Virus record (IMG/VR): IMGVR_UViG_3300050821_001672
Coordinates: 1-53,954 of that record
Length of the DNA: 53,954 bases
Direction: 5' to 3' (one strand)
DNA from: a virus
In this document: positions 1 through 53,954 of the stretch, in pieces
Layout of the letters: each line of letters opens with the position of its first letter
Position numbering within the stretch: the first letter of the stretch is position 1
Notes under the pieces: model-generated
What the model was told of the DNA's origin: nothing
Databases searched by the model: none
What the model saw: only the letters and a program-made list of their open reading frames with translations
Program-made: the position numbers and the translations under genes

Positions 1-97
1 CCGAGGGATTCGGGTCGGTGATCGAGTTCGAGACGGAATTAAACGACTTGCCGGGCTACGCGAAAGCATGGCCGATATTTGCTAAAGGCGGATGGGA
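1..97. repeat. Terminal 97-base overlap (circular join)
   Basis: Bases 1-97 are identical to bases 53858-53954. The repeat lies inside the DNA polymerase coding sequence, and the reading frame continues through it (polymerase frame at 53860 equals base 3). If these were true molecular ends neither copy of the polymerase gene would be intact, so the repeat is best read as the overlap left when a circular assembly is opened. Confidence 0.95.
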
Positions 98-125
98 GGG
101 GCCACGTTATGGCAAGTGGGATTGA
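1..125 (+). CDS. DNA polymerase I family, C-terminal end (continues from 51742-53954)
   Basis: This is the last part of the family A DNA polymerase described at 51742-53954. The frame starting at base 3 reads EGFGSVIEFETELNDLPGYA and continues to GKWD before a TGA stop at 123-125. It follows the HDE (motif C) segment at the other end of the window. Across the join the whole protein is about 746 residues. The stop overlaps the start of the next gene at 109. Confidence 0.93.
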   Translation, partial: EGFGSVIEFETELNDLPGYAKAWPIFAKGGWEGPRYGKWD

Positions 126-285
126 CCGCCCCGTCGAGCGTGCCTGTACCGGCAAACGCGCCTATCTGTTCAAGGATAAGGCCGAGCGGGTCGCCCGCCA
201 GCGCGAGGCGTCCGGGGCGCCCCCGCTGAGGGCCTACAAATGCGATCGGTGCCCGTGTTGGCATTTGACTAAGCGGCCTTTGTAA
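109..285 (+). CDS. Small zinc-ribbon-like protein (58 aa)
   Basis: A 58-residue basic protein ending in CDRCPCWHLTKRP. Such a short C-x2-C-x-C-W-H-L-T tail is frequent in small phage proteins of unknown function and suggests a single metal-binding knuckle. The ATG at 109 was chosen because GGGAGGGG lies 8-15 bases upstream; a longer version from 79 would run deep into the polymerase gene. The start overlaps the polymerase stop (123-125) by 17 bases, suggesting translational coupling. It probably ends the replication operon begun at 47710. Function unknown. Confidence 0.75.
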   Translation: MASGIDRPVERACTGKRAYLFKDKAERVARQREASGAPPLRAYKCDRCPCWHLTKRPL

Positions 286-287
286 AG

Positions 288-330
288 TGTGACGTAGTTC
301 ACGACCGCGCGGTCAGTTTTGCCCCATAAT
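288..330 (+). promoter_or_regulatory. Early promoter P1: CRP-like box, palindromic operator, -10
   Basis: TGTGA-CGTAGT-TCACG at 288-303 resembles a CRP box (TGTGA-N6-TCACA). GACCGCGCGGTC at 303-314 is an exact palindrome. CATAAT at 325-330 is a good -10. The predicted start is near 337, placing the CRP-like centre at about -41.5, as in class II CRP-activated promoters, with the palindrome over the -35 region. The same arrangement recurs at 28519-28560, 32624-32667, 34880-34922 and 40440-40481. It drives the UvrD-like helicase gene. Confidence 0.8.
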
Positions 331-358
331 CGCCTCACTGTATAATTAAAGTGAGGCG
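331..358 (+). promoter_or_regulatory. Inverted repeat over the Shine-Dalgarno of the UvrD-like helicase
   Basis: CGCCTCACT (331-339) and AGTGAGGCG (350-358) form a perfect 9-bp stem with a 10-base AT-rich loop. The 3' arm contains GTGAGG, the likely ribosome site for the ATG at 362. In an RNA begun upstream the stem would hide that site. An RNA begun near 337 would lack most of the 5' arm, so the element could equally be a DNA operator. Confidence 0.55.
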
Positions 359-361
359 CAA

Positions 362-1810
362 ATGAACTATTCAAAGTACCAGACTGACATTTTCGCGTTC
401 GTCGAGGACCCATCGGCCGGTAACGCGATCGTCGAGGCCGTGGCTGGTTCGGGCAAAACGACGACGATCGTCGAGGCTCTGAAACGCGTCAAGGGTTCCA
501 CGATATTTCTCGCGTTCAATAAAGCGATTGCCGAGGAATTGAAGCGTCGTGGCGTCAACGCCCGCACGTTTCACTCGCTGACCTACTCCCCCGTGACCCG
601 CGCGCGCAACCAGCAAAACGTCGAGGGCAACAAATTGCGCTCGCTGGTCGACGCCAACATGACCGACGACGAGGCGAAAATGTACGGCTCGTTCGCTTGC
701 CGCCTCGTGGGCCTCGCCCGTCAATGCGGCGTCGGCTGTCTGGTCGAGGATACCGAAATCGTATGGTCAACCCTCGCCGACCTACACGATATCGAACTCG
801 ACAGCGACCGCGCCGAGCGTTCGACCGGGATCGAATTTGCCCGTAAACTACTCGGCTGGTCGAATGAGTCCCCGATCGTCGATTTCGACGACTTGCTGTA
901 CTTCGCCGTCAAGGACGGAATTAGCCTCCCGAAATTCGACGTAATTTTCGTCGACGAGGCCCAAGACACGAACGCGATCCAGCGCGCCATACTGCGCAAG
1001 ATCATGAAACCGAACTCGCGCATCGTGGCCGTCGGTGATCCCGCCCAAGCGATTTATGGGTTTCGGGGTGCCGACTCGACCAGCCTCGACATGATCGCCG
1101 AGGAATTCGATTGTAAGCGGCTCCCGCTGACCGTCTCGTACCGTTGCCCGACCTCGGTCGTCGAGTTCGCCCAGCAATGGGTTACGCATATCGAGGCGGC
1201 GCCGGGTGCGCCCGAGGGTAACGTCGAGAATTTGAGCCGCTGGTCGCCCGCGACGTTCATTGCCGACGACTTGATCGTGTGCCGCACCACTAAGCCGCTC
1301 GTTAAGGTCGCGTACAGCCTCCTACGCGCTCGCATCCCGGCGCGCATCATGGGCCGCGAAATCGGTCAGGGCCTCAAGACGCTAATCAATAAAATGAACG
1401 CAAAGGGCGTCGACGCGTTGCAATCCAAGCTCGCCGAGTACACCCGCCGCGAGGTCGAAAAGGCCGTCGCTAAGGGTCAGGACACGAAAGCCGAGGCGAT
1501 TCAGGACAAGACCGACACCGTAATGTTCCTGGTCGATTCCCTCGACGAGAACGGCCGCACAATCCCCGCGCTATTGAGCCTTATCGACTCGCTGTTCGAC
1601 GATCGTATCGGGTCGGTCGTGCTGGCGACCATTCACAAGGCAAAGGGCCTAGAGGCAAACCGGGTGTTCTGGCTGAATTCGTCACAGTGCCCGAGCAAAT
1701 GGGCGAAACAGGACTGGCAGAAACAGCAAGAACGGAACCTTTGCTACGTGGCCGTGACCCGCGCGAAGTCCGAACTTTTCTTGATCGAGGATAACGAGCA
1801 AGCCCGATAA
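362..1810 (+). CDS. UvrD/Rep-like superfamily 1 DNA helicase
   Basis: A 482-residue ATP-dependent 3'-5' DNA helicase-like protein. Visible motifs in order: Walker A AVAGSGKTTT (26-35), Ia LAFNKAIAEEL (50-60), Ib ARTFHSL (67-73), motif II VDEAQD (197-202), motif III VGDPAQAIYGFRGAD (224-238), motif IV SYRCP, motif V TIHKAKGLE and motif VI YVAVTRAK near the C-terminus. At 482 residues it is shorter than cellular UvrD (about 720), mainly through reduced 1B/2B insertions. It stands alone between its own CRP-like/palindrome promoter and a convergent late operon. A role in phage DNA replication or recombination is inferred. Confidence 0.93.
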   Translation: MNYSKYQTDIFAFVEDPSAGNAIVEAVAGSGKTTTIVEALKRVKGSTIFLAFNKAIAEELKRRGVNARTFHSLTYSPVTRARNQQNVEGNKLRSLVDANMTDDEAKMYGSFACRLVGLARQCGVGCLVEDTEIVWSTLADLHDIELDSDRAERSTGIEFARKLLGWSNESPIVDFDDLLYFAVKDGISLPKFDVIFVDEAQDTNAIQRAILRKIMKPNSRIVAVGDPAQAIYGFRGADSTSLDMIAEEFDCKRLPLTVSYRCPTSVVEFAQQWVTHIEAAPGAPEGNVENLSRWSPATFIADDLIVCRTTKPLVKVAYSLLRARIPARIMGREIGQGLKTLINKMNAKGVDALQSKLAEYTRREVEKAVAKGQDTKAEAIQDKTDTVMFLVDSLDENGRTIPALLSLIDSLFDDRIGSVVLATIHKAKGLEANRVFWLNSSQCPSKWAKQDWQKQQERNLCYVAVTRAKSELFLIEDNEQAR

Positions 1811-1843
1811 TAAAAAATGCCCCGTCCCCGAGTGTTGCGGGGC
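1811..1843 (-). terminator. Intrinsic terminator of the late operon
   Basis: On the minus strand GCCCCG (1843-1838) pairs with CGGGGC (1824-1819) around a 13-base loop, followed at once by ATTTTTTATTA. This is a textbook rho-independent terminator for transcription leaving the DUF1353 gene. It sits just beyond the stop of the plus-strand helicase gene. On the plus strand the stem is preceded by an A run but not followed by a T run, so termination of plus transcription is less likely. Confidence 0.8.
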
Positions 1844-1886
1844 GCGGGCCGAGGTGCCCGGCGTCATGGGGATGAAACGCGCCGGG

Positions 1887-2345
1887 TCAGACAGTGCCCA
1901 CGAGGTTAGCTAGGTACGCTTTCCAATCCTCGGGGGTGTAAAAATGCTCCGATCGCAAGTCCTGGTTGTCACCGTCCCATGCGGGGCGGCCAAACTTACT
2001 GACGGCAAACCAGTATTCGTATGCTCCAACCGAGGACATTCCTTCGGCCAATAGGGCGGCGCGTAGCGTGCTGTCGGCGTAGTCCTTGCCGCGAGTCCTG
2101 TCCCCGCCGTAAAGCCAATCGTGGAGTGCTGCGGGGCGTCGGGACAGGCCGTCGCGGTCGAGGTTGGGCAACCAGTCGAGCGCGTGCGGGATGGACGCCA
2201 TGTCCGTTATAAAGCCCTTGGGGACGGTGATCGTCTCGGCGGGGCTGGTCGCGCTGGCGGGGGCTTCCCAAATGAGAGGGGCGCCAAACCTCCAAAGGTC
2301 AGGGCGCCCCTCGATTGCGATCAAATTCAACTCGTTAGTGAACAT
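1887..2345 (-). CDS. DUF1353 family protein
   Basis: 152 residues. The core GFITDMASIP (44-53) followed by AALHDWLYGG is the hallmark of DUF1353, a small family found in many tailed phages near the lysis or tail genes. Its biochemical activity is not established; the conserved D, H and D residues suggest metal binding or a hydrolase-like fold, which is inference. It is the last gene of the late operon, after the lysis cassette and before the terminator at 1811-1843. Confidence 0.85.
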   Translation of the reverse strand: MFTNELNLIAIEGRPDLWRFGAPLIWEAPASATSPAETITVPKGFITDMASIPHALDWLPNLDRDGLSRRPAALHDWLYGGDRTRGKDYADSTLRAALLAEGMSSVGAYEYWFAVSKFGRPAWDGDNQDLRSEHFYTPEDWKAYLANLVGTV

Positions 2346-2362
2346 AATGGCTAACGAGAACT

Positions 2363-2923
2363 TTAAGCCCGTACAAAATCGCCGTTTTTACCCAATAATC
2401 CGCCCATGAGGGAATGAAAGGGCGTAGACGAACCGTCCGAAGTCGTCGCGGGTAGGAACTTGTTACACTCGGCGATTACCCAGCCGAGGACCGCTGCAAC
2501 GTCGACTTGAACCTCGTTAACCTTCGCATTCGATCCCAGTTTACCGACATAGGTATTAACGGCGGCGGAAAGCGAAGCGATAAGCAATTGCGCTGCGGCG
2601 GCGTCCCCCGGCGGCAGGTTACGAGCTTGTACCTTTGCGGCGGCGACCGATTCCAGCGTCGATAATGAGGCTTGTGTGCCTTGATCGACGGCGAGGATTT
2701 CCGAGGCGATAGCTTTGATAGAGGCAGCGCGCGCGGCCTGCGTGGCGGTGTTCGTGCCAACCAGCGCGTCGACGCCGACAGCGACTGCCAGCGCGTCAAA
2801 CGGCTGCGCCGCTGGGCTTTCGAGTTTCGCGAATAGAGAACAGCCGCCCATGCCTACAGCAATGAGTGACACGACGATCAAACCGGCCATAAAGCCGAGT
2901 GTGTTGCGGATTGAACGAGTCAT
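2363..2923 (-). CDS. Late lipoprotein of unknown function
   Basis: 186 residues. The N-terminus has a hydrophobic segment (MAGLIVVSLIAVGM) ending in the lipobox GGCS, so lipidation on Cys after signal peptidase II cleavage is predicted. The mature part is Ala-rich and helical (residues 35-160), with no recognised domain. Its place between the holin-like gene and DUF1353 suggests a lysis role such as an outer-membrane spanin, but it is much longer than typical o-spanins and no i-spanin partner is evident. CAGGAG upstream gives a ribosome site. Confidence 0.7.
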   Translation of the reverse strand: MTRSIRNTLGFMAGLIVVSLIAVGMGGCSLFAKLESPAAQPFDALAVAVGVDALVGTNTATQAARAASIKAIASEILAVDQGTQASLSTLESVAAAKVQARNLPPGDAAAAQLLIASLSAAVNTYVGKLGSNAKVNEVQVDVAAVLGWVIAECNKFLPATTSDGSSTPFHSLMGGLLGKNGDFVRA

Positions 2924-2954
2924 GATCGATAAACTCCTGAGGGTTGAAAAAACT

Positions 2955-3206
2955 TTACGCGGCGGGCGGCGCTGGCGGTGCCGGGGGCGAGCCCTTGTCC
3001 GCGAGCGATTTCGAGGTAATGAACCGACACGCGGCCATGACCAGCGCGGCGATAGTTAGCGACCATTGAAGCGACCGACCGTGGAAACCTAGCGACACCA
3101 TAGTCGCCTCGTTCACGTACGGCGCAATTTGGCCGAGCGCAAGCAAAATACCGGCGGCCCACATGGTCACCGAATTGGCGACACCTTTGACGGTTGCGAG
3201 ATTCAT
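2955..3206 (-). CDS. Holin-like membrane protein
   Basis: 83 residues with two predicted membrane segments, about 10-33 and 46-63, and a charged tail ending in a PPAPPAPPAA repeat. Small size, two membrane helices and position directly after the endolysin fit a class II holin that would release the endolysin across the inner membrane. It begins right after the endolysin stop. Holins diverge quickly, so the call rests on topology and context. Confidence 0.6.
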   Translation of the reverse strand: MNLATVKGVANSVTMWAAGILLALGQIAPYVNEATMVSLGFHGRSLQWSLTIAALVMAACRFITSKSLADKGSPPAPPAPPAA

Positions 3207-3596
3207 TTACATTACCCCACGATAGGAAACGCTGAAATGGTCAGCATCGACAGAGTGGAAATAGTACCCCGCGCAGCATAAAGGATCAAGGGTAAGCCAA
3301 TAATCGGCCAGCGGCTTATATGCTGACGCGTCGGCAAGGTAGTTGCCGTCCTTGTCGAATAGCTGGAAATCGACGGCAAGACGTTGCAGATGGAGGCTGT
3401 TCACGATCCCGGCGCCCGAGGCGGCGTTCGCGTTCGCCTGTGCTTGGGTGCGGAACGTTTCGCCCCACGTCAGCGCATAGCCTTGCGTCTCGGCCCACGC
3501 GATAAGTTCGGACACGAGGCGGACGTGTAGGACTTGTCGCTCGTGGAGGCTACGCGGATCCGTGTCGGGAGTATGTGGGGAATAGGATGGATTCAT
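3207..3596 (-). CDS. M15-type peptidase, probable endolysin
   Basis: 129 residues. The pattern GETFRT (45-50), NSLHLQRLAVDFQLF (66-80) and DADHF (117-121) matches peptidase M15 (D-Ala-D-Ala carboxypeptidase or L-Ala-D-Glu endopeptidase type). His69, Asp76 and His120 are the expected zinc ligands. It would cut peptidoglycan peptide bonds at lysis. The start at 3596 was chosen because it gives an ATGA overlap with the upstream gene. It sits between a coiled-coil membrane protein and a two-helix membrane protein, a normal lysis cassette. Confidence 0.88.
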   Translation of the reverse strand: MNPSYSPHTPDTDPRSLHERQVLHVRLVSELIAWAETQGYALTWGETFRTQAQANANAASGAGIVNSLHLQRLAVDFQLFDKDGNYLADASAYKPLADYWLTLDPLCCAGYYFHSVDADHFSVSYRGVM

Positions 3597-3829
3597 TTGT
3601 GCACCAGTAAAGATATTATCCAAGCCACGAGGCCGCCCATTGCGGTAGAGGCCGTGACGATCGCCCAAAGCGCGCCACGTCCGCGCTGTAAGGTGTTGTT
3701 CAACGTGTTTACGCTAGCTGTTAGAGTCGCCACGCTAGTAGCGAGAGTCGCAACGTTCGCGGTCAGCGTGCCTTTTGCCTCGCGGAGTTCGCCGATATCG
3801 GCGCGTATTTGATCGAGTTCGTTCGACAT
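3593..3829 (-). CDS. Coiled-coil membrane protein, XhlA/holin-like
   Basis: 78 residues. Residues 5-47 form a likely coiled coil with heptad-like repeats (TANVATLATSVATLTASVNTL), followed by one membrane segment (about 53-75). This N-terminal coiled coil plus C-terminal anchor is typical of XhlA-like proteins and some holin partners next to endolysins. It overlaps the endolysin start by 4 bases. Either a pinholin or antiholin role is possible; the function is inferred from position. Confidence 0.6.
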   Translation of the reverse strand: MSNELDQIRADIGELREAKGTLTANVATLATSVATLTASVNTLNNTLQRGRGALWAIVTASTAMGGLVAWIISLLVHK

Positions 3830-3833
3830 GACG

Positions 3834-6659
3834 CTAAGTTCCCAAACAGGTAATTACAAAGGCTTCGTCGGCGGCAGTTCCCGCATTGCTGAAAGTCTGC
3901 ACGTTGACCACCGTCGTCGTGGTGAATGACCCGAGGTTCGCGCGCGAATCGCTCGCGTTAGTGACTGCGCTCACCGTGCAAGATGGGATCGCGGAAAAGC
4001 TCGCGCCCGATACGGACATAGAGTAATTACCCGCGCTTCCGCGCGATGTAAAGGTAACCGCGCTCGTGCCCGCTTGTGGCGTGCATCCGCCCGAGGTGCA
4101 ATTGAATTGACCGAACGCGTATTTGATGCCCGACGATGCCTTGAGGGATACGCCGTTGATTTTTAAATCTTGGGCGTTAAGGACTCCGACGGCGGCGGGA
4201 TCTCCACCCGTGGGATTTCCAATGGTGATACCGCCATCCCCGTAAATACGCATGAATTCAGTTGCACTACTAGTGTTAAGGACTCTTAGCGCATAGTCGT
4301 TTGAATTGGTCCCGCCTAGTATTACCGCTCCGAATGCTTGGCTCGTCGTAGACCCCGCTTGAATATTTATAGTGTTAGCGTTACTTACGCCCGTTACGCC
4401 GAGTGCCGTTCCACTACTCGGCGCGGCAATTGTTACGGCTCCACCTCCCCCGACAGTCAACGCTAAGCCATTCCCACCACCACGCACAATCTGTGTGCTT
4501 CGCGCCGAAGTGCCAGCAGCAAGCACCAAATCGCCTAAAGTGACACCTGACGATATGTTGGTTCCTGATCCGATAAACCCAGCAGCGGAACCGCTAGCCG
4601 TAAAAGATAACCACGGGCCGCCACTCGCAGTGCTGTCTATAGACATGGTGGGGTTACCGCCAGTCGTGGTAGAGCCTCCAAAAATCGCCAAGGGAATACC
4701 ACTAGACGGGGCATTTATCGTGACATCGCCCGCGCCGCTGATGGTCTCGCGTACCGTGTGATTCGTCACGAGTTGTAGCGGGATATTTCCCGTGCCGCCG
4801 ACGCTGACCACGTTGCCATTTACGCCGCCCGTGATATCAGACGTGGTGTTGACACCTTGCAGTTCTAGGAATCCGAACACTGTCCCATCGGTCAGTGTGT
4901 AGTCAATCGCAGCGTTTACGCCTGTGTTGCTGTTCGTCTGCAATATCTCAAGGGCTTGATTGACACTCTCGGTAACGGTAACGGCGGCGCCCGCCGTGAT
5001 TGTCGGCAGTATGGTGAGTGCTTCTGACCCGGTGTTTCCATGGACGGTAAGAGCAGCACCCGCACTAGGCGAAGTTATATCCACTTTTCCGTCTTGGAAA
5101 ATATATTGCATCAACGTGCCGTCGTATTGGACGCTAAATCCATTACTAAAGCCGTTCATCTGTGCTTGAAATATATCTCGCGCCGCGCCCGCCGCTCCCG
5201 CCGCAACCATACCTGTATTGCCAGTTCCCGCAGTCGCATTAGAAGTCGCGGATATGGCGTTACCATTGCTCGCGGAGTTTACGGTTAACGCAACCCCACT
5301 CGCAGGGCCAAATATGTGATTGCCTGTCCACGTGGGCGACTCATTGACTGCGGGAACTATCGATCCGTTTTTGAAGAGTGTTTTTGTATTTATCGAACCG
5401 TTGCCTTCGTCACCGCCCGTAGCATTTGACATGACAAGTCCGCCATCGCCAAATATCTGCATCAACGCGGCGGTAGCGTGATTCCCTACAATCAATGCTC
5501 GGTCAGCCGACGTAGTTCCCGCATCAATTTCAGGTCCGAAACTTTGTCCACTTGTCGCTGATCCCACGAACTGCACAGTGTCCGTGTTAGCAACACCGTT
5601 AAATACCGTGGTGCCGCTCGCGGGGGAAAACGTGTGATTGCCCGTCCACGTGGGTGCAATCGACTGCGATAACGCGGGTGCCGCATCCGAGCGCATGAAC
5701 GTTGAGGCCGAGCCATTGACGGTTGATAACCCTATCGACGCGCTTGGATTCGCGGGACCCGCGCCCGAGGGGGTCGCCCATACGCCGTCACCACGCCAGA
5801 ACGTGGTCGAGCTTGCAGCGGTGCCCGAATTTAGATTCGTCGTCGGTAAGTTCCCAGTCACGCCGCCCGCGCCCGAGGACGCGAGGTTTATCGCCGGAAT
5901 GTCTGCGCCGACCAGCGCACGAAGCCCTACGGCGCCCGTGGTGCCATTCGGTGAGGCAAGCACCTCATTAGCCGTCTGGCCGCCCGCGAACGTCAAGGCG
6001 AGCGTGCCAGTCGTCGTAACCGGCGAGCCGCCGACCGAGAACACCGAGGGCGCCGTAAGAGCGACACTCGATACGCCGCCGGGAGGCGTGACCCATGTCC
6101 CATCGCCTCGCCAGAACGTCGAGGACGACGCACCGGTTCCGCTATTCAAATTCGTAACAGGTAAATTGCCCGTCACGCCGCCCGCACCCGAGGCCGCGAG
6201 GTTAATCGCAGGTAGATCCCCGCCGACGATCGCCCGTAGTCCTAGCGCGCCGGTTGTACCGTTTGGCGTCGCGAGGAAATTGTTCGCCGCCTCGCCAGTC
6301 GTGTAAGTGATCGCAAGCGTGCCGCTATTCGTGATTGGCGAGCCCGTAATAGTGAACCCGTTTGGAACCGTGGCCGCAACGCTATTTACGGTGCCGCCGC
6401 CAGTTCCAGGGGGCGTCGCCCACGTGCCGTCGCCACGCCAGAACGTGGTCGAGCTTGCAGCGGTGCCGCTGTTCAAATTCGTAACAGGTAAATTGCCTTG
6501 CACGCATCCCGAGCCCGTCGCGAGTTGCAACGTTTGGCTATTCCACGTGCCCGAGAGTCCGCAGCCCGGATGGAATACGTTGTAAGTTTGCCCATGGGCG
6601 GCGCCGACCAGCGTTAGGAACAAGCCGAAAAATTTAAGACCGGCGAATAATTTACGCAT
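3834..6659 (-). CDS. Large tail fibre/adhesin-like protein with a Sec signal peptide
   Basis: 941 residues from the ATG at 6659, which shares one base with the upstream TAA stop (TAATG). The N-terminus MRKLFAGLKFFGLFLTLVGA followed by AHG-Q looks like a cleavable Sec signal peptide, which is unusual for a tail protein assembled in the cytoplasm. Next come three copies of a roughly 100-residue unit containing GNLPVTNLNSGT and FWRGDGTW, typical of fibre shafts, then SPTWTGNH and further Ser/Thr/Gly-rich beta repeats. The C-terminal 90 residues contain four Cys. It is the last gene before the lysis cassette. It could be a host-range fibre or a secreted adhesin. Confidence 0.75.
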   Translation of the reverse strand: MRKLFAGLKFFGLFLTLVGAAHGQTYNVFHPGCGLSGTWNSQTLQLATGSGCVQGNLPVTNLNSGTAASSTTFWRGDGTWATPPGTGGGTVNSVAATVPNGFTITGSPITNSGTLAITYTTGEAANNFLATPNGTTGALGLRAIVGGDLPAINLAASGAGGVTGNLPVTNLNSGTGASSSTFWRGDGTWVTPPGGVSSVALTAPSVFSVGGSPVTTTGTLALTFAGGQTANEVLASPNGTTGAVGLRALVGADIPAINLASSGAGGVTGNLPTTNLNSGTAASSTTFWRGDGVWATPSGAGPANPSASIGLSTVNGSASTFMRSDAAPALSQSIAPTWTGNHTFSPASGTTVFNGVANTDTVQFVGSATSGQSFGPEIDAGTTSADRALIVGNHATAALMQIFGDGGLVMSNATGGDEGNGSINTKTLFKNGSIVPAVNESPTWTGNHIFGPASGVALTVNSASNGNAISATSNATAGTGNTGMVAAGAAGAARDIFQAQMNGFSNGFSVQYDGTLMQYIFQDGKVDITSPSAGAALTVHGNTGSEALTILPTITAGAAVTVTESVNQALEILQTNSNTGVNAAIDYTLTDGTVFGFLELQGVNTTSDITGGVNGNVVSVGGTGNIPLQLVTNHTVRETISGAGDVTINAPSSGIPLAIFGGSTTTGGNPTMSIDSTASGGPWLSFTASGSAAGFIGSGTNISSGVTLGDLVLAAGTSARSTQIVRGGGNGLALTVGGGGAVTIAAPSSGTALGVTGVSNANTINIQAGSTTSQAFGAVILGGTNSNDYALRVLNTSSATEFMRIYGDGGITIGNPTGGDPAAVGVLNAQDLKINGVSLKASSGIKYAFGQFNCTSGGCTPQAGTSAVTFTSRGSAGNYSMSVSGASFSAIPSCTVSAVTNASDSRANLGSFTTTTVVNVQTFSNAGTAADEAFVITCLGT
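5770..6520. repeat. Three direct repeats in the fibre gene
   Basis: A unit of about 320 bases occurs near 5776, 6087 and 6417. Each copy starts with a segment like CACGCCAGAACGTGGTCGAG. On the minus strand they encode GNLPVTNLNSGT...FWRGDGTW in the fibre shaft. The copies at 5776 and 6417 are almost identical for about 50 bases, which suggests recent duplication or gene conversion. Confidence 0.75.
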
Positions 6660-7396
6660 TACACTAACACCCATAGGCCGAGGGACGCGGAATACCGCAG
6701 ACACACGCCGTTATTTTGCACGAGAACTATATTTCCGGGGAGTCGCATTTGATTTTGCGCTAGCGATCCGCCGTCGAGTGAATTCAACTGTACGGTTTGA
6801 GAGCCCGAGAGATTTGTCACGATCAGATATTGACCGTCCTCGCCCGCCTCGATTCCCGTAATGATTACGGATCCCGCTGGGGAAATGTCCAAAAATCCGA
6901 CCGAACCGTCAAAACCGACGGGATCATAATTGTTGTACGTTCCCGTAGCAAGCGCGAGTTGTAGGTCCTTGACGGGATCCGGTGTAAGTGAAGACCAACC
7001 CGCCGAGCCGCCGCCGTCCGGATCGGTCATGTTCGCATCGACGATCGAGAGCCAATATCCAAACCCGCTCTCTTTCGCGAGTAGCGCGTTTACCGGATAT
7101 CCGCCGATGGCCGCCGCTGTCGCCGCGTCGTATTGAACGATCGCTTGGCCACCCTGCATTGACAACGCGTATTGCGACAGCATGTACAACACGCCATTAA
7201 AATCTTTGCCGCTAGGGGGCTGGCCGCCCGCTGTGATCGGTTGAAAATTTATCGCGGGGAAACCAGTGTCGAACGATGCGCGATTCGGCGCGGGTGGACC
7301 GGGCGAGGCATTTGGCACCGGTAGCGTGATCGTGGTCGGGTCCGCGCTCTTACCGAAAAATTCCGTGATTTTATATGTGATCGTTACGCCGGACAT
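6659..7396 (-). CDS. Tail fibre-like protein A
   Basis: 245 residues. The segment FDTGFPAINFQPITAGGQPP followed by SGKDFNGVLYMLS (residues about 42-75) is a motif seen at the N-terminus of many phage tail fibre or collar proteins. The next gene upstream has the same motif, so the two are paralogues. The C-terminal half is beta-rich and ends in YSASLGLWVLV, as in pyocin or phage fibre tips. It lies between tail fibre B and the large adhesin. It probably attaches to the baseplate; receptor unknown. Confidence 0.7.
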   Translation of the reverse strand: MSGVTITYKITEFFGKSADPTTITLPVPNASPGPPAPNRASFDTGFPAINFQPITAGGQPPSGKDFNGVLYMLSQYALSMQGGQAIVQYDAATAAAIGGYPVNALLAKESGFGYWLSIVDANMTDPDGGGSAGWSSLTPDPVKDLQLALATGTYNNYDPVGFDGSVGFLDISPAGSVIITGIEAGEDGQYLIVTNLSGSQTVQLNSLDGGSLAQNQMRLPGNIVLVQNNGVCLRYSASLGLWVLV

Positions 7397-7397
7397 T

Positions 7398-8501
7398 TTA
7401 GGTCCCCGTCGCTAGGTAGTTGAATGAAACTGTCGCGCCGGTATTGAAATTAAATCCGAACCGATCTATCACCGTTACTGCATACGTCGCGCTGTTCGAG
7501 TTCGGCGTTAGCTGCACTTGAACGGTTGAATTTGGAAAAGGCGTCGGGTAATTGAAACGATTCGCACCGCCGACAGCAACGCCAGTCACGCCGGACTTTA
7601 TCAACTGCGCGGTCGGTTGGGCTTGCGTAAGGAAATTTGCGAGCGATATTTTCTGAAAATTGCCGTCGCCCGCATCCACGACTACGAACGCAATAGTCGG
7701 ATTCGTCGCGGCTTCGCTGCTATTGAAAACTGTCGCGAGAACAGCGCCCGTGTTTGTGCGCTCGACCAGTGTCGAGGGATTCGGCGCCTGATCAATTGGC
7801 ACAGACAACGGTGCCACACGCGGATAAATGTTGCCGTCGCCAATCCCATAAACTTGCGTGGGCGAACCGAATCCGCCTTGCGGGACGGTCACAGTCGCGA
7901 GCACGGCGACGGTTTGAACCTTCGTCACAAATGCGCCGGTTGTAGCGTTCACGATCAGCCATTCTTGCTCGGTTTCCGGCAATTCGATAAAAAGATTTGA
8001 GGTCAGCGTGCCCTCTAGCACGATGACAGGATATTTCGATTGAGCGGCAGTGAGCGCGACAGTTCCGCCGGTCAACCCGGTAACCGTGGCGTTCCCGTAG
8101 GAATATCCGGGCACCCAGCCCGCGCCGCCCGTGTCGGGGTTCGACGTGTTGCCGTCGAGAATGTTCAACCATGCGCCGGTGCCGTCCGACATTCCAAGAA
8201 CAGCGCCTAATTTATAGCCGCTTATATCGGTAGCTAGAGGCGAAGAGTATTGGAATAACTGCCCGCACTGCACGAAAAAATTATGACCGGACACAAGGAA
8301 GAAAAACCCGTTCATGTCCTGACCGAGCGGGGGTTTGCCGCCCGCCAGTTCTGAGGTCATGGTTTCGGCGGGGAATCCGTTTTGAATGCTTGCCAAATTG
8401 TCGCCGGGCGGCGCGTCAGGCATTGGCTTAGTGATAAAACCGCCCGCCGCGTCTGCCGCGATCGGTTCGAGTAATATTTGCGGTGTGGGTGCGCCTGACA
8501 T
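7398..8501 (-). CDS. Tail fibre-like protein B
   Basis: 367 residues. NGFPAETMTSELAGGKPPLG followed by QDMNGFFFLVS (about 41-71) matches the motif of the next fibre gene. The middle is beta-rich with Gly/Thr repeats. The C-terminus, with TVQVQLTPNSNSATYAVTV and a final aromatic-rich strand, resembles gp53-like fibre C-terminal domains. It directly follows the DUF2612 baseplate gene, fitting a fibre attached to the baseplate rim. Confidence 0.7.
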   Translation of the reverse strand: MSGAPTPQILLEPIAADAAGGFITKPMPDAPPGDNLASIQNGFPAETMTSELAGGKPPLGQDMNGFFFLVSGHNFFVQCGQLFQYSSPLATDISGYKLGAVLGMSDGTGAWLNILDGNTSNPDTGGAGWVPGYSYGNATVTGLTGGTVALTAAQSKYPVIVLEGTLTSNLFIELPETEQEWLIVNATTGAFVTKVQTVAVLATVTVPQGGFGSPTQVYGIGDGNIYPRVAPLSVPIDQAPNPSTLVERTNTGAVLATVFNSSEAATNPTIAFVVVDAGDGNFQKISLANFLTQAQPTAQLIKSGVTGVAVGGANRFNYPTPFPNSTVQVQLTPNSNSATYAVTVIDRFGFNFNTGATVSFNYLATGT

Positions 8502-8504
8502 GTT

Positions 8505-9176
8505 TTATCCTGCAAAAACGCCGAAACCGAACGTGACCACGCCGAGGCCCATTTCGGAAAAGCCGAAGAACCCCGAATCGACGGGAACTACGGTTATTTT
8601 GGTCAGCACGCCGCCCCCATGGGGTAGCACGCCGCTAAATTGTAGAATAGCAAATTCGATGCTCGATAGCGAAAATTCAAAGACATAGGTCATCGTCATA
8701 TCGAGGCCGTCTTGTGTGTACGCGCGGCCCCGGCCGGGGAAAAGGTTCCTAACTAGCTGATTTAACGCGGGCGCGGTCGTGGCTGCTATGTTCGCGAGGG
8801 CTTTCGCGAGAATGAGGGTTCGATACGCATTGTCGTTCAATGTGAAACTGCCGGTACTTGTCTGACCCGCATAGAACGGGCCGCCGACACCGGGCGAGTT
8901 GATATTGCCGAAATTTTGCCAGTCCGGGGGAACGTCGCTGTTTGCAAAACCGAATGACCCCTCAGTTCCGGGGATCGGAATCACGCGCGATACACCTACG
9001 ATCCGACCCCAAATGTCGAGCCCGAATCCGACCGCTGTGTCGACGTTCCAAATAAACGAATAAAACTCTGCGAAATTTGTCGAGGGATCGATGTACTGAT
9101 TCATGTTCTCGACTAGCTGCACGAGCGTAGGCGAGTTTGCGTACTGCGAAATTATGGTTTGCTCGACGTTCTCCAC
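8505..9176 (-). CDS. DUF2612 baseplate protein (tail protein I-like)
   Basis: 223 residues. The segment FYSFIWNVDTAVGFGLDIWG followed by RIVGVSR (39-65) is characteristic of DUF2612, which occurs immediately after the baseplate J gene in myophages and links the wedge to tail fibres, like P2 gpI. The rest is Gly and aromatic rich. The gene lies between baseplate J and the fibre genes, in the expected order. Confidence 0.85.
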   Translation of the reverse strand: MENVEQTIISQYANSPTLVQLVENMNQYIDPSTNFAEFYSFIWNVDTAVGFGLDIWGRIVGVSRVIPIPGTEGSFGFANSDVPPDWQNFGNINSPGVGGPFYAGQTSTGSFTLNDNAYRTLILAKALANIAATTAPALNQLVRNLFPGRGRAYTQDGLDMTMTYVFEFSLSSIEFAILQFSGVLPHGGGVLTKITVVPVDSGFFGFSEMGLGVVTFGFGVFAG

Positions 9177-9178
9177 GT

Positions 9179-10648
9179 CTACACCAGATTGACGACGACA
9201 GTCCCGAGCGTGGGTTGCTGGTCGATTCCAATTTGCTGCGCGGTGCTACCGGCGCCGACGATCGCCTCGGGTGCGCCCACTGTCGCGGTAGCATTCGCGG
9301 ACATTTGATATGTTCCCGTGCCGCCGGTCGGCCCGGTCAATTGCTGCACAATTGTCGTCCCGGCCGGAATGTCTGTACCTGTAACGGCGGTCCCCGGCGT
9401 CAACGACCCCGTGGAGGCCGTCGTGATCGTAAGCACGTCAGTCCCCGTGACCAGCGTCCCAAGCCCTGTAAAGGTCGTGCCGAGGAAAATCGACAAGACT
9501 TGCACCGGAACTGCCGGACCCTCGCATGTGGCGACCGCGCCGTAAAATGCCGCTGCGAGCAATAGCGAGCCTATACGCACGCGAGCCCCGCTGGTTTGGG
9601 CGACGATACCGTTCGGGAGCAACGCCCCCACAACGCCGTTAAACTGCGCCGCAATGGCCGCCGTCACGTCGGCAACGATCGTCCCCGGTAACGCGGATGA
9701 ATTCTTGATATTTACGATGAAATTATAAGGAACTGCGGGCGGCCGTTCAAACGTAATGTTGTACGCGGGCTGCGGGAAACTATAGCCCGACTCGTCGGTC
9801 ACAATGACAACGGTGTTCCCGTTCATGTTCGCGCCGAGGTCCTTTTTCGTCCATATCGCTTGTGCGATATCCGACGCGAGGCCGCCGGTAACGGCCACGT
9901 AGACCGAGTGCGGTAGCAACGTGTAGTTTGTCGAGCCGACGACGATCGGGGCATCTGTGACGTTCTCGGTCGCATAGGCGTCGATTACGCCCGACACGTC
10001 GAACACCGCCGCATAGATCGAGGGGAGCGAGCCGTGCGCGTTCAAGGCGACGGACTGGTCGCGCCGCTGGCGGAACTCGGCCGCCGTCTCGACGTTCGCA
10101 CCGACCACGCCGTCGGCCGGGTTATTGATCGTGTCCCAGCCCGGTATAGCCTGATAGATCGTCGACAGCGTATTTGCCGGGCAAGCGATCGGGCCGACGA
10201 CCGCGTTCGCAAAGGGGAGCGTGATCGAGCCGCCGACCGGGATCGTCCCCGCTTGCGTGCACAGATACAAGTTCCCTGAATTGTCTTTCGCTTGCGCGCC
10301 GACCGGGATCACTGTCCCGAGGGCGCCGACGCAAACGCACTGTACGACCGTGGACGCGCCGGGCGAGCGGTTCAAAAAATAAATGCGCGCGATTGCGTCT
10401 TGCATAAAACCGTCGTTCGTGTCAGGGTCGACCTGATTTACGAACTCGGCGAACTGGTCATTATTGTCCTCGATAATTGCCGAAAGGCTCGACGCGAGTT
10501 GCCCTTGTGGGGTGTTTAACGCCGGATTGAGCTTGCCGCCGAACGCAGCGTTTATATCCGACTGCACTCCCGCGAGAACAGCCGAGCCTTGCGGCAACAC
10601 GAGTCCGGTTTCGGTAAATTCTATCGAGGGGACGGCTGTATCGCTCAA
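9179..10648 (-). CDS. Baseplate J-like wedge protein (gp47 family)
   Basis: 489 residues. It follows the gp25-like gene, and ETAAEFRQRRDQSVALNAHG (about 187-206) followed by SLPSIYAAVFDVSGVIDAYATENVTD is the conserved Baseplate_J core. It would form the wedge with the DUF2612 protein. Near the C-terminus (about 405-465) there is an inserted beta module, SLTPGTAVTGTDIPAGTTI followed by TGGTGTYQMS, absent from minimal J proteins. The same module appears in the capsid-associated protein at 21811-22728. Confidence 0.9.
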   Translation of the reverse strand: MSDTAVPSIEFTETGLVLPQGSAVLAGVQSDINAAFGGKLNPALNTPQGQLASSLSAIIEDNNDQFAEFVNQVDPDTNDGFMQDAIARIYFLNRSPGASTVVQCVCVGALGTVIPVGAQAKDNSGNLYLCTQAGTIPVGGSITLPFANAVVGPIACPANTLSTIYQAIPGWDTINNPADGVVGANVETAAEFRQRRDQSVALNAHGSLPSIYAAVFDVSGVIDAYATENVTDAPIVVGSTNYTLLPHSVYVAVTGGLASDIAQAIWTKKDLGANMNGNTVVIVTDESGYSFPQPAYNITFERPPAVPYNFIVNIKNSSALPGTIVADVTAAIAAQFNGVVGALLPNGIVAQTSGARVRIGSLLLAAAFYGAVATCEGPAVPVQVLSIFLGTTFTGLGTLVTGTDVLTITTASTGSLTPGTAVTGTDIPAGTTIVQQLTGPTGGTGTYQMSANATATVGAPEAIVGAGSTAQQIGIDQQPTLGTVVVNLV

Positions 10649-11007
10649 AATTGCACCGTGCCTGTTTTGGCGTTTGAGTCTTTAAAGGTTACTTGACCCG
10701 AGACTGTACCATTTTGAAAGGCCGTTATCACGCACGTAGCCGACACGACGCCGGGTACCGTGAGGGCCGCCGCGACCATGTACGCCTTAAAGACACCGAC
10801 CGGAGGTGTTTTGCCGAGAATTTGTGCGAAGTACGGGATACCGATCAGCACGTTATACCAACACTCGCCGAGAAATGTTTTGATCGCCGAGGCTACGTCT
10901 TGTGCGAGCGCATAGGGAGGCGCGGCTTGGGCAATGTTGCCGTTCGCATCCGCGCACAGGTCCCATAGATCCACATCTAGTAGCAGCGTGTTGAATTGTG
11001 TCGTCAT
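10645..11007 (-). CDS. Baseplate wedge protein, gp25/DUF2634-like
   Basis: 120 residues. The N-terminus DVDLWDLCADANGNIAQA, then QDVASAIKTFLGECWY and a C-terminal V.A.CVITAF...QVTFKD pattern fit the gp25/DUF2634 wedge family. It lies between the central spike and baseplate J genes with 4-base overlaps, the normal order. Such proteins anchor the inner baseplate and help nucleate the sheath. Confidence 0.82.
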   Translation of the reverse strand: MTTQFNTLLLDVDLWDLCADANGNIAQAAPPYALAQDVASAIKTFLGECWYNVLIGIPYFAQILGKTPPVGVFKAYMVAAALTVPGVVSATCVITAFQNGTVSGQVTFKDSNAKTGTVQF

Positions 11008-11654
11008 ATGACCGGCCCCGTGGGCGCACCCAAAGATATAACCTCGTGAGTATGCGGGAGGAATAGCTTCCCGTCGATTTTCGTTCCGCCTCCCTCTATC
11101 GTCACCGTCGGTGAGTTTACTGTCGCACTCATGGACGCCTCTACGTCGACCACGGGGGCCTGTACCGTGACCTTATTGGGGCTAATAATCGTTATGCCCT
11201 CATCGGTGAATTGTACGTATTGCTCGGGCGTGCCGTTCAAAATCGCGCCGACGTATAGCCCATCCGCCCAGTTATAGGTACGGAACGAACCGGGGTTCGA
11301 TTGCTTTTTCGACGCTTTGACGCTCGATATGTCCCGCTGGGAAAACACGACGATTCCGATATCGCCCGGCGCCGGGTCCATGATTAACGCGTTTGCCCCG
11401 CCCTGCAAACGCGAGTAAGGGAGCTTGTAAATAGTTCCGTGCGGAACTGCAATGCGCGCGCCGGTCATTTGGTTTACTAGAGGTTGAACGTCCACGGTGC
11501 CGACAGGAGATACGCCGCCGTCGTTCGTGCACGCGACTACCTTCACGACCGAGCACGTATTGACCTTCGTCAGTAATTGCTGAATGACGAACGACAAAAC
11601 GTTAAAATCACTTCCCTCGACTTGCGGGGTTTGTGTGCCGAATTGCGTGCTCAT
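11004..11654 (-). CDS. Baseplate central spike protein, Gp138/gpV-like
   Basis: 216 residues. An N-terminal OB-like domain (about 35-110) is followed by a short beta-helical stem (VTVQAPVVDVEASMSATVNS, then PTVTI) and a tip LPHTHEVISLGAPTGPV. The H-x-H pattern near the C-terminus is the metal-binding tip seen in Gp138/gpV membrane-piercing spikes. It would cap the tail tube and puncture the outer membrane. Gene order hub-spike-gp25-J supports the assignment. Confidence 0.88.
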   Translation of the reverse strand: MSTQFGTQTPQVEGSDFNVLSFVIQQLLTKVNTCSVVKVVACTNDGGVSPVGTVDVQPLVNQMTGARIAVPHGTIYKLPYSRLQGGANALIMDPAPGDIGIVVFSQRDISSVKASKKQSNPGSFRTYNWADGLYVGAILNGTPEQYVQFTDEGITIISPNKVTVQAPVVDVEASMSATVNSPTVTIEGGGTKIDGKLFLPHTHEVISLGAPTGPVI

Positions 11655-12595
11655 TGTTGCGGGGGTTCCTGCCCGGGCGGGTATAGAAGCAAATAGCTAA
11701 ACCATTCGCCCTCGAATTTCAACGCCTCCAAATGGTGAGACATGGCACCTATCATCCAATTTCCGTTAGCTCGGCTGTTCAACGTCGACGGCGCATTCGG
11801 ATCGATCACAACGTCGGACCCTGCTATTGTGATTGGGCCGCCAAACCGAAACGCGGGGTTGTACAATGCCTTGGGACGAATGTACCCGCGCGAGTCAATA
11901 GGCGGATACGAGAGCAATCCCGAATCTGGCGATAAAACGAACGTAGGCGTTTTACGCGCCGAGCCTTTGGGGCATATCGCTAGCGTTTGAACGAGCGCGC
12001 CCGTTTCCATATACCAATCAATCCCAGCCGCCGACGTGGCGTCGCGTAATTGCTCCGTCAGCACGCCGGGGAAATATTGCGGGCCGGGTAGAACAGTCTC
12101 TACACCGTTATTCTCGAATGCGAATCCCATTTTGGCGGCGATAGCCGAGACGACCGTCGCCACGGATACTGAGTCCGTGTAACTCGTGGGCGTCGCCGGA
12201 TTGATTTGATCAAAAAATGCCATTTGCGCTGTTACGCGCAAGCTCGCCTCGGGCGGGTTGTATTCCACATGGGACGACACGATTTGCCCCGCGTACACCG
12301 TCGAGAACGATACGCCGCCGTCGCTCGACGCGTCGACTTGAACAGTATTGCGATTGACTCCCGTTACCTCGAATGTTAATGCGCTTAGGGCGTTCATGTC
12401 GGATTGCGCCATGCCGAAAATATTTAAATCGCATTGCGGGAACGATGGTGCACCTTGGCATAGAATAGTCGCGGTCGTGCGCAGCCCGACGAGCGTCAAT
12501 TGATTCGGCGGATCGCCGGGCGCACCGGCCGAAAACGTCGCGCCGTTCGATAGCGTGAATTTCACGCGCAATAGTTTTTGCGCATAGCTACTCAC
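11651..12595 (-). CDS. Baseplate hub protein (gp27/gpD-like)
   Basis: 314 residues, beta-rich, with ALTFEVTGVNRNTVQVDAS, then SYTDSVSVATVVSAIAAKMG and LTEQLRDATSAAGIDWYM. This pattern of two tube-like domains and a lysozyme-free hub is usual for the gene directly before the Gp138-type spike in DUF3383 myophages. It forms the central hub connecting tube and spike. Pro/Gln-rich C-terminus. The call rests on gene order and overall pattern more than on one signature motif. Confidence 0.72.
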   Translation of the reverse strand: MSSYAQKLLRVKFTLSNGATFSAGAPGDPPNQLTLVGLRTTATILCQGAPSFPQCDLNIFGMAQSDMNALSALTFEVTGVNRNTVQVDASSDGGVSFSTVYAGQIVSSHVEYNPPEASLRVTAQMAFFDQINPATPTSYTDSVSVATVVSAIAAKMGFAFENNGVETVLPGPQYFPGVLTEQLRDATSAAGIDWYMETGALVQTLAICPKGSARKTPTFVLSPDSGLLSYPPIDSRGYIRPKALYNPAFRFGGPITIAGSDVVIDPNAPSTLNSRANGNWMIGAMSHHLEALKFEGEWFSYLLLYPPGQEPPQQ

Positions 12596-12918
12596 GGGAT
12601 CCCAGCCGCCTTAATTGCTGCGAGGTCGGCCGCCTCCAAAAATATCAAAACAAAACGATCGCCAAGCCCGGTAAAATCCGGATCGCTATCGCCTTGCGTG
12701 TCGTAAAACAAGAAATCACCTGTGAAAAGATACTGACGGTCCTCGCACAATCGCGCCTCATTGAGACAGCGGACCGTCGTCGACACGGGCGCACCGCCGA
12801 CTGACAAGTCGAAATAAAGGCCCGTAGTTTTCTGGTACACGGACAACACACAATTTTGACCGCCGAGCGTGATCCCGAAAGACTGAGAGGGAACGGCAGC
12901 GAGAGGTATTTGTTGCAT
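12592..12918 (-). CDS. Baseplate plug protein, Pam3 gp18-like (DUF6983)
   Basis: 108 residues from the ATG at 12918, which overlaps the upstream TAA (TAATG). QNCVLSVYQKTTGLYFDL, then YLFTGDFLFYDTQGDSDP and FTGLGDRFVLIFL fit the family named after the plug of cyanophage Pam3. In Pam3 this protein closes the tube lumen at the baseplate. A longer frame reading back to 13245 was not used because it overlaps the Dit-like gene completely. Confidence 0.8.
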   Translation of the reverse strand: MQQIPLAAVPSQSFGITLGGQNCVLSVYQKTTGLYFDLSVGGAPVSTTVRCLNEARLCEDRQYLFTGDFLFYDTQGDSDPDFTGLGDRFVLIFLEAADLAAIKAAGIP

Positions 12919-13628
12919 TAGATGCTCGGCAATGCCCCCGTGGTTATATCGGTGATAATCTGTGATAGGGCACTCGGCACTGGCTGAGGCTGCACGAGAC
13001 CGAGACTTGTCACCGGTTGCGATCCAGGGTTTTGCGCGTTCGCGGTGTTCGCAGCCGCACTCACGGTCGAGGAATATTGCGGCGTAACTTGATTGATTTG
13101 ACGAAAGAACATATCTACGTCGAGGTAAAATGCCCCATGCGTTTCGCGTCGAGCGATTTCGAGACGCGTGGCATTGAACCCGACATACGTACTCTCGGGC
13201 GTTATGATCGTGTAGAGCGCTAATGAAGCCGCCACGAACTTGCAATCGGACTCGAATTGCGTGCGATCGTCGAGCGTAAGGCCCATGACCATGCGAATAG
13301 GAATTTCGCCGGGGACAGTGACCTTGTTATAATTCGCGAATTGCCCCGCTTGTACCGGGTAGTCGCTCACGCGATAGTCGGCCCGATAGTTAAAACTCAT
13401 GATCGATTCGGGCGCGAGAACTTGATTTCCGTCGGCGTCAAATACTCCCCATACGGGCGCCGCCTTTGCCGCGAACGTGAGCGTTATTGGCATGGCGGGA
13501 GCTTTGAGCGAAGATATAATCGAGGGCAACGCGGCCACCAGCGAGCCGAGCGGACGCGCTAATTGCGGGACGCCCGGCAAGTTCGGCACCCCGGGGAATT
13601 GCGGGACGTTTATAAAGGGGCTTGGCAT
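12918..13628 (-). CDS. Dit-like tail/baseplate protein
   Basis: 236 residues. A hydrophobic, Pro/Gly-rich N-terminus (FPGVPNLPGVPQLARPLGSL) precedes a core WGVFDADGNQVLAPESIMSF, then YRADYRVSDYPVQAGQFANY and NKVTVPGEI, as in Dit-like N-terminal domains of contractile phages. It lies directly after the tape measure gene, where the tube-initiating protein is expected. It would join tail tube and baseplate hub. Confidence 0.72.
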   Translation of the reverse strand: MPSPFINVPQFPGVPNLPGVPQLARPLGSLVAALPSIISSLKAPAMPITLTFAAKAAPVWGVFDADGNQVLAPESIMSFNYRADYRVSDYPVQAGQFANYNKVTVPGEIPIRMVMGLTLDDRTQFESDCKFVAASLALYTIITPESTYVGFNATRLEIARRETHGAFYLDVDMFFRQINQVTPQYSSTVSAAANTANAQNPGSQPVTSLGLVQPQPVPSALSQIITDITTGALPSI

Positions 13629-15118
13629 TACGGCGTAATCCCCTGGTTTGATTGTGAGGCGAGCTTGCTATCCATTGCCGAGAATATACCGCCCGCGACG
13701 CTACGCGTATTGTTTGGATCGACTCCGTTTACTTCGATTTTCCCCACGTGGAGGGTCGTATCGCCGCCCGTATTGTTCGTGTCGCCACCGATCGCAGTCG
13801 GCGTGGCAATCGCCCGCGACACTTGAGCGGCCCCGGTCTTGCCTTGTTCGTGTCGCACGATCGCCTCGACCAGTTTCATACGTTGCTCGCGCGAGGTGAT
13901 CGGGTCGTCGGGATCAATGCCGAGGCGTTTCGCCACGTCATCAATATATGCTTTCGTGTCGTTTCCGGCGGCAGCGGGCGCGTATTTGCTGATAATCTGG
14001 CGAATCGAATTCAATCCGTCCTTGTCTATCTTCGCATCAATGTCCGACGATAGCGCGGTTTCACCGCCCGCCATGGTCGTAAATTGACGTAAGTTACCTT
14101 GCCGGTCCATCAGGTTACCGGGATTGTTGTTGCGAACACCAATCGTCGCACCGCGCTCGCCAAAAACGGCTTGATATAAATCTCGCACTGTTTCGGCGGT
14201 GCCCGTGAAAGGGAATGCGATTGCTTTACCGGCCGCCGCTATAGGATGGTCAAGGGCGTAAGCTGCGAAATTAGACGCTCGATCCAATGTGTCGGCGCCG
14301 ACTTGCCCTACCTTTTGCCCGAGTTCGGCACGTCGCGCGGCGGCTTCCTGCGCCTTGCGCACTTTTTCGTCGTCGGCGAATGCAGTCGCTTTACCTTGCG
14401 CGAGATAGGTCGCGCGGTTCGGATCCGCGAGCAAATTAAACAGGCCCTCGGATACGCCCGCGCCGCTCAATAGATTGAACGCGTCCGCGCGTGAGTATCG
14501 AGCCCGCACTGCATCCACGATTTGGGGCAATAGCTGATCGAGAGGTTTCGTGTTGCCGTGTTCGTCACGGGTATATACGCCGTTATTTTGGGCGAGCGCG
14601 AGCAATGGTCCGACAGCGCCGGTCAATTTAAACGCGGTTAATTGCTGAGATAGTGCGGCGAAACTCGCTTGAGCATCCTTGGAGTCCCCGCCCGCTAATT
14701 GAACGGCGTTACCCCACGCTTGCAAGCCTTGCGCTGATTGTCCGAGGTTTGCGGACGCCCGGCCGAGTTGCGCGGTTTGGGTCACGAGACCGCCAAGAAA
14801 CCCGATAGCACCTTTGATCGTCTCGAACCCGAGTAAGGCCCCGCCGAGACTAAATGCCACGTCTTTGACCGTATCCCCGAGTTCACGCGTGGATTTCGCC
14901 CGATCGCGGTCGCGTTGCTTGCGTTCCTTTTCCTGACGTTGCTCGCGTTCGCGGATGCGCTGGGCGCGCGAATTGTCGATTCTTTGTTGATCCTCGGCCG
15001 ATACGTTGATACGTTTCTTTGCGGCCTCCACGTCGGCGACCGTCTCGTTGAGCCCTTTTTTCGATTGCTTGCCGTCGATCTTAACGAGTACGACTAGTTC
15101 GTCGATTATGTTACTCAT
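13628..15118 (-). CDS. Tail tape measure protein with muralytic-like domain
   Basis: 496 residues. A basic, highly helical region (20-80, with REREQRQEKERKQRDRDRAK) precedes a hydrophobic stretch (about 86-113) and further helices, then a C-terminal domain beginning GVRNNNPGNL (327-336). RNNNPGNL is the signature of PRD1 P5-like or lytic-transglycosylase-like domains in virions. It would set tail length and may open peptidoglycan during entry. At 496 residues it predicts a short tail. It follows the frameshifted chaperone genes with an ATGA overlap. Confidence 0.82.
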   Translation of the reverse strand: MSNIIDELVVLVKIDGKQSKKGLNETVADVEAAKKRINVSAEDQQRIDNSRAQRIREREQRQEKERKQRDRDRAKSTRELGDTVKDVAFSLGGALLGFETIKGAIGFLGGLVTQTAQLGRASANLGQSAQGLQAWGNAVQLAGGDSKDAQASFAALSQQLTAFKLTGAVGPLLALAQNNGVYTRDEHGNTKPLDQLLPQIVDAVRARYSRADAFNLLSGAGVSEGLFNLLADPNRATYLAQGKATAFADDEKVRKAQEAAARRAELGQKVGQVGADTLDRASNFAAYALDHPIAAAGKAIAFPFTGTAETVRDLYQAVFGERGATIGVRNNNPGNLMDRQGNLRQFTTMAGGETALSSDIDAKIDKDGLNSIRQIISKYAPAAAGNDTKAYIDDVAKRLGIDPDDPITSREQRMKLVEAIVRHEQGKTGAAQVSRAIATPTAIGGDTNNTGGDTTLHVGKIEVNGVDPNNTRSVAGGIFSAMDSKLASQSNQGITP

Positions 15119-15734
15119 TTGCGCGGCTGTCTGACCTTAGCGTGATTGTGGCTGTCCACGAGGATAAGTTCGCCGAGGTTGTACGCGTCTTCCAAGCCGT
15201 AAACGGTTTGAAGTTCGGACAGCGTAGCTTTATCGGCTGAGACTATCATACCGATAAGGCCGGGCAAGTTCACGTATTCAATCAGGCCGCCGCGCGGCGC
15301 CGCCGTTACTCCGTAGTCGGGGGCGGGGCGGCCGGTAAAAAACCCAAATGGAGGATAAACGCGGCTTTAAGCAAAATGAACCATGTCGAGATTTCCTCGA
15401 TTTGGCACATATCGCCGTCCTTGATACCGACGGCCGCGAGACCCGTCGGGGATTGAAAGCTAACACACCCCCGTATTTCCTGCATGAGAGGCAATGCGAC
15501 GCCCGAGGGGACGAGCGTAAATATTTCGAGTCCCAGTGTCGCTAGAACTTCCGGGCCGCCCTGCGAGGCTTTTACGAGCGCGCCGGGCTTAATATCGGCG
15601 CCGGACTGCGACAGCGCGAGCAACGCTTTTGCGCACCATTGCAGAGCTTGCCATGCTGGCATTTCGGTCACGATGAAGGTTTTACCGTGGTCGCGGTTAT
15701 CCGCCGTGATCGTTACGGTTTCGGTTTTGCGCAT
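15115..15734 (-). CDS. Tail assembly chaperone GT fusion by -1 frameshift
   Basis: The second frame (15336-15115) encodes TGRPAPDYGVTAAPRGGLIE and continues about 53 residues to a TGA that overlaps the tape measure ATG. It has no useful start codon of its own. It joins the first chaperone frame by a -1 shift at T-TTT-TTA (15342-15336), giving a protein of about 206 residues (133 + 73). This is the classical G/GT arrangement placed between tube and tape measure genes, as in lambda, P2 and many myophages. The fusion product would bridge tape measure and tail tube subunits. Confidence 0.8.
15306..15734 (-). CDS. Tail assembly chaperone G-like protein
   Basis: 142 residues, unshifted product. 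It lies between the tail tube (15753-16202) and the tape measure gene. It contains WQALQWCAKALLALSQSGAD and a C-terminal ILHLGFLPAAPPPTTE, immediately after which the stop lies. Codons 131-133 (GGT TTT TTA) carry the slippery heptamer. G-like chaperones coat the tape measure during tail assembly and are not in the mature virion. Confidence 0.78.
   Translation of the reverse strand: MRKTETVTITADNRDHGKTFIVTEMPAWQALQWCAKALLALSQSGADIKPGALVKASQGGPEVLATLGLEIFTLVPSGVALPLMQEIRGCVSFQSPTGLAAVGIKDGDMCQIEEISTWFILLKAAFILHLGFLPAAPPPTTE
15336..15342 (-). promoter_or_regulatory. Slippery heptamer T-TTT-TTA for -1 frameshifting
   Basis: Minus-strand TTTTTTA is aligned with the zero frame as GGT TTT TTA, the exact X-XXY-YYZ form, 10 codons before the stop of the first chaperone. 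The GC-rich segment downstream (CCGGCCGCCCCGCCCCCGAC) could supply a pausing structure. Confidence 0.8.
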
Positions 15735-15752
15735 TGTCCCTCCCGAGACTTA

Positions 15753-16202
15753 CTACAGGAATGCTACGTCGACTTGATCCCAAGTGATTTCATACGTTTG
15801 CGGTTCCTTGACCTTTTTGTTCGGCGGCATTTGAGAAATGCGGGTCATGGAGCCGTTTCGCAACGTGTAAATTTTTCCCACGCTGGGCGAGACGATCGAG
15901 CCGTCGCAAGTGATATCTTCCTGTTGCGCTTTCATGGCTGCGAGCCACGCGTCGAACAAGTCAATCGACGGGCTGTCGGCCTGTAGGTGCACGACCTGTT
16001 TCACGAGGAACGGCGTAAAGCCGCTCGACTTCTTTCCGTCGACGCCCTTGCGGACCTCCACGGGATTGCTATCCTCGATGTCGAACGCGTCGTCGGTCGC
16101 GAAACCTTGAACCTGGAATTGTGTGGCGATCCCCAGCAGCGCGCCGAGCCCGGACACGTCGAGGGTAAAGGTATCGTTCGCCGACGTAATTGTACGTGCC
16201 AT
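15753..16202 (-). CDS. Tail tube protein (DUF3277)
   Basis: 149 residues. An N-terminal region around FQVQGFATDDAFDIED, then VEVRKGVDGKKSSGFTPFLV and a C-terminal TYEITWDQVDVAFL match DUF3277 tube proteins. It sits directly downstream of the sheath gene, as in all contractile phages of this type. It polymerises as stacked hexameric rings inside the sheath. Confidence 0.9.
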   Translation of the reverse strand: MARTITSANDTFTLDVSGLGALLGIATQFQVQGFATDDAFDIEDSNPVEVRKGVDGKKSSGFTPFLVKQVVHLQADSPSIDLFDAWLAAMKAQQEDITCDGSIVSPSVGKIYTLRNGSMTRISQMPPNKKVKEPQTYEITWDQVDVAFL

Positions 16203-16213
16203 TGCTTAAGCCC

Positions 16214-17731
16214 TTAGAGAACGTCGATTGACGCGAGGTTGATCGTTCGGATTGACCCGCCGCTCGTGTACCAGAACGTGCAAACGGGCGAGCCGCTTTG
16301 TCCACGTACCACGGAACCGGGGTCGAGAATTTGCAAGTACCAGCCGACCGTCGACAACGTAGTGTCGATCTTCGTCCCGGCAGCAATATTGACGGCTGCC
16401 GCTTGCGACGGGCTCAAGGTCACGCCGGGCTGAATCGCGCCGAACGCAATCGCCGCGTTGATCGGCCCGAGGCACGCCGCGCGAATTCCGTTGAATCCTT
16501 GCTGAGTGTACGGGAGGGACTTCACGCTCGCACGGAACGTCAGGATCGCGAGTTGCAATGCCGCGTTGATAATTCGCTGATTCGTATAGTTCTGGTCAGT
16601 CTGCCATTGACCGGCGATAAAGCCCGTCTGGTAGAACTGAAACGCCTGATTCGCTGTCGCATAGGCGCCGTAAAAATTGTAGCCGTTCGCGATCAGATTG
16701 TCGGCCGTCACGGCGTCGGTCACGCTCGGCGTGAGCCCCGCTTGACTCAAGTACGCAAACGAGGTGTTTCCGTTGACCTCGGTCGGGTCGATTGACGCCG
16801 TGGCGCCGAGATTAAACGCCGCAAGGTCGCCGCCGGTCGGGTCGTAGATCACGACGACGCCATCCTGGTTCGCAGCTTTGACTATATTTCCGAACGATCC
16901 GGTCGCATTGTTCGATTCGGTCGGAGTAATGTCCGAGTCCGAAGTAACGTATGCGAACTGGTCGTCGGTCGTCTGCACCCAAGCCGCAAACGCTTCCTTG
17001 ACGTTCAAAGCGGGCTCGACGATCGTCGTGAACTTAAACCAGTTTTGCGTTTGGTTAGTGACCGTCTGCATGAGGGTAGCGGGCACGGCGGCCACGGCTC
17101 CCGGCGAAACAACGGCGCCCGCCGCAGCAGTTAGCTTGAGGCCGGTCGTAAGCGAATCAACAGCCGCGACAGTGATCGCGCTTGACGCGCCCGTCGTGGG
17201 CGACGTGACGACGAACGCGGACCGCACCGAGTCATAGGTCACAGTCGCCGTATTGTTCGGGGTTCCGCCCTGTAGTCCGGTTTGAATGAGTGCGGCGGCG
17301 TTCGAGAAACTGGTCGCGCCCGCGAGATTGATCGCGGCCGAGACAGTCGAAACGCCGTCGATTGAAAGAGTGATCGTACCTGAAAGAGCTTGGATCGCCG
17401 TCAGTGCGACGCCCGCTAGACTACCGCCGCGCATGTAACCGGCGACGTTCGCCGTATTGTACTGCGCGAAAAGTACCGCGCCGGGGATTGTGTTCGATCC
17501 GTTGAACCCCGAGAAATAAATACCAGCCGCGTGAGCCTCGGGCGAATTCGCGCCGAAGAACTGTTCGACGCTCGGCAAGTCGGGGAACGATAGAACTTGA
17601 CCGATCGGGATCGCAACACCGCCCGTCCCGTTGTCCAAAAACACGCCATTGAGCGACAATGGGTTTCCGCCAGTACCGAGGACGCCCGGACGAACTGCCA
17701 CGAGTTGAGAGGCGGGAATTGAATTTATCAT
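16214..17731 (-). CDS. Tail sheath protein (DUF3383)
   Basis: 505 residues. N-terminal PASQLVAVRPGVLGTGGNPL and a C-terminal domain with TIVEPALNVKEAFAAWVQT, then YGAYATANQAFQFYQTGFI and GQWQTDQ are typical of DUF3383 sheath proteins. It forms the contractile outer layer. Next to it lie the tube gene and the neck terminator gene. The Ala/Thr-rich section around residues 105-210 is a variable surface domain. Confidence 0.92.
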   Translation of the reverse strand: MINSIPASQLVAVRPGVLGTGGNPLSLNGVFLDNGTGGVAIPIGQVLSFPDLPSVEQFFGANSPEAHAAGIYFSGFNGSNTIPGAVLFAQYNTANVAGYMRGGSLAGVALTAIQALSGTITLSIDGVSTVSAAINLAGATSFSNAAALIQTGLQGGTPNNTATVTYDSVRSAFVVTSPTTGASSAITVAAVDSLTTGLKLTAAAGAVVSPGAVAAVPATLMQTVTNQTQNWFKFTTIVEPALNVKEAFAAWVQTTDDQFAYVTSDSDITPTESNNATGSFGNIVKAANQDGVVVIYDPTGGDLAAFNLGATASIDPTEVNGNTSFAYLSQAGLTPSVTDAVTADNLIANGYNFYGAYATANQAFQFYQTGFIAGQWQTDQNYTNQRIINAALQLAILTFRASVKSLPYTQQGFNGIRAACLGPINAAIAFGAIQPGVTLSPSQAAAVNIAAGTKIDTTLSTVGWYLQILDPGSVVRGQSGSPVCTFWYTSGGSIRTINLASIDVL

Positions 17732-17735
17732 GGTT

Positions 17736-18266
17736 CTAGGGTCCGTAATGCGTAACTGCGTCGATCACGTCGATAGTGACTGTATCCGCAAACTGATCGA
17801 TTGTCGATACTGTCGGATTGTACTGTATATAGGCCCGAACAATCCAGCGGTCTAGATATTGTTGTTCGCCCGTCACTAGCGGCGCCCGCACAGGGTCGTC
17901 CGCGTGTAGGGGCTGACAGTTAGGTTCTAAGGCAATACACGCGTAATCGTCGCGAAACATGGTAGAAAATATGGCCGCCCAGTCGCCCGAGTCCGGGCCG
18001 TAGAGGTCGACTTGCATTTCGAGCTTTACGCCTTGCTCGCGCACCATTCCGGCGGGGTCGGGGATCGAAGCGTCCCACGTGTCGACGTTCGTCCGTAATC
18101 GTTTCTGGCTGATTATATTGAGAATTGCAAATGGCCCCGTCGGCGTCGCGACACGGTTTTGATTGCCTTTAACTACGTGCGCGGCGTCGAGCGGGATAAT
18201 CCCGAGAATGAACGCCACGAGGGCCGCGTACACGTCGTCGAGTTTTGGGGTTACGGTAAAGCTCAT
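17736..18266 (-). CDS. Neck/tail terminator-like protein (LIC_12616 type)
   Basis: 176 residues. LVAFILGIIPLDAAHVVKGN followed by QNRVATPTGPFAILN (residues 16-50) matches the family annotated as phage neck terminator gp12-like. It lies just upstream of the sheath gene, where the protein that ends tail-tube growth is expected. The C-terminal half (AIFSTMFRDDYACIALEP, then LDRWIVRAYIQYNPTV) is also conserved-looking. Confidence 0.78.
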   Translation of the reverse strand: MSFTVTPKLDDVYAALVAFILGIIPLDAAHVVKGNQNRVATPTGPFAILNIISQKRLRTNVDTWDASIPDPAGMVREQGVKLEMQVDLYGPDSGDWAAIFSTMFRDDYACIALEPNCQPLHADDPVRAPLVTGEQQYLDRWIVRAYIQYNPTVSTIDQFADTVTIDVIDAVTHYGP

Positions 18267-18664
18267 GGGGATTGCAACACGACTAGGATTTTCGACCAGC
18301 CGCCATTCTCAACGTCCCACGGACCATCGGCCGCGATCGTCAACCACGTGGACGTGCTTTGATCCTGGAACTGGGGAAACGTCAAAAGGTCCCCGCCTTG
18401 CTGGTTCGGCCGAACGACGCTTTGCGGGTTGCCGAACATGAAAATTGAGCGGAACACGCCTTGAATGTTCAACGTTTCGATATGGCGCAATTCCTGTTTA
18501 CTTAACGGCTGTACTTGCACGCGCACGGGCACCGCCGCCGAATATGCTGGCGTCACATTACCCGAGGCGTCCGGCGAACTTGGCCCGGTCGAGGCGAAGA
18601 ACTGCGCCGCCTTGTCCGGATTTATCGAGGTGATTGCGCCGCGCACTGTGCCGTGTAAGTTCAT
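18263..18664 (-). CDS. Head-tail joining protein, unassigned
   Basis: 133 residues, beta-rich, with RVQVQPLSKQELRHIETLNI followed by QGVFRSIFMFG in the middle. No named domain is recognised with certainty. It lies between the HK97 gp10-like and terminator-like genes, with 4-base overlaps on both sides, so a stopper or neck role is likely by position. Confidence 0.6.
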   Translation of the reverse strand: MNLHGTVRGAITSINPDKAAQFFASTGPSSPDASGNVTPAYSAAVPVRVQVQPLSKQELRHIETLNIQGVFRSIFMFGNPQSVVRPNQQGGDLLTFPQFQDQSTSTWLTIAADGPWDVENGGWSKILVVLQSP

Positions 18665-19143
18665 GAACCCATAACCTTGTAATTGACTACACGCTGCATT
18701 GTGCCGTCATCGATCAGGGGATCGTTAAAGCCCTTTATCTTGACGGTACGCGGCGCGTTCGGAGGCGACGACCAGTTTACTATAGCCGATCGAATGTCGC
18801 TTTGCATGACCGTTCCGAGCGCGGCGAGAGCCTTACTTGTGTCGGCTTTATAATAAACCATTGCTTTACCGAGGATCGTCCCCCATTCGCCCGATTTATT
18901 TGCGATCGTGGTTCTAAAGAATGGCCGCGCCGGGGCGCGCACAGTGCCGAATTCTTGCCAGAATGCCACCAAGGCTACTAGTAGAGGTTTTCGCGCGGTG
19001 CCGCGTATGGGATGCGTCGCGGAATATCGAACGCCCTCAAGAAATCCGACTTTGACCGAGGCACCTTTTTTCAAATACGGTGCTTTTGCTTCTATGGCCC
19101 GAGCTAGCTGCGTGCCGCCGGTCAATTCAAAACTAGCACCCAC
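18661..19143 (-). CDS. HK97 gp10-like tail completion protein
   Basis: 160 residues from a GTG at 19143 (reading M-G-A-S-F-E-L-T). VKVGFLEGVRYSATHPIRGT, then ALVAFWQEFGTVRAPARPFF and DDGTMQRVVNYKV are typical of gp10/minor tail completion proteins. A longer frame back to 19254 exists but would overlap the DUF4054 gene by over 100 bases; the GTG overlaps it by 11. The start is the least sure part of this call. Confidence 0.72.
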   Translation of the reverse strand: MGASFELTGGTQLARAIEAKAPYLKKGASVKVGFLEGVRYSATHPIRGTARKPLLVALVAFWQEFGTVRAPARPFFRTTIANKSGEWGTILGKAMVYYKADTSKALAALGTVMQSDIRSAIVNWSSPPNAPRTVKIKGFNDPLIDDGTMQRVVNYKVMGS

Positions 19144-19633
19144 GCGGGCCGAACCCGCCGCCGAATCCCTCACCCCACTGGCCGTCGCCGGTAGTGATAG
19201 GCGCGACGTAAATAGCAGTGCGGAACCGCGCTGTCGCGTTCCAATACATGGCACCGTACTGGGTTTGTAGATACCACGAGTTACGCGCTGTAGCGATCAT
19301 TTCCGCGCTAACCGTGACTTGCCCCTCGGTCGCGGCGTCGATCCGGCCAACAATGCCTTGGGGTGGCGAAACATTGCCTGCACCATCATTCGTGCCATAT
19401 TGCAATTTCGCAATATGCGCGGTAAGCAAAAATAACAGGGTTTCGCGTAACTGCGCGTTGAACACTCGCGAACGGCAAGTGTTCGCGAGCGCAAGCGTTG
19501 CGAGATTAAACGCTGTCGTCATTTGTGCGTTTGTGAGCCCGGTAAATTCCGGGTACGCCGCCACGAACTCGGACGGGAGAAATTGAATTATCCCGGTTTG
19601 AATCGGCGTCGACGTACACGGAACTATAGGCAT
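19133..19633 (-). CDS. DUF4054 head-tail adaptor protein
   Basis: 166 residues. FLPSEFVAAYPEFTGLTNAQ near the N-terminus, then GRIDAATEGQVTV and SWYLQTQYGAMYWNATARFR are the family signature. DUF4054 proteins are the connector ring under the portal. The C-terminus is Gly-rich (GEGFGGGFGPRGC). Gene order capsid-cement-adaptor-completion agrees. Confidence 0.88.
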   Translation of the reverse strand: MPIVPCTSTPIQTGIIQFLPSEFVAAYPEFTGLTNAQMTTAFNLATLALANTCRSRVFNAQLRETLLFLLTAHIAKLQYGTNDGAGNVSPPQGIVGRIDAATEGQVTVSAEMIATARNSWYLQTQYGAMYWNATARFRTAIYVAPITTGDGQWGEGFGGGFGPRGC

Positions 19634-19636
19634 GGC

Positions 19637-20113
19637 TTAACCCGCGTCCTCGGCTTCAAACTTACGAAGCTCGAATTTGCCCTCTTTCTGCACTTGGGGC
19701 CGCGCTTCCATTCCGGTAGTACGATCAAGATCGTCCACGGCTTGGGCCTGAGCCTCGGCTAGAGTTTTGCACTTCCATACAAGTTTATTCCGGACGATGT
19801 TCGAGAACTTGTGGTCATGGACCCACTTGTCGAAAAATGCTTCGTCGACGTTCGCGGTGATACCTGCGCGCATCCGCGCGGGAGACGTGGGGACTTGATT
19901 CGGTCCCGCTTGACGCGCGAGTTCGAGAATATTTTTGTTCGCACCGGCCAGAATTACGCGCTTGTAATTCGGCAACCGTGCGATACCGATACCATTTTTC
20001 GGGAACGTGTAACCCGACTCGATAACTAGTCCGGTCGGGAGCTTGCATAACACGAAACACGTTGCACCGCTCGTGGCACCGCCGTTCGAGATTTCGTTTG
20101 AATTGGTAGACAT
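19637..20113 (-). CDS. Conserved virion-region protein of unknown function
   Basis: 158 residues. An N-terminal beta part (TCFVLCKLPTGLVIESGYTF) precedes a helical part with PARMRAGITANVDEAFFDKW and TLAEAQAQAVDDLDRTTGME. It lies between the cement gene and DUF4054. I do not recognise a named family. A capsid or neck accessory role is inferred only from place. Confidence 0.55.
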   Translation of the reverse strand: MSTNSNEISNGGATSGATCFVLCKLPTGLVIESGYTFPKNGIGIARLPNYKRVILAGANKNILELARQAGPNQVPTSPARMRAGITANVDEAFFDKWVHDHKFSNIVRNKLVWKCKTLAEAQAQAVDDLDRTTGMEARPQVQKEGKFELRKFEAEDAG

Positions 20114-20136
20114 TTGAGATTTTCCTTTACTGAGGT

Positions 20137-20655
20137 TTAAGTGAATCCGGCGTAACTTGAGACTTGCGCGAGGCCGCCCGGATCGCAGCCAAACGTAACA
20201 AAAAATTTCGTCAATTCCGTATTTGTCGTCCCAGCACCCGAGACGGCGGAACCGTCAACTAGGCTAGCGTACACGGGATCCCCGCGAAAAGCACCCGCCG
20301 GGAACCGCAGCCAGAACGCGCCGCGCGATATAACCGTGACGCCAAACCCCGCACGGAGCCAGCGCGAGCCCTGCGAAACGTAGGCGGCTTCCCAGTTCAC
20401 TCGGCGCGGGATCACGATTCCTAGCTGGTCCTGTGCGGTCGCGCGGGTATTCAGCACGATTCCGTCGGCAGGATTTGCCCAACCGAAACGTCCGGCGGCA
20501 ATGCCGGACTGTCCGGGCATGGTGCCCGCTTGCAAACCGAACTCGCCCGCCATGATCGAGGGATACGGCGGACCGCCCGGGGGTTCCCAGTAAAAGGGCG
20601 GCCCATAAGCAAAGGCGCCCTCGAATGGGGCGCCTGAATTGTTGGGATTCTGCAT
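20137..20655 (-). CDS. Structural cement protein Gp24-like
   Basis: 172 residues from the ATG at 20655 (MQNPNNSGAPFEGAFAYGPP). GIAAGRFGWANPADGIVLNT and LGIVIPRRVNWEAAYVSQGS, then WLRAGFGVTVISRGAFWLRF fit the phage cement family that clamps capsid hexamers. It directly follows the major capsid gene. No convincing ribosome site precedes the ATG, and a GC-rich hairpin lies just upstream (20669-20689). Confidence 0.72.
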   Translation of the reverse strand: MQNPNNSGAPFEGAFAYGPPFYWEPPGGPPYPSIMAGEFGLQAGTMPGQSGIAAGRFGWANPADGIVLNTRATAQDQLGIVIPRRVNWEAAYVSQGSRWLRAGFGVTVISRGAFWLRFPAGAFRGDPVYASLVDGSAVSGAGTTNTELTKFFVTFGCDPGGLAQVSSYAGFT

Positions 20656-20668
20656 ATCGCGGAATCGC

Positions 20669-20689
20669 GGGCGCCCGAGGGCGGCGCCC
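20669..20689 (-). promoter_or_regulatory. Hairpin between capsid and cement genes
   Basis: GGGCGCC (669-675) and GGCGCCC (683-689) form a 7-bp GC-only stem with a 7-base loop in the 41-base gap after the capsid stop. No T run follows, so it is not a full terminator. It could stabilise the capsid mRNA 3' end or lower cement translation relative to capsid. Confidence 0.5.
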
Positions 20690-20696
20690 TTGTCCG

Positions 20697-21755
20697 TTAG
20701 AAATGCATCTGGCCGACGTACGCGGGCTGGTAGAAAATCGTGCCCCACACGCCGCCCGATTTCTTCTGCCGCCACGAGGAATCTAGAGTGATCATTGCGT
20801 GCGCGCGCATCTTCTCAGTGAACGCGCTCGAAACGACCGGGGTTCCCTCGACGGAATCCGGAATGATTTGCACCAATTCCGTGCCGCCCGATCCCGCCGT
20901 GGAAAACTCGGGAATGGTGGTGATTTTCAGATTCGGGAAGTTCTTTTTCAGCATGTCGTACACGTTCGTCGCGAACGTAACGTTCGTCTTGCCGAAATTC
21001 ATCGCGTTGCCGGGGCTGATGCCCATGCGGTAGCCGCTTTCCGCGTCGAGCAAGCCTTGCGAGTTCTCGACCACGAAAGCAATCAGGCGCAACACGTCGT
21101 TGTAGATAACGGACGGGTCGGTCTCGGTGAACCAGTCGGAGGTCGCGGCAATCGCGGCCGGTAGCTGCGGATCGTTCACGCCGCCGAAGTTCTGCAACCC
21201 CGCGACGCCGAACAGATAGGACAAGTTCTCAAACTTGCGCATTGCCAGCGCGGCGCCCATGTTCACGCCGTTTGCCCAGTCAATGCGGGCCTTGGCGGCA
21301 CGGGCCAGTTCGCGTTCACCCCAGCGTGTGAACAACTGGTAATGGAAGGACTGGCGTTGCGGCCAGTTCACGTTGTAACCGGCGACACCGCCCTCGTTAT
21401 AATCGCCGTACGCGGTCGTATGACCGGTCCGTTCGACCACGGGGAACGCTGCGGTATCAGTCACCCAGTCGCCGTACTTTTGCTCGCTGTACAGAATGGC
21501 GGCCTTTGTCGGCGCAACCTGCACCATGATCAAACGCGGGTCGACGTAGGTCGTGAACAGCGACAAGATACCGGCGTTCGCGGCCGACACGAGTTGCGGT
21601 TGCGCATCGAGCGCGATCCCGCCGAGTGAACCGTCCTCGGCAATACGCCGTTCCATGTACTTGAGGTCGAGGGGACCTTTCGCGTCCAAGCCCGGCATAA
21701 AGATAATGCCGAATTCCTCGGCGAGGCGGGCTTGATCGAATGCGGTTTTGTTCAT
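20697..21755 (-). CDS. Major capsid protein (DUF2184)
   Basis: 352 residues. ALDAQPQLVSAANAGILSLF and TTYVDPRLIMVQVAPTKAAI, then YGDYNEGGVAGYNVNWPQRQ, and WRQKKSGGVWGTIFYQP at the end match DUF2184, an HK97-fold capsid group found with DUF2213 proteases. It follows the capsid-associated protein and protease/scaffold genes in the usual order. Confidence 0.92.
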   Translation of the reverse strand: MNKTAFDQARLAEEFGIIFMPGLDAKGPLDLKYMERRIAEDGSLGGIALDAQPQLVSAANAGILSLFTTYVDPRLIMVQVAPTKAAILYSEQKYGDWVTDTAAFPVVERTGHTTAYGDYNEGGVAGYNVNWPQRQSFHYQLFTRWGERELARAAKARIDWANGVNMGAALAMRKFENLSYLFGVAGLQNFGGVNDPQLPAAIAATSDWFTETDPSVIYNDVLRLIAFVVENSQGLLDAESGYRMGISPGNAMNFGKTNVTFATNVYDMLKKNFPNLKITTIPEFSTAGSGGTELVQIIPDSVEGTPVVSSAFTEKMRAHAMITLDSSWRQKKSGGVWGTIFYQPAYVGQMHF

Positions 21756-21810
21756 GTGTGAAAAATCCTACTTGATGCTCTGTACTTGCTGATCCGTGTG
21801 GGCTACGCGA

Positions 21811-22728
21811 TTAATACCACGTGCTGATTTTGGCGAGTTCGCCGGGATTCGCGAAACTTGCGATCTTGAAGTTCGTCGCAATGTTGGTGCTGCCGGTGAT
21901 CGTTTCCGAGGCAGTGTGCACGGGAACGCCGCCGGGAATATTCAAATTGTACGTGCCGACACCGCCCGCACCCGTACCGAAACTCGCAATCGTGGTTCCG
22001 GCAGTAATGCTGGTGCCTGTCACCGGGTCGCCGACGGACAGCGAGCCAGAGCCAACAGCGGTCACATTTAGGACGCTCGACGCCGTGGTAACGGCCTCGG
22101 CGGCCTCGGTCGTAACCGCCCCGCTGAGGTTGTAGACGGCGCCGACGGTGTTCGCTACGCCTGAGAAAAGGGACTGTACGACGTTGCTCGCCGTGCCGGT
22201 GCCGCTCACTACGTCACCAATTGACACGATGCCTGAGGTGATCGAGGCAAGGGTCATTTGAGCCTGACCGGCAACGGTAGCGAGGGAGGCTGTACCGGTG
22301 AAACCGATTTCGCCCGTCACGCTCGTACCGGCAGAGGTGGTAGGCGCACCAGTGGACTCGTCCGCGTATACGGTGCCGCCCGGCGTGGCGCCGTCACCGA
22401 AATAGGCGTAAAAATCGCCCTCGGTGTACAGCGTGACCATGAAACCTTGCGGAACGACCAGCGTGTCGCCCGACAGATACGCGGTAATGAGGGCCTGTTC
22501 CTCGCGCGCGAGAAATCCGATTTCGTCGCCGCTGGCATAGGATTGACTCACGATATCGCCATTCGCCGACTTGGCGACGAACGCGAAGTTTCCCACGATC
22601 AGGCCGCCAGCGGGCGCCACGAGGGCACCTTGCCCGGCAAGCAATGACGCTCGGGGATTCTGCGAGGCAAAATCACCACGAACGGCCGGGGCTTGGTTCA
22701 AATTAACTTTGTTCGGAAAAAGGCTCAT
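21811..22728 (-). CDS. Capsid-associated structural protein with beta modules
   Basis: 305 residues. The N-terminal part (NQAPAVRGDFASQNPRASLL, then GEIGF/DEIGFLAREEQALIT and VVPQGFMVTLYTEGDFYAYF) is the type found next to DUF2184 capsids and is probably a decoration or cement protein. Two Ser/Thr/Gly-rich beta modules follow (about 130-215 and 215-285). The second, SLSVGDPVTGTSITAGTTI with GGVGTYNL, matches the module in the baseplate J protein at 9179-10648. A unique C-terminal tail follows. Confidence 0.72.
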   Translation of the reverse strand: MSLFPNKVNLNQAPAVRGDFASQNPRASLLAGQGALVAPAGGLIVGNFAFVAKSANGDIVSQSYASGDEIGFLAREEQALITAYLSGDTLVVPQGFMVTLYTEGDFYAYFGDGATPGGTVYADESTGAPTTSAGTSVTGEIGFTGTASLATVAGQAQMTLASITSGIVSIGDVVSGTGTASNVVQSLFSGVANTVGAVYNLSGAVTTEAAEAVTTASSVLNVTAVGSGSLSVGDPVTGTSITAGTTIASFGTGAGGVGTYNLNIPGGVPVHTASETITGSTNIATNFKIASFANPGELAKISTWY

Positions 22729-22752
22729 GTGTGCTTACTCTCGCGGGGTTGC

Positions 22753-24174
22753 TTACCGGCCTAACCGGTTCAAATGGGGAATTGCGTCGGCCATCGATTT
22801 TGCGGGCTTCGCGTCGCCTACGACAGCGGTCGCGCCTTGCTTCGTGGCTGCCTGAAACAGCGCGCGCAATGCGCTCGGGTGAACGTCCTTGCGCTCAATC
22901 TTGAGATGATCCAGCGCGGCGCCGTACACGGCCTCGGCACTGTCGAATGTGGTGACATTGCCGAGTACCGGTTTCACTTCCTCGCGAGCGGCGTGCAACG
23001 CACGCTCGGCGGCCAATGCGGCGTCGACGGCGGTTTTGATCGCGGCGTCCATCGCAGGCTTGCCGATCGTGTTTGCAATCGATCCGGCGCCGACCTTCGC
23101 CGACGGTGCGTCGGTGCCCGATACGTCGATATCCGGGTCCTCGTCCTTGCCGCGAGGACCTAAGCCCCAATTTCCGTCTTCACCCTTGACCATTTTCTCG
23201 GGATCGCATCCGGCCTTTTTGGCTGCCTCGTCACGAGCTTTCATGTCAGCGTCGTACGCGGCCTTGTCGGCGGCTGCCTTGTCCTCGGCTGCTTTGTCAG
23301 CGGCGGCCTTGTCGGCTGCGGCCTTATCGGCTGCCTTTTTGTCCTCGGCCGCTTTGTCGGCGGCGAGAGCCGCATTAATCGCGGCGGTAACGTCCTCGGG
23401 CTTTTTGTCGAGTCCGAGACTTGTGACGAGCGTCGCAGCGAGTAGGGAGGCTTTCATCGTATGGTAATCCTGCGGGATTTCATCTGTTACAAAAACGTCG
23501 GGGCCGACTCGACCCTCGGATACAAGGGCCACGTGATTGCCTCGAATGTTACGCATCCTACCATCAAATTTAGTACCGTCAATAGTCCCCGGCGTCATAT
23601 CGGCGACGTAGCGATATCCGGACGATAGCTCGCGCTGGGCTTGAGACTCAATCGCGTCGATTCCCTTTTGATGCCAAACGGTGAGTCGCGCTTTCAAATA
23701 CGGGGCTTCCCAGCGCACGCCAGACACAACGCCCACGGTCAGCATTTCTTGTGGGGCGCCCGCCGTCACACCCACGTGGACGATCATCAATTGCTTGTTT
23801 TCAAAGGTCGGCGCGGCGGCTTCAAGTTCGGCGGCGTCGCGATAGAGCATGTAAACTTTATCGGGTTCGAGTCCTAAATCGGCGCCGTTTGGTATCTCGC
23901 GGCCGTAATACGGACACACGTTCGCTTTGCTGATATTCACCGACTCGACGTGTAAGTGTCCGTCCTGGTCCTTGGACCGCATGGAGCGATCGAACGCGAA
24001 TTCGATAGCCTCGTCCATGGCTGGCTCGCAATCGGCCTCGACCTCGATATCCTCGTCCTCCCCGTTGATTTTGTACGCGATAGCCGCCGCTTGCTCGGGG
24101 GAATGTCCGGCGCGGATCAATTCGGCGATATTTTCGCTACGGGCTTTCGCACCGCGCGCGTGATTGAGCGGCAT
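22753..24174 (-). CDS. Prohead protease/scaffold fusion (DUF2213)
   Basis: 473 residues. The protease-like N-terminal half carries AQRELSSGYRYVADMTPGTI followed by DGTKFDGRMRNIRGNHVALV (about 181-220), the DUF2213 signature. A Lys/Ala/Asp-rich helical repeat (about 268-312, units of KAAADKAA) and an acidic linker lead to a C-terminal helical scaffold-like part. It would guide capsid assembly and process itself and the capsid. It is encoded before the capsid genes. Confidence 0.88.
   Translation of the reverse strand: MPLNHARGAKARSENIAELIRAGHSPEQAAAIAYKINGEDEDIEVEADCEPAMDEAIEFAFDRSMRSKDQDGHLHVESVNISKANVCPYYGREIPNGADLGLEPDKVYMLYRDAAELEAAAPTFENKQLMIVHVGVTAGAPQEMLTVGVVSGVRWEAPYLKARLTVWHQKGIDAIESQAQRELSSGYRYVADMTPGTIDGTKFDGRMRNIRGNHVALVSEGRVGPDVFVTDEIPQDYHTMKASLLAATLVTSLGLDKKPEDVTAAINAALAADKAAEDKKAADKAAADKAAADKAAEDKAAADKAAYDADMKARDEAAKKAGCDPEKMVKGEDGNWGLGPRGKDEDPDIDVSGTDAPSAKVGAGSIANTIGKPAMDAAIKTAVDAALAAERALHAAREEVKPVLGNVTTFDSAEAVYGAALDHLKIERKDVHPSALRALFQAATKQGATAVVGDAKPAKSMADAIPHLNRLGR
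23255..23370. repeat. Tandem repeats encoding the Lys/Ala helix of DUF2213 protein
   Basis: Imperfect units of 12-15 bases of the form GCGGCCTTGTCGGCT and GCCTTGTCCTCGGCT are repeated about eight times. On the minus strand they encode (A/E)DKAA(A/D). They are likely to vary in copy number between related phages. Confidence 0.75.
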
Positions 24175-24193
24175 ACGCGCACTATAGCGCGGA

Positions 24194-25027
24194 CTAGAGG
24201 AAAGGCAAAATCGGTCGGTTTGTGCATCGACAGTTGATCAATTCGCCGGGCTGCACGAACGCACCTTTGCCTTTGCCGTTCGCATCCGGATCCCACATAC
24301 CACGCGCAATTTTGTATCGCTTGCCATCGGCCGCTAAGTGCGTCGGTCGCGGTTCTTTGCCGCCGCCTGAGTGCTGCCAGTATGCCTCGACGATGCCTAA
24401 CTCTTGCTGGCGGACTTTTTCAATCGTGCCCGTCGCCTTGTTATTCTGGTCGCGGGCAATGAACGCGGCGCGGCGCGCGGTCACGTTGTAATTTTTCTGT
24501 ATGTCGCGAGACAGCGAATGGAGGTCGCCGCCCGACATGACCGAGGTCCAAACGTTCGATTCGACAGCCTTTAGGTATTCAGCGGGGATACTTTTGATAA
24601 GGTTTACCTGCTCAGCGGCGACCGCGTGATATGCGCGCACGCTCGCCTCGGTAGGCTTAAATGTCACGGTAAAACCGGCCTCGCGGAATGCTGCTTTCAT
24701 GGCCGTTTGCGTGACATTGAAATTTTTCCGCGCGAACTGCCGGGACAGCGATAGCGACAGTTTGTCTAGCTTGCGCGTCCAAAGTCCGCCCCATTTTTCG
24801 AGCGCGCGACGCAAAAGTATCGAAGGGTTTTTCGTATCGTGGGCGACGCCCTCGACCGGGGGTTGAGCGTGCATGGCGTAGACGCCGATAACGGCGGTCG
24901 ACACGTCATTGTGCATTCGCAGAACCAGACGCTCTAACTCGGCTCGATACCATGCCTCGACGCCCGCGTTCGCATGAACGGGGCGCACGGTGACAGGTTT
25001 TTTACTTCGGCTCGCTAGAACGCGCAT
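24194..25027 (-). CDS. Minor head protein, Mu F-like
   Basis: 277 residues. The C-terminal third carries RAAFIARDQNNKATGTIEKV, then RPTHLAADGKRY, and ends QPGELINCRCTNRPILPF, the signature of Mu gpF/SPP1 gp7 minor head proteins. These attach at the portal and may be injected. The start overlaps the preceding gene by 26 bases. It resumes the structural order after the non-structural island. Confidence 0.88.
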   Translation of the reverse strand: MRVLASRSKKPVTVRPVHANAGVEAWYRAELERLVLRMHNDVSTAVIGVYAMHAQPPVEGVAHDTKNPSILLRRALEKWGGLWTRKLDKLSLSLSRQFARKNFNVTQTAMKAAFREAGFTVTFKPTEASVRAYHAVAAEQVNLIKSIPAEYLKAVESNVWTSVMSGGDLHSLSRDIQKNYNVTARRAAFIARDQNNKATGTIEKVRQQELGIVEAYWQHSGGGKEPRPTHLAADGKRYKIARGMWDPDANGKGKGAFVQPGELINCRCTNRPILPFL

Positions 25028-25685
25028 CGGCTATAGTGTGCTGGTGCGGCGTGTAGGATGCAAATAACGCCTTCAAATGCGCGATATGTTTTTGCCCGAG
25101 GTCGGTATTTTCCGACGCGACGCCGTTTACCGGGGGCCGGTCGTCGGTGAGCTTGGCGCATTCCCACGCGTCGAGAATGATGCCTGCGCACGCGATAATG
25201 TTCGCGAGGTGCGGGACTTGGGTCCCTTGGGGGTTGCCCTCGGCGTCGGGTTCCATGCTGTCGCCGTCGGCCCATTCGCCATCCTGCAATTTCGCGAGAT
25301 GCCGGTGAAGTGCGTCGAGGTAAATCGACATGCGGACGCCCGCGACCCTCCAATTGTACTTTCCATACTTTAAGGCTCCCTCGGCGAACGCCAGCGCGGC
25401 ATAACGGGTGACGGCGGTAGGTACTAGGTGCATAGGCAATTTGCCCTGTCCGATCGCGTCCTTAGGGTTTATGGGGTTGCTCGGCTTCGTGCCGGGTTTG
25501 CCGTCGCCTTGGAACTCTCCGACAGTATCGGTCGGAACTAACGCGGCGCCCTCGGGATCCGGGTCGTCGCCCTTACCTATGATCGCGACGACCTCGCGCT
25601 TCGGCGTCCCGCAATTGACGCAAATATTCGATTCGTGCCCGTCGCGCGTAGTGAAATTGCACCCATGCCGTTCGCAATAATTCAT
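25002..25685 (-). CDS. dATP/dGTP diphosphohydrolase-like protein (DUF5664) with zinc finger
   Basis: 227 residues from the ATG at 25685 (ATGA overlap with the upstream gene and GGGAGG 8-9 bases before it). Residues 1-30 hold Cys/His pairs (CERHGC ... ICVNCGTP) suggesting a zinc ribbon. The main domain contains INPKDAIGQGKLPMHLVPTA, then YAALAFAEGALKYGKYNWR, YLDALHRHLAKLQDGE and HLANIIACAGIILDAWE. This fits PF18909, named as a dATP/dGTP diphosphohydrolase N-terminal domain, MazG-like. It may adjust nucleotide pools. No PurZ-like synthase was seen in the window. It ends the accessory island. Confidence 0.75.
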   Translation of the reverse strand: MNYCERHGCNFTTRDGHESNICVNCGTPKREVVAIIGKGDDPDPEGAALVPTDTVGEFQGDGKPGTKPSNPINPKDAIGQGKLPMHLVPTAVTRYAALAFAEGALKYGKYNWRVAGVRMSIYLDALHRHLAKLQDGEWADGDSMEPDAEGNPQGTQVPHLANIIACAGIILDAWECAKLTDDRPPVNGVASENTDLGQKHIAHLKALFASYTPHQHTIADARSSEPK

Positions 25686-27253
25686 CGTCTCCACCTCCCG
25701 TTAACGATCACGCATAGTTGCCGCTTGCCACCAGGATACACGAGCGCGTGTGCGTGCATCCACGAGGACGGGGCGCCGCGCGCGTAGGGCTGATTTGGCT
25801 TTGCCGAGTGCCCGACTTGCATAGAGCCCTCGTTAATGCCCGGCCCGTGCCCGTGGGCAATGACCGTCTTTTCCCCGATTCGGCGCATATTGCGAATGCT
25901 TCCTTTCGACCCGTTCGGGCCGTTGTGCCCGTGATATCCGCACTGAATGCCGTCGATAAGCAGCGACTCGCCGAGACCGAGCGGCTTCAAGTTTGCCATG
26001 CCGTGCGCGGACACGAGGAACGGAAACGGCGAGGGATACTCGGGCATGCCGTCGACCAGCCGCGCGCCAGCGTCCATGAATTGCGCACACCTCAAATAAA
26101 ACCCACGATTGAGCGGCGGGAGTTTCTTCCAATCCCGGTCAACAATCCAGCGGCGCAAGAAATCATCGTGATTCGACGCGACGACGTAGGATGTCGACCA
26201 CGAGGGGGTACGGCTGGCGGCGAATCGTATCGCGGCCTTGACCTCGGTCTCGACATCGTTCCGGCCGCCGCTTGCGAGAGCTTGTTCAGTAAACGGGTCC
26301 TTGGCCTCATGCGGGTTGTGGCTTTGCCCGTCTAGCAAGTCATGCCACACGATACGACGCGGGCGTAACGTCTCGACGATTCCTTTCGGTCCGAACGTGG
26401 CGGCGTCGACGCTTTCATCGGTCGTCGCGACATGCGTATCGCCCAGCACGAGCGCAGAGGCGCGCATTGGCGATCGGCTGATATAGTCCGGGGTGAACTT
26501 GACCCCGAGGTCGATAAACTCGCCGCGACTGTTCGCGTTCAAGTGTCGCAACCAGAACAGCGGCCCCTCGACCTCAACCAGCACCGCGCCGAGCGTATGG
26601 TGAAACTCGCCCATTTTGCCCGCGCGCGAGTCGGTGTAATTCGCTTTCGTGCAAGCGCCCGTCGTGGTGAGCGCGGCGGCCATCTTATGCCCTGGCGTCG
26701 GCGCGGTTTTGAATTGTAGGCGCGTATGCCCGATGATTTTCGATTTTGCGCCGAACCCCTCAAGGCCGGTTAACGGCTCGCTCGCGGTCGGCAAAATCGG
26801 AATATCGCACAAAAATTCTAGGTTCTTGTTCAAATCGCGGCGCACGTTGCACAGATACGGCACGACCTCGGGAGCCCACCATTGCGAGTCGCGCGCGTGC
26901 TTGCTCCACGTCGAAGTAGGGTTGTTATAGCTCAGCGGCTGCACCAATAGCTCGGCCTTGAAATACTTGACCGCGCGCTGTATCGATTGCCAAAACTGGA
27001 AATGGATCGGCGTCGCGTTTTGCGCGGCGGTAATAATGAACGTTTGCTTTCCCGAGGGCGCCGGATCGAATATCGGACGTGCCCTCGGCTTGCCATCTTG
27101 TCCGCGCAATTCCTTAGGGTCGCCGCCGTAACATACGACCCTATCGTTATTCGTCCGGGGTCGACACACCCAGCGCTGGCCGCCGTGCGGAGCATGGCCG
27201 TTCTTGTGCATGGGACGATTGCAGTTAGGGCAAGGGGGACCTTTTTTGCTCAT
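25682..27253 (-). CDS. A1-like metallophosphoesterase with transposase-type zinc ribbon
   Basis: 523 residues. The N-terminus CPNCNRPMHKNGHAPHGGQR (8-27) plus C30 and C42 resembles the zinc ribbon found at the start of IS1-type transposases. The rest has calcineurin-like phosphoesterase motifs: LVLGDTH near 270, ASNHDDF near 362 and IAHGHGPG near 467. This overall layout resembles proteins annotated as T5 A1-like, where A1 is needed for host DNA breakdown. A nuclease acting on host DNA is inferred, not shown. It lies in the island driven by the internal promoter at 28519-28560. Confidence 0.7.
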   Translation of the reverse strand: MSKKGPPCPNCNRPMHKNGHAPHGGQRWVCRPRTNNDRVVCYGGDPKELRGQDGKPRARPIFDPAPSGKQTFIITAAQNATPIHFQFWQSIQRAVKYFKAELLVQPLSYNNPTSTWSKHARDSQWWAPEVVPYLCNVRRDLNKNLEFLCDIPILPTASEPLTGLEGFGAKSKIIGHTRLQFKTAPTPGHKMAAALTTTGACTKANYTDSRAGKMGEFHHTLGAVLVEVEGPLFWLRHLNANSRGEFIDLGVKFTPDYISRSPMRASALVLGDTHVATTDESVDAATFGPKGIVETLRPRRIVWHDLLDGQSHNPHEAKDPFTEQALASGGRNDVETEVKAAIRFAASRTPSWSTSYVVASNHDDFLRRWIVDRDWKKLPPLNRGFYLRCAQFMDAGARLVDGMPEYPSPFPFLVSAHGMANLKPLGLGESLLIDGIQCGYHGHNGPNGSKGSIRNMRRIGEKTVIAHGHGPGINEGSMQVGHSAKPNQPYARGAPSSWMHAHALVYPGGKRQLCVIVNGRWRR

Positions 27254-27405
27254 TTTTGTTTCACCCGTGCACCGCGAAAAAATTGCACGTTTGCTGAGCC
27301 GCCCGAGGCAACTCGCGCGCGCTCGAACGTGGGAGAGGTTTTGCGTAACTCTGAGGTCGCGGCGTCACGCACCTCGCGCATTGATTGCTTGCGCTGTTTG
27401 TTCAT
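27250..27405 (-). CDS. Small basic protein (51 aa)
   Basis: 51 residues starting MNKQRKQSMREVRDAATSEL, rich in Arg and Lys and ending RGARVKQK. Start and stop both use 4-base overlaps with the neighbouring genes (ATGA), so it is very probably translated. No family recognised. The high charge suggests nucleic acid binding. Confidence 0.65.
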   Translation of the reverse strand: MNKQRKQSMREVRDAATSELRKTSPTFERARVASGGSANVQFFRGARVKQK

Positions 27406-27479
27406 CGGCGTTTCGGTCCTAGTGCGGCTACGATCATGAGAGCGAATGCAAGGGAGAACAATACTAGAATCGGCTCCAT
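27402..27479 (-). CDS. 25-residue single-span membrane peptide
   Basis: MEPILVLFSLAFALMIVAAL followed by GPKRR. A hydrophobic stretch of about 18 residues with a positive C-terminus predicts one membrane helix. Its ATG overlaps the upstream TAA (TAATG) and its TGA overlaps the downstream ATG, so it fits exactly into the coupled chain. Too short for usual gene callers. Confidence 0.6.
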   Translation of the reverse strand: MEPILVLFSLAFALMIVAALGPKRR

Positions 27480-27991
27480 TAGTCACACCCTTGACCGACT
27501 TCGCTAACGCCCTCGCGATAATAATCGGTTTGTTTGTTGTAGTCCCGATTGTGCACCCAGCCTTTGCCGTCGCACCAGTAACCCCATTCGCGACGCTCGG
27601 GCCAGCGAATCCATATAGTCCACACGGAGCGTGTGTCACATAGCTTGACGCGATGAAGCGTCTCGGCTTTGCGGAAATAGATGCGCCACGGCTTACGGAA
27701 GTGCCAGCGGTCGTAATACCAGCGACGGCTGACAGTGCAATACGGGTCGCCACCGCGAGGCGTGTCATACCATTCGCGCACTAATTCCCAATACCCTTGC
27801 GGGCTGAGAATGATCGAAACGTTATCGGCCTTATGATCGTGGGGAGTGCGGTCGCTATCCGATCGCAGCCATTTATGCAGCGCGAATTGAAAGCCGAACG
27901 CCTTAAGCCAGTGCCAGCGGATCGTTTGCGGATTGTCGCGAGGTCCGATTATAAGGTCAGGCTTGCGCATGAGGTGCGCGAATACTGGCAT
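27479..27991 (-). CDS. Cupin-like protein
   Basis: 170 residues, very rich in Trp, Tyr and Arg. TPHDHKADNVSIILSPQGYW (49-68) with a later LHRVKLC (112-118) forms a cupin-like two-motif pattern; His51, His53 and His113 could bind a metal. WTIWIRWPERREWGYW and a WVHN near the C-terminus follow. Similar phage proteins are uncharacterised. It is part of the accessory island; substrate unknown. Confidence 0.6.
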   Translation of the reverse strand: MPVFAHLMRKPDLIIGPRDNPQTIRWHWLKAFGFQFALHKWLRSDSDRTPHDHKADNVSIILSPQGYWELVREWYDTPRGGDPYCTVSRRWYYDRWHFRKPWRIYFRKAETLHRVKLCDTRSVWTIWIRWPERREWGYWCDGKGWVHNRDYNKQTDYYREGVSEVGQGCD

Positions 27992-28010
27992 AGCCCGACC
28001 GGATGGTCAA

Positions 28011-28274
28011 CTAGAAATGGGAGTTTAATTTTCCCGGTTTGGGCGCCTCGCCATCGTGTAACCGCGCGGTTCCGTAAGCGTACCAATGGCCGCGCGGATC
28101 AAGGTCACACGCTTTGCGCATAGTTTCTTGTACGGCGCCGAGCGCGGCGGCGTGCGACGCGAACGGGCCGCGCAATAAAACGTATTGATCGCCGCGACAC
28201 ACCGAAACGTAATAATTTCCGGGGCGCGGGTCGGGATTGCCGTAATGAAAACCCGCCGGGGGATTATGTATCAT
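28011..28274 (-). CDS. Conserved small phage protein (87 aa)
   Basis: 87 residues from the ATG at 28274, just after the stop of the 77-residue gene and preceded by AAGGG. The core YYVSVCRGDQYVLLRGPFAS, then HAAALGAVQETMRKACDLDP and YGTARL looks like a common phage protein of unknown function. No catalytic motif is evident. Confidence 0.65.
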   Translation of the reverse strand: MIHNPPAGFHYGNPDPRPGNYYVSVCRGDQYVLLRGPFASHAAALGAVQETMRKACDLDPRGHWYAYGTARLHDGEAPKPGKLNSHF

Positions 28275-28278
28275 ACCC

Positions 28279-28512
28279 TTATCGCTTGGCGAGTAGCGCG
28301 TCGAGTTTGGAGGTATCGACGCGCACAAGCGATTCGGCGTACCAAAGCCCGCTATTTCGCGTCGTGCGATAAACTAGTGAAACCTCGTCGCCGACCTGTA
28401 TGTCACGCGGAGCATGGTTGAGAAAATGGGTTTCGCCCGTTTCGTCCTTGAACTGATGATAGTTCGCATGATAGGGGCCGACGTATTTAGCGGTGCGTAT
28501 TGTGCTGTTCAT
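28279..28512 (-). CDS. First gene of the accessory island (77 aa)
   Basis: 77 residues starting MNSTIRTAKYVGPYHANYHQ. The middle, VGDEVSLVYRTTRNSGLWYA, looks like a small beta barrel. The frame is open back to 28662, but the ATG at 28512 is preferred because the promoter at 28519-28560 lies directly upstream and would be inside the gene otherwise. The predicted RNA start falls on the ATG itself, so translation may be leaderless. Function unknown. Confidence 0.65.
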   Translation of the reverse strand: MNSTIRTAKYVGPYHANYHQFKDETGETHFLNHAPRDIQVGDEVSLVYRTTRNSGLWYAESLVRVDTSKLDALLAKR

Positions 28513-28518
28513 GGCGCA

Positions 28519-28560
28519 AGTATGCCTTAGACTGACCGCGCGGTCGCGAACTGCGTCACA
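28519..28560 (-). promoter_or_regulatory. Internal promoter P5 in the late operon
   Basis: On the minus strand TGTGA-CGCAGT-TCGCG (28560-28545), GACCGCGCGGTC (28545-28534, exact palindrome) and CATACT (28524-28519) repeat the layout of the early promoter at 288-330. The predicted start is about 28512. It separates the JAB-like structural gene from the accessory island, so the island can be expressed early and apart from the late genes. Confidence 0.78.
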
Positions 28561-28588
28561 ATTCCGCGTTGACCATAATCCCCCGGCG

Positions 28589-29233
28589 CTATTTCTGCCG
28601 TTTGGGCTTCGCCGGTATTTTCGTCCCAAGCGTGGGAATGGGAACGTTTTGGTGATACTCAAACCCGCGCTCTTTTGCTAGTGCGGCCACGCTATCGCGG
28701 TAGAACTCGTTACTGTTCCGCCCCGTGGTTTGCTGGTACTTTTCGCGTTCCTCGTAAGTCGCTTCCATGTGCCGCTCGATTTGCTCTTTACTCGGCACGC
28801 TCGTTTTGCTGAATACGATCACGTCCATAGTATTCGGCGACGTAATCAAGGCTTGCTTGAACACGCCAAACCGGCGAGCTTGATCCGCATACGTGTGCAA
28901 GTCGCCTTTGCTAAAAGTTTCTTGCAATTTCGTGTCGAGCGGGTCGCCCTCTTTGCCGACGGTGATATGTGAGTGAACCCCCGTCGAGCCCGCGAGCTTT
29001 CGCGAATTTTCCTTAGACGCATAGGCGCCTCGGAACGATAAAATTTCGCCGTCGGGGGCAATATAAAACCCTACGTCGCGCGTGTCGAAATGCGCGATTC
29101 GACCAGGCAGTTCGGCAATAGCTTTTTGTATACCTGTGATATCGGATGCGAATCGGCCGTGTTCGTCGCGCGGGTGGTCCGACTCTTTAAACGCTACGTC
29201 GAATGCGTATGGGATAGATCGAGGCCCCATCAT
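28589..29233 (-). CDS. JAB/MPN-like head-region protein
   Basis: 214 residues. SDHPRDEHGRFAS (18-30) is a motif often seen at the start of phage head proteins. GVHSHITVG (85-93) followed by FSKGDL (107-112) resembles the H-x-H ... S-x-x-D metal site of JAMM/MPN peptidases, though the spacing is looser than in canonical members. It overlaps the portal stop (ATGA). A maturation peptidase or an injected protein are both possible. Confidence 0.55.
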   Translation of the reverse strand: MMGPRSIPYAFDVAFKESDHPRDEHGRFASDITGIQKAIAELPGRIAHFDTRDVGFYIAPDGEILSFRGAYASKENSRKLAGSTGVHSHITVGKEGDPLDTKLQETFSKGDLHTYADQARRFGVFKQALITSPNTMDVIVFSKTSVPSKEQIERHMEATYEEREKYQQTTGRNSNEFYRDSVAALAKERGFEYHQNVPIPTLGTKIPAKPKRQK

Positions 29234-30957
29234 TTCGCCGCCGATTTTTTCTTAGCTGCCAGAGCCAGCGCGTTCTTACGATCCTTGTCGTTCTCGGTCG
29301 CCTCGTGCTTGCGGTCCTTGTCCGCCTCACTCGACGCGTGTTCGAGCGTTTTATCGGCGTCCGGGTCGCCCCCGCCGATCGGATTCCCTTCCTCGTCCAC
29401 GTCTTCTTCGGACTCGGGCGCGTCGCCCGTGAGGCCGTCGTATCCGCTATTCGGATCCGCAATGAGTTTCTTGCGCACTTCGTCGGGCGTAACGACGCTG
29501 TTCGTAATGTACGCCGCGTCGCGCTCGGCTTCGGTTTTGTTGAGTTCGCTTTGCTCTTTCGGCGTCGGCTGGAACAGAGGTACCCATTCGTAAGTAATGT
29601 CGTCGTCGATCGTGCCGTATAGATCCATCTGCACAATTTCGAGCATTCTGTTTACGTGATCGCCGAGCGCGTGGGATTGCTGCGCGGCTACCCAGTCATA
29701 CCACACTTGTATCTCACCCTCACCCGTAGCGCCGAGGCCGGTCGGCGTGACGCCGAATAGTTTGATAAGGGGAATATGCGAGGGCGCCGCCATGTGTTCC
29801 TGTGCTTGCGCCTGTAGTTCGTGGAGGCCCGCGAGAGTCACGTTTAAGATTTCGAGTTCTTCGTCGTCCTTATCGGTCGCGAAAGTGCCTTGATTGTCAC
29901 GCGTCGCGGTAAACAGTTTCAACCGTTGAAATAGAGTCAAGCCGTTGTCGCCACCATCCTCTAAGGTCGATTGCATGTTCGTTTTGAGGTTCACAATCGA
30001 GAACGTGTTTATAAGATCGTTCACGCTCTTAGCGGTGCGGAGCCACCGTTGAATGTACGGGAACATCAATTGCGCGAGCGAAATCCCCACGAAATTGTAA
30101 GCGGGTTTCACGAGGTCCGGCACAGGCCGCGACACGATGACCATAAGCCGCGATAGATGCGTCTTGCGGCCCATGACGAACCAGGATTGCGGGACATAGA
30201 AGTCCTCGCGCTCGGGTCGATCGGCGTTATATGAGAACGGCGTGCACCAGTAAGGCTCGATCGCCGTCACCGCGATAAGCGAGCCCTGTTTTATCTGATC
30301 GATAATTTTCGGCAGTTGCCGCGCCTCGTCGGATTCCTCGCCCTTGAACTGCCAATACAGGAAGCCGCCGCCGAACTGACCGTCGAACAACATGACGGTT
30401 TGGAATTTTTCCTTGATTTTCAGTTCTTCGATTCGCTCGGTAATTTCCTTAATTTTGTTCGTTTGATCTTTATTGCCGCCCTTGCTGGTGACCTTGATCC
30501 ACTCACGAGTCATTTCCGTACTCGTCACCTCGCACGGCGCGCGATACTCGGAAATTTGTTGCAACGTAGATAAGAACGCGAAACCGGGGAACGTCAGCGA
30601 TACCTCACCGAAAAATGGTGAGGTGTTCAAGAATCCGAAATTTGAACCACCCGACGCATCGTCGAGAGCCATGTAATCACATTCGCGGCTCGTACCATCC
30701 ATGGCGAACGTCAATTGATATTTGCCCTTTGCCGCGTCCTTGGGCACCACACCATCGGGCAGTTTCGGCACCTCGAATTTGATTTTCGGTAGGTCTAGTA
30801 GGAGGTGCGTCGACTTGTCGAGTGGCCCAATTTGCTCCATGACCCGCTCGAATGCGGCGAGCGATAGGCGCTTGCGGGTCGGTTTCGGTGCCGGGGATGA
30901 CACGAGGGAAGTACCGGGCTTACGCTTGGCAAACAAGGACTTGAGAAATTTAATCAC
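29230..30957 (-). CDS. Portal protein (DUF1073)
   Basis: 575 residues. MALDDASGGSNFGFLNTSPF with LSTLQQISEYRAPCEVTSTE near the N-terminus, then AIEPYWCTPFSYNADRPERE and VPDLVKPAYNFVGISLAQLM in the middle, plus GVTPTGLGATGEGEIQVWYD, are typical of DUF1073 portals. The dodecameric portal is the DNA gate at one capsid vertex. The C-terminal 80 residues are highly charged. It follows TerL in the normal order. Confidence 0.92.
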   Translation of the reverse strand: MIKFLKSLFAKRKPGTSLVSSPAPKPTRKRLSLAAFERVMEQIGPLDKSTHLLLDLPKIKFEVPKLPDGVVPKDAAKGKYQLTFAMDGTSRECDYMALDDASGGSNFGFLNTSPFFGEVSLTFPGFAFLSTLQQISEYRAPCEVTSTEMTREWIKVTSKGGNKDQTNKIKEITERIEELKIKEKFQTVMLFDGQFGGGFLYWQFKGEESDEARQLPKIIDQIKQGSLIAVTAIEPYWCTPFSYNADRPEREDFYVPQSWFVMGRKTHLSRLMVIVSRPVPDLVKPAYNFVGISLAQLMFPYIQRWLRTAKSVNDLINTFSIVNLKTNMQSTLEDGGDNGLTLFQRLKLFTATRDNQGTFATDKDDEELEILNVTLAGLHELQAQAQEHMAAPSHIPLIKLFGVTPTGLGATGEGEIQVWYDWVAAQQSHALGDHVNRMLEIVQMDLYGTIDDDITYEWVPLFQPTPKEQSELNKTEAERDAAYITNSVVTPDEVRKKLIADPNSGYDGLTGDAPESEEDVDEEGNPIGGGDPDADKTLEHASSEADKDRKHEATENDKDRKNALALAAKKKSAAK

Positions 30958-31002
30958 GTGTGTTAGTTCCGGCCGGGACTGTGAGTAGCGGCGATAATAA
31001 CA

Positions 31003-32610
31003 CTAGCCGCCCATGGCCGCGATAGCTTCGTCGCTGATAGCCCATGGGCCTTTACGCGGGGCAAATTTCATCATTACGGCGTCCGCGAGGTTTGGGCTGC
31101 GCGCGTCGTCTGGCATTTTGTCGACGACCCGTTTACCCGTGGTCATCCATTTCCATTTAGGCTGTCCAAGCTCGGCAGTCAATTGCGAGAGTTCCGGGCA
31201 ATCCGGATCGATGCTGATCACGAGGTCGATATCATAGGGCTCGCCCTTGGACGCCTTGAGCGACTCGGCGAACATGGTGTACAAGTGCCACCAGGATTGA
31301 GCCTTGTAATTTTGAAACATGTCCTCGTTCTTGACCTCGGATCGCTTGGCAGTTTTCGTAGGCCATATCACCGCGCCCGAGCCCCGGAACGGCAGCACAC
31401 GCACAGAGCTAAACGAGCGAGGGTTTTTCTCTTTGCGAATTTCGTTCATGACGCGCACGTCGCCGCGCACGTTCGCGCCCATGCCGTCGGCGTCGTAGGA
31501 CATTTCCTTACCACCTAATTCCTCGACAAGCCCGACGGCCTTGGACACCGATTCGGCAATGTCCATTTCCGCACCGCTCCACGAGCGTAAGTAATCGAGG
31601 ACATTGCCCGGCCCCGAGGCGAGGGCGACTTTATCCCGGCCCACGTCCGCGATATCGAGCGCACTGCGGCGGGGACCTATGAGTTTTTCGCGTATCCCGA
31701 GCCGTTGCGCGAGGCCAACCGCAGCGGCGATCATGTCGGACGGGATCACCGCGTTGTCGACGGTCGCGTTAAAGTCGCACAAAATTTCCTGTTTGAACAC
31801 GACCGGATCGAGGTCAAGTTTTTTCCTCGCGAGCCATTCAGCATCTTTGCGCGGGTCATCAGCCCACGTGAAGTCAAACCGCTGGGCCGCCTCGATCGAG
31901 TGAGCGCGTATTGCGAAACTGTTCCCCATGGTGTTGACCGACGACATATCGATCCGGCATTCCGTGGTTGCCGCGAGGGCCGCGTCGATCAACATGGGCC
32001 GCTCAACGTGGGCCGACTCGTCGATGAAATAGACCGATTTACGGCCGCCTCGCCCGATATTGTCGCCAGCCTCACCTGTGATACTTGCGGCTGTCTCGGG
32101 GAACGTAAGGCGCATATGGGCTGAGTGTTTGCCCAGTTCCCAGCCGCCGCGAAACTCGACGGGGAGGTTTTGCAAGAACATACGCATTTTATAAAATAGC
32201 GTGTCGGGGTCGCCCGAGCGGTCTACCTTGTCTTCCTTGGCCGAGCCTATGCCGACCATGAAATCGGGCCAAAATAAGCATTTCGTGACCGCCCAAGCCG
32301 CCGCGATCCATGAGGCGCCCACGTCGCGCGACTTGACCATGATCCCCGGCAGCCCGCGCGCATGCATGTCGTTAATCCAGTCGATTGCCTCAATCTGACG
32401 GGGAAACAGCAAGAACGGCATAACAGGCGAGCGGCCCTTTACGCGCGGGTCGACGGTCAAGGCCCAGTCGTTTATGAAGTCGGCCGGATGATCGCGGTAG
32501 TAAATTTTGACGGCGGCGAGCAAGGCCGGGTCGGCGCGCAGCCTTTGCAGCCGCCGGTAACGTTCGGCGTATACGGGCGTATAGTCTGGGTTTTTCCAAT
32601 CAAACGACAT
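31003..32610 (-). CDS. Terminase large subunit
   Basis: 535 residues. A Walker A-like GIMVKSRDVGASW (89-101) and Walker B SVYFIDESAH (192-201) form the packaging ATPase. The nuclease part has ALDIADVGRDKVALA, MSYDADGMGANVRGD and a C-terminal LADAVMMKF, matching the acidic residues of a RNase H-fold nuclease. It cuts and pumps DNA into the prohead. It is the first gene of the late operon, with GAGGG before the ATG. The small subunit candidate lies 4.5 kb away on the same strand. Confidence 0.95.
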   Translation of the reverse strand: MSFDWKNPDYTPVYAERYRRLQRLRADPALLAAVKIYYRDHPADFINDWALTVDPRVKGRSPVMPFLLFPRQIEAIDWINDMHARGLPGIMVKSRDVGASWIAAAWAVTKCLFWPDFMVGIGSAKEDKVDRSGDPDTLFYKMRMFLQNLPVEFRGGWELGKHSAHMRLTFPETAASITGEAGDNIGRGGRKSVYFIDESAHVERPMLIDAALAATTECRIDMSSVNTMGNSFAIRAHSIEAAQRFDFTWADDPRKDAEWLARKKLDLDPVVFKQEILCDFNATVDNAVIPSDMIAAAVGLAQRLGIREKLIGPRRSALDIADVGRDKVALASGPGNVLDYLRSWSGAEMDIAESVSKAVGLVEELGGKEMSYDADGMGANVRGDVRVMNEIRKEKNPRSFSSVRVLPFRGSGAVIWPTKTAKRSEVKNEDMFQNYKAQSWWHLYTMFAESLKASKGEPYDIDLVISIDPDCPELSQLTAELGQPKWKWMTTGKRVVDKMPDDARSPNLADAVMMKFAPRKGPWAISDEAIAAMGG

Positions 32611-32623
32611 TGAGCCCTCAAAC

Positions 32624-32667
32624 TGTGACGTAGTTCACCGACCGTTAGGTCAGGCTAGTAATAATAT
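32624..32667 (+). promoter_or_regulatory. Early promoter P2: CRP-like box, operator, -10
   Basis: TGTGA-CGTAGT-TCACC (32624-32639), GACCGTTAGGTC (32640-32651, one mismatch to the palindrome) and TAATAT (32662-32667). The CRP-like centre is about -42 from the predicted start near 32674. It lies in the divergent gap between TerL and the early operon. The leader CACATTAAACGAACGAGAGG resembles that of the next promoter at 34880. Confidence 0.8.
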
Positions 32668-32701
32668 AGCGTCACATTAAACGAACGAGAGGTTTATCGC
32701 A

Positions 32702-32947
32702 ATGGAAACACGTCCCGTCATACAAGACGCTATAGGCCCGCGCGCTGGCGACGAACTGGAAATCCGCAACCAATGGGCACGCGTAGCAATTACCCGCGAT
32801 AAGGCGGACGGTCAACCCGACTGTTACGTCGTCACGGGCGACCTTTTCGACCTGCGCGCCACGAGCAAGGAATTTGCAAAACTATCCGACGCCCTCGCTT
32901 ACGCGTGGAAATCGCTTGCCGAATACCAAAAAGGCCGAGCCGACTAA
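32702..32947 (+). CDS. First early protein (81 aa)
   Basis: 81 residues, METRPVIQDAIGPRAGDELE onward. The C-terminal part (ATSKEFAKLSDALAYAWKSL) is helical. GAGAGG lies about 11 bases upstream. Its TAA overlaps the next ATG (TAATG). No family recognised. As the first gene after promoter P2 it should be made early. Confidence 0.7.
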   Translation: METRPVIQDAIGPRAGDELEIRNQWARVAITRDKADGQPDCYVVTGDLFDLRATSKEFAKLSDALAYAWKSLAEYQKGRAD

Positions 32948-33225
32948 TGACCACGTGCCCCCACGGGAAGCAAGTCGGCGTCGGCTGCTATGTGTGCAAG
33001 GCTGAGCGCGTGCAAGCCGCCATACAAGGCGTTATGCCGCTCGCGTTTCGCCAAGCGCTCGAAAGGGTGACTCCGGACGCCGATTGCGTGCCTGATGCCC
33101 GAGCCGTCGCAATCGTGGCGCTACGCCGCATAGTTGACCGCGCGGTCAGTGACGAGGTAAGCTCGCTCGCGACCGCTGACATTTTGCGAATTGCGCTACG
33201 TGCGCTTAACCAATTGGAGGACTAG
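32947..33225 (+). CDS. Small protein with CxHG...CxxC knuckle (92 aa)
   Basis: 92 residues. The N-terminus CPHGKQVGVGCYVC could bind one metal; the rest is helical. The ATG overlaps the upstream stop. An exact copy of the palindrome, GACCGCGCGGTC, lies inside the gene at 33136-33147 and may act on the gene that follows. Function unknown. Confidence 0.68.
   Translation: MTTCPHGKQVGVGCYVCKAERVQAAIQGVMPLAFRQALERVTPDADCVPDARAVAIVALRRIVDRAVSDEVSSLATADILRIALRALNQLED
33136..33147. promoter_or_regulatory. Exact operator palindrome inside an early gene
   Basis: GACCGCGCGGTC, within TTGACCGCGCGGTCA. TTGACC could act as a -35 and TAAGCT (33158-33163) as a weak -10. No CRP-like box lies upstream. It is about 80 bases before the GTG at 33228. 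Confidence 0.5.
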
Positions 33226-33227
33226 AC

Positions 33228-33884
33228 GTGACCGATTTTACAAACATTCAAGGCGCCTTGCGCTCGCGATTAGCTTACGTGAAGAATGCGGGCGCCATAG
33301 GACCGTCTACATACGCCACGACATATACCGAGCGCGACGTGAATATGATAGGAGTCGCGCTAGATTATATCGAACGGCTAGAGCGCGAAGCATTCGCCCT
33401 GCAAACCTCGAACAACACAATCGCCGCGCAACGCGACCTCGAAATACGGTGTCGTTTGGATAACGCGCACTTGCTGACCGAGGCGGACGAAAAGATCGCC
33501 GCTTTACGCGCCGCGCTCGACGCCGAGGTCGCAATGCGCAATGATTTACGCGCCGAACGGAACAAGCTCAAGGAAGCATACGAGAACGCCGTCGGTGCCC
33601 CCGGCGCGGTGCACGGCCCAGTGTTCGAGCAAGTCAAGGCACAAATTATTAACGCCGTGTACGACGTGCTAAAGGCGAACGGGATCAACCCGACGACGCC
33701 CAAGCCCCGGCCGCGCTTCGTCGTGCAAACGGTCAACGGTTACGGCCCGAGTCGTCGTCCGACCACGTGGTACAAAATCGTCGACACAACAAAGCCCATG
33801 GCGTACGGGTTCGAGCGCGTCGCGGTCGCATACACCGCCAAAGACGCGCGCGACGTGGCGGACTTCTTTAACTTAAAAGCGTGA
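33228..33884 (+). CDS. Coiled-coil early protein (218 aa)
   Basis: 218 residues from a GTG with GGAGG 9 bases upstream. Residues about 47-118 are predicted coiled coil (LDYIERLEREAFALQTSNNT, then EADEKIAALRAALDAEVAMR). The C-terminal third (RFVVQTVNGYGPSRRPTTWY onward) looks like a small globular domain. No family recognised. It is the largest gene of this early cluster. Confidence 0.75.
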   Translation: MTDFTNIQGALRSRLAYVKNAGAIGPSTYATTYTERDVNMIGVALDYIERLEREAFALQTSNNTIAAQRDLEIRCRLDNAHLLTEADEKIAALRAALDAEVAMRNDLRAERNKLKEAYENAVGAPGAVHGPVFEQVKAQIINAVYDVLKANGINPTTPKPRPRFVVQTVNGYGPSRRPTTWYKIVDTTKPMAYGFERVAVAYTAKDARDVADFFNLKA

Positions 33885-33928
33885 ACTAGGACACTCAAGC
33901 CCGGGCAGTTCCGACCGATACTACGTCC

Positions 33929-34063
33929 ATGAAACTTGAATTACGCAAAGGTTATTGGATGCTGTTCATCGGCTCGGACGCCGAGGGCTGGAAACCCCTC
34001 GTGTCTTTTACAAGCCTCGCGGACGCAGTGATTAAGGTCCCCGAGGCCGAGGTGATTTTGTGA
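33929..34063 (+). CDS. Small early protein (44 aa)
   Basis: 44 residues, MKLELRKGYWMLFIGSDAEG onward, ending EVIL. The codon pattern is like its neighbours, with G or C frequent at third positions. Its TGA overlaps the next GTG (GTGA). No clear ribosome site precedes the ATG. Function unknown. Confidence 0.58.
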   Translation: MKLELRKGYWMLFIGSDAEGWKPLVSFTSLADAVIKVPEAEVIL

Positions 34064-34176
34064 GCGAGCCGACAAAATTCGAGCCCGATCCTAGTGACCC
34101 GGATAGTTGCGCCAATTGCGGCGCGCACCGCCGAGACCATAAACGCGGTGTTTGTCCACCCCCAGCCGAGGACTAG
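34060..34176 (+). CDS. Small zinc-knuckle protein (38 aa)
   Basis: 38 residues. CANCGAHRRDHKRGVC is a compact C-x2-C...H...C knuckle, common in tiny phage proteins. Starts at a GTG that overlaps the upstream stop. Its end is the stop-start cassette GAGGACTAGACATGAC, nearly the same as that at 33216-33232. Function unknown. Confidence 0.6.
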   Translation: MSEPTKFEPDPSDPDSCANCGAHRRDHKRGVCPPPAED

Positions 34177-34178
34177 AC

Positions 34179-34418
34179 ATGACACACCGAGCTAACTGCA
34201 TTTGTGTGACGTGCACCGTCTTGCGCGAGCGCGTGCCGCACCGATCCGAGCCCGCGTATAAAGGCATGGCCGAACCCCAGCGCGGTTACGAGGCCGAGCA
34301 AGGCGAGCGCGCGCTATTCGAGGCGTGGTACGCGACGCAACGCGAGAGAATGTTTTACGACGACAGCACACCAAAGGAACGCGCATGGGACGCATGGCGC
34401 GCGAGGGCGATACTATGA
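34179..34418 (+). CDS. Small early protein (79 aa)
   Basis: 79 residues from the ATG at 34179. The N-terminus has CICVTC. The C-terminal ERALFEAWYATQRERMFYDD followed by STPKERAWDAWRARA is a pattern seen in several phage small proteins. The stop overlaps the next ATG. Function unknown. Confidence 0.68.
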   Translation: MTHRANCICVTCTVLRERVPHRSEPAYKGMAEPQRGYEAEQGERALFEAWYATQRERMFYDDSTPKERAWDAWRARAIL

Positions 34419-34636
34419 ACGCTGAAACCGACGCATTCTACGGACGCGACAAGCCTAGCAAAACATACAAATGGGGGCTCGCGTTGCCACGTATGGAGGA
34501 CGTGCGAACCGGCGCTGTGTGCGACTGGCGAATCGTCGCGTGGTTCCCGTCCCGCAAGAACGCTGAGGGCTACGCTAAGCGCGTCCACGGGCGACAGCCG
34601 CACGCAATCGCGCGGGCGAATCTGGCGGAACTGTGA
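34415..34636 (+). CDS. Small early protein (73 aa)
   Basis: 73 residues from the ATG at 34415 (ATGA overlap). KTYKWGLALPRMEDVRTGAV, then WRIVAWFPSRKNAEGYAKRV suggests a small alpha/beta protein. Stop overlaps the next GTG. Function unknown. Confidence 0.66.
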   Translation: MNAETDAFYGRDKPSKTYKWGLALPRMEDVRTGAVCDWRIVAWFPSRKNAEGYAKRVHGRQPHAIARANLAEL

Positions 34637-34884
34637 GGGTCCGCGTCATTCACTACGTGCGCGGCGGCTCGGGTATGGTCGCGAGGTGCGGAACGGCCGC
34701 GCGTACCTTCTCGTGGAATTTGCACGCAACCGAACATCCCGATCGCGTGACATGCCGCGTTTGCCTGTATCACCTCGGCCTGTATATGCCCCTGGTCAAG
34801 CTCAAAGAACATCAGGACGCCGAGTCCGCCGGGCGCGCGAAATATGGCAAACGTGACCCGTATTACGCCGTTACGAATCTGTAA
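34633..34884 (+). CDS. Small early protein with CxxC (83 aa)
   Basis: 83 residues from a GTG (GTGA overlap). IHYVRGGSGMVARCGTAART with VTCRVCLYHL is a Cys pattern frequent in phage small proteins and may bind zinc. It ends just before promoter P3, whose CRP-like box begins at 34880 inside the last codons. Function unknown. Confidence 0.66.
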   Translation: MRVRVIHYVRGGSGMVARCGTAARTFSWNLHATEHPDRVTCRVCLYHLGLYMPLVKLKEHQDAESAGRAKYGKRDPYYAVTNL

Positions 34885-34922
34885 CGTAGTTCACCGACCG
34901 GGTGGTCAGACGTGCCCATACT
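34880..34922 (+). promoter_or_regulatory. Early promoter P3: CRP-like box, operator, -10
   Basis: TGTAA-CGTAGT-TCACC (34880-34895), GACCGGGTGGTC (34896-34907, one mismatch) and CATACT (34917-34922). Predicted start near 34929 puts the CRP-like centre at about -41.5. It drives the genes from 34955 to 37167. Confidence 0.78.
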
Positions 34923-34954
34923 AGCCCCACATTAACGAGACGGAGCGAAAGACG

Positions 34955-35167
34955 ATGAAAAATACGCGCAGTTTAAAAAACATCTTAAATATAATTAATG
35001 ACGCGACCAACCCCGGCGCATTTCGCACCGATCACGAAGCAAACCGCCAGCGCGCACGCGCACGGGCCGCTCGCAATGCGCTGATAAAGAACGGGTACGT
35101 CGAGGGCCGCCATTATCGCGAATCTGATAGCTCGGGACGTCTTTTAGCAATGGGAATTTACCGATGA
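34955..35167 (+). CDS. Small basic early protein (70 aa)
   Basis: 70 residues, MKNTRSLKNILNIINDATNP onward, with an Arg/Ala-rich helix (NRQRARARAARNALI). It is first after promoter P3, with CGGAGCG upstream. Positive charge suggests nucleic acid contact. Function unknown. Confidence 0.65.
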   Translation: MKNTRSLKNILNIINDATNPGAFRTDHEANRQRARARAARNALIKNGYVEGRHYRESDSSGRLLAMGIYR

Positions 35168-35250
35168 GCGAATCCGACGCAAACAAGCGCGGTGTCTACA
35201 CGCCCGAGAATCCGGACCGCTACTCGATCCTACGGGAGCGGACGAAGTGA
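35164..35250 (+). CDS. 28-residue protein with duplicated start sequence
   Basis: MSESDANKRGVYTPENPDRY followed by SILRERTK. ATGA overlap upstream and GTGA overlap downstream make translation likely. Its first 8 codons are repeated at the start of the next gene. It may be the remainder of a partial duplication. Function unknown. Confidence 0.55.
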   Translation: MSESDANKRGVYTPENPDRYSILRERTK

Positions 35251-35270
35251 GCGAATCCGACGCAAACAAG
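35165..35270. repeat. 23-base direct repeat at two successive gene starts
   Basis: TGAGCGAATCCGACGCAAAC plus AAG occurs at 35165-35187 and 35248-35270, 83 bases apart. Both copies encode the start of a gene (MSESDANK), one with ATG and one with GTG. Confidence 0.9.
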
Positions 35271-35573
35271 TCCCTCGCGGACACGGCGCGCATGCGCCGC
35301 CTTGCCGAGTTCCGTTGCGCATTTCATCTCACCGTGCATAACGGCGTGTGCCCTGAGTGCGAGCCCCCGACGCACGATCTCATGGAGGACACGCAACGAA
35401 TGGACGTATATGACCGGCGCCGCCGACGCGACGAGGCGACAACCTTACGCGAGCGGCGCAAGCCCTCGACCGTGGGCGAGCGTCAGACGCGTAACGCTGT
35501 TGAGGCCGCCCGCGATATCTTCGCGGACCGTCAGCAAGAACTGATCGAGGCGAAGCTATGGCCGCAATACTGA
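35247..35573 (+). CDS. Early protein (108 aa) with Cys/His pairs
   Basis: 108 residues. After MSESDANK comes FRCAFHLTVHNGVCPECEPP, a likely zinc-binding pattern (C..H...H...C..C). The rest is charged and helical. The GTG start overlaps the upstream stop. Function unknown. Confidence 0.66.
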   Translation: MSESDANKSLADTARMRRLAEFRCAFHLTVHNGVCPECEPPTHDLMEDTQRMDVYDRRRRRDEATTLRERRKPSTVGERQTRNAVEAARDIFADRQQELIEAKLWPQY

Positions 35574-35800
35574 TCGATGCCCGCGTACAGTTCGGCCTCG
35601 CGCGCATGAGAGCGAGCGCACAGCGTCGAACGCTGGCCGACGCCGCCGCACAAGTCGAGGTCGATATCGAATTGCTCGACGCAGAGTTGCGCGCGGCTAT
35701 GTCCACGGGTCAAGGCTTTGACGACGACCGATCGCCGCTACCGAATTGCCGGTGCGTCGTTGCGCCCCATGATGACGATGGCCGGGTGATCGAGCCGTGA
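35558..35800 (+). CDS. Early helical protein (80 aa)
   Basis: 80 residues. Residues 10-50 are helical (LARMRASAQRRTLADAAAQV), followed by a short tail with PNCRCVV. The start overlaps the previous gene by 16 bases. Function unknown. Confidence 0.64.
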   Translation: MAAILIDARVQFGLARMRASAQRRTLADAAAQVEVDIELLDAELRAAMSTGQGFDDDRSPLPNCRCVVAPHDDDGRVIEP

Positions 35801-35862
35801 GCGCGCGGTACGTCGTAAAGCGCGAGTTCGGCGAACGCATACGAGAGAGTAGCCCCGAATGA
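35797..35862 (+). CDS. 21-residue peptide
   Basis: GTG start, MSARYVVKREFGERIRESSP followed by E. It lies exactly between two genes with 4-base overlaps on both sides, which is the only support for it. Confidence 0.42.
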   Translation: MSARYVVKREFGERIRESSPE

Positions 35863-35990
35863 AACATAATTACGCGGTGATTGTGAACGGCGTCGTAGCA
35901 TTCCGGATGCTCGCGAGTAATATATCCGAGGTCGCGCGGGCTTGCATAGGCGCGCAAAACGTGAGGGTCAGCAAATGCCTAAAGAGCTAA
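35859..35990 (+). CDS. 43-residue early protein
   Basis: MKHNYAVIVNGVVAFRMLAS and onward, ending SKCLKS. ATGA overlap with the gene before and a 16-base overlap with the next. Function unknown. Confidence 0.52.
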   Translation: MKHNYAVIVNGVVAFRMLASNISEVARACIGAQNVRVSKCLKS

Positions 35991-36181
35991 AAAAGTGCGA
36001 AGTCGTGCTGAATATTTTCTATCCACGCGACGTTGAGTATTTGATCAACCAGCGCAACGCGTGGCGCGACGCTGCGATCGAGGCGGCCCGCGAGGTCGCA
36101 CGGCTGCGGCTACACCTCAATCTCGCGCAAGCGGGCTCGGACATGTGGCGCGGCGCATATACGTGGGCGACAACCAAATGA
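35975..36181 (+). CDS. Small helical early protein (68 aa)
   Basis: 68 residues from the ATG at 35975, preceded by GTGAGGGT. LINQRNAWRDAAIEAAREVA and LRLHLNLAQAGS form helices. The stop overlaps the following ATG. Function unknown. Confidence 0.62.
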   Translation: MPKELKKCEVVLNIFYPRDVEYLINQRNAWRDAAIEAAREVARLRLHLNLAQAGSDMWRGAYTWATTK

Positions 36182-36615
36182 AATACATCACGCTCGCACT
36201 TGTCGTTCTCGGGCTTTATGCGTGCAGCCCGAACCCGAACTACGTCCCGCCCGCGCAGACGCCAGCGCAACACGAACTCGCGCAACACAAACCCTCGTGT
36301 AACGCCGCACTCGATATATGGGGTTTAGACCCGGCGTGCAAGCCCGCGCCGCCGATCGTACTCGATAACTCGCGCGACGCGCCGCCGAGTAACATAGAAT
36401 TTATCAAACCGCTCAAGAATACGAGCTTTTTTATACTGACCGCGCCGTCCGCACGAGAGATAGTGCGCGTCGAAAGTTCCGGCCGGATCTATTTGCGCGG
36501 CAAGGAAGTGCACACCGATGCACAGTACCGCGCCGCAATTAAAGCCATAATGCTAGGGGCAATGGGTTGCACGAACGAGAAACAATTGGAGGACGCTACG
36601 CATGTCGAGGAATAA
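36178..36615 (+). CDS. Early lipoprotein (145 aa)
   Basis: 145 residues from the ATG at 36178. MKYITLALVVLGLYACS is a short lipoprotein signal with Cys16 as the lipidation site. A Pro/Gln-rich linker and a globular C-terminal half follow (KNTSFFILTAPSAREIVRVE onward). Early phage lipoproteins often exclude superinfecting phages by masking receptors. That role is inference. Confidence 0.72.
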   Translation: MKYITLALVVLGLYACSPNPNYVPPAQTPAQHELAQHKPSCNAALDIWGLDPACKPAPPIVLDNSRDAPPSNIEFIKPLKNTSFFILTAPSAREIVRVESSGRIYLRGKEVHTDAQYRAAIKAIMLGAMGCTNEKQLEDATHVEE

Positions 36616-36865
36616 ATTCGAGCCTGATCTAACAGTAAGACGCGCGTTTCGTATCGCGTTTCTACTCGCGATTATATTTGCAATTATGGCGAGCTTGCCG
36701 GGCTGCGCGACCGTCGAGCAATTCTCGGAAGATCACCCGCAAGCTGTGGTCGGCGTCGAACTCGGCGCACTCGCGATCGGCGGCGTCATGATGGGCAAGG
36801 CGATAGCGAAGTCGGGCCGCACTCAAGTCGTCGCGCAGCCGCGCCGCACACTGGGGCCGCTATGA
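36602..36865 (+). CDS. Second early lipoprotein (87 aa)
   Basis: 87 residues. AFRIAFLLAIIFAIMASLPG followed by CATVEQ predicts a lipoprotein signal with the lipobox SLPGC. The mature part has a weak second hydrophobic stretch (AVVGVELGALAIGGVMMGKA). It overlaps the first lipoprotein by 14 bases, so the two are probably made together. Function unknown. Confidence 0.7.
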   Translation: MSRNKFEPDLTVRRAFRIAFLLAIIFAIMASLPGCATVEQFSEDHPQAVVGVELGALAIGGVMMGKAIAKSGRTQVVAQPRRTLGPL

Positions 36866-37167
36866 GTTCGCCGCCGCTCTATCGCTTACCTCGCTCCGTC
36901 CGAGTGCGAGGCGACAAATACGCACGTAAACACGCGCGCAAGGGTCACGGCTTCGTGTGGTTTGATTGGGGAATCATTCGTAATTCGTGGTTAGGCGGCT
37001 TCGTCGCAGGGCGGCGTGACACGCGCCAGTTATTCGACAAAGTTATCGACTGCCTATACGAATATAACCTCGGCGAAGCGTTGCCCGAGCAATGGCCGCC
37101 CGAGGTGCGCAAAGCAATCGAGACGAGCCGCAAGCGAATCGTGCGACGCCGGACAACTAAGATTTAA
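36862..37167 (+). CDS. Basic early protein (101 aa)
   Basis: 101 residues, Arg and Trp rich (KYARKHARKGHGFVWFDWGI). ATGA overlap upstream. It ends the early operon and overlaps the end of the TerS-like gene on the other strand by 11 bases. Function unknown. Confidence 0.66.
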   Translation: MSSPPLYRLPRSVRVRGDKYARKHARKGHGFVWFDWGIIRNSWLGGFVAGRRDTRQLFDKVIDCLYEYNLGEALPEQWPPEVRKAIETSRKRIVRRRTTKI

Positions 37168-38017
37168 TCAGCGACAGATACTTACGCTGGGCGTCCTCGG
37201 GTGTGACGTTCTCGGGCATTTCTAGCGCGCCCGTGCCGCCAGCCGAGGGCGGCGCGACCTGTTTCGGATCTTTGTACGCGCCGAGCATTTTGATCAGCAT
37301 GTCGCGCGCTTGCATTTGATCGTGCATCTCAATGACTGGCCCAGCGGCCGTCATTCGCACACCCTTGTAAAGTTTCCGCGCTTGCGGCGATAGTCGAGTC
37401 GTATCGCGCAACACTTCGCGCGCGTGACCTTCGCCCATGCAATACGGACAGTCCGGCGCCGGATCGCGCTTCATGACGAAGCCAAACCCGCCGGATGCGT
37501 CAGGCGCCTTGGGTTGTTGCATCTTGCCGCGCTTTTTGACTGGTGTCGAATCCCATAACTTTTGTTGCTTGATGAACGCGTCCATGGCCCGCGCGAGTTC
37601 GCCCGCGTCAATCCATTGCGCGCCATGGTTCGCCCCGTGGCAATGACGGCAATTGTTACGCTCGATCGAAACGATGTCGTTCGGGTTCGCGCTCACAATG
37701 TCCACGAGGTCGCGCATTAGATCAGTTGCGCGTATCAGAGTTTCGGCGTTCGCCTGATCGCGCAGCAATTGCACGGCGGCCATGACGTGTGGCCGTTGCA
37801 ACACTTCGCGTGCTCGACGATACGAAGTCGAGTTAGACGCGCCGTCGGTCGGGTAGGCCGAGCGGTACGCGGCGAAAAAGTTTCGCGACTCGACGTAGTG
37901 CTGCGCGAATATCGATTCTTGAGGCGTGAGCATGAGTGACGGGTCACCCTCGCCAGTGTCCACGATGCTCCCCGCCTCGGGGGTCGCGAAAGTGCGCGAC
38001 GGGCCGTTTTGCTTCAT
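37157..38017 (-). CDS. Terminase small subunit-like protein with zinc-binding insert
   Basis: 286 residues from the ATG at 38017 (GGA upstream); a longer frame runs back to 38134. LTPQESIFAQHYVESRNFFA, then AYRSAYPTDGASNSTSYRRA and LQRPHVMAAVQLLRDQ is the helix-turn-helix pattern of Terminase_2-type small subunits. Two Cys pairs, CRHCHG (near 123) and CPYCMG (near 190), suggest an inserted zinc-binding part. It would recognise the packaging site. It is not next to TerL: the early operon lies between. Confidence 0.72.
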   Translation of the reverse strand: MKQNGPSRTFATPEAGSIVDTGEGDPSLMLTPQESIFAQHYVESRNFFAAYRSAYPTDGASNSTSYRRAREVLQRPHVMAAVQLLRDQANAETLIRATDLMRDLVDIVSANPNDIVSIERNNCRHCHGANHGAQWIDAGELARAMDAFIKQQKLWDSTPVKKRGKMQQPKAPDASGGFGFVMKRDPAPDCPYCMGEGHAREVLRDTTRLSPQARKLYKGVRMTAAGPVIEMHDQMQARDMLIKMLGAYKDPKQVAPPSAGGTGALEMPENVTPEDAQRKYLSLIKS

Positions 38018-38381
38018 GTCGTCCACGATATCAGTCCGACGCCCAGTACCGCAATCAGACAGGTCTGTATGGTAAAGTTTGTGAAATTTCACACGTTTAA
38101 ATTGACTCAAAACTAGTCGGACAATGACCGTCAAAGAACCATTACATTCATTGACATACCGTCATGATTGATTTTAAACGATAAATTACCCTCAGGACAT
38201 TAGGACAATGACTTTCCCTATCGCAGACTTTTGAATTTATGCTGTGTTTAGTTATTGAGAGGTATGTAGTAGCTATTGCTAAATTAGTAAACCTAGCATA
38301 AATTGAAACACCGACAATGCACCCAGTCATTGTCCGACCGCAACTACTTGATTTCACTATGTCAATGACTTGGAGGTTTTT
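38018..38381. other. AT-rich non-coding region, candidate origin or pac site
   Basis: No gene is seen here and the base composition is clearly more AT-rich than the rest. GTCGGACAATGAC (38116-38128) has an exact inverted copy, GTCATTGTCCGAC, at 38326-38338, and GGACAATGAC recurs at 38203-38212. GACAATG/CATTGTC (38313-38334) can form a local hairpin. TTGACA-N17-TTAAAC (38151-38179) is a possible promoter for the genes after 38382. The region flanks TerS, so a packaging site is possible as well as a replication origin. Confidence 0.6.
38080..38093. promoter_or_regulatory. Perfect 14-base palindrome
   Basis: TGTGAAATTTCACA, a perfect palindrome about 60 bases before the TerS start. It resembles a CRP box but with a 4-base spacer instead of 6, so it is probably a different operator. 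Confidence 0.5.
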
Positions 38382-38741
38382 GTGCAAAGCGACAATACGA
38401 AAGCTCGACGCGAGGCCGCGAACGCGGGACGTAAGACGTATTTTACCGGCGTGCCTTGCAAGCACGGCCATATGTGCGCCCGATACGTGACGAATGGCGG
38501 GTGTCTAGAGTGCGTGACCATGAAACGCTTAAAGCTACCGGCGCCCGAGTACGTGTTCACGCCGCCCCCGGTGCTATTGTTCGAGCCGATCCGCCCGGAA
38601 CACGTCGAATTGCTAAAGCAATATTTCGTCAATTGGACTGATCAAACGCTCAAAGGCTGGGGATACCGCACGTTCGCCGATGGCCCGATCGTGATCCCAT
38701 ACGAGTTCGTGCCGCGCGCACCCCAAGGCTCAGCAAAATGA
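38382..38741 (+). CDS. Zinc-ribbon early protein (119 aa)
   Basis: 119 residues from a GTG at 38382 with GGAGG 5 bases upstream. YFTGVPCKHGHMCARYVTNG followed by GCLECV is a zinc motif (C-x2-GH...R...C-x2-C) seen in many phage proteins, sometimes joined to nucleases. The C-terminal half has no recognised domain. It starts the plus-strand block after the AT-rich region. Confidence 0.7.
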   Translation: MQSDNTKARREAANAGRKTYFTGVPCKHGHMCARYVTNGGCLECVTMKRLKLPAPEYVFTPPPVLLFEPIRPEHVELLKQYFVNWTDQTLKGWGYRTFADGPIVIPYEFVPRAPQGSAK

Positions 38742-38935
38742 GACACCACGGGCGGTACTCGATCCATTACCGCAAGCCACGTCGATCGCCTCTCAAGCCT
38801 TGGATGCGCAACCGATTGAAGCGTAACGAGGTTCAAAAGTGCCGGTGTGATTTGTTGCCGTTCCCGCACCGTCGCGGCAGTGCGGCAGAAATAAAAAGCG
38901 GGCGCCGGTCGATCACGGTCCGTTGCTCGGGGTAG
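38738..38935 (+). CDS. Small basic protein (65 aa)
   Basis: 65 residues, very Arg-rich, with KCRCDLLPFPHRRGSAAEI, a Cys/His pattern recalling small DNA-binding phage proteins. ATGA overlap with the previous gene. A longer open frame on the other strand covers this area but has no family features. Confidence 0.58.
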   Translation: MRHHGRYSIHYRKPRRSPLKPWMRNRLKRNEVQKCRCDLLPFPHRRGSAAEIKSGRRSITVRCSG

Positions 38936-39068
38936 AATATGACTACCGATTCCCTCGGGCCGCCCGCTACGCATTCGCACGGACTGCGCGCCTAGTGTGT
39001 CCGCCCGAGGGATAGGGCCATAGACGCCGCTAGGACGGCCACCATTCCCCGCACGAGGCGCCGCCCAA

Positions 39069-39200
39069 ATGTTTCGCCCGCTCACCCCTACATGCGCCCC
39101 TGATTGCGACCACTGGGAATACAAGCCGCGTTTGAAAGCCCGGGAGCAACAATCTGACGAGGCGGGTTTAGAGGGCTCAGAGGACGGCGACTTGTATTGA
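39069..39200 (+). CDS. Hidden small protein (43 aa)
   Basis: MFRPLTPTCAPDCDHWEYKP onward, ending EDGDLY. It has GAGG 10 bases upstream and C-x3-C...H. It fits the codon habits of the phage (many GAG and GAC). It lies in a region that otherwise seems empty. Function unknown. Confidence 0.5.
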   Translation: MFRPLTPTCAPDCDHWEYKPRLKAREQQSDEAGLEGSEDGDLY

Positions 39201-39306
39201 CGCCCTGAGAGTTCCGAACGATACTTCCTACGCACCCGGCGGCGACCTCCCGCGCTCGATCCGGTAGCACCCCAGCCTGACGGCTCGGGCTGCGTCGTGT
39301 AGCGTC

Positions 39307-39344
39307 CCCGGCCCCGCATGGATACGAGACATGTATGGGCCGGG
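39307..39344 (+). terminator. Strong hairpin, possible terminator or RNA end
   Basis: CCCGGCCC (39307-39314) pairs with GGGCCGGG (39337-39344); inside, CATG (39317-39320) pairs with CATG (39330-39333). It is followed by AGCTTTATCT, a weak T tract. It may end plus-strand transcripts coming from 38382. Confidence 0.45.
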
Positions 39345-39353
39345 AGCTTTATC

Positions 39354-39369
39354 TGTGAACCGCGTCACA
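39354..39369. promoter_or_regulatory. Perfect CRP-like box
   Basis: TGTGAACCGCGTCACA fits TGTGA-N6-TCACA at all ten conserved positions. TAAATT at 39388-39393 could be a -10 (centre about -38 to -39). It is about 100 bases before the operator at 39461. Confidence 0.6.
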
Positions 39370-39454
39370 CTTCCAGCAAATAAATTTTAAATTGACTTCC
39401 TACGCGCCCGCGCGGTGGATTCCTACAGACCTTATGTGCGCTGTCGTACATACA

Positions 39455-39495
39455 TTGACTGACCGATCGGTCAGGATGGGGCCGGACGATATGTT
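39455..39495 (+). promoter_or_regulatory. Operator palindrome before the 39525 gene
   Basis: CTGACCGATCGGTCAG at 39459-39474 is a perfect 16-base palindrome holding the exact GACCG-N2-CGGTC core (39461-39472). TTGACT (39455-39460) just before it resembles a -35. TATGTT (39490-39495) is a weak -10 candidate at a longer spacing. No good CRP-like box lies at the usual distance. Confidence 0.68.
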
Positions 39496-39524
39496 CTATT
39501 AACTTTAAATTGGAGGATGCACAT

Positions 39525-40238
39525 ATGAAATCGAAATACGCTATGACCGAAGCACAGGTCGAAAACCTTGCGCGCGACATTGCAACGGCGCAAGACGTGA
39601 CGAATGGAGGGCGTACTACTTATCTGCGCGTCCTGGTCACGCACATGCAAGCAACGCTCGGCAAAGTGAAACGCGGGCGGCCACTCGCGGTACAAGCACA
39701 GTTGGAAGTGCTTGATACCGTGTCGGGTCGTCTATACCCAGCGGTGTTGCGCGGGATTACCACGCATGACCTTGAGCCCGCGCCGGGCCTGGATCAGGTC
39801 GAGCTTACGCGCCGTAGTATCGAGCGGAATCGTCGATCTACATTCGCGCGCTCGGCTAAATCCACGCTGGGTAATTGGATCAAGGCCGGGGGCGACATGC
39901 GGACCCTTGATCCGGACACGGTGACACGTGACCCTTTGGCGGCTCAAGCGCGCGAGGCTCGCGGTGTGAATGGGGCTGCATACACGATCGACCGGCACCG
40001 CTCAGCGCTCTATCGACTGATCGAAAAGGAAGCCGAGGCCGATCCGGACGCCGCACGCGCGGACATTGAGTCGACCATGGATGCGTTGCAAGCGATCCTA
40101 GACTCACTGAGCCCGAACGGCAATGCGGCTAAACCGGCAGCGCCGACGAGTCGGCCAGGACCGACGATATCGCAAGTGCTGCGCTCGCGGCCCGCTCACA
40201 CTCGCCAACCCGCTCCAAGCGGACGGGCGCACGCGTGA
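39525..40238 (+). CDS. Early protein of unknown function (237 aa)
   Basis: 237 residues from the ATG at 39525 with GGAGG about 10 bases upstream. Largely helical: TEAQVENLARDIATAQDVTN at the start, RRSIERNRRSTFARSAKSTL in the middle, and a Pro/Arg-rich tail. No family recognised; basic and helical composition suggests DNA binding. It sits directly behind a perfect operator, so it should be tightly regulated. Confidence 0.72.
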   Translation: MKSKYAMTEAQVENLARDIATAQDVTNGGRTTYLRVLVTHMQATLGKVKRGRPLAVQAQLEVLDTVSGRLYPAVLRGITTHDLEPAPGLDQVELTRRSIERNRRSTFARSAKSTLGNWIKAGGDMRTLDPDTVTRDPLAAQAREARGVNGAAYTIDRHRSALYRLIEKEAEADPDAARADIESTMDALQAILDSLSPNGNAAKPAAPTSRPGPTISQVLRSRPAHTRQPAPSGRAHA

Positions 40239-40435
40239 GCGAGGAACACGCCCGACTCACCCCACGGGAGCGGGCGTGCGCCTTGCGTGCCATGCGCAAG
40301 CAACTAGAGGTATTAACCGAGGAACTGGAACGGCTAATTACACATAATGATCCTGATCAGGCTATCGAGCAAAAATTAGCCGAAATCCAATGCGTCCAAG
40401 GGGTAATACGCTGGTTGTGGCGTGATGGATTCTAG
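40235..40435 (+). CDS. Small helical protein (66 aa)
   Basis: 66 residues from a GTG (GTGA overlap). ACALRAMRKQLEVLTEELER and AEIQCVQGVIRWLWRDGF form two helices, probably a coiled-coil dimer. Function unknown. Confidence 0.62.
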   Translation: MSEEHARLTPRERACALRAMRKQLEVLTEELERLITHNDPDQAIEQKLAEIQCVQGVIRWLWRDGF

Positions 40436-40439
40436 AAAC

Positions 40440-40481
40440 TGTGATCTAGTTCTAGATTGACCGGGCGGTCGGGGGTAGTAT
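40440..40481 (+). promoter_or_regulatory. Early promoter P4: CRP-like box, operator, -10
   Basis: TGTGA-TCTAGT-TCTAG (40440-40455, second half degenerate), GACCGGGCGGTC (40459-40470, exact) and TAGTAT (40476-40481). The predicted start (about 40488) is 2 bases before the ATG at 40490. The operator is shifted 3 bases compared with the other promoters, but the CRP-like centre keeps its distance to the -10. Confidence 0.7.
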
Positions 40482-40489
40482 TTCACAAC

Positions 40490-40654
40490 ATGAACACGAC
40501 GCAAAAACCCCGAACCCTGATTGTCCCGGTCCTTTTTCCTTTACCGGTGCATCATGGAATTATGGTATTCGGCCTGACGATTGTCGGGCTGATCGCGGCG
40601 ACTATTATATACGAAATGTTCTTCTCACCCGATGCTCGCCGCGAGGTTTTCTAA
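40490..40654 (+). CDS. Small membrane protein (54 aa)
   Basis: 54 residues from the ATG at 40490. One membrane helix (about 24-44, HHGIMVFGLTIVGLIAATII). No ribosome site upstream; the promoter lies so close that translation may be nearly leaderless. Early phage membrane peptides often alter the host envelope, but no role is shown. Confidence 0.65.
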   Translation: MNTTQKPRTLIVPVLFPLPVHHGIMVFGLTIVGLIAATIIYEMFFSPDARREVF

Positions 40655-40876
40655 ATGCCCAAGCCCCGATATGTAATTTTACCTGCCGGATTTGGTGCGG
40701 TCGTTGCCGATCGCGGCTTGCGCGGCGCGTCCGAGATATATACGGACGTTGAGGCGCAATACTTGCTCGAATGGCTCAATGAACGTTCGGCAGGATACCC
40801 GCATTTAGCGCGCTTCGAGGGCGGTAACGACTGGCCGACCGACCACGGCACGCCGCGCCCGGTGCCGCCGTCATGA
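40655..40876 (+). CDS. Early protein (73 aa)
   Basis: 73 residues, MPKPRYVILPAGFGAVVADR onward. ATG directly follows the upstream TAA. The middle (SEIYTDVEAQYLLEWLNERS) is helical. Function unknown. Confidence 0.63.
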   Translation: MPKPRYVILPAGFGAVVADRGLRGASEIYTDVEAQYLLEWLNERSAGYPHLARFEGGNDWPTDHGTPRPVPPS

Positions 40877-40974
40877 ACGGCGAAACATGGCTCGAAAAGC
40901 TCGGCTGTATCGTCGGCTCTCTAATTTGCCTATGGCTGATCGTCGAGGCGGTGCATTCATGCTCGATTCAATAA
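40873..40974 (+). CDS. 33-residue membrane peptide
   Basis: MNGETWLEKLGCIVGSLICL followed by WLIVEAVHSCSIQ. One hydrophobic helix. ATGA overlap with the upstream gene and a 16-base overlap with the next. Too short for usual gene callers. Confidence 0.52.
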   Translation: MNGETWLEKLGCIVGSLICLWLIVEAVHSCSIQ

Positions 40975-41156
40975 TCGGCGCGTGGCGGCTCTATAAAGCT
41001 CTACGGCCGCGCCGGACTGAGGCGCCGCCGTTGCCCGCGCATTGTCTGATCGCCCTACGGCGGTCCAATGCGCGTGAATGGCTCATATCCCGAGGGGTGT
41101 ACGACATTAAAGCCCTCGGGCCATCGCATCCGCCGCCGTCATGGGGTTGGAAATGA
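40959..41156 (+). CDS. Early protein (65 aa)
   Basis: 65 residues from the ATG at 40959 (MLDSIIGAWRLYKALRPRRT). Basic and Pro-rich. Stop overlaps the next ATG. Function unknown. Confidence 0.6.
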   Translation: MLDSIIGAWRLYKALRPRRTEAPPLPAHCLIALRRSNAREWLISRGVYDIKALGPSHPPPSWGWK

Positions 41157-41443
41157 ACGACAAATTATACGATTGCATGTTCGCGCATCCGTCGAGTTCG
41201 CAGTGTGGCTGTAGGCCGTGCCGAGATCAGTATCTCGCGACGCCGATCCCCTTGCGCATTGTATGCCCTGAGTGCGGGACGTATCATATCGACGAGGGCA
41301 AGTTTGCGACGAAGCCGCACCACACGCACGCATGCCAGCAATGCGGAAATGTATGGCGTCCGGCGATCGTAAACACAGTCGGCGTCCGATTCTTGCCGGG
41401 CTTTAAGAACGAGTCACAGTCCGATGGAGGAGTGGAATCATGA
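41153..41443 (+). CDS. Double zinc-ribbon phage protein (96 aa)
   Basis: 96 residues from the ATG at 41153. CGCRPCRDQY near the N-terminus, then CPECGTYHIDEGKFATKPHH and THACQQCGNVWRPAIVNTVG form two metal-binding clusters. The second resembles a conserved small phage protein ending in VRFLPG. It could bind DNA or the transcription machinery; function not known. Confidence 0.74.
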   Translation: MNDKLYDCMFAHPSSSQCGCRPCRDQYLATPIPLRIVCPECGTYHIDEGKFATKPHHTHACQQCGNVWRPAIVNTVGVRFLPGFKNESQSDGGVES

Positions 41444-41778
41444 GCGTAATTCAACGAGTGACCGACAGGCTTGCGGATATTTACGGTGCGCCTCGCGCAG
41501 CCGCCGCTGCTGCGGAGGAACTACAGGATGCGGGATTGCTCGCCGCCGAGCCGAAATCGGGAATGCTAGAAAACGGTGATACCTTCGGCGACGAGGACGA
41601 CGGTCCAGAGGGCGGTCACTCAGAGTTCGACACAGGCGGCGATCCCGAAGCCATACGCGCGTCGCTGGTCGAGATGGTGGATCGGTGGGAGCCTGACGGC
41701 GGAACAGACCGCGCTATGTGGCTACGAGCGCGTGAGGCGCTAGGCTTTCCTCCCAGCGGAGGCGCTGTCGATGGCTAA
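41440..41778 (+). CDS. Acidic early protein (112 aa)
   Basis: 112 residues. Ala-rich helical N-terminus (APRAAAAAAEELQDAGLLAA) and acidic middle (DTFGDEDDGPEGG). ATGA overlap upstream. Function unknown. Confidence 0.64.
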   Translation: MSVIQRVTDRLADIYGAPRAAAAAAEELQDAGLLAAEPKSGMLENGDTFGDEDDGPEGGHSEFDTGGDPEAIRASLVEMVDRWEPDGGTDRAMWLRAREALGFPPSGGAVDG

Positions 41779-42019
41779 CGAGACAACGATTCCGCGCGAG
41801 ACGCATCGCCGCATGTTCGATCTTAGGTGCAAGTCAAAGCGCGGCGGTTACCTGTCGCCGGAAGAATTTGATTTCCTTCAAGACTGCTATCGGAAATGGC
41901 CTATCGAATACCAGGCACTACAGCAGGCAGTGTTCGAGGAAACGAAGCCATTCGGCTCACAAGCTGATGCCAGCGCTGACCCTACGGCGCGCGTTGCGCC
42001 GTCTCGTAAAGCGACTTAA
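41771..42019 (+). CDS. Early protein (82 aa)
   Basis: 82 residues, helical (GGYLSPEEFDFLQDCYRKWP). Overlaps the previous gene by 8 bases and the convergent primase gene by 38. It ends the plus-strand block; no terminator is visible between the two. Function unknown. Confidence 0.64.
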   Translation: MANETTIPRETHRRMFDLRCKSKRGGYLSPEEFDFLQDCYRKWPIEYQALQQAVFEETKPFGSQADASADPTARVAPSRKAT

Positions 42020-44441
42020 TCAAACCCGCGTCGGCTAAACTTTCGGTCGAATGTCCGCGTCGAATGTAAAGTGTCGGGCGTTGCCCGGCGGTATCCGGCG
42101 TCGTTATGCGGCCGTCGGGTAGTCCGGGGTGCCGAATATACCCGAGAGTGTTTAGCATGTCTTGCCGTTTGTTGCGGGCGATAAATTTCGCCTTGCCGAT
42201 TTTCTCTAGCAGAATGTGCAACGCGCCCGAGTTAATCCAGCCGCCTTTAAAGCCCATGGTGCTAGCGCTAATCGCTTCCTGTATGTCTTGCTCGACAGCC
42301 CCGAGGCCCGCGTTAATCGCCTCGCTCGTCGAGGTCGTGGTCGGTGCGCGGCGGGCGCCGGTCGCAAAATTGTATTTGTCTTGAATGTCGACGGTGCGTA
42401 GGTAGTGCAAAATATTTGCATTGCCGCCCGAGTTGAACCAGTTAAACAAGTTTATAAAATACGCCTCGCCCATACCGTCGCGGCTCAAGTCCTCGGCGGA
42501 TTGCTGCGCACAGTACAGCGGGCAAATGCGCCGATCGTCGGCCGTCTTGCGCAATCCGTCTTTATGGTTCGAGTTGAAAATCATATTAAAACAGACTTCG
42601 CGCGTAATCTGGTCGACACCCTTTTGCTCGATTTCTTGGTGTAGTTCCGTAATCATCGTCTTGAGCTTTTCCCACGTGGATGCCTTGCCCTCGGTCGTCA
42701 TGACTTCCTCGACGCATATCAGCAATTTGCGGTAGAGGTAGCCGTTAAAATGGTTGTCTAGGTTCGATGCGCTGGCCGCGTGGACGTATTCGCGTCCGAG
42801 GCAATAGCTTAGGACCATGGTCAGAAACGATTTACCGTTGCCGGGCACGCCTTGAACGAACAAAGCCCAAGCGGCTTTAGTACCTTGGTTTTGCACGCAC
42901 GCCGCGACGAACGATAGGTAAATCTCGGCGTCGTCGCCGTTAGGAAAAAGTTTTTTAATGTGATTCGTGTACGGAGTCACGTCGCCGGGCGTCGAGTAAA
43001 TTCCAAGATCGCGCCATGTGTTTATAAATTTCAAGCCGTCGCGTTCGAGGATTGCGCCCTCGGGCTCGCGCGGCTCGAACACTGTCGAGCGTACTTGCGG
43101 GAACACATGGAGTTTTGATTGTGTGTAGCAATCCCAGGCGGATTCGCTCGGCGGTGATCCGTCTCGCGCCATGACGTAAGTTCGACGCGCGAACCGCTCG
43201 TCGTTATCAAATTGCTTTTTGTCGTTCGTGTGCCCCTCGGGGAGCATGATTTCGGCGATATCTTTAACGTACATGCACCCCTTGAACATTTCGACTTGTG
43301 CGTCGACGGTGATTACGTTACCGATTCCGGTTTGCGGCCCCAATGGCTCGGGCATTTTGTCAGGGACAGCGGGCGTTGAGGGCGGCGGCAATGGCACGCC
43401 GTCCGCGTTATAGGTCAATGGAGGCGGTTCGACACTTGGAGGCTTAGGAACGCTCGACTCGTTAGTGGGATCGGTTCGCAAAACCCCGTCGTCGGGTTTC
43501 TGACGATAATAGCTCTTTTGCACGGCGGCGCGGACGATAGTACCGTGCAAATAGTCGTTCCGATCCCATTTCGCACGTTTAAGCGCGGATTGCTGCATAA
43601 GCCGTAACATGCGATTGCAATCCCCGCCAGTCCAGAACCCCAAATGGTTCGCGAGGGCGAGGTCGGCGGATGATCCGTCATACGTTTTACCTGTCGATTG
43701 AGCGGGGAACGCCCGCGCGAGCTTGCTTTCGTCAGCGTACCAAAGGTCGGCGAATGATGCGCGGGAACCGAATACGGCTTGCGCGGCGGGGCGCGCGGCC
43801 AGTGCCCGGCGGATTAGCTCGACGTCGTCGCTCGGACCGTCCCACGTGGCGTTAGGCTCGGTTGTCCACGTGTCCGGCGCGCTGGCGTCCGAGTTCGGGA
43901 CGAAATAGTCGGCGATCAGTTTGTCGAGCATCGGCGTAGCGTCGAACGTGGGCGAGCCGACGGCGTTCGTCCCGGTGATCCCTATAAACCTTAGCTCGTC
44001 GTAAAATTCGAGGTGCAAAGGGACGTTTTTTTTCTTGTGCGGCGGCATTTTTCCGGTATACGAGAAAAATATATGCAAGCCCTCACCGCGTTGGCTGACC
44101 TCGATATATGCGCCTTGGAAACGCGAGCAAAGTTCCTGCGACAGTGGGGACCATTCACCGCCGACGAGCGCTTTGTCGATATCGATACAGGCAATTCCGC
44201 AATTGTCGAACAACACAAATCCGATACCATATTGAGCGTGTCCGGTTTGGACGTTCAAATAATCGGCGTACTCTTTTGCGACTGTGCCGCGCAGCCAAAC
44301 CGCCGGGTTCGTGACGGAAACTGGGTAAAGCGTTGTGGGATCAATGGGGACCTTTGTCTCGCGCTCGATCCCATCGACTACGATAACGCGGGCGCGGTCG
44401 TATACGATCCATTGGACCCGCTGGGCGAATTCCTGAAACAC
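41982..44441 (-). CDS. Primase-helicase: AEP-like primase with SF3 helicase
   Basis: 819 residues. N-terminal half: CIDIDKAL (85-92) carries the D-x-D of an archaeo-eukaryotic-type primase/polymerase, followed by SQRGEGLHIFF (116-126) and LEFYDELRFIGITG, like NrS-1-type primase-polymerases. C-terminal half: LFVQGVPGNGKSFL (Walker A, near 537), LLICVEEVMT (Walker B) and NHKDGLRKTADDRRICPLY as in D5/SF3 helicases (DUF5906 type). It would start and unwind replication forks. Last gene of the minus-strand operon. Confidence 0.87.
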   Translation of the reverse strand: MFQEFAQRVQWIVYDRARVIVVDGIERETKVPIDPTTLYPVSVTNPAVWLRGTVAKEYADYLNVQTGHAQYGIGFVLFDNCGIACIDIDKALVGGEWSPLSQELCSRFQGAYIEVSQRGEGLHIFFSYTGKMPPHKKKNVPLHLEFYDELRFIGITGTNAVGSPTFDATPMLDKLIADYFVPNSDASAPDTWTTEPNATWDGPSDDVELIRRALAARPAAQAVFGSRASFADLWYADESKLARAFPAQSTGKTYDGSSADLALANHLGFWTGGDCNRMLRLMQQSALKRAKWDRNDYLHGTIVRAAVQKSYYRQKPDDGVLRTDPTNESSVPKPPSVEPPPLTYNADGVPLPPPSTPAVPDKMPEPLGPQTGIGNVITVDAQVEMFKGCMYVKDIAEIMLPEGHTNDKKQFDNDERFARRTYVMARDGSPPSESAWDCYTQSKLHVFPQVRSTVFEPREPEGAILERDGLKFINTWRDLGIYSTPGDVTPYTNHIKKLFPNGDDAEIYLSFVAACVQNQGTKAAWALFVQGVPGNGKSFLTMVLSYCLGREYVHAASASNLDNHFNGYLYRKLLICVEEVMTTEGKASTWEKLKTMITELHQEIEQKGVDQITREVCFNMIFNSNHKDGLRKTADDRRICPLYCAQQSAEDLSRDGMGEAYFINLFNWFNSGGNANILHYLRTVDIQDKYNFATGARRAPTTTSTSEAINAGLGAVEQDIQEAISASTMGFKGGWINSGALHILLEKIGKAKFIARNKRQDMLNTLGYIRHPGLPDGRITTPDTAGQRPTLYIRRGHSTESLADAGLIKSLYETAQRAP

Positions 44442-44449
44442 GCGGCCCT

Positions 44450-44737
44450 CTAGGCTGCGATCAATTTGACGTGTCGACGTGCTTTTTGCCGCAGCGAGCG
44501 TGGAGCGTTAATCGCGTCCTTGTGCCCCTCAGCTAAACCTTGAGCGACGATAATCGAGAGTTCGAGTTCGATACCTCGGCGGATGATCGCATCGTGTAGG
44601 CCCGGAATTGATTTGAAATGATACGACACCGTGGCGAGCGCACATTTCGCTTTAGTTGCGGCCATTCGGCGCGTAACGTTGCGAAAGCCAACGCGAGTCG
44701 CCAGTTCGACGGCACCGTCGAGTATTTCTTGCTTCAT
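44450..44737 (-). CDS. Minimal TetR-type DNA-binding protein
   Basis: 95 residues. ILDGAVELATRVGFRNVTRR (5-24) and MAATKAKCALATVSYHFKSI (25-44) match the N-terminal helix-turn-helix domain of TetR regulators, with recognition helix about 33-40 and the YHF that ends it. Full TetR proteins are about 190 residues or more; here the ligand-binding domain is missing and only a basic tail follows (RSLRQKARRHVKL). It overlaps the VRR-NUC gene (ATGA). The palindrome GACCG-N2-CGGTC found at phage promoters has the length and symmetry expected of a TetR operator, and its operon promoter carries one. Binding is inferred. Confidence 0.8.
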   Translation of the reverse strand: MKQEILDGAVELATRVGFRNVTRRMAATKAKCALATVSYHFKSIPGLHDAIIRRGIELELSIIVAQGLAEGHKDAINAPRSLRQKARRHVKLIAA

Positions 44738-45156
44738 ACGGATTTACCTCTAGTGAGCGGGTCATCGTATATTGACTCCCCGGTCGAATCAATAACCCCA
44801 TTCGTAAAATAGGCTTTGCCGCCCATTTCGTTCACCTTGTTTATAAATTTGGCTTGTGCTATCTCGCGGGCGTTACCGGTATATTTCCAGTCTTCGGGCT
44901 TGCACTCGACGGCGTAAAATCGGCCGATCTTTTGGCCGATCATATCCACCGTAATCGTTATAGTTTCTATGCCTATAAGGTCCGAGGATTTCATGTGCTC
45001 ATTGAATTTTTTGGACACATTTCCGAGGCCGAATCGCACTTGACGACCCGTGTCGTCCTCGAACGCGCCCGAGTTGTTGCGCAATAACCAGCGATTACCT
45101 GATCGCGCGGCGGCGAGAGCCGTCAAGGCTTGAACGCGTTTCTCGCTGTCGCTCAC
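44734..45156 (-). CDS. VRR-NUC nuclease
   Basis: 140 residues. RNNSGAFEDD, then KSSDLIGIETITITVDMIGQ, FYAVECKPEDW and AQAKFINKVNEMGGKAYFTN give the D...E-x-K pattern of the VRR-NUC branch of PD-(D/E)XK nucleases. Phage members act on branched DNA during replication or recombination. It lies between the SF2 helicase and primase, a usual grouping. Confidence 0.87.
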   Translation of the reverse strand: MSDSEKRVQALTALAAARSGNRWLLRNNSGAFEDDTGRQVRFGLGNVSKKFNEHMKSSDLIGIETITITVDMIGQKIGRFYAVECKPEDWKYTGNAREIAQAKFINKVNEMGGKAYFTNGVIDSTGESIYDDPLTRGKSV

Positions 45157-45395
45157 TTCGGACCCCAGCGCACCGCGCTATAGGTCCCGAAAAAACAGCC
45201 GATTGCGAAGCACGCCCCGAGCAAGTGATCGTGCGTGTATTCGATCACGTTAAACATGCCGATAATGACCAGCACTAGCGACCATATGGCCGCGAGCAAT
45301 GGCCGTTTTTTCCCGGCCCAGTGCATATATAAAATCCACGCCCAATCAAGTGCGACACCAGATAAAAATACTATTGCTGCGATCATGTGGTCCAT
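45153..45395 (-). CDS. Small membrane protein (80 aa)
   Basis: 80 residues with two or three predicted membrane helices (about 4-24, 31-50 and 57-74). It overlaps the helicase gene by 13 bases and the VRR-NUC gene by 4. No family recognised. Its place in a replication operon is curious. Confidence 0.6.
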   Translation of the reverse strand: MDHMIAAIVFLSGVALDWAWILYMHWAGKKRPLLAAIWSLVLVIIGMFNVIEYTHDHLLGACFAIGCFFGTYSAVRWGPK

Positions 45396-47095
45396 TCCTC
45401 TATGCGTTCAATGGGGACGACGCCCCGTTTATCTAACACTCGCTGAATTTGCACTCGTAATTCGTCGGCCTCAGCAACACCGAGAGTTTGCGCCGACATA
45501 ACATCGATACCAAACTCTAGCCAAAATTTCTTTTGCCCGACGCGGATTGTGTGCCCCTCGTGGGCCATGAGCGCGCCGTAAAGCGCGATTGTCTTCCGCA
45601 ATGCCGTTTGTGCAACCTGTCGGTTTAAGTGATTGCGGATTACGGTTGCGGGCGGTGCGCCGTCGGGTATCCTGACCGGACCGTCGACGCGGCCTATCTC
45701 GCGGCGCATCGCCAGCAAAATAGCCTCGTCGAGTAATACCATGTCACCCTCGACGGCCTCGGGTGAGCCTCGACCGCCGGGGGTAACAGGGTGCCCGCAA
45801 TGCTCGCACGCCGTTAGATAGCGCGGGAATGGTTGCAGACATTCCACACACGAGCGCAACAAAAGAATATCGTTTTTACCCCGCGCCGCTTTTTCGCGGC
45901 GGTTCAAACTGTACTCGCGGGTCACATCGGGGAGGCCGTGCCGTAGCGTATTTTGCACGTGGTCGATTATCAGCGCGCGCGGCTTGCTCGACGCGGCAAT
46001 GTGCGCGAGACGTTCGACGTCGGTGAAATGGTCCCAGTTAGCCGCAAGCTCGGACGAGATATCGAGACGCAACGGCCGTCCGCATTGCTGGGCGAACAAT
46101 TGGAATGAGTTCGTCGGCCGGGCCATGCTGATAACCTCGACGGCCGGAACGTCCACGCCCTCAGATAGCACCTCTACCGCGATCATTTGCATAATGCGCC
46201 GCTCGCGGAATTGCTGCATGAGACTTGCGCGCACCGCGAGAGGGGTTTCACCTGTGATGATTTCGGCGGGAATACCGCGCCGCCGATATTCATCGTAGAA
46301 TTTGCCCGCAGCCTCAATATCTACGGCGAAGGTAATCCCGAGCTTGCCGGACGCGAATTGCATGTAGGCGCCCACGACATCGCCGGTTATCGTCGACGAC
46401 GCATTGACCGCCGCGCGCAATTCTTTATAGTTGTATTCGCCTTGCGGTCCTACATGGACGCCCGCAAGATTGACATCGCTTTTCGGACAGCAAATACGAT
46501 AATCCGACAAAAAACCCCGATCAATAAGAGTACGACCGCTAGGCCCAATAACAACGCGATCCACAAGCCCGTCGGAATTGCGGCCAAGGCCGAGGCCATC
46601 CCCCCGTATAGCGTGCGCCGTAGGCAGTAGCCCGCGCGCGTTAACGAACATGCCCATCGCACGGCCCCATTTGTTTTCCTTAAGGACATGGTGACCCTCG
46701 TCTATGACGGTGAGTTGCACTCGATCGAACCACGGGTCGACCGTGCGGTCGCGGCGAATGAGTGTATCGACTCCCGCTACTTTTGCTTGCGCGTGCGGGG
46801 AGTAGTGTGAATAGCCGTGCGTTTCCATTTCGGCCGCAACTATCTGGCGAATGATCGTATTAGGCGCAATGATAGAATGCGGAACGGCCTCACGATTGAG
46901 GGCGAGAGATAATTGCGCTAGCAATTCTTGCCTATGCGCAATGACGCACGTCGGGACGTTGTACGCTTTGATTATATCGCCGATCATGACCGTTTTACCC
47001 GATCCCGTGGGCGATACCATCATGACATTACCGGCGCCCTCGTTCCACGCGCGGTACACGTCGTCGACTATCTGACGCTGAAAATCTCTAAGCAT
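45383..47095 (-). CDS. SF2 DNA helicase with C-terminal zinc finger
   Basis: 570 residues from the ATG at 47095; an open frame extends back to 47224 but would cover the membrane protein gene. Motifs: SPTGSGKT (28-35), IDEGHH (131-136), VLSEGVDVPAVEVISMARPT and QQCGRPLRL (motifs V and VI). A Cys4 finger CVECLQPF...CEHCG follows (about 425-445). It is a RecG/SSL2-like type III-restriction-type helicase and works with the primase and polymerase. Arg finger in QQCGRPLR. Confidence 0.9.
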   Translation of the reverse strand: MLRDFQRQIVDDVYRAWNEGAGNVMMVSPTGSGKTVMIGDIIKAYNVPTCVIAHRQELLAQLSLALNREAVPHSIIAPNTIIRQIVAAEMETHGYSHYSPHAQAKVAGVDTLIRRDRTVDPWFDRVQLTVIDEGHHVLKENKWGRAMGMFVNARGLLPTAHAIRGDGLGLGRNSDGLVDRVVIGPSGRTLIDRGFLSDYRICCPKSDVNLAGVHVGPQGEYNYKELRAAVNASSTITGDVVGAYMQFASGKLGITFAVDIEAAGKFYDEYRRRGIPAEIITGETPLAVRASLMQQFRERRIMQMIAVEVLSEGVDVPAVEVISMARPTNSFQLFAQQCGRPLRLDISSELAANWDHFTDVERLAHIAASSKPRALIIDHVQNTLRHGLPDVTREYSLNRREKAARGKNDILLLRSCVECLQPFPRYLTACEHCGHPVTPGGRGSPEAVEGDMVLLDEAILLAMRREIGRVDGPVRIPDGAPPATVIRNHLNRQVAQTALRKTIALYGALMAHEGHTIRVGQKKFWLEFGIDVMSAQTLGVAEADELRVQIQRVLDKRGVVPIERIEEWTT

Positions 47096-47327
47096 TCTTG
47101 CGCAGCCACGCGTTATAAAATCCGCGCGCCCATGCAAAAGTGTAGACAAACGCCGAGGCGAAAATTCCCCACTGGTGGTGCGTGTACGTCGTGTAAAACC
47201 AGAACGGCTCGGACAGCAACCCAAGGACCGGGCCGAACCGGCGAACCTTTTCGCGGTGATCGTTTACGAGCAACATTGCTCCCATGCAAAAAACGATAAT
47301 GCAAACTTGAGAAATGATGTCGATCAT
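47088..47327 (-). CDS. Small membrane protein (79 aa)
   Basis: 79 residues. N-terminal membrane helix (MIDIISQVCIIVFCMGAMLL) and a second hydrophobic aromatic part (WGIFASAFVYTFAWARGFY). It overlaps the HNH stop by 4 bases and the helicase start by 8. Function unknown. Confidence 0.62.
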   Translation of the reverse strand: MIDIISQVCIIVFCMGAMLLVNDHREKVRRFGPVLGLLSEPFWFYTTYTHHQWGIFASAFVYTFAWARGFYNAWLRKNA

Positions 47328-47650
47328 GCGAATAGGTCCCTTATGGCTTTACCTTCCCGGCGGGTTTTGTAGGCTTCGATCGAATGGAGCGGCGCATCGT
47401 AAATCAAATGGCATCGTTGGCACAAGGCTGCGAGGTTCGATTGATCGCAATTCGTCCGATCGTGGTCGAGGTGTGCGGCCTGTATAAACACGATTGACCC
47501 GGTAATCGGGTGAAACCATCTATGGCGGGCGCCGCAATGCTGGCATGTGTTATTAGCGCGCTCGCGGCATTCCCGGGAAATGCGCCGCCAACCTTTCGGA
47601 TATTGGGCCTTTTTGATTTTCCATCGAGCCCAGCGCGCGGTTATTGACAT
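47324..47650 (-). CDS. HNH endonuclease
   Basis: 108 residues. CQHCG (36-40), AAHLDHDRTN (58-67), SNLAALCQRCHLIYD (71-85): a full HNH motif with zinc-binding Cys pairs, His63 as general base. It is the first gene of the minus-strand operon. It could be a free-standing homing nuclease or part of packaging or host DNA cleavage. The predicted RNA start lies only 3 bases before the ATG. Confidence 0.87.
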   Translation of the reverse strand: MSITARWARWKIKKAQYPKGWRRISRECRERANNTCQHCGARHRWFHPITGSIVFIQAAHLDHDRTNCDQSNLAALCQRCHLIYDAPLHSIEAYKTRREGKAIRDLFA

Positions 47651-47700
47651 CGTGTTCGCATCGTACTAGCCTACTGACCGCACAGTCAATCCACGATTCG
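47644..47700. promoter_or_regulatory. Divergent promoter region with shared operator
   Basis: Minus strand: TTGACT (47689-47684), 18-base spacer, TACGAT (47665-47660), start about 47653, for the operon with the TetR-like gene. Plus strand: TTGACA (47644-47649), 17-base spacer, TAGCCT (47667-47672), for the gene at 47710. GACCGCACAGTC (47676-47687, one mismatch to the palindrome) overlaps the minus -35 and the plus start. One protein bound here could control both directions. Confidence 0.68.
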
Positions 47701-47709
47701 GGAGAATCC

Positions 47710-48471
47710 ATGCAAATGCTCATTGACACCGCGACGGACGATCCGGCGCACATTTACGCACAAGCAAAAATGTTGCTTGCGCTGTTCGAGACAGTTCCCG
47801 CCTCGCCTAAAGAGGCTGCTCCGAAAGCCGCTGAGGGCTTGAAAATCGCCCCGCTAGACGTTCCCCATGGGGGTTCTTCGCGCGGCATAGACACGCCGCC
47901 CCCTCCCCCGCCGCCCCCGCCTCCCCCGAGTGCATCTACTGCGATGGGTGCGGCTGGTTCTACGGCGAACCTGACCTCGGGCTCTGCGTCTGCACTGATT
48001 GATAGCGCGGGTGTTAAATGGGATTCAAAGCTCCATACGTCCACGAAAACAAAGGACATGGACGGCCGATGGAAACCACGTAAACCTCGCGATACTACTC
48101 CCCCGGCACCGCCGTCAGTTCCGGCCGGTACTAACACACCATCCCCTCCCCCGCCGCCCCCTGTCTCTATGGCCGCGCCGCCGACTCCCCCGCCGCCCTC
48201 GGTGTTAGTTCCCTCAAGCGATGACGACCCCGAGGTCAACGTCGAGAGTGATACCGGCGGGTCTAGCGTGGTACCGCCGGGGACGCCTCAAGGGATAGAT
48301 TTCGCGACGTTCATCGTGCAAATTACGACCGCGCTTAACGCGGGCGAGATTACCCAAGCACGCATTAACGAGGTGCAAAATAAATTTAGCATCGTGTCGC
48401 TATTCTCGCTCAATGAGGGCGAGTCTGCGAAACTGCAAGACGTGGCGAAAGAATTCGGGTTCGTGTCATGA
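47710..48471 (+). CDS. Proline-rich replication-region protein (253 aa)
   Basis: 253 residues from the ATG at 47710 with GGGAG upstream. An N-terminal helix, then Pro runs (about 63-73, 118-128 and 148-165), with VKWDSKLHTSTKTKDMDGRW between them, a motif seen in phage proteins of unknown function. The C-terminal part (IDFATFIVQITTALNAGEIT onward) is helical. It probably links partners in the replication complex; this is inference. Confidence 0.7.
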   Translation: MQMLIDTATDDPAHIYAQAKMLLALFETVPASPKEAAPKAAEGLKIAPLDVPHGGSSRGIDTPPPPPPPPPPPSASTAMGAAGSTANLTSGSASALIDSAGVKWDSKLHTSTKTKDMDGRWKPRKPRDTTPPAPPSVPAGTNTPSPPPPPPVSMAAPPTPPPPSVLVPSSDDDPEVNVESDTGGSSVVPPGTPQGIDFATFIVQITTALNAGEITQARINEVQNKFSIVSLFSLNEGESAKLQDVAKEFGFVS

Positions 48472-48926
48472 GGCGCGCAGACATGCGGCGGACACACCGC
48501 ACGATTTACGCCCATCAATTAATATCATTTTCCGCATGCCGCCCGCAGCGTACTAAATTTAGGCACGTATTCGGCAACTCTGCGTTGTTCTCAACGAGAA
48601 CAGCACAGATTTTGTTTGATAAATTTTCATTCACTTGGTTGCCATTAATGCTCGAACCGCGCGAAAAAGCGCTATGGAGTAAAGCGGACGAAAAATTGTG
48701 GAAATTGCACAACACTGATATTTTATATCGAGAACACGGCAAATTAACTGAAGCGTTGAGAACAAAATTCTCTACTGCCCCTACTAAACACGATATCGAC
48801 GAATGGCACCGCATAAAAACCGGTCATGCGGCGTCGATTCGTGAGGCCGAGATCCGGTTAAGCGAAGCCCGCGCCGTCCTCGCTATGCGATATTGGCTGC
48901 GCTACGGTCCTCGGGATAAAGTATGA
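48468..48926 (+). CDS. Unknown protein in an AT-richer gene (152 aa)
   Basis: 152 residues from the ATG at 48468 (ATGA overlap). A shorter start at 48648 (MLEPREKALWSKADEKLWKL) is possible. The C-terminal part is helical (ASIREAEIRLSEARAVLAMR). Bases 48510-48800 are richer in A and T than neighbours, which suggests later acquisition. Function unknown. Confidence 0.62.
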   Translation: MRRADMRRTHRTIYAHQLISFSACRPQRTKFRHVFGNSALFSTRTAQILFDKFSFTWLPLMLEPREKALWSKADEKLWKLHNTDILYREHGKLTEALRTKFSTAPTKHDIDEWHRIKTGHAASIREAEIRLSEARAVLAMRYWLRYGPRDKV

Positions 48927-49498
48927 AGTTTCTAGAGATGCTTAGGGCCGGTATGCGCAAAGCGTCCGAGCCCGACACGCCGAAGTCCGAGCCCGTGCCG
49001 ATGCGACGCTCGGCTGTAATATCCGAGGATGGTTTATACCGATACTGTCTCGGGCGTCAATGGGACCTCGCGAAACCGGGTATCGTGTGGATCATGCTCA
49101 ATCCGTCCACGGCTGACGCTGAGACGGATGACAACACGATCCGGCGGTGCGTTGCGTTCTCGACGAAATGGGGGTTCGGGACGCTCAATGTAGTGAACCT
49201 GTTCGCCTATCGCGCGACAGATCCCAAGGACTTGTTACGGGCGCACATGCGCGGCATCGATATCGTCGGTCGGCAAAACCTACAGGCGATCGGCGAGAAC
49301 GTGGCAGTCGCCGCGCTAATCGTCGCCGCATGGGGAACGCCGCCGATCGCCCGAGGCGCCGCGATCCAAGTATATAACGGCTTGCTTAAGCGAATGCCGC
49401 AACCCCTGGTTTGTCTCGGGATTACGAAGAATGGGAGCCCGCGACACCCGTTATACGTGCCGGACAATTGTCGCGTTTTGAAATGGGGCATGAAATGA
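48923..49498 (+). CDS. DUF1643 family protein
   Basis: 191 residues. YRYCLGRQWD, then IMLNPSTADAETDDNTIRRC, WGFGTLNVVNLFAYRATDP and AAWGTPPIARGAA form the complete DUF1643 pattern, a family widespread in phages and plasmids with no proven activity. ATGA overlap with the previous gene. It precedes the DUF2800 nuclease. Confidence 0.88.
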   Translation: MKFLEMLRAGMRKASEPDTPKSEPVPMRRSAVISEDGLYRYCLGRQWDLAKPGIVWIMLNPSTADAETDDNTIRRCVAFSTKWGFGTLNVVNLFAYRATDPKDLLRAHMRGIDIVGRQNLQAIGENVAVAALIVAAWGTPPIARGAAIQVYNGLLKRMPQPLVCLGITKNGSPRHPLYVPDNCRVLKWGMK

Positions 49499-50658
49499 CA
49501 GCGCACGCCGTGATCGCACCGTCGAGCCTCGCGCGCATCGTCCAATGCCCGGGCTCGTTCGTATTGTGCAAGCCGTACGCCGACGTGCAAACCGACGCGA
49601 GTCGCGAGGGCACGGTCGCGCACCATGTCGCTATGGTGTTCGCTATTGCCAGCGGCCGAGACGGCATAACGCCTAACTCGGGTTGCGGAATACTCCCGCA
49701 AGTCGGTGACACACTCATCGGGCTAGGCCCCGAGTTTGAGGGCGTGCGCGTCGATCAAGAAATGATCGAGGGCGCTAAAATGTACGCCGAGGCTTTGGAG
49801 GGCTTCGCCGGAAACCCTGAGCAAACGATCAACATTCCGCGTATCCATCCGATGTTGTGTTTTGGCACACCCGATTTTTGGCAATACTCCAAAAACACGC
49901 GTACGCTGAGAATCACCGATTATAAGTACGGACACGCTTACGTCGAGGTGTTCGAGAATTATCAGCTAATTGCCTACGCGGCTGGAATCCTCGATAAACT
50001 CGCCGCCGAGGGCGTGTTGCTTGAGTTCGAGACGATCGTCGAGTTTATGATCGTGCAGCCTCGGTGCTACTCGGCGGACTCGCCCGTCCGCACGTGGACG
50101 ACCTCAACGTCTAATTTGCGCGTGCTGATAAATGTCGCCCACGATCGCGTAGCCGATGCGCTCGGACCGAATCCGGAATGCGTGACCGGCCCCGAGTGCT
50201 TACATTGCGACGCCCGAGTGAATTGCGACACAGCCAGCCGTGCGGGCGCATCACTAGTTCAATTCGCGGGTCGGGCCGAGGCCCTTGCGCAATCAGGCGC
50301 CGACATGGGCGTTCGCTTGAACCTCATAAATGCGGCCATTACTATGCTCAAGGCGATAGGCTCGGGGCTAGAAGAACAGATTATAGCGACGTTGCGAAAG
50401 GGCGGCACCGTTCCATTTTTCAAAGTCGACTACTCCAAGCCCCGCGAGACATGGGCGAAGTCGGTCGCCGAGGTGAAATTGCTCGGGCAATTGTGCGGCG
50501 TCGTCCTAGTAAAAGAGGATTACGACCTGACGCCCAAGCAAGCGGTAAAAAAGGGCATTGACCGAGCGGTCATTGACAAGTACGCTTTCACGCCGAACGG
50601 GGCGGCCAAATTAGTCCCCGACAATCTTTCAAGCCACGCGAGGATATTTAAGAAATGA
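49495..50658 (+). CDS. DUF2800 Cas4/RecB-like nuclease
   Basis: 387 residues from the ATG at 49495 (ATGA overlap). REGTVAHHVA and FGTPDFWQYSKNTRTLRITD followed by YKYGHAYVEVFENYQLIAYA give the H...D...(D)YK...Q..YA signature of Cas4-type PD-(D/E)XK nucleases. Cys18 (IVQCPGS) plus the C-terminal CLHC...C group could hold an iron-sulfur cluster. It would process DNA ends in recombination. It contains an exact operator palindrome at 50560-50571. Confidence 0.87.
   Translation: MTAHAVIAPSSLARIVQCPGSFVLCKPYADVQTDASREGTVAHHVAMVFAIASGRDGITPNSGCGILPQVGDTLIGLGPEFEGVRVDQEMIEGAKMYAEALEGFAGNPEQTINIPRIHPMLCFGTPDFWQYSKNTRTLRITDYKYGHAYVEVFENYQLIAYAAGILDKLAAEGVLLEFETIVEFMIVQPRCYSADSPVRTWTTSTSNLRVLINVAHDRVADALGPNPECVTGPECLHCDARVNCDTASRAGASLVQFAGRAEALAQSGADMGVRLNLINAAITMLKAIGSGLEEQIIATLRKGGTVPFFKVDYSKPRETWAKSVAEVKLLGQLCGVVLVKEDYDLTPKQAVKKGIDRAVIDKYAFTPNGAAKLVPDNLSSHARIFKK
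50560..50571. promoter_or_regulatory. Exact operator palindrome inside DUF2800 gene
   Basis: GACCGAGCGGTC, in ATTGACCGAGCGGTCAT, 84 bases before the DUF2815 gene. No clear -10 follows at the usual distance. Confidence 0.45.
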
Positions 50659-51563
50659 GTAATTTACGTGCACAAGTTCTGTTGCCGACCGGTCGAATCG
50701 TCATGGGCGATTTGTACAAGGCATCGGACAAGGACGCGGACGGTAAGCCGCGCCTCGTCAAGACGGGAGCAAACGCCGGACAGCCGACGCAGCAATTTTT
50801 CGCCGCCGTCGCAATCAAAAAGACAGTAGCGCCCGGCGCGCACTGGGCGGGCGAGCCGTGGGCCGCCGAATTCTGGCGGGTCGGTAACGCGGCGTTCCCA
50901 AAGATCGCCGAGGGTCCCTTGTTCTCGTGGAAAATCGTGGACGGCGATAGCGCGGTCCCGAACAAAAAAGGCATTGCGCCGAACACGCGCGAGGGCTACC
51001 CGGGTAACTGGGTTATCTCGATTTCGTCGAGATATGCGCCCAAGATCGTGAACGAGGACGGTTCCGCATACTTGCTCGATCCGGGTATGGTGAAGTGCGG
51101 CGATTACGTGCAAGCCCTGGTTTCGGTCGACGGCAACGCGTCCACACAGAACCCCGGCATTTACGTCAACCACGAACTGTACTCGTTCCAAGGCATCGGC
51201 GAGCGTATCGTGACGGGCGTCGACCCGGCGAGCGTCGGATTCGGCAAAGGTCCCAAGCCTCCCGGGGTTCTACCGGTTCCTGCCGGACAGATGAAAGCCC
51301 CGCCAGCGAGCGCACCAGCCGCGCCGGGCGCCCCGCCGCCTGTCCCGGGTGCACCGCCAGCCCCCGCCTCCCCGATCCCGCTCGCGCCCGCTGAGGGGTT
51401 TTTAAAGACTCCCGCGCCGCCAGCCCCGCCAGCACCTCCCGCGCCGCCAGCGGCGGGTAAGACGCTCACGGCAAAGGCCGGGGCGCATACTTACGAGGCC
51501 CTAATCGGTGCCGGATGGACTGACGCGACGTTGATTGCAAATGGCATGATGGTGGGTCCCTAA
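50655..51563 (+). CDS. DUF2815 ssDNA-binding-like protein
   Basis: 302 residues. The N-terminal core (about 1-190: VLLPTGRIVMGDLYKASDKD, NKKGIAPNTREGYPGNWVIS, YLLDPGMVKCGDYVQALVSV) is the DUF2815 domain, an OB-like ssDNA-binding protein of phage replication modules. A Pro/Ala-rich linker (about 205-268) leads to a short helix YEALIGAGWTDATLIANG, likely a partner-binding tip. ATGA overlap with DUF2800. Confidence 0.86.
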   Translation: MSNLRAQVLLPTGRIVMGDLYKASDKDADGKPRLVKTGANAGQPTQQFFAAVAIKKTVAPGAHWAGEPWAAEFWRVGNAAFPKIAEGPLFSWKIVDGDSAVPNKKGIAPNTREGYPGNWVISISSRYAPKIVNEDGSAYLLDPGMVKCGDYVQALVSVDGNASTQNPGIYVNHELYSFQGIGERIVTGVDPASVGFGKGPKPPGVLPVPAGQMKAPPASAPAAPGAPPPVPGAPPAPASPIPLAPAEGFLKTPAPPAPPAPPAPPAAGKTLTAKAGAHTYEALIGAGWTDATLIANGMMVGP

Positions 51564-51741
51564 CGGGCGTCAATGTTGCGCCGGTCATTTGGGTTACGGC
51601 TCGGATGACTGGCCCGACTGCGACGAAGATTGCATCCCGTTTTAATTTGAGTTCCCGCCCGCTCGATAGCGACCCGGCCTTGCAGCAACGCGACTGCATC
51701 GTATCGGGAAGCGTCGAGCGGGAAATGGGGCCGAGGCTCAC

Positions 51742-53954
51742 ATGCTCGCCGGTACGAAAGTTCGCGCATTCCACGGTGTCAGCACCGTCTTACCCGACAT
51801 TGATTTCGAGACAAGCTCGGACGCCGGGTACGTGTACGATTTTGCCGAGCGCAAATGGGGCTCGCTCCCCGGATACGACGCACAGAATCGCGGCCTGCCC
51901 GCCGTGGGAACGCGTATCTATGTAGAACACTGGTCGTTTCGACCGCTCATGATTTCATGGAACCTCAAGGACGGCGGACCGGCCGGTCAATGGGAACCCG
52001 GCGAGAATCCCGCCACACTCGAACCGCTGTTCGCCTATATCCGCGCTGGCGGGCTCATGGAGGCACAAAACTCCATGTTCGAGTTCACCGTTTGGAATTG
52101 CTATTGCGTGCCGGTCCTTGGTTGGCCGGAAATTAAAATCGAGCAAATGCGTTGCTCGGCCTCGAAACTGCGCGCCGCCGGGTTTCCCGGATCGCTCGGC
52201 CCAGCGGGCGAAGTCCTCGACATAGAACACAAAAAGGACAAAGAGGGCGAGCGGCTAATGAAAATATTTTCAATGCCGCACAATCCAACAAAAAAGGACC
52301 CGACCACACATACGCTACCGTGGCAAGCCCCGTTTGAATGGCAAGCCTACAAGGCGTACAACCGAACCGATATCGTCGCCGAGTCCGAGGTTTCGATCGC
52401 GTGCCCCGATCTCTCGTCGTTTGAGCTTGAGGTGTGGTTAGAGGATCAACGCATCAATTTTCGCGGGATGCAAGTCGACTCTTTCAACGTCGACAATTGT
52501 ATCGCGGTAGTCGAGCAAGCATACGAGCGTTACGGCGCCGAATGCCGTGCGCTCACGGGCCGGATTGAGCCAACAGAATTACAGCAATTGCTCGCATGGT
52601 TGCACAGTCAAGGGGTGCACCTCGACAACATGCAAGCGAAAACGATCGAGGCGGCCGTCGAACGTTTGACGCCGCTCGGATACTCGCCGGGCTTGCGCGT
52701 CCTGCAATTGCGCCAAATGCTCGGGAGCGCGAGCGTTAAAAAATTGTTCTCGCTTCGCGCCCGCACGTGCCGCTCGGGCCGCGTTTATGACATGTATCTA
52801 TACATGGCGACACATCATGGCCGATGGGGCGGTTATGGGCCTCAGCCGCAAAATCTCTATAAAGGCGACTGGCACACGCCCGAGGAAGTCGACGCCGCGT
52901 TAAAGATACTCGCTTCGCGCGATCTTGCCACGGTTGAGGCCGCATATCCGGGCCTATCTGCGCTCGACGTGGTTAATAACGTCTTGCGGTCACTGTTCAT
53001 TGCGGCGCCCGGCCACAAGCTCGTATCGTCGGACTATTCCGCCATCGAAGCCGTGTGTCTTGCCGCGCTCGCGGGCGAGCAATGGGTACTCGACGTGCTG
53101 GCAACCCACGGTATGATTTACGAGGCGACAATTTCCCGCATGGCGGGGATTCCGTTCGAGGACTTCGTAAAACACCGCGTCGACACGGGCGGCGTTGCGA
53201 CCTACTCGCCCGAGGGAAAGTTACTATCGATCAAAGGCGGCAAGCACCACCCGTTACGCCAGCAAGGCAAGCTCGCGGACCTCTCGGGCGGCTACGCCTC
53301 ATGGATAGGCGGATGGAAAAAGTTCGGCGCCGACAAATACTACAAGTCCGATTACGAAATGAAACAGGCGATTTTAAGCTATCGCCGCGCGCGCCCAGCT
53401 ACAGAGGAATTTTGGGGCGGCCAGACGCGAGGCAAATTCACCGACTCGTGCCGACAGGAATTATATGGACTTGAGGGCGCCGCAATTTCCGCCGTTCTCA
53501 ATCCCGGCATATGCTACCGCGTCGGGCTAATCGGCTTCCAAATGAGTGCGGCCGATGACGTGCTTTACATGCAATTACCGTCCGGCCGACTGATTTCGTA
53601 CCACACGCCGCGTTTGACGCCCGCAACCCGCGACTACGCCGAACCGTGGGAACTCGCTCTATCGTACTGGGGCTGGAATACGAACCCGGACAAGGGACCG
53701 CCCGCGTGGATCCAAATGGACCTCTATGGCGGGGTTTTAACTCAGAACGCTTGCGGCGGCACGGCGCGCGACATTATGGCCCATGGGATGCTCAACGTTG
53801 CCCGCAAGGGGTATCCTATCGTCATGCACACCCACGATGAAGCGGTCGCCGAGGTTCCCGAGGGATTCGGGTCGGTGATCGAGTTCGAGACGGAATTAAA
53901 CGACTTGCCGGGCTACGCGAAAGCATGGCCGATATTTGCTAAAGGCGGATGGGA
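51742..53954 (+). CDS. DNA polymerase I family, main part (continues at 1-125)
   Basis: About 746 residues in total across the circular join. Start ATG at 51742 with GAGG 6-9 bases upstream. 3'-5' exonuclease: DIDFET (19-24), AQNSMFE and YKAYNRTDIVAE. Polymerase: motif A VSSDYSAIEAVCLAALAG, motif B in RQQGKLADLSGGYASWIGGW (Lys and Gly-Tyr conserved), motif C MHTHDEAV. It replicates the phage genome with the SF2 helicase, primase, DUF2815 and nuclease products. An exact operator palindrome (51977-51988) lies within the gene, perhaps by chance. Confidence 0.94.
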   Translation, partial: MLAGTKVRAFHGVSTVLPDIDFETSSDAGYVYDFAERKWGSLPGYDAQNRGLPAVGTRIYVEHWSFRPLMISWNLKDGGPAGQWEPGENPATLEPLFAYIRAGGLMEAQNSMFEFTVWNCYCVPVLGWPEIKIEQMRCSASKLRAAGFPGSLGPAGEVLDIEHKKDKEGERLMKIFSMPHNPTKKDPTTHTLPWQAPFEWQAYKAYNRTDIVAESEVSIACPDLSSFELEVWLEDQRINFRGMQVDSFNVDNCIAVVEQAYERYGAECRALTGRIEPTELQQLLAWLHSQGVHLDNMQAKTIEAAVERLTPLGYSPGLRVLQLRQMLGSASVKKLFSLRARTCRSGRVYDMYLYMATHHGRWGGYGPQPQNLYKGDWHTPEEVDAALKILASRDLATVEAAYPGLSALDVVNNVLRSLFIAAPGHKLVSSDYSAIEAVCLAALAGEQWVLDVLATHGMIYEATISRMAGIPFEDFVKHRVDTGGVATYSPEGKLLSIKGGKHHPLRQQGKLADLSGGYASWIGGWKKFGADKYYKSDYEMKQAILSYRRARPATEEFWGGQTRGKFTDSCRQELYGLEGAAISAVLNPGICYRVGLIGFQMSAADDVLYMQLPSGRLISYHTPRLTPATRDYAEPWELALSYWGWNTNPDKGPPAWIQMDLYGGVLTQNACGGTARDIMAHGMLNVARKGYPIVMHTHDEAVAEVPEGFGSVIEFETELNDLPGYAKAWPIFAKGGW

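Follow-up and report, generated by a model that had tools for sequence, protein, structure and literature searches.

Our analysis points to a set of phage promoters that are probably activated by a host protein of the CRP family and repressed by a TetR-type protein of the phage itself. The window, as we call the sequence in which they were found, comprises an entire IMG/VR virus record (53,954 bases). An exact repeat of 97 bases at its ends (positions 1-97 and 53858-53954) could be genuinely terminal or could stem from overlap in the assembly. In the arrangement that we propose, a host CRP-family protein would bind TGTGA-N6-TCAC near -41.5, where it would replace a good -35 hexamer, and the box-bound protein would recruit sigma-70 RNA polymerase by class II activation. 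A TetR-type protein would bind a GAC-N6-GTC palindrome between the box and the -10 and close the promoter once there was sufficient repressor; it is encoded in the replication block, and closure of the box promoters would come later. A preliminary description of this DNA had proposed CRP/Vfr-type activation combined with repression. The class II box, the constrained distance from box to -10, the floating palindrome, and the recurrence in kin partly bear this out, the comparative data adding a great deal to what the window alone could tell; the identity of the protein and activation as such are what we infer from them.

Five composite promoters in the window

All five composites of the preliminary description, four on the plus strand and one on the minus strand, were found where it had placed them (Table 1). 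At each, a 15-base box like TGTGACGTAGTTCAC is followed by the palindrome GACCG-N3-GGTC and then by a -10. From promoter 1 to promoter 5, the start of the box precedes the start of the -10 by 37, 38, 37, 36, and 36 bases. An A stands 7 bases after the -10 in all five and serves as the predicted start base; counted from the -10, the predicted centre of the box falls between -40.5 and -42.5, in agreement with the class II position claimed for it. The distance from box to palindrome is 15, 16, 16, 19, and 15 bases, and at promoter 4, for which a shift of 3 bases had been stated, the palindrome is displaced by 3-4 bases (19 versus 15-16) while the box keeps its place.

The box can be recognized as TGTGA-N6-TCAC-like at all five promoters, except that the first half-site at 34880 is TGTAA and the second half-sites at 40440 and 28560 are TCTA and TCGC, not TCAC. 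Matches to TGTGA/TCAC are complete (9/9) at 288 and 32624, with one mismatch at 34880 and 28560 and two at 40440. The last A of the longer form, TGTGA-N6-TCACA, is missing in all five. The -35 is weak or absent: in the four window promoters that passed our filters, the hexamer 22-25 bases before the -10 has three mismatches to TTGACA. Four of the five have lost the TT of the -35; the TTGACC at 40440 stands only 13 bases from the -10. The predicted start of promoter 5 is the A of an ATG and that of promoter 4 lies two bases before one, so that these two promoters would give messages with no leader or almost none. To judge by gene content and position, the genes of the box promoters would be early.

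Elsewhere in the window, a perfect TGTGA-N6-TCAC is read on both strands at 39354-39369, with no exact operator alongside. The leader of the helicase gene (331-358) holds a hairpin, CGCCTCAC...GTGAGGCG, with TATAAT in its loop; read by eye, a second promoter, TTGCCC-N16-TATAAT, is possible there.

Table 1. Positions of promoter elements, genes, and the proposed repressor in the window
Feature	Position	Strand	Remark
Promoter 1 CRP-like box TGTGACGTAGTTCAC	288..302	+	centre -41.5
Promoter 1 operator GACCGCGCGGTC	303..314	+	covers -35 position
Promoter 1 -10 CATAAT	325..330	+	predicted start A at 337
Promoter 1 gene, UvrD-type helicase, 482 aa	362..1810	+	Pfam PF00580, 8.5e-23
Promoter 2 CRP-like box	32624..32638	+	centre -42.5; -40.5 with alternative -10
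Promoter 2 operator GACCGTTAGGTC	32640..32651	+	
Promoter 2 -10, two readings: TAATAT or AATAAT (at 32660)	32662..32667	+	predicted start A at 32674
Promoter 2 ORF, 81 aa	32702-32947	+	
Promoter 3 CRP-like box	34880..34894	+	centre -41.5; first half-site altered (TGTAA)
Promoter 3 operator GACCGGGTGGTC	34896..34907	+	
Promoter 3 -10 CATACT	34917..34922	+	predicted start A at 34929
Promoter 3 ORF, 70 aa	34955-35167	+	
Promoter 4 CRP-like box TGTGATCTAGTTCTA	40440..40454	+	centre -40.5; second half weak
Promoter 4 operator GACCGGGCGGTC	40459..40470	+	3-4 bases farther from box than in other promoters
Promoter 4 -10 TAGTAT	40476..40481	+	predicted start A at 40488
Promoter 4 ORF, 54 aa	ATG at +3 (40490)	+	
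Promoter 5 CRP-like box TGTGACGCAGTTCGC	28546..28560	-	centre -40.5; amid structural genes
Promoter 5 operator GACCGCGCGGTC	28534..28545	-	
Promoter 5 -10 CATACT	28519..28524	-	predicted start A at 28512
Promoter 5 ORF, 77 aa	28512-28279	-	predicted start = A of ATG, leaderless
P0001, 95-aa TetR-type HTH protein	44450..44737	-	proposed palindrome repressor; PF00440, 24.5 bits
Half-preserved operator TCGACCGGGGAGTCAA before tetR	44772..44787	-	outside strict operator rule
Box-less operator promoter TTGACC-N17-CAGTAT	27982..28010	-	spacing by eye
Box-less operator promoter TTGACT-N18-TACGAT	47660..47689	-	spacing by eye; 3-base leader, ATG at 47650

Chance was assessed with 200 order-3 Markov genomes, allowing the box at most 2/9 mismatches. 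Exact palindromes with a box 15-19 bases upstream were observed six times in the window, whereas the Markov genomes averaged 0.005 and never had more than one; the six readings are the five promoters plus one opposite-strand reading at 40470. With or without a box, exact palindromes number 11 in the window (0.5 expected), and a box within the same mismatch limit stands at 0.4% of random positions. Only some of the 11 have the look of a promoter: six lack a box, and a fitting -10 is missing from several of the six as well. A looser composite count, with up to four mismatches in the box and two in the operator, had a Markov mean of 95 and was uninformative. Given so small an expectation for the strict composite, and the recurrence of the box in separately assembled relatives, it is hardly credible that the arrangement arose by chance or as an artefact of assembly.

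Relatives found by motif alone

A scan of viral_contigs for TGTGA-N6-TCAC-N(0-5)-GAC-N6-GTC returned at least 119 stretches, many of which are presumably chance. Five were picked by eye for operator symmetry and -10 (L193, L186, L161, L127, and L214). Tested beside them were L204, which has an equally good -10 and an asymmetric palindrome, and four members of a second motif group. The four long records among the picks (G003, G005, G006, and G007) share many structural and replication genes with the window, with identities of 48-50% for TerL (three of the four records), 44-54% for the portal, 49-56% for the DEAD helicase, and 61-69% for tail protein g9179. Each has a TetR-type ORF, scoring 37.9 bits in G006, 32.3 in G003, 18.3 in G005, and 18.0 in G007, the last two below the cut-off. 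Such an ORF was absent from the 10-kb fragment G004 and from the L204 record, and G008, of the second motif group, gave a partial TetR match of 16.1 bits. None of 20 control records of the same scan reached the TetR_N cut-off (best, 14.0 bits).

Operators with a box at 15-19 bases make up 6/28 in the window, 3/22 in G003, 1/30 in G005, 1/4 in G006, and 0/24 in G007, where the box precedes a less symmetric operator. The corresponding count for 15 named phages is 1/176, the one being in Scuro. In G003 the box is followed by a complete -35, which leaves no obvious need for activation there.

Other searches recovered little. No named phage was matched by megablast with 20 kb of G003, megablast of window positions 1-25000 found nothing, and the terminase and the TetR protein, as single queries, found no kin in viral_contigs. 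The sole further exact motif in viral_contigs (L057) lies inside a thyX-like ORF and was taken as chance. At the nucleotide level, the helicase gene at 362-1810 is about 67% identical to PaMx25 and others (Queuovirinae, Nipunavirus). Of 53 helicase loci, L001-L004 were scanned for the motif together with the PaMx25 piece L054, and all five lacked it; G001, the nearest helicase kin, had no match to the other 21 window proteins tested. Read from such comparisons, this helicase is probably a mosaic gene: it is Queuovirinae-like, and many other genes match the four motif-found records.

The second motif group (L124, L125, L133, L150 with two copies, L155, L181, L196, L216, and L242) shows TGTGA-N6-TCACA adjoining an invariant GACTTGAGCGTCTC, followed by TTACTGGCTAGTAA-like and TATAAT-like boxes. 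TetR_N was over the cut-off in none of the four records tested. The element may be a further CRP-linked promoter or something akin to an origin.

The box in loci collected by gene

The counts that are free of record selection come from loci collected without the motif. From a DEAD helicase alignment, the best 80 of 164 relatives were taken as loci, 76 of them outside the four motif-found records; a TetR-type ORF is present in 68 of the 80. Since the loci reach at most 10 kb either side of the helicase, absence of the box from a locus is weak evidence. Among 202 operator/-10 pairs in the 76 loci, a box lies at 36-38 bases in 15, compared with eight for the other 41 distances together, and the operator's own place in those 15 pairs varies from 15 to 24 bases. 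In named phages, 1 of 102 operator/-10 pairs has a box at 36-38.

When one -10 was kept per operator and duplicates were removed, 158 distinct sites remained in the 76 loci. TGTGA is the commonest 5-mer at 36-38 (16 sites), and any 5-mer in 18 control windows reaches at most 7. By distance to the -10, it occurs four times at 36, seven at 37, five at 38, and once at 39, and at most once elsewhere from 20 to 95; in named phages, it stands at 36-39 in none of 85 sites. TGTGA is in place in 10 of the 23 loci with a helicase identity to the window of 49% or more and in none of the 53 below this line, which was set after the result was known. In the 66 loci that were not fetched whole, it is not enriched (2/114 sites). 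These counts indicate that the operator is widespread and the box confined to close relatives of the window.

Whole records and unselected flanks

Fifteen records were compared whole: the window, the four motif-found records, and ten gene-found records (G033-G042), which were chosen from the top loci after boxes near the helicase had been seen in most of them. A box at 36-38 precedes 29 of 86 intergenic operator/-10 promoters, from which our filters had removed promoter 5 of the window, and is present in 4 of 430 control windows. It occurs at this distance in 12 of the 15 records, with one to six copies per record in several kin. Of the 70 sites in the ten gene-found records, 23 show TGTGA at 36-38, and the best 5-mer of the control windows reaches 4. 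The flanks of 25 TGTGA sites (36-39) of these records, where the rest of the box was unselected, rebuild AAAnTGTGACGCAGTTCnC. A TCAC-like second half with at most one mismatch follows at N6 in 16 of the 25, shifts of +7 to +17 giving 0-6 otherwise; the second half is weak in kin, with an exact TCAC in 3 of the 25. A start codon lies no more than 6 bases into the predicted RNA in 8 of the 29 box promoters. The start codons at 28512 and 40490 are examples from the window itself, and messages with little or no leader may be frequent in its clade.

Box and -35 tend toward mutual exclusion in these 86 promoters. Both are present in 5, only a -35 in 29, only a box in 24, and neither in 28 (Fisher p 0.0027, 15 records). 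The last class and the imperfect half-sites are points against the proposed activation. The exclusion also bears on the idea that a CRP-like protein acts here mainly as a brake or repressor, in which case high cAMP would delay expression rather than favour it. There is a precedent in phage T1, where cAMP-CRP represses the pir, dam, and recE promoters according to PMC6737242. Yet the box is fixed at the class II distance and -35 hexamers are scarcer where it occurs, so that we regard a brake as quite improbable and continue with activation as the preferred reading.

Which protein reads the box

The consensus for Vfr is ANWWTGNGAWNY:AGWTCACAT in PMC8787478, and that for CRP is AAATGTGAN6TCACATTT in PMC8160232. 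Of the 18 defined positions of the Vfr consensus, the window boxes match 13 or 14; between 0.003 and 0.023% of positions in the window score as high. The kin sequence AAAnTGTGACGCAGTTCnC is near the Vfr consensus and fits its core (Y, A, G, W, TC-C), except that the base following TGTGA is C (TGTGACG) and not W. HTH_Crp_2 and cNMP_binding domains were found in none of the 15 phage records, while the same searches for CRP-type HTH and cyclic-nucleotide domains were positive in 14/14 and 11/14 control genomes. With no recognizable CRP-family gene in the 15 records, a CRP-family reader would be the host's. As to that host, the top-ranked named relatives of the portal are Pseudomonas syringae phages (37%), and the sole genome contig with a helicase relative (partial) comes from a Rhodobacteraceae MAG.

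The box could instead be read by another activator, either an unrecognized phage protein or a host regulator of CRP-like specificity, such as another CRP/FNR-type protein, that is no sensor of cAMP. In that case the geometry of class II and the repression by TetR would stand and the nutritional link would fail. The weak second half-site in kin and a conserved core CG unlike the CRP and Vfr consensus speak for such a protein, and many window proteins have no family match, which leaves room for an unrecognized phage activator. However, the N6 spacing, the TGTGA half-site, the A-rich flank, and the YAG core agree with the Vfr consensus, and the 15 phage records have no CRP-family domain. On balance, we consider another activator unlikely, if worth keeping in mind, and a host CRP-family protein the better candidate.

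The palindrome and a phage-encoded TetR-type protein

Going beyond the preliminary description, we propose a phage-encoded TetR-type protein as the candidate repressor. The TetR_N match (PF00440) in P0001 is slightly above the cut-off of 24. A profile of P0001 with 41 relatives retrieved TetR chains from the PDB (best E, 3.9e-10), and an AlphaFold2 model has seven helices and a mean pLDDT of 95.5. TetR-type proteins also lead the Foldseek list, but at E values of 0.012 or worse. A C-terminal ligand-binding/dimerization domain is lacking, P0001 having 95 aa where the TetR chains among its PDB hits mostly have about 180-220 aa.

A search at E <= 1 gave homologues in 34 records, weak toward the end of the list, from named phages that infect Vibrio, Klebsiella, Edwardsiella, Pantoea, and others, and those of CP-T1 and Geezett, like the window's, sit in the replication region. 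In 6 of 14 named phage genomes with a homologue (CP-T1, Geezett, MSW-3, AAM22, SCNJ1-Y, and KsaM-C1), TTGAC-N6-GTCAA or TGACG-N4-CGTCA is the commonest gapped palindrome, and GACCG-N3-GGTC has the same GAC-N6-GTC frame. Read by eye, the palindrome of CP-T1 and Geezett lies at promoters, with TTGAC doubling as the -35. It is weak, different, or absent in the other eight (CKB-S1, Osa_PD0307, SFCi1, PY6, AeroV_348, VP16C, 367.14, and MR14). An excess of GACG-N4-CGTC in Vibrio 367.14 and SppYZU01 was set aside; by eye it resembles coding sequence. The box is absent at operators of the 14 named phages with a TetR homologue (0/166).

On the strength of this enrichment, we take the palindrome to be, most likely, the operator for the phage-encoded 95-aa protein. 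It might instead belong to a different regulator, with the TetR-type protein in some other role: the window's own tetR has a half-preserved operator only, a strict operator lies within 150 bases of 17 of the 69 tetR genes in the locus set, and there are the eight named phages just listed. Against this, GAC-N6-GTC is strongly enriched in six distant phages with TetR homologues, although these phages share replication genes too, so that the link between TetR and operator is not unique; and a TetR-type ORF is present in all four long motif-found records. We judge a different regulator to be improbable. If the 95-aa protein is indeed the repressor, tetR autoregulation through the half-preserved operator, 35-50 bases before the gene, is possible. 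A minus-strand ORF at 27482-27991 matches a PHROG named cysteine dioxygenase (3e-28).

Implications and comparison with known systems

In the usual picture, early phage promoters are strong and do not depend on regulators of the host. By analogy with CRP, we infer that cAMP and carbon status may set the expression of the box-promoter genes. We lean slightly toward the broader view that this clade of uncultured phages swapped the -35 of several promoters for a host CRP class II site plus a phage TetR-type off switch, forming an AND-NOT gate controlled by cAMP and carbon. If so, one host protein and one phage protein would together gate the opening of expression, and if a host nutrient activator were used clade-wide, the outcome of infection would depend on carbon supply. 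Each box promoter also gains a defined viral repressor candidate. Such phages can also be sought in metagenomes by a rule on sequence: a box 36-38 bases from a -10, with a floating operator. Starting from a single window, this rule brought up four relatives that had not been suspected.

A class II CRP-dependent promoter combines a TGTGA-N6-TCAC box near -41.5 with a -10 and a poor -35. The promoters described here are like those of E. coli CRP and P. aeruginosa Vfr in each of these respects. Unlike bacterial class II promoters, they are viral and repeated in kin, they have an operator between box and -10, and the core of their box is TGTGACG. In the accessible text of the open-licence literature searched, we found no description of class II CRP boxes in phage promoters. 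The nearest viral case is the Pir circuit of phage T1, in which host cAMP-CRP acts directly on phage promoters and ties phage development to sugar supply. There, however, CRP represses, the context is prophage induction, and the accessible text of PMC6737242 describes neither a TetR operator nor a box at a set position common to several promoters. At murQP of Vibrio cholerae, CRP and HapR, a member of the TetR family, meet on one promoter, where their sites overlap with a 1-bp offset and the two bind together, as reported in PMC10328515; in the window, the operator follows the box, and the TetR-type protein comes from the virus and has no ligand domain. Finally, the Jedunavirus Geezett, CP-T1, and MSW-3 have a homologous short TetR-type protein, and CP-T1 and Geezett share a TTGAC-N6-GTCAA operator on the -35. 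In these phages, unlike the window, the TTGAC -35 is retained and there is no CRP-like box.

Follow-up and report, generated by a model that had tools for sequence, protein, structure and literature searches.

A short TetR-type gene in the replication operon

The DNA analysed here, a stretch of 53,954 nucleotides from the IMG/VR virus record IMGVR_UViG_3300050821_001672 that we refer to as the window, carries a tetR-like gene within a minus-strand replication operon, together with genes for an HNH protein, a helicase, a nuclease and a primase (Table 1). In most family members, the window included, tetR lies close to helicase, nuclease and primase genes. Gene calls were made as greedy open reading frames and are crude. 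A near-identity DNA search of phages with the window gave no match.

The tetR product, P0001, has 95 residues (MKQEILDGAVELATRVGFRNVTRRMAATKAKCALATVSYHFKSIPGLHDAIIRRGIELELSIIVAQGLAEGHKDAINAPRSLRQKARRHVKLIAA). Its residues 5-48 match the Pfam profile TetR_N (PF00440) with an E-value of 2.3e-5 and 24.5 bits, barely over the cut-off of 24, and a profile search matches residues 2-92 to PHROG 8723 (E 3e-20), a family without assigned function. A profile built from 15 family members finds TetR structures, including PDB 9b7y, 5vl9 and 2qop, with E-values from 1e-13 to 1e-6. The C-terminal ligand-binding and dimerisation domain of TetR proteins is absent, and the helix-turn-helix (HTH) is followed by just a short segment with the family-conserved motif I-A-Q-G-L-A..D..A..A-P..L...A. 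A first-pass annotation of this DNA, made from the sequence alone, had described a TetR HTH without a ligand domain, which the Pfam and PHROG matches support, but it had also described a short basic tail, which has to be replaced by this conserved and, as far as can be predicted, probably helical segment. The structure model of P0001 is of low confidence (pLDDT 61, from a two-sequence alignment) and can be used for the helix pattern only.

Homologs were found by tblastn in 34 phage records with P0001 as query and in 95 with the protein of Klebsiella phage SCNJ1-Y; many of them are already annotated as putative TetR regulators. Family proteins are about 92-112 residues long, the exceptions being those of Scuro and SppYZU01, which have 166 residues and a tandem double HTH with a partly degenerate first copy. 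Since this short length is so uniform, the missing ligand domain is a trait of the family and not a truncation in the window. P0001 shares only about 31-48% identity with its operator-bearing relatives, and a search of IMG/VR with P0001 alone retrieved no relative; the four IMG/VR relatives used here (G001-G004) were reached through searches with the primase and tail sheath proteins. Among the proteins common to all compared phages, TetR is the only sequence-specific (HTH) regulator recognised.

Table 1. Genes, predicted sites and related elements. Positions refer to the window unless a genome is named; operators are predictions without binding data.
Feature	Position	Strand	Context
Replication operon with tetR	41982..47650	-	
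HNH gene	47324-47650	-	
Helicase gene	45383-47224	-	
Small ORF	45153-45395	-	
Nuclease gene	44734-45156	-	
tetR-like gene	44450..44737	-	95 aa (P0001); HTH at about residues 5-50, conserved and probably helical C-terminal segment, no ligand-binding domain
Primase gene	41982-44441	-	
Cysteine-dioxygenase-like ORF	27479-27991	-	within the structural gene block
Operator, exact	303..314	+	-10-like CATAAT 18 bp from -35 position; UvrD-type helicase gene 362-1810 downstream
Operator, exact	28534..28545	-	promoter-like (CATACT); upstream of 28011-28328 and the cysteine-dioxygenase-like ORF
Probable operator, one mismatch	32640..32651	+	terminase gene (minus) on one side, early-type plus-strand genes from 32702 on the other; -10-like AATAAT
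Operator, exact	33136..33147	+	TTGACC -35, TAAGCT at -10 position; 80 bp upstream of 33228-33884
Probable operator, one mismatch	34896..34907	+	-10-like hexamer CATACT; upstream of 34955-35167
Operator, exact	39461..39472	+	divergent region, upstream of 39510-40238
Operator, exact	40459..40470	+	TTGACC; upstream of 40655-40876
Palindrome, exact	46739..46750		within helicase gene; may be an operator, a roadblock site or chance
Probable operator, one mismatch	47676..47687	-	upstream of operon HNH - helicase - small ORF - nuclease - tetR - primase
Operator, exact	50560..50571	+	TTGACC-N17-TACGCT; upstream of ssDNA-annealing protein gene 50655-51563
Palindrome, exact	51977..51988		no clear gene context
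Conserved site, helicase 362-1810	window 303; G001 36908		
Conserved site, annealing protein 50655-51563	window 50560; G001 33599; G002 26927; Geezett 37996; CP-T1 4613		
Conserved site, HNH-helicase operon	window 47676; G001 30817; G002 29213; MSW-3 34327		
Conserved site, gene 40655-40876	window 40459; G001 23460		
Conserved site, gene 39510-40238	window 39461; G002 37248		
Conserved site, cysteine-dioxygenase-like ORF	window 28534; G001 10401		
GTGACGTAGTTCAC element	289..302	+	abuts operator 303
GTGACGTAGTTCAC copy	32625-32638	+	
GTGACGTAGTTCAC copy	34881-34894	+	1 mismatch
GTGACGTAGTTCAC copy	28546-28559	-	2 mismatches
GTGACGTAGTTCAC copy	39355-39368	-	2 mismatches
CCACGTGG copies	5328, 5646, 13744, 18344, 23772, 33763, 42672, 43842		
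Tandem-HTH TetR-like gene	Acinetobacter phage Scuro L125:79-579		
Tandem-HTH TetR-like gene	SppYZU01 38065-38565		
Alternative promoter-embedded palindromes	PY6 7107, 8014, 12382, 19992, 28188		
Alternative promoter-embedded palindromes	SFCi1 24421, 37640, 38256		

Palindromic sites and promoters in the window

The palindrome GACCG-N2-CGGTC occurs in the window in eight exact copies, the number given by the first-pass annotation, where about 0.2 would be expected from independent word counts or shuffles. This is slightly more than the 0.05-0.15 given there, and the strong over-representation stands. The excess is confined to one spacing, with eight pairs of GACCG and CGGTC half-sites at spacer 2 and none when the spacer takes any other length between 0 and 19. 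When all palindromes with half-lengths of 4-6 and spacers of 0-12 were scanned without bias, it came out as the strongest of the window, with a log10 p of -10.2 against a best value of -5.9 among 150 second-order Markov shuffles. Allowing up to one mismatch gives 18 sites (4.5 expected). Ten of these have one mismatch, not three as had been counted earlier, and not all are convincing: those at 32640, 34896 and 47676 are probable operators and that at 27997 is a possible one, while those at 124, 6899, 21112, 32212, 36438 and 45674 are near the chance level without promoter or gene context and were rejected. By the crude gene call, a start follows within 150 bp of five of the eight exact sites, compared with 24% of random positions; seven gene-upstream sites had been claimed. 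The exact sites at 46739 and 51977, both inside called ORFs, may be chance occurrences or roadblock sites. A second palindrome, CCACGTGG, is also present in eight copies in the window (0.4-1.4 expected) and in fewer copies in relatives.

With TTGAC(N) as its left half, the operator contains the sigma70 -35 hexamer. In the relatives, a TANNNT follows TTGACN at 17 bp in 38 of 211 oriented sites, compared with about 1% at non-palindromic TGAC, and 53 of 107 palindromes have TANNNT at 16-18 bp on one strand, compared with 12 at a control offset. An operator of Geezett illustrates this arrangement within a promoter: TTGACGAACTCGTCAATGAGGGGTATAGT. No TANNNT peak is seen at the operators of G001 and G002. 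A good -10 element stands at the right distance in 5 of 11 window sites (p 4e-4), a modest test that is partly post hoc, with three of the 11 sites picked with their context in view.

Four window operators are immediately preceded by GTGACGTAGTTCAC or a close variant, which resembles the CRP palindrome GTGA-N6-TCAC. Judged by the distance to the -10 box, the element is centred at about -41.5, the position of a class II activator, and GTGACGCGCGTCAC-like elements occur at similar places in G001 and G002. We infer that a host CRP-like activator acts at these promoters and is opposed by the TetR protein.

Operators and recognition helices in related phages

A search for the gene and the palindromes together in related phages, as the first-pass annotation had proposed, detects short homologs and enriched operators of the same frame in many of them. 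The common frame of the window and its relatives is (T)TGAC-N6-GTCA(A), of 14-16 bp, with TGACCG-N2-CGGTCA as the window version, and genomes with a compatible recognition helix hold 5-17 copies of it. By the unbiased scan, TGACG-N4-CGTCA leads in Jedunavirus, Pantoea phage AAM22 and KsaM-C1 (10-12 copies, 0.12-0.18 expected) and in G001 and G002 (8 copies each), and TGAC-N6-GTCA leads in MSW-3 and PEi21 (12-13 copies). CP-T1 has nine copies of TGAC-N6-GTCA and six of TTGAC-N6-GTCAA, which ranks fourth among its palindromes; TGACA-N4-TGTCA occurs five times in Scuro (0.03 expected) and four times in MR14. The Jedunavirus genomes are near relatives of a single lineage and do not count independently. 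The spacer profile of TGAC and GTCA has its sole peak at 6. Half-site profiles show an invariant GAC followed by a variable base, which is G in Jedunavirus, CP-T1, MSW-3, G001 and G002, A in Scuro, MR14 and G003/G004, and C, then a nearly fixed G, in the window. GACA-N4-TGTC and TGAC-N6-GTCA are enriched in G003 and G004, mostly in called coding sequence; the G003 fragment has no detectable tetR.

In most genomes, 50-90% of the sites have a start codon within the next 150 bp downstream, compared with 20-25% of random positions; the exceptions are G003/G004 and MR14, whose sites fall mostly in called coding sequence. An operator stands directly upstream of tetR in Geezett, SCNJ1-Y, KsaM-C1, AAM22, MSW-3, PEi21, G001, G002 and Scuro. 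For six window sites, the orthologous gene in one or more relatives is also preceded by an operator, although the operator letters differ (Table 1).

Palindromes in related phages that lack the gene would have refuted the proposal, as was recognised at the outset. Of the related genomes, five have no close homolog (Aeromonas phages 4_D05 and AsaM-56, Acinetobacter phage AB1, Pseudomonas phage Orisa02 and Sinorhizobium phage Susan); these contain 0-2 copies of TGAC-N6-GTCA, with no such palindrome enriched, compared with the 5-17 copies of homolog bearers with the right helix. The operator is not used by every family member, a generalisation that we rejected: it was not found in at least ten of them (367.14, 97.13, OsaM, CKB-S1, VP16C, AeroV_348, SFCi1, R9Y2, phiPLPE and SppYZU01). 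In a prospective test on three further phages, Scuro was clearly positive and phiPLPE and R9Y2 were negative.

A different recognition helix accounts for the absence of the sites from these homolog bearers. All operator-bearing genomes have [G/A]-[S/T/I]-[V/I] in this helix (GSVN, GTVS, GIVS or GTVL, and ATVS in the window), whereas genomes without TGAC sites have PPAIS, PPALT, PQAIQ, PPAVQ, TALIQ, NSSVL, APSLV, GQTIN, GLVT or GLIS. In the sister pairs Scuro/SppYZU01 (GTV versus GLV) and G002/phiPLPE (GSV versus GLI), the same S/T-to-L residue differs, and the presence of sites differs together with it. Across the relatives, the operator varies with the recognition helix. The operator-presence label requires three changes on the protein tree; this tree is weakly supported, and therefore the switches are suggestive but not proven to be independent events. 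In PY6 (PP806536.1) and SFCi1 (KX196154.1), where the TetR-like recognition helix differs, other palindromes (GTAGCGC-N4-GCGCTAC and GTTACGTAAC, respectively) lie in TTGAC promoters and are plausibly re-specified operators.

A putative phage-wide repressor and competing readings

We consider it very probable that P0001 is an autorepressor of the TetR type that has no ligand domain and closes early and middle promoters throughout the phage genome. What computation shows is the protein family, the enrichment of the operators and their overlap with promoters, their covariation with the helix, and the conserved positions of the regulon; binding, dimerisation, repression, timing and ligand independence are inferred. 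The phage-wide TetR regulon proposed in the first-pass annotation gains support from the co-occurrence of sites and gene, the covariation with the helix, and the sites upstream of tetR and of orthologous genes, all of it evidence at the level of sequence. The 95-residue protein would act as a dimer, the short helical segment probably serving for dimerisation, and would bind TGACCG-N2-CGGTCA at about nine promoters around the genome. Since the operator's left half coincides with or overlaps the -35 element of host sigma70 promoters, the protein, once bound, should to judge from the geometry keep RNA polymerase off the promoter. The one-mismatch operator at 47676 precedes the operon that carries tetR, which suggests autoregulation, and a tetR gene within the replication operon with an operator at its own promoter suggests a negative-feedback switch. 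TetR would build up alongside the replication proteins and then close the early and middle promoters, those of the helicases, the annealing protein, small early genes and its own operon. With about 5-17 operators per genome, mostly on promoters, one such small protein probably switches off many phage genes together.

The reading that survives best beside this one, although we think it unlikely, is that the protein serves a temperate or carrier-state life style as its immunity (or pseudolysogeny) repressor and is not a lytic temporal switch. Phage-wide operators are a typical trait of immunity repressors, and CP-T1 has been recorded as temperate without known lysogeny genes (PMC3391216). On this account, in which we place equally little confidence, these phages, without integrase or other known lysogeny genes, would use the short TetR protein as a global immunity or dormancy repressor that closes all early promoters through its -35-fused operators and can bring about a carrier or pseudolysogenic state; if true, such dormancy would explain the temperate behaviour of CP-T1. 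However, Jedunavirus phages are, as far as is known, virulent, and tetR lies within the replication operon with no separate immunity region. Phages 138 and phiPLPE, which bear the gene, are also listed as lytic (PMC3391216). A profile search of the window found no Phage_integrase match, but the record may be incomplete, and therefore the absence of lysogeny genes is not conclusive.

It is quite improbable that the protein is an activator, or a dual regulator, recruiting RNA polymerase to middle promoters. Some TetR-family proteins do act as activators, the sites lie at promoters, and four window operators directly follow the class-II-like CRP element. Yet the operator covers the -35 and the spacer, a position typical of repressors, the promoters are already close to consensus (TTGAC with a -10 at 17 bp), and there are autoregulatory sites at tetR itself. 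That another protein, be it a regulator of the host or a phage protein that has escaped recognition, binds the palindromes and that tetR has an unrelated job seems very improbable to us. There are no binding data for TetR, TGAC sites are missing from some phages that have a tetR homolog, and the CRP-like elements adjoining window operators leave room for host regulators; but across phages of hosts as varied as Klebsiella, Vibrio, Edwardsiella, Pantoea and Acinetobacter the sites track tetR and its recognition-helix residues, between sister phages helix and sites change together, and the sites lie immediately upstream of tetR with no other HTH regulator family shared. That the palindromes are merely enriched by chance or codon usage in a GC-rich genome, as two of eight exact sites deep within called genes and the excess of CCACGTGG might suggest, is as good as refuted by the shuffles, the spacer specificity, the gene-upstream bias and the conservation of the operator in phages of 45-60% GC.

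The putative repressor belongs to a known gene family. A comparison of phiPLPE-like myoviruses in 2012 pointed out tetR-like genes in phiPLPE, CP-T1 and 138 without settling what they do (PMC3391216). The first-pass annotation had called the system undescribed in phages; this does not hold for the gene (PHROG 8723; PMC3391216), but no description of operators or a regulon of these phage TetR proteins was found in open-licence papers, and these appear to be undescribed. The PHROG 8723 genes of Jedunavirus, CP-T1, 138, phiPLPE and Yokohamavirus resemble P0001 in family, size and helicase/primase neighbourhood. Their operator-bearing members share its operator frame, although the window operator is fixed as TGACCG-N2-CGGTCA instead of TGACG-N4-CGTCA. 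The closest described phage-wide operator network is that of the mycobacteriophage L5-type immunity repressor, a single repressor with more than 20 stoperator sites spread over the genome (PMC9283540). That repressor (gp71) is monomeric, has two domains and binds 13-bp asymmetric sites, oriented with transcription and placed in intergenic gaps, in a temperate phage, whereas the window has symmetric, mostly promoter-positioned sites, a TetR-type fold and no integrase seen. The C1 repressor of phage P1 likewise has numerous operators dispersed through the genome, all of them at promoters, but its fold differs and its 17-bp sites are asymmetric and serve lysogeny. Classical TetR-family repressors such as TetR, AcrR and BetI share the N-terminal HTH; their promoter-overlapping palindromic operators and autoregulation are predicted for P0001 from strong comparative evidence. 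Unlike them, P0001 is without the C-terminal ligand and dimerisation domain and would control a whole phage and not a single operon for efflux or metabolism. Anti-CRISPR-associated (Aca) repressors are short phage HTH autorepressors on promoter palindromes that act on one operon and, to our knowledge, are not of the TetR type.

These results offer a precise regulon and a function for an unexplained gene in about 95 sequenced phage records, those of Jedunavirus phages of Klebsiella included, and point to a transcription switch that would use TetR-type specificity in phages dependent on the host polymerase. Recognition helices and operators are matched in a natural series from which a specificity code for TetR proteins could be drawn, and the temperate behaviour of CP-T1 without lysogeny genes becomes testable.
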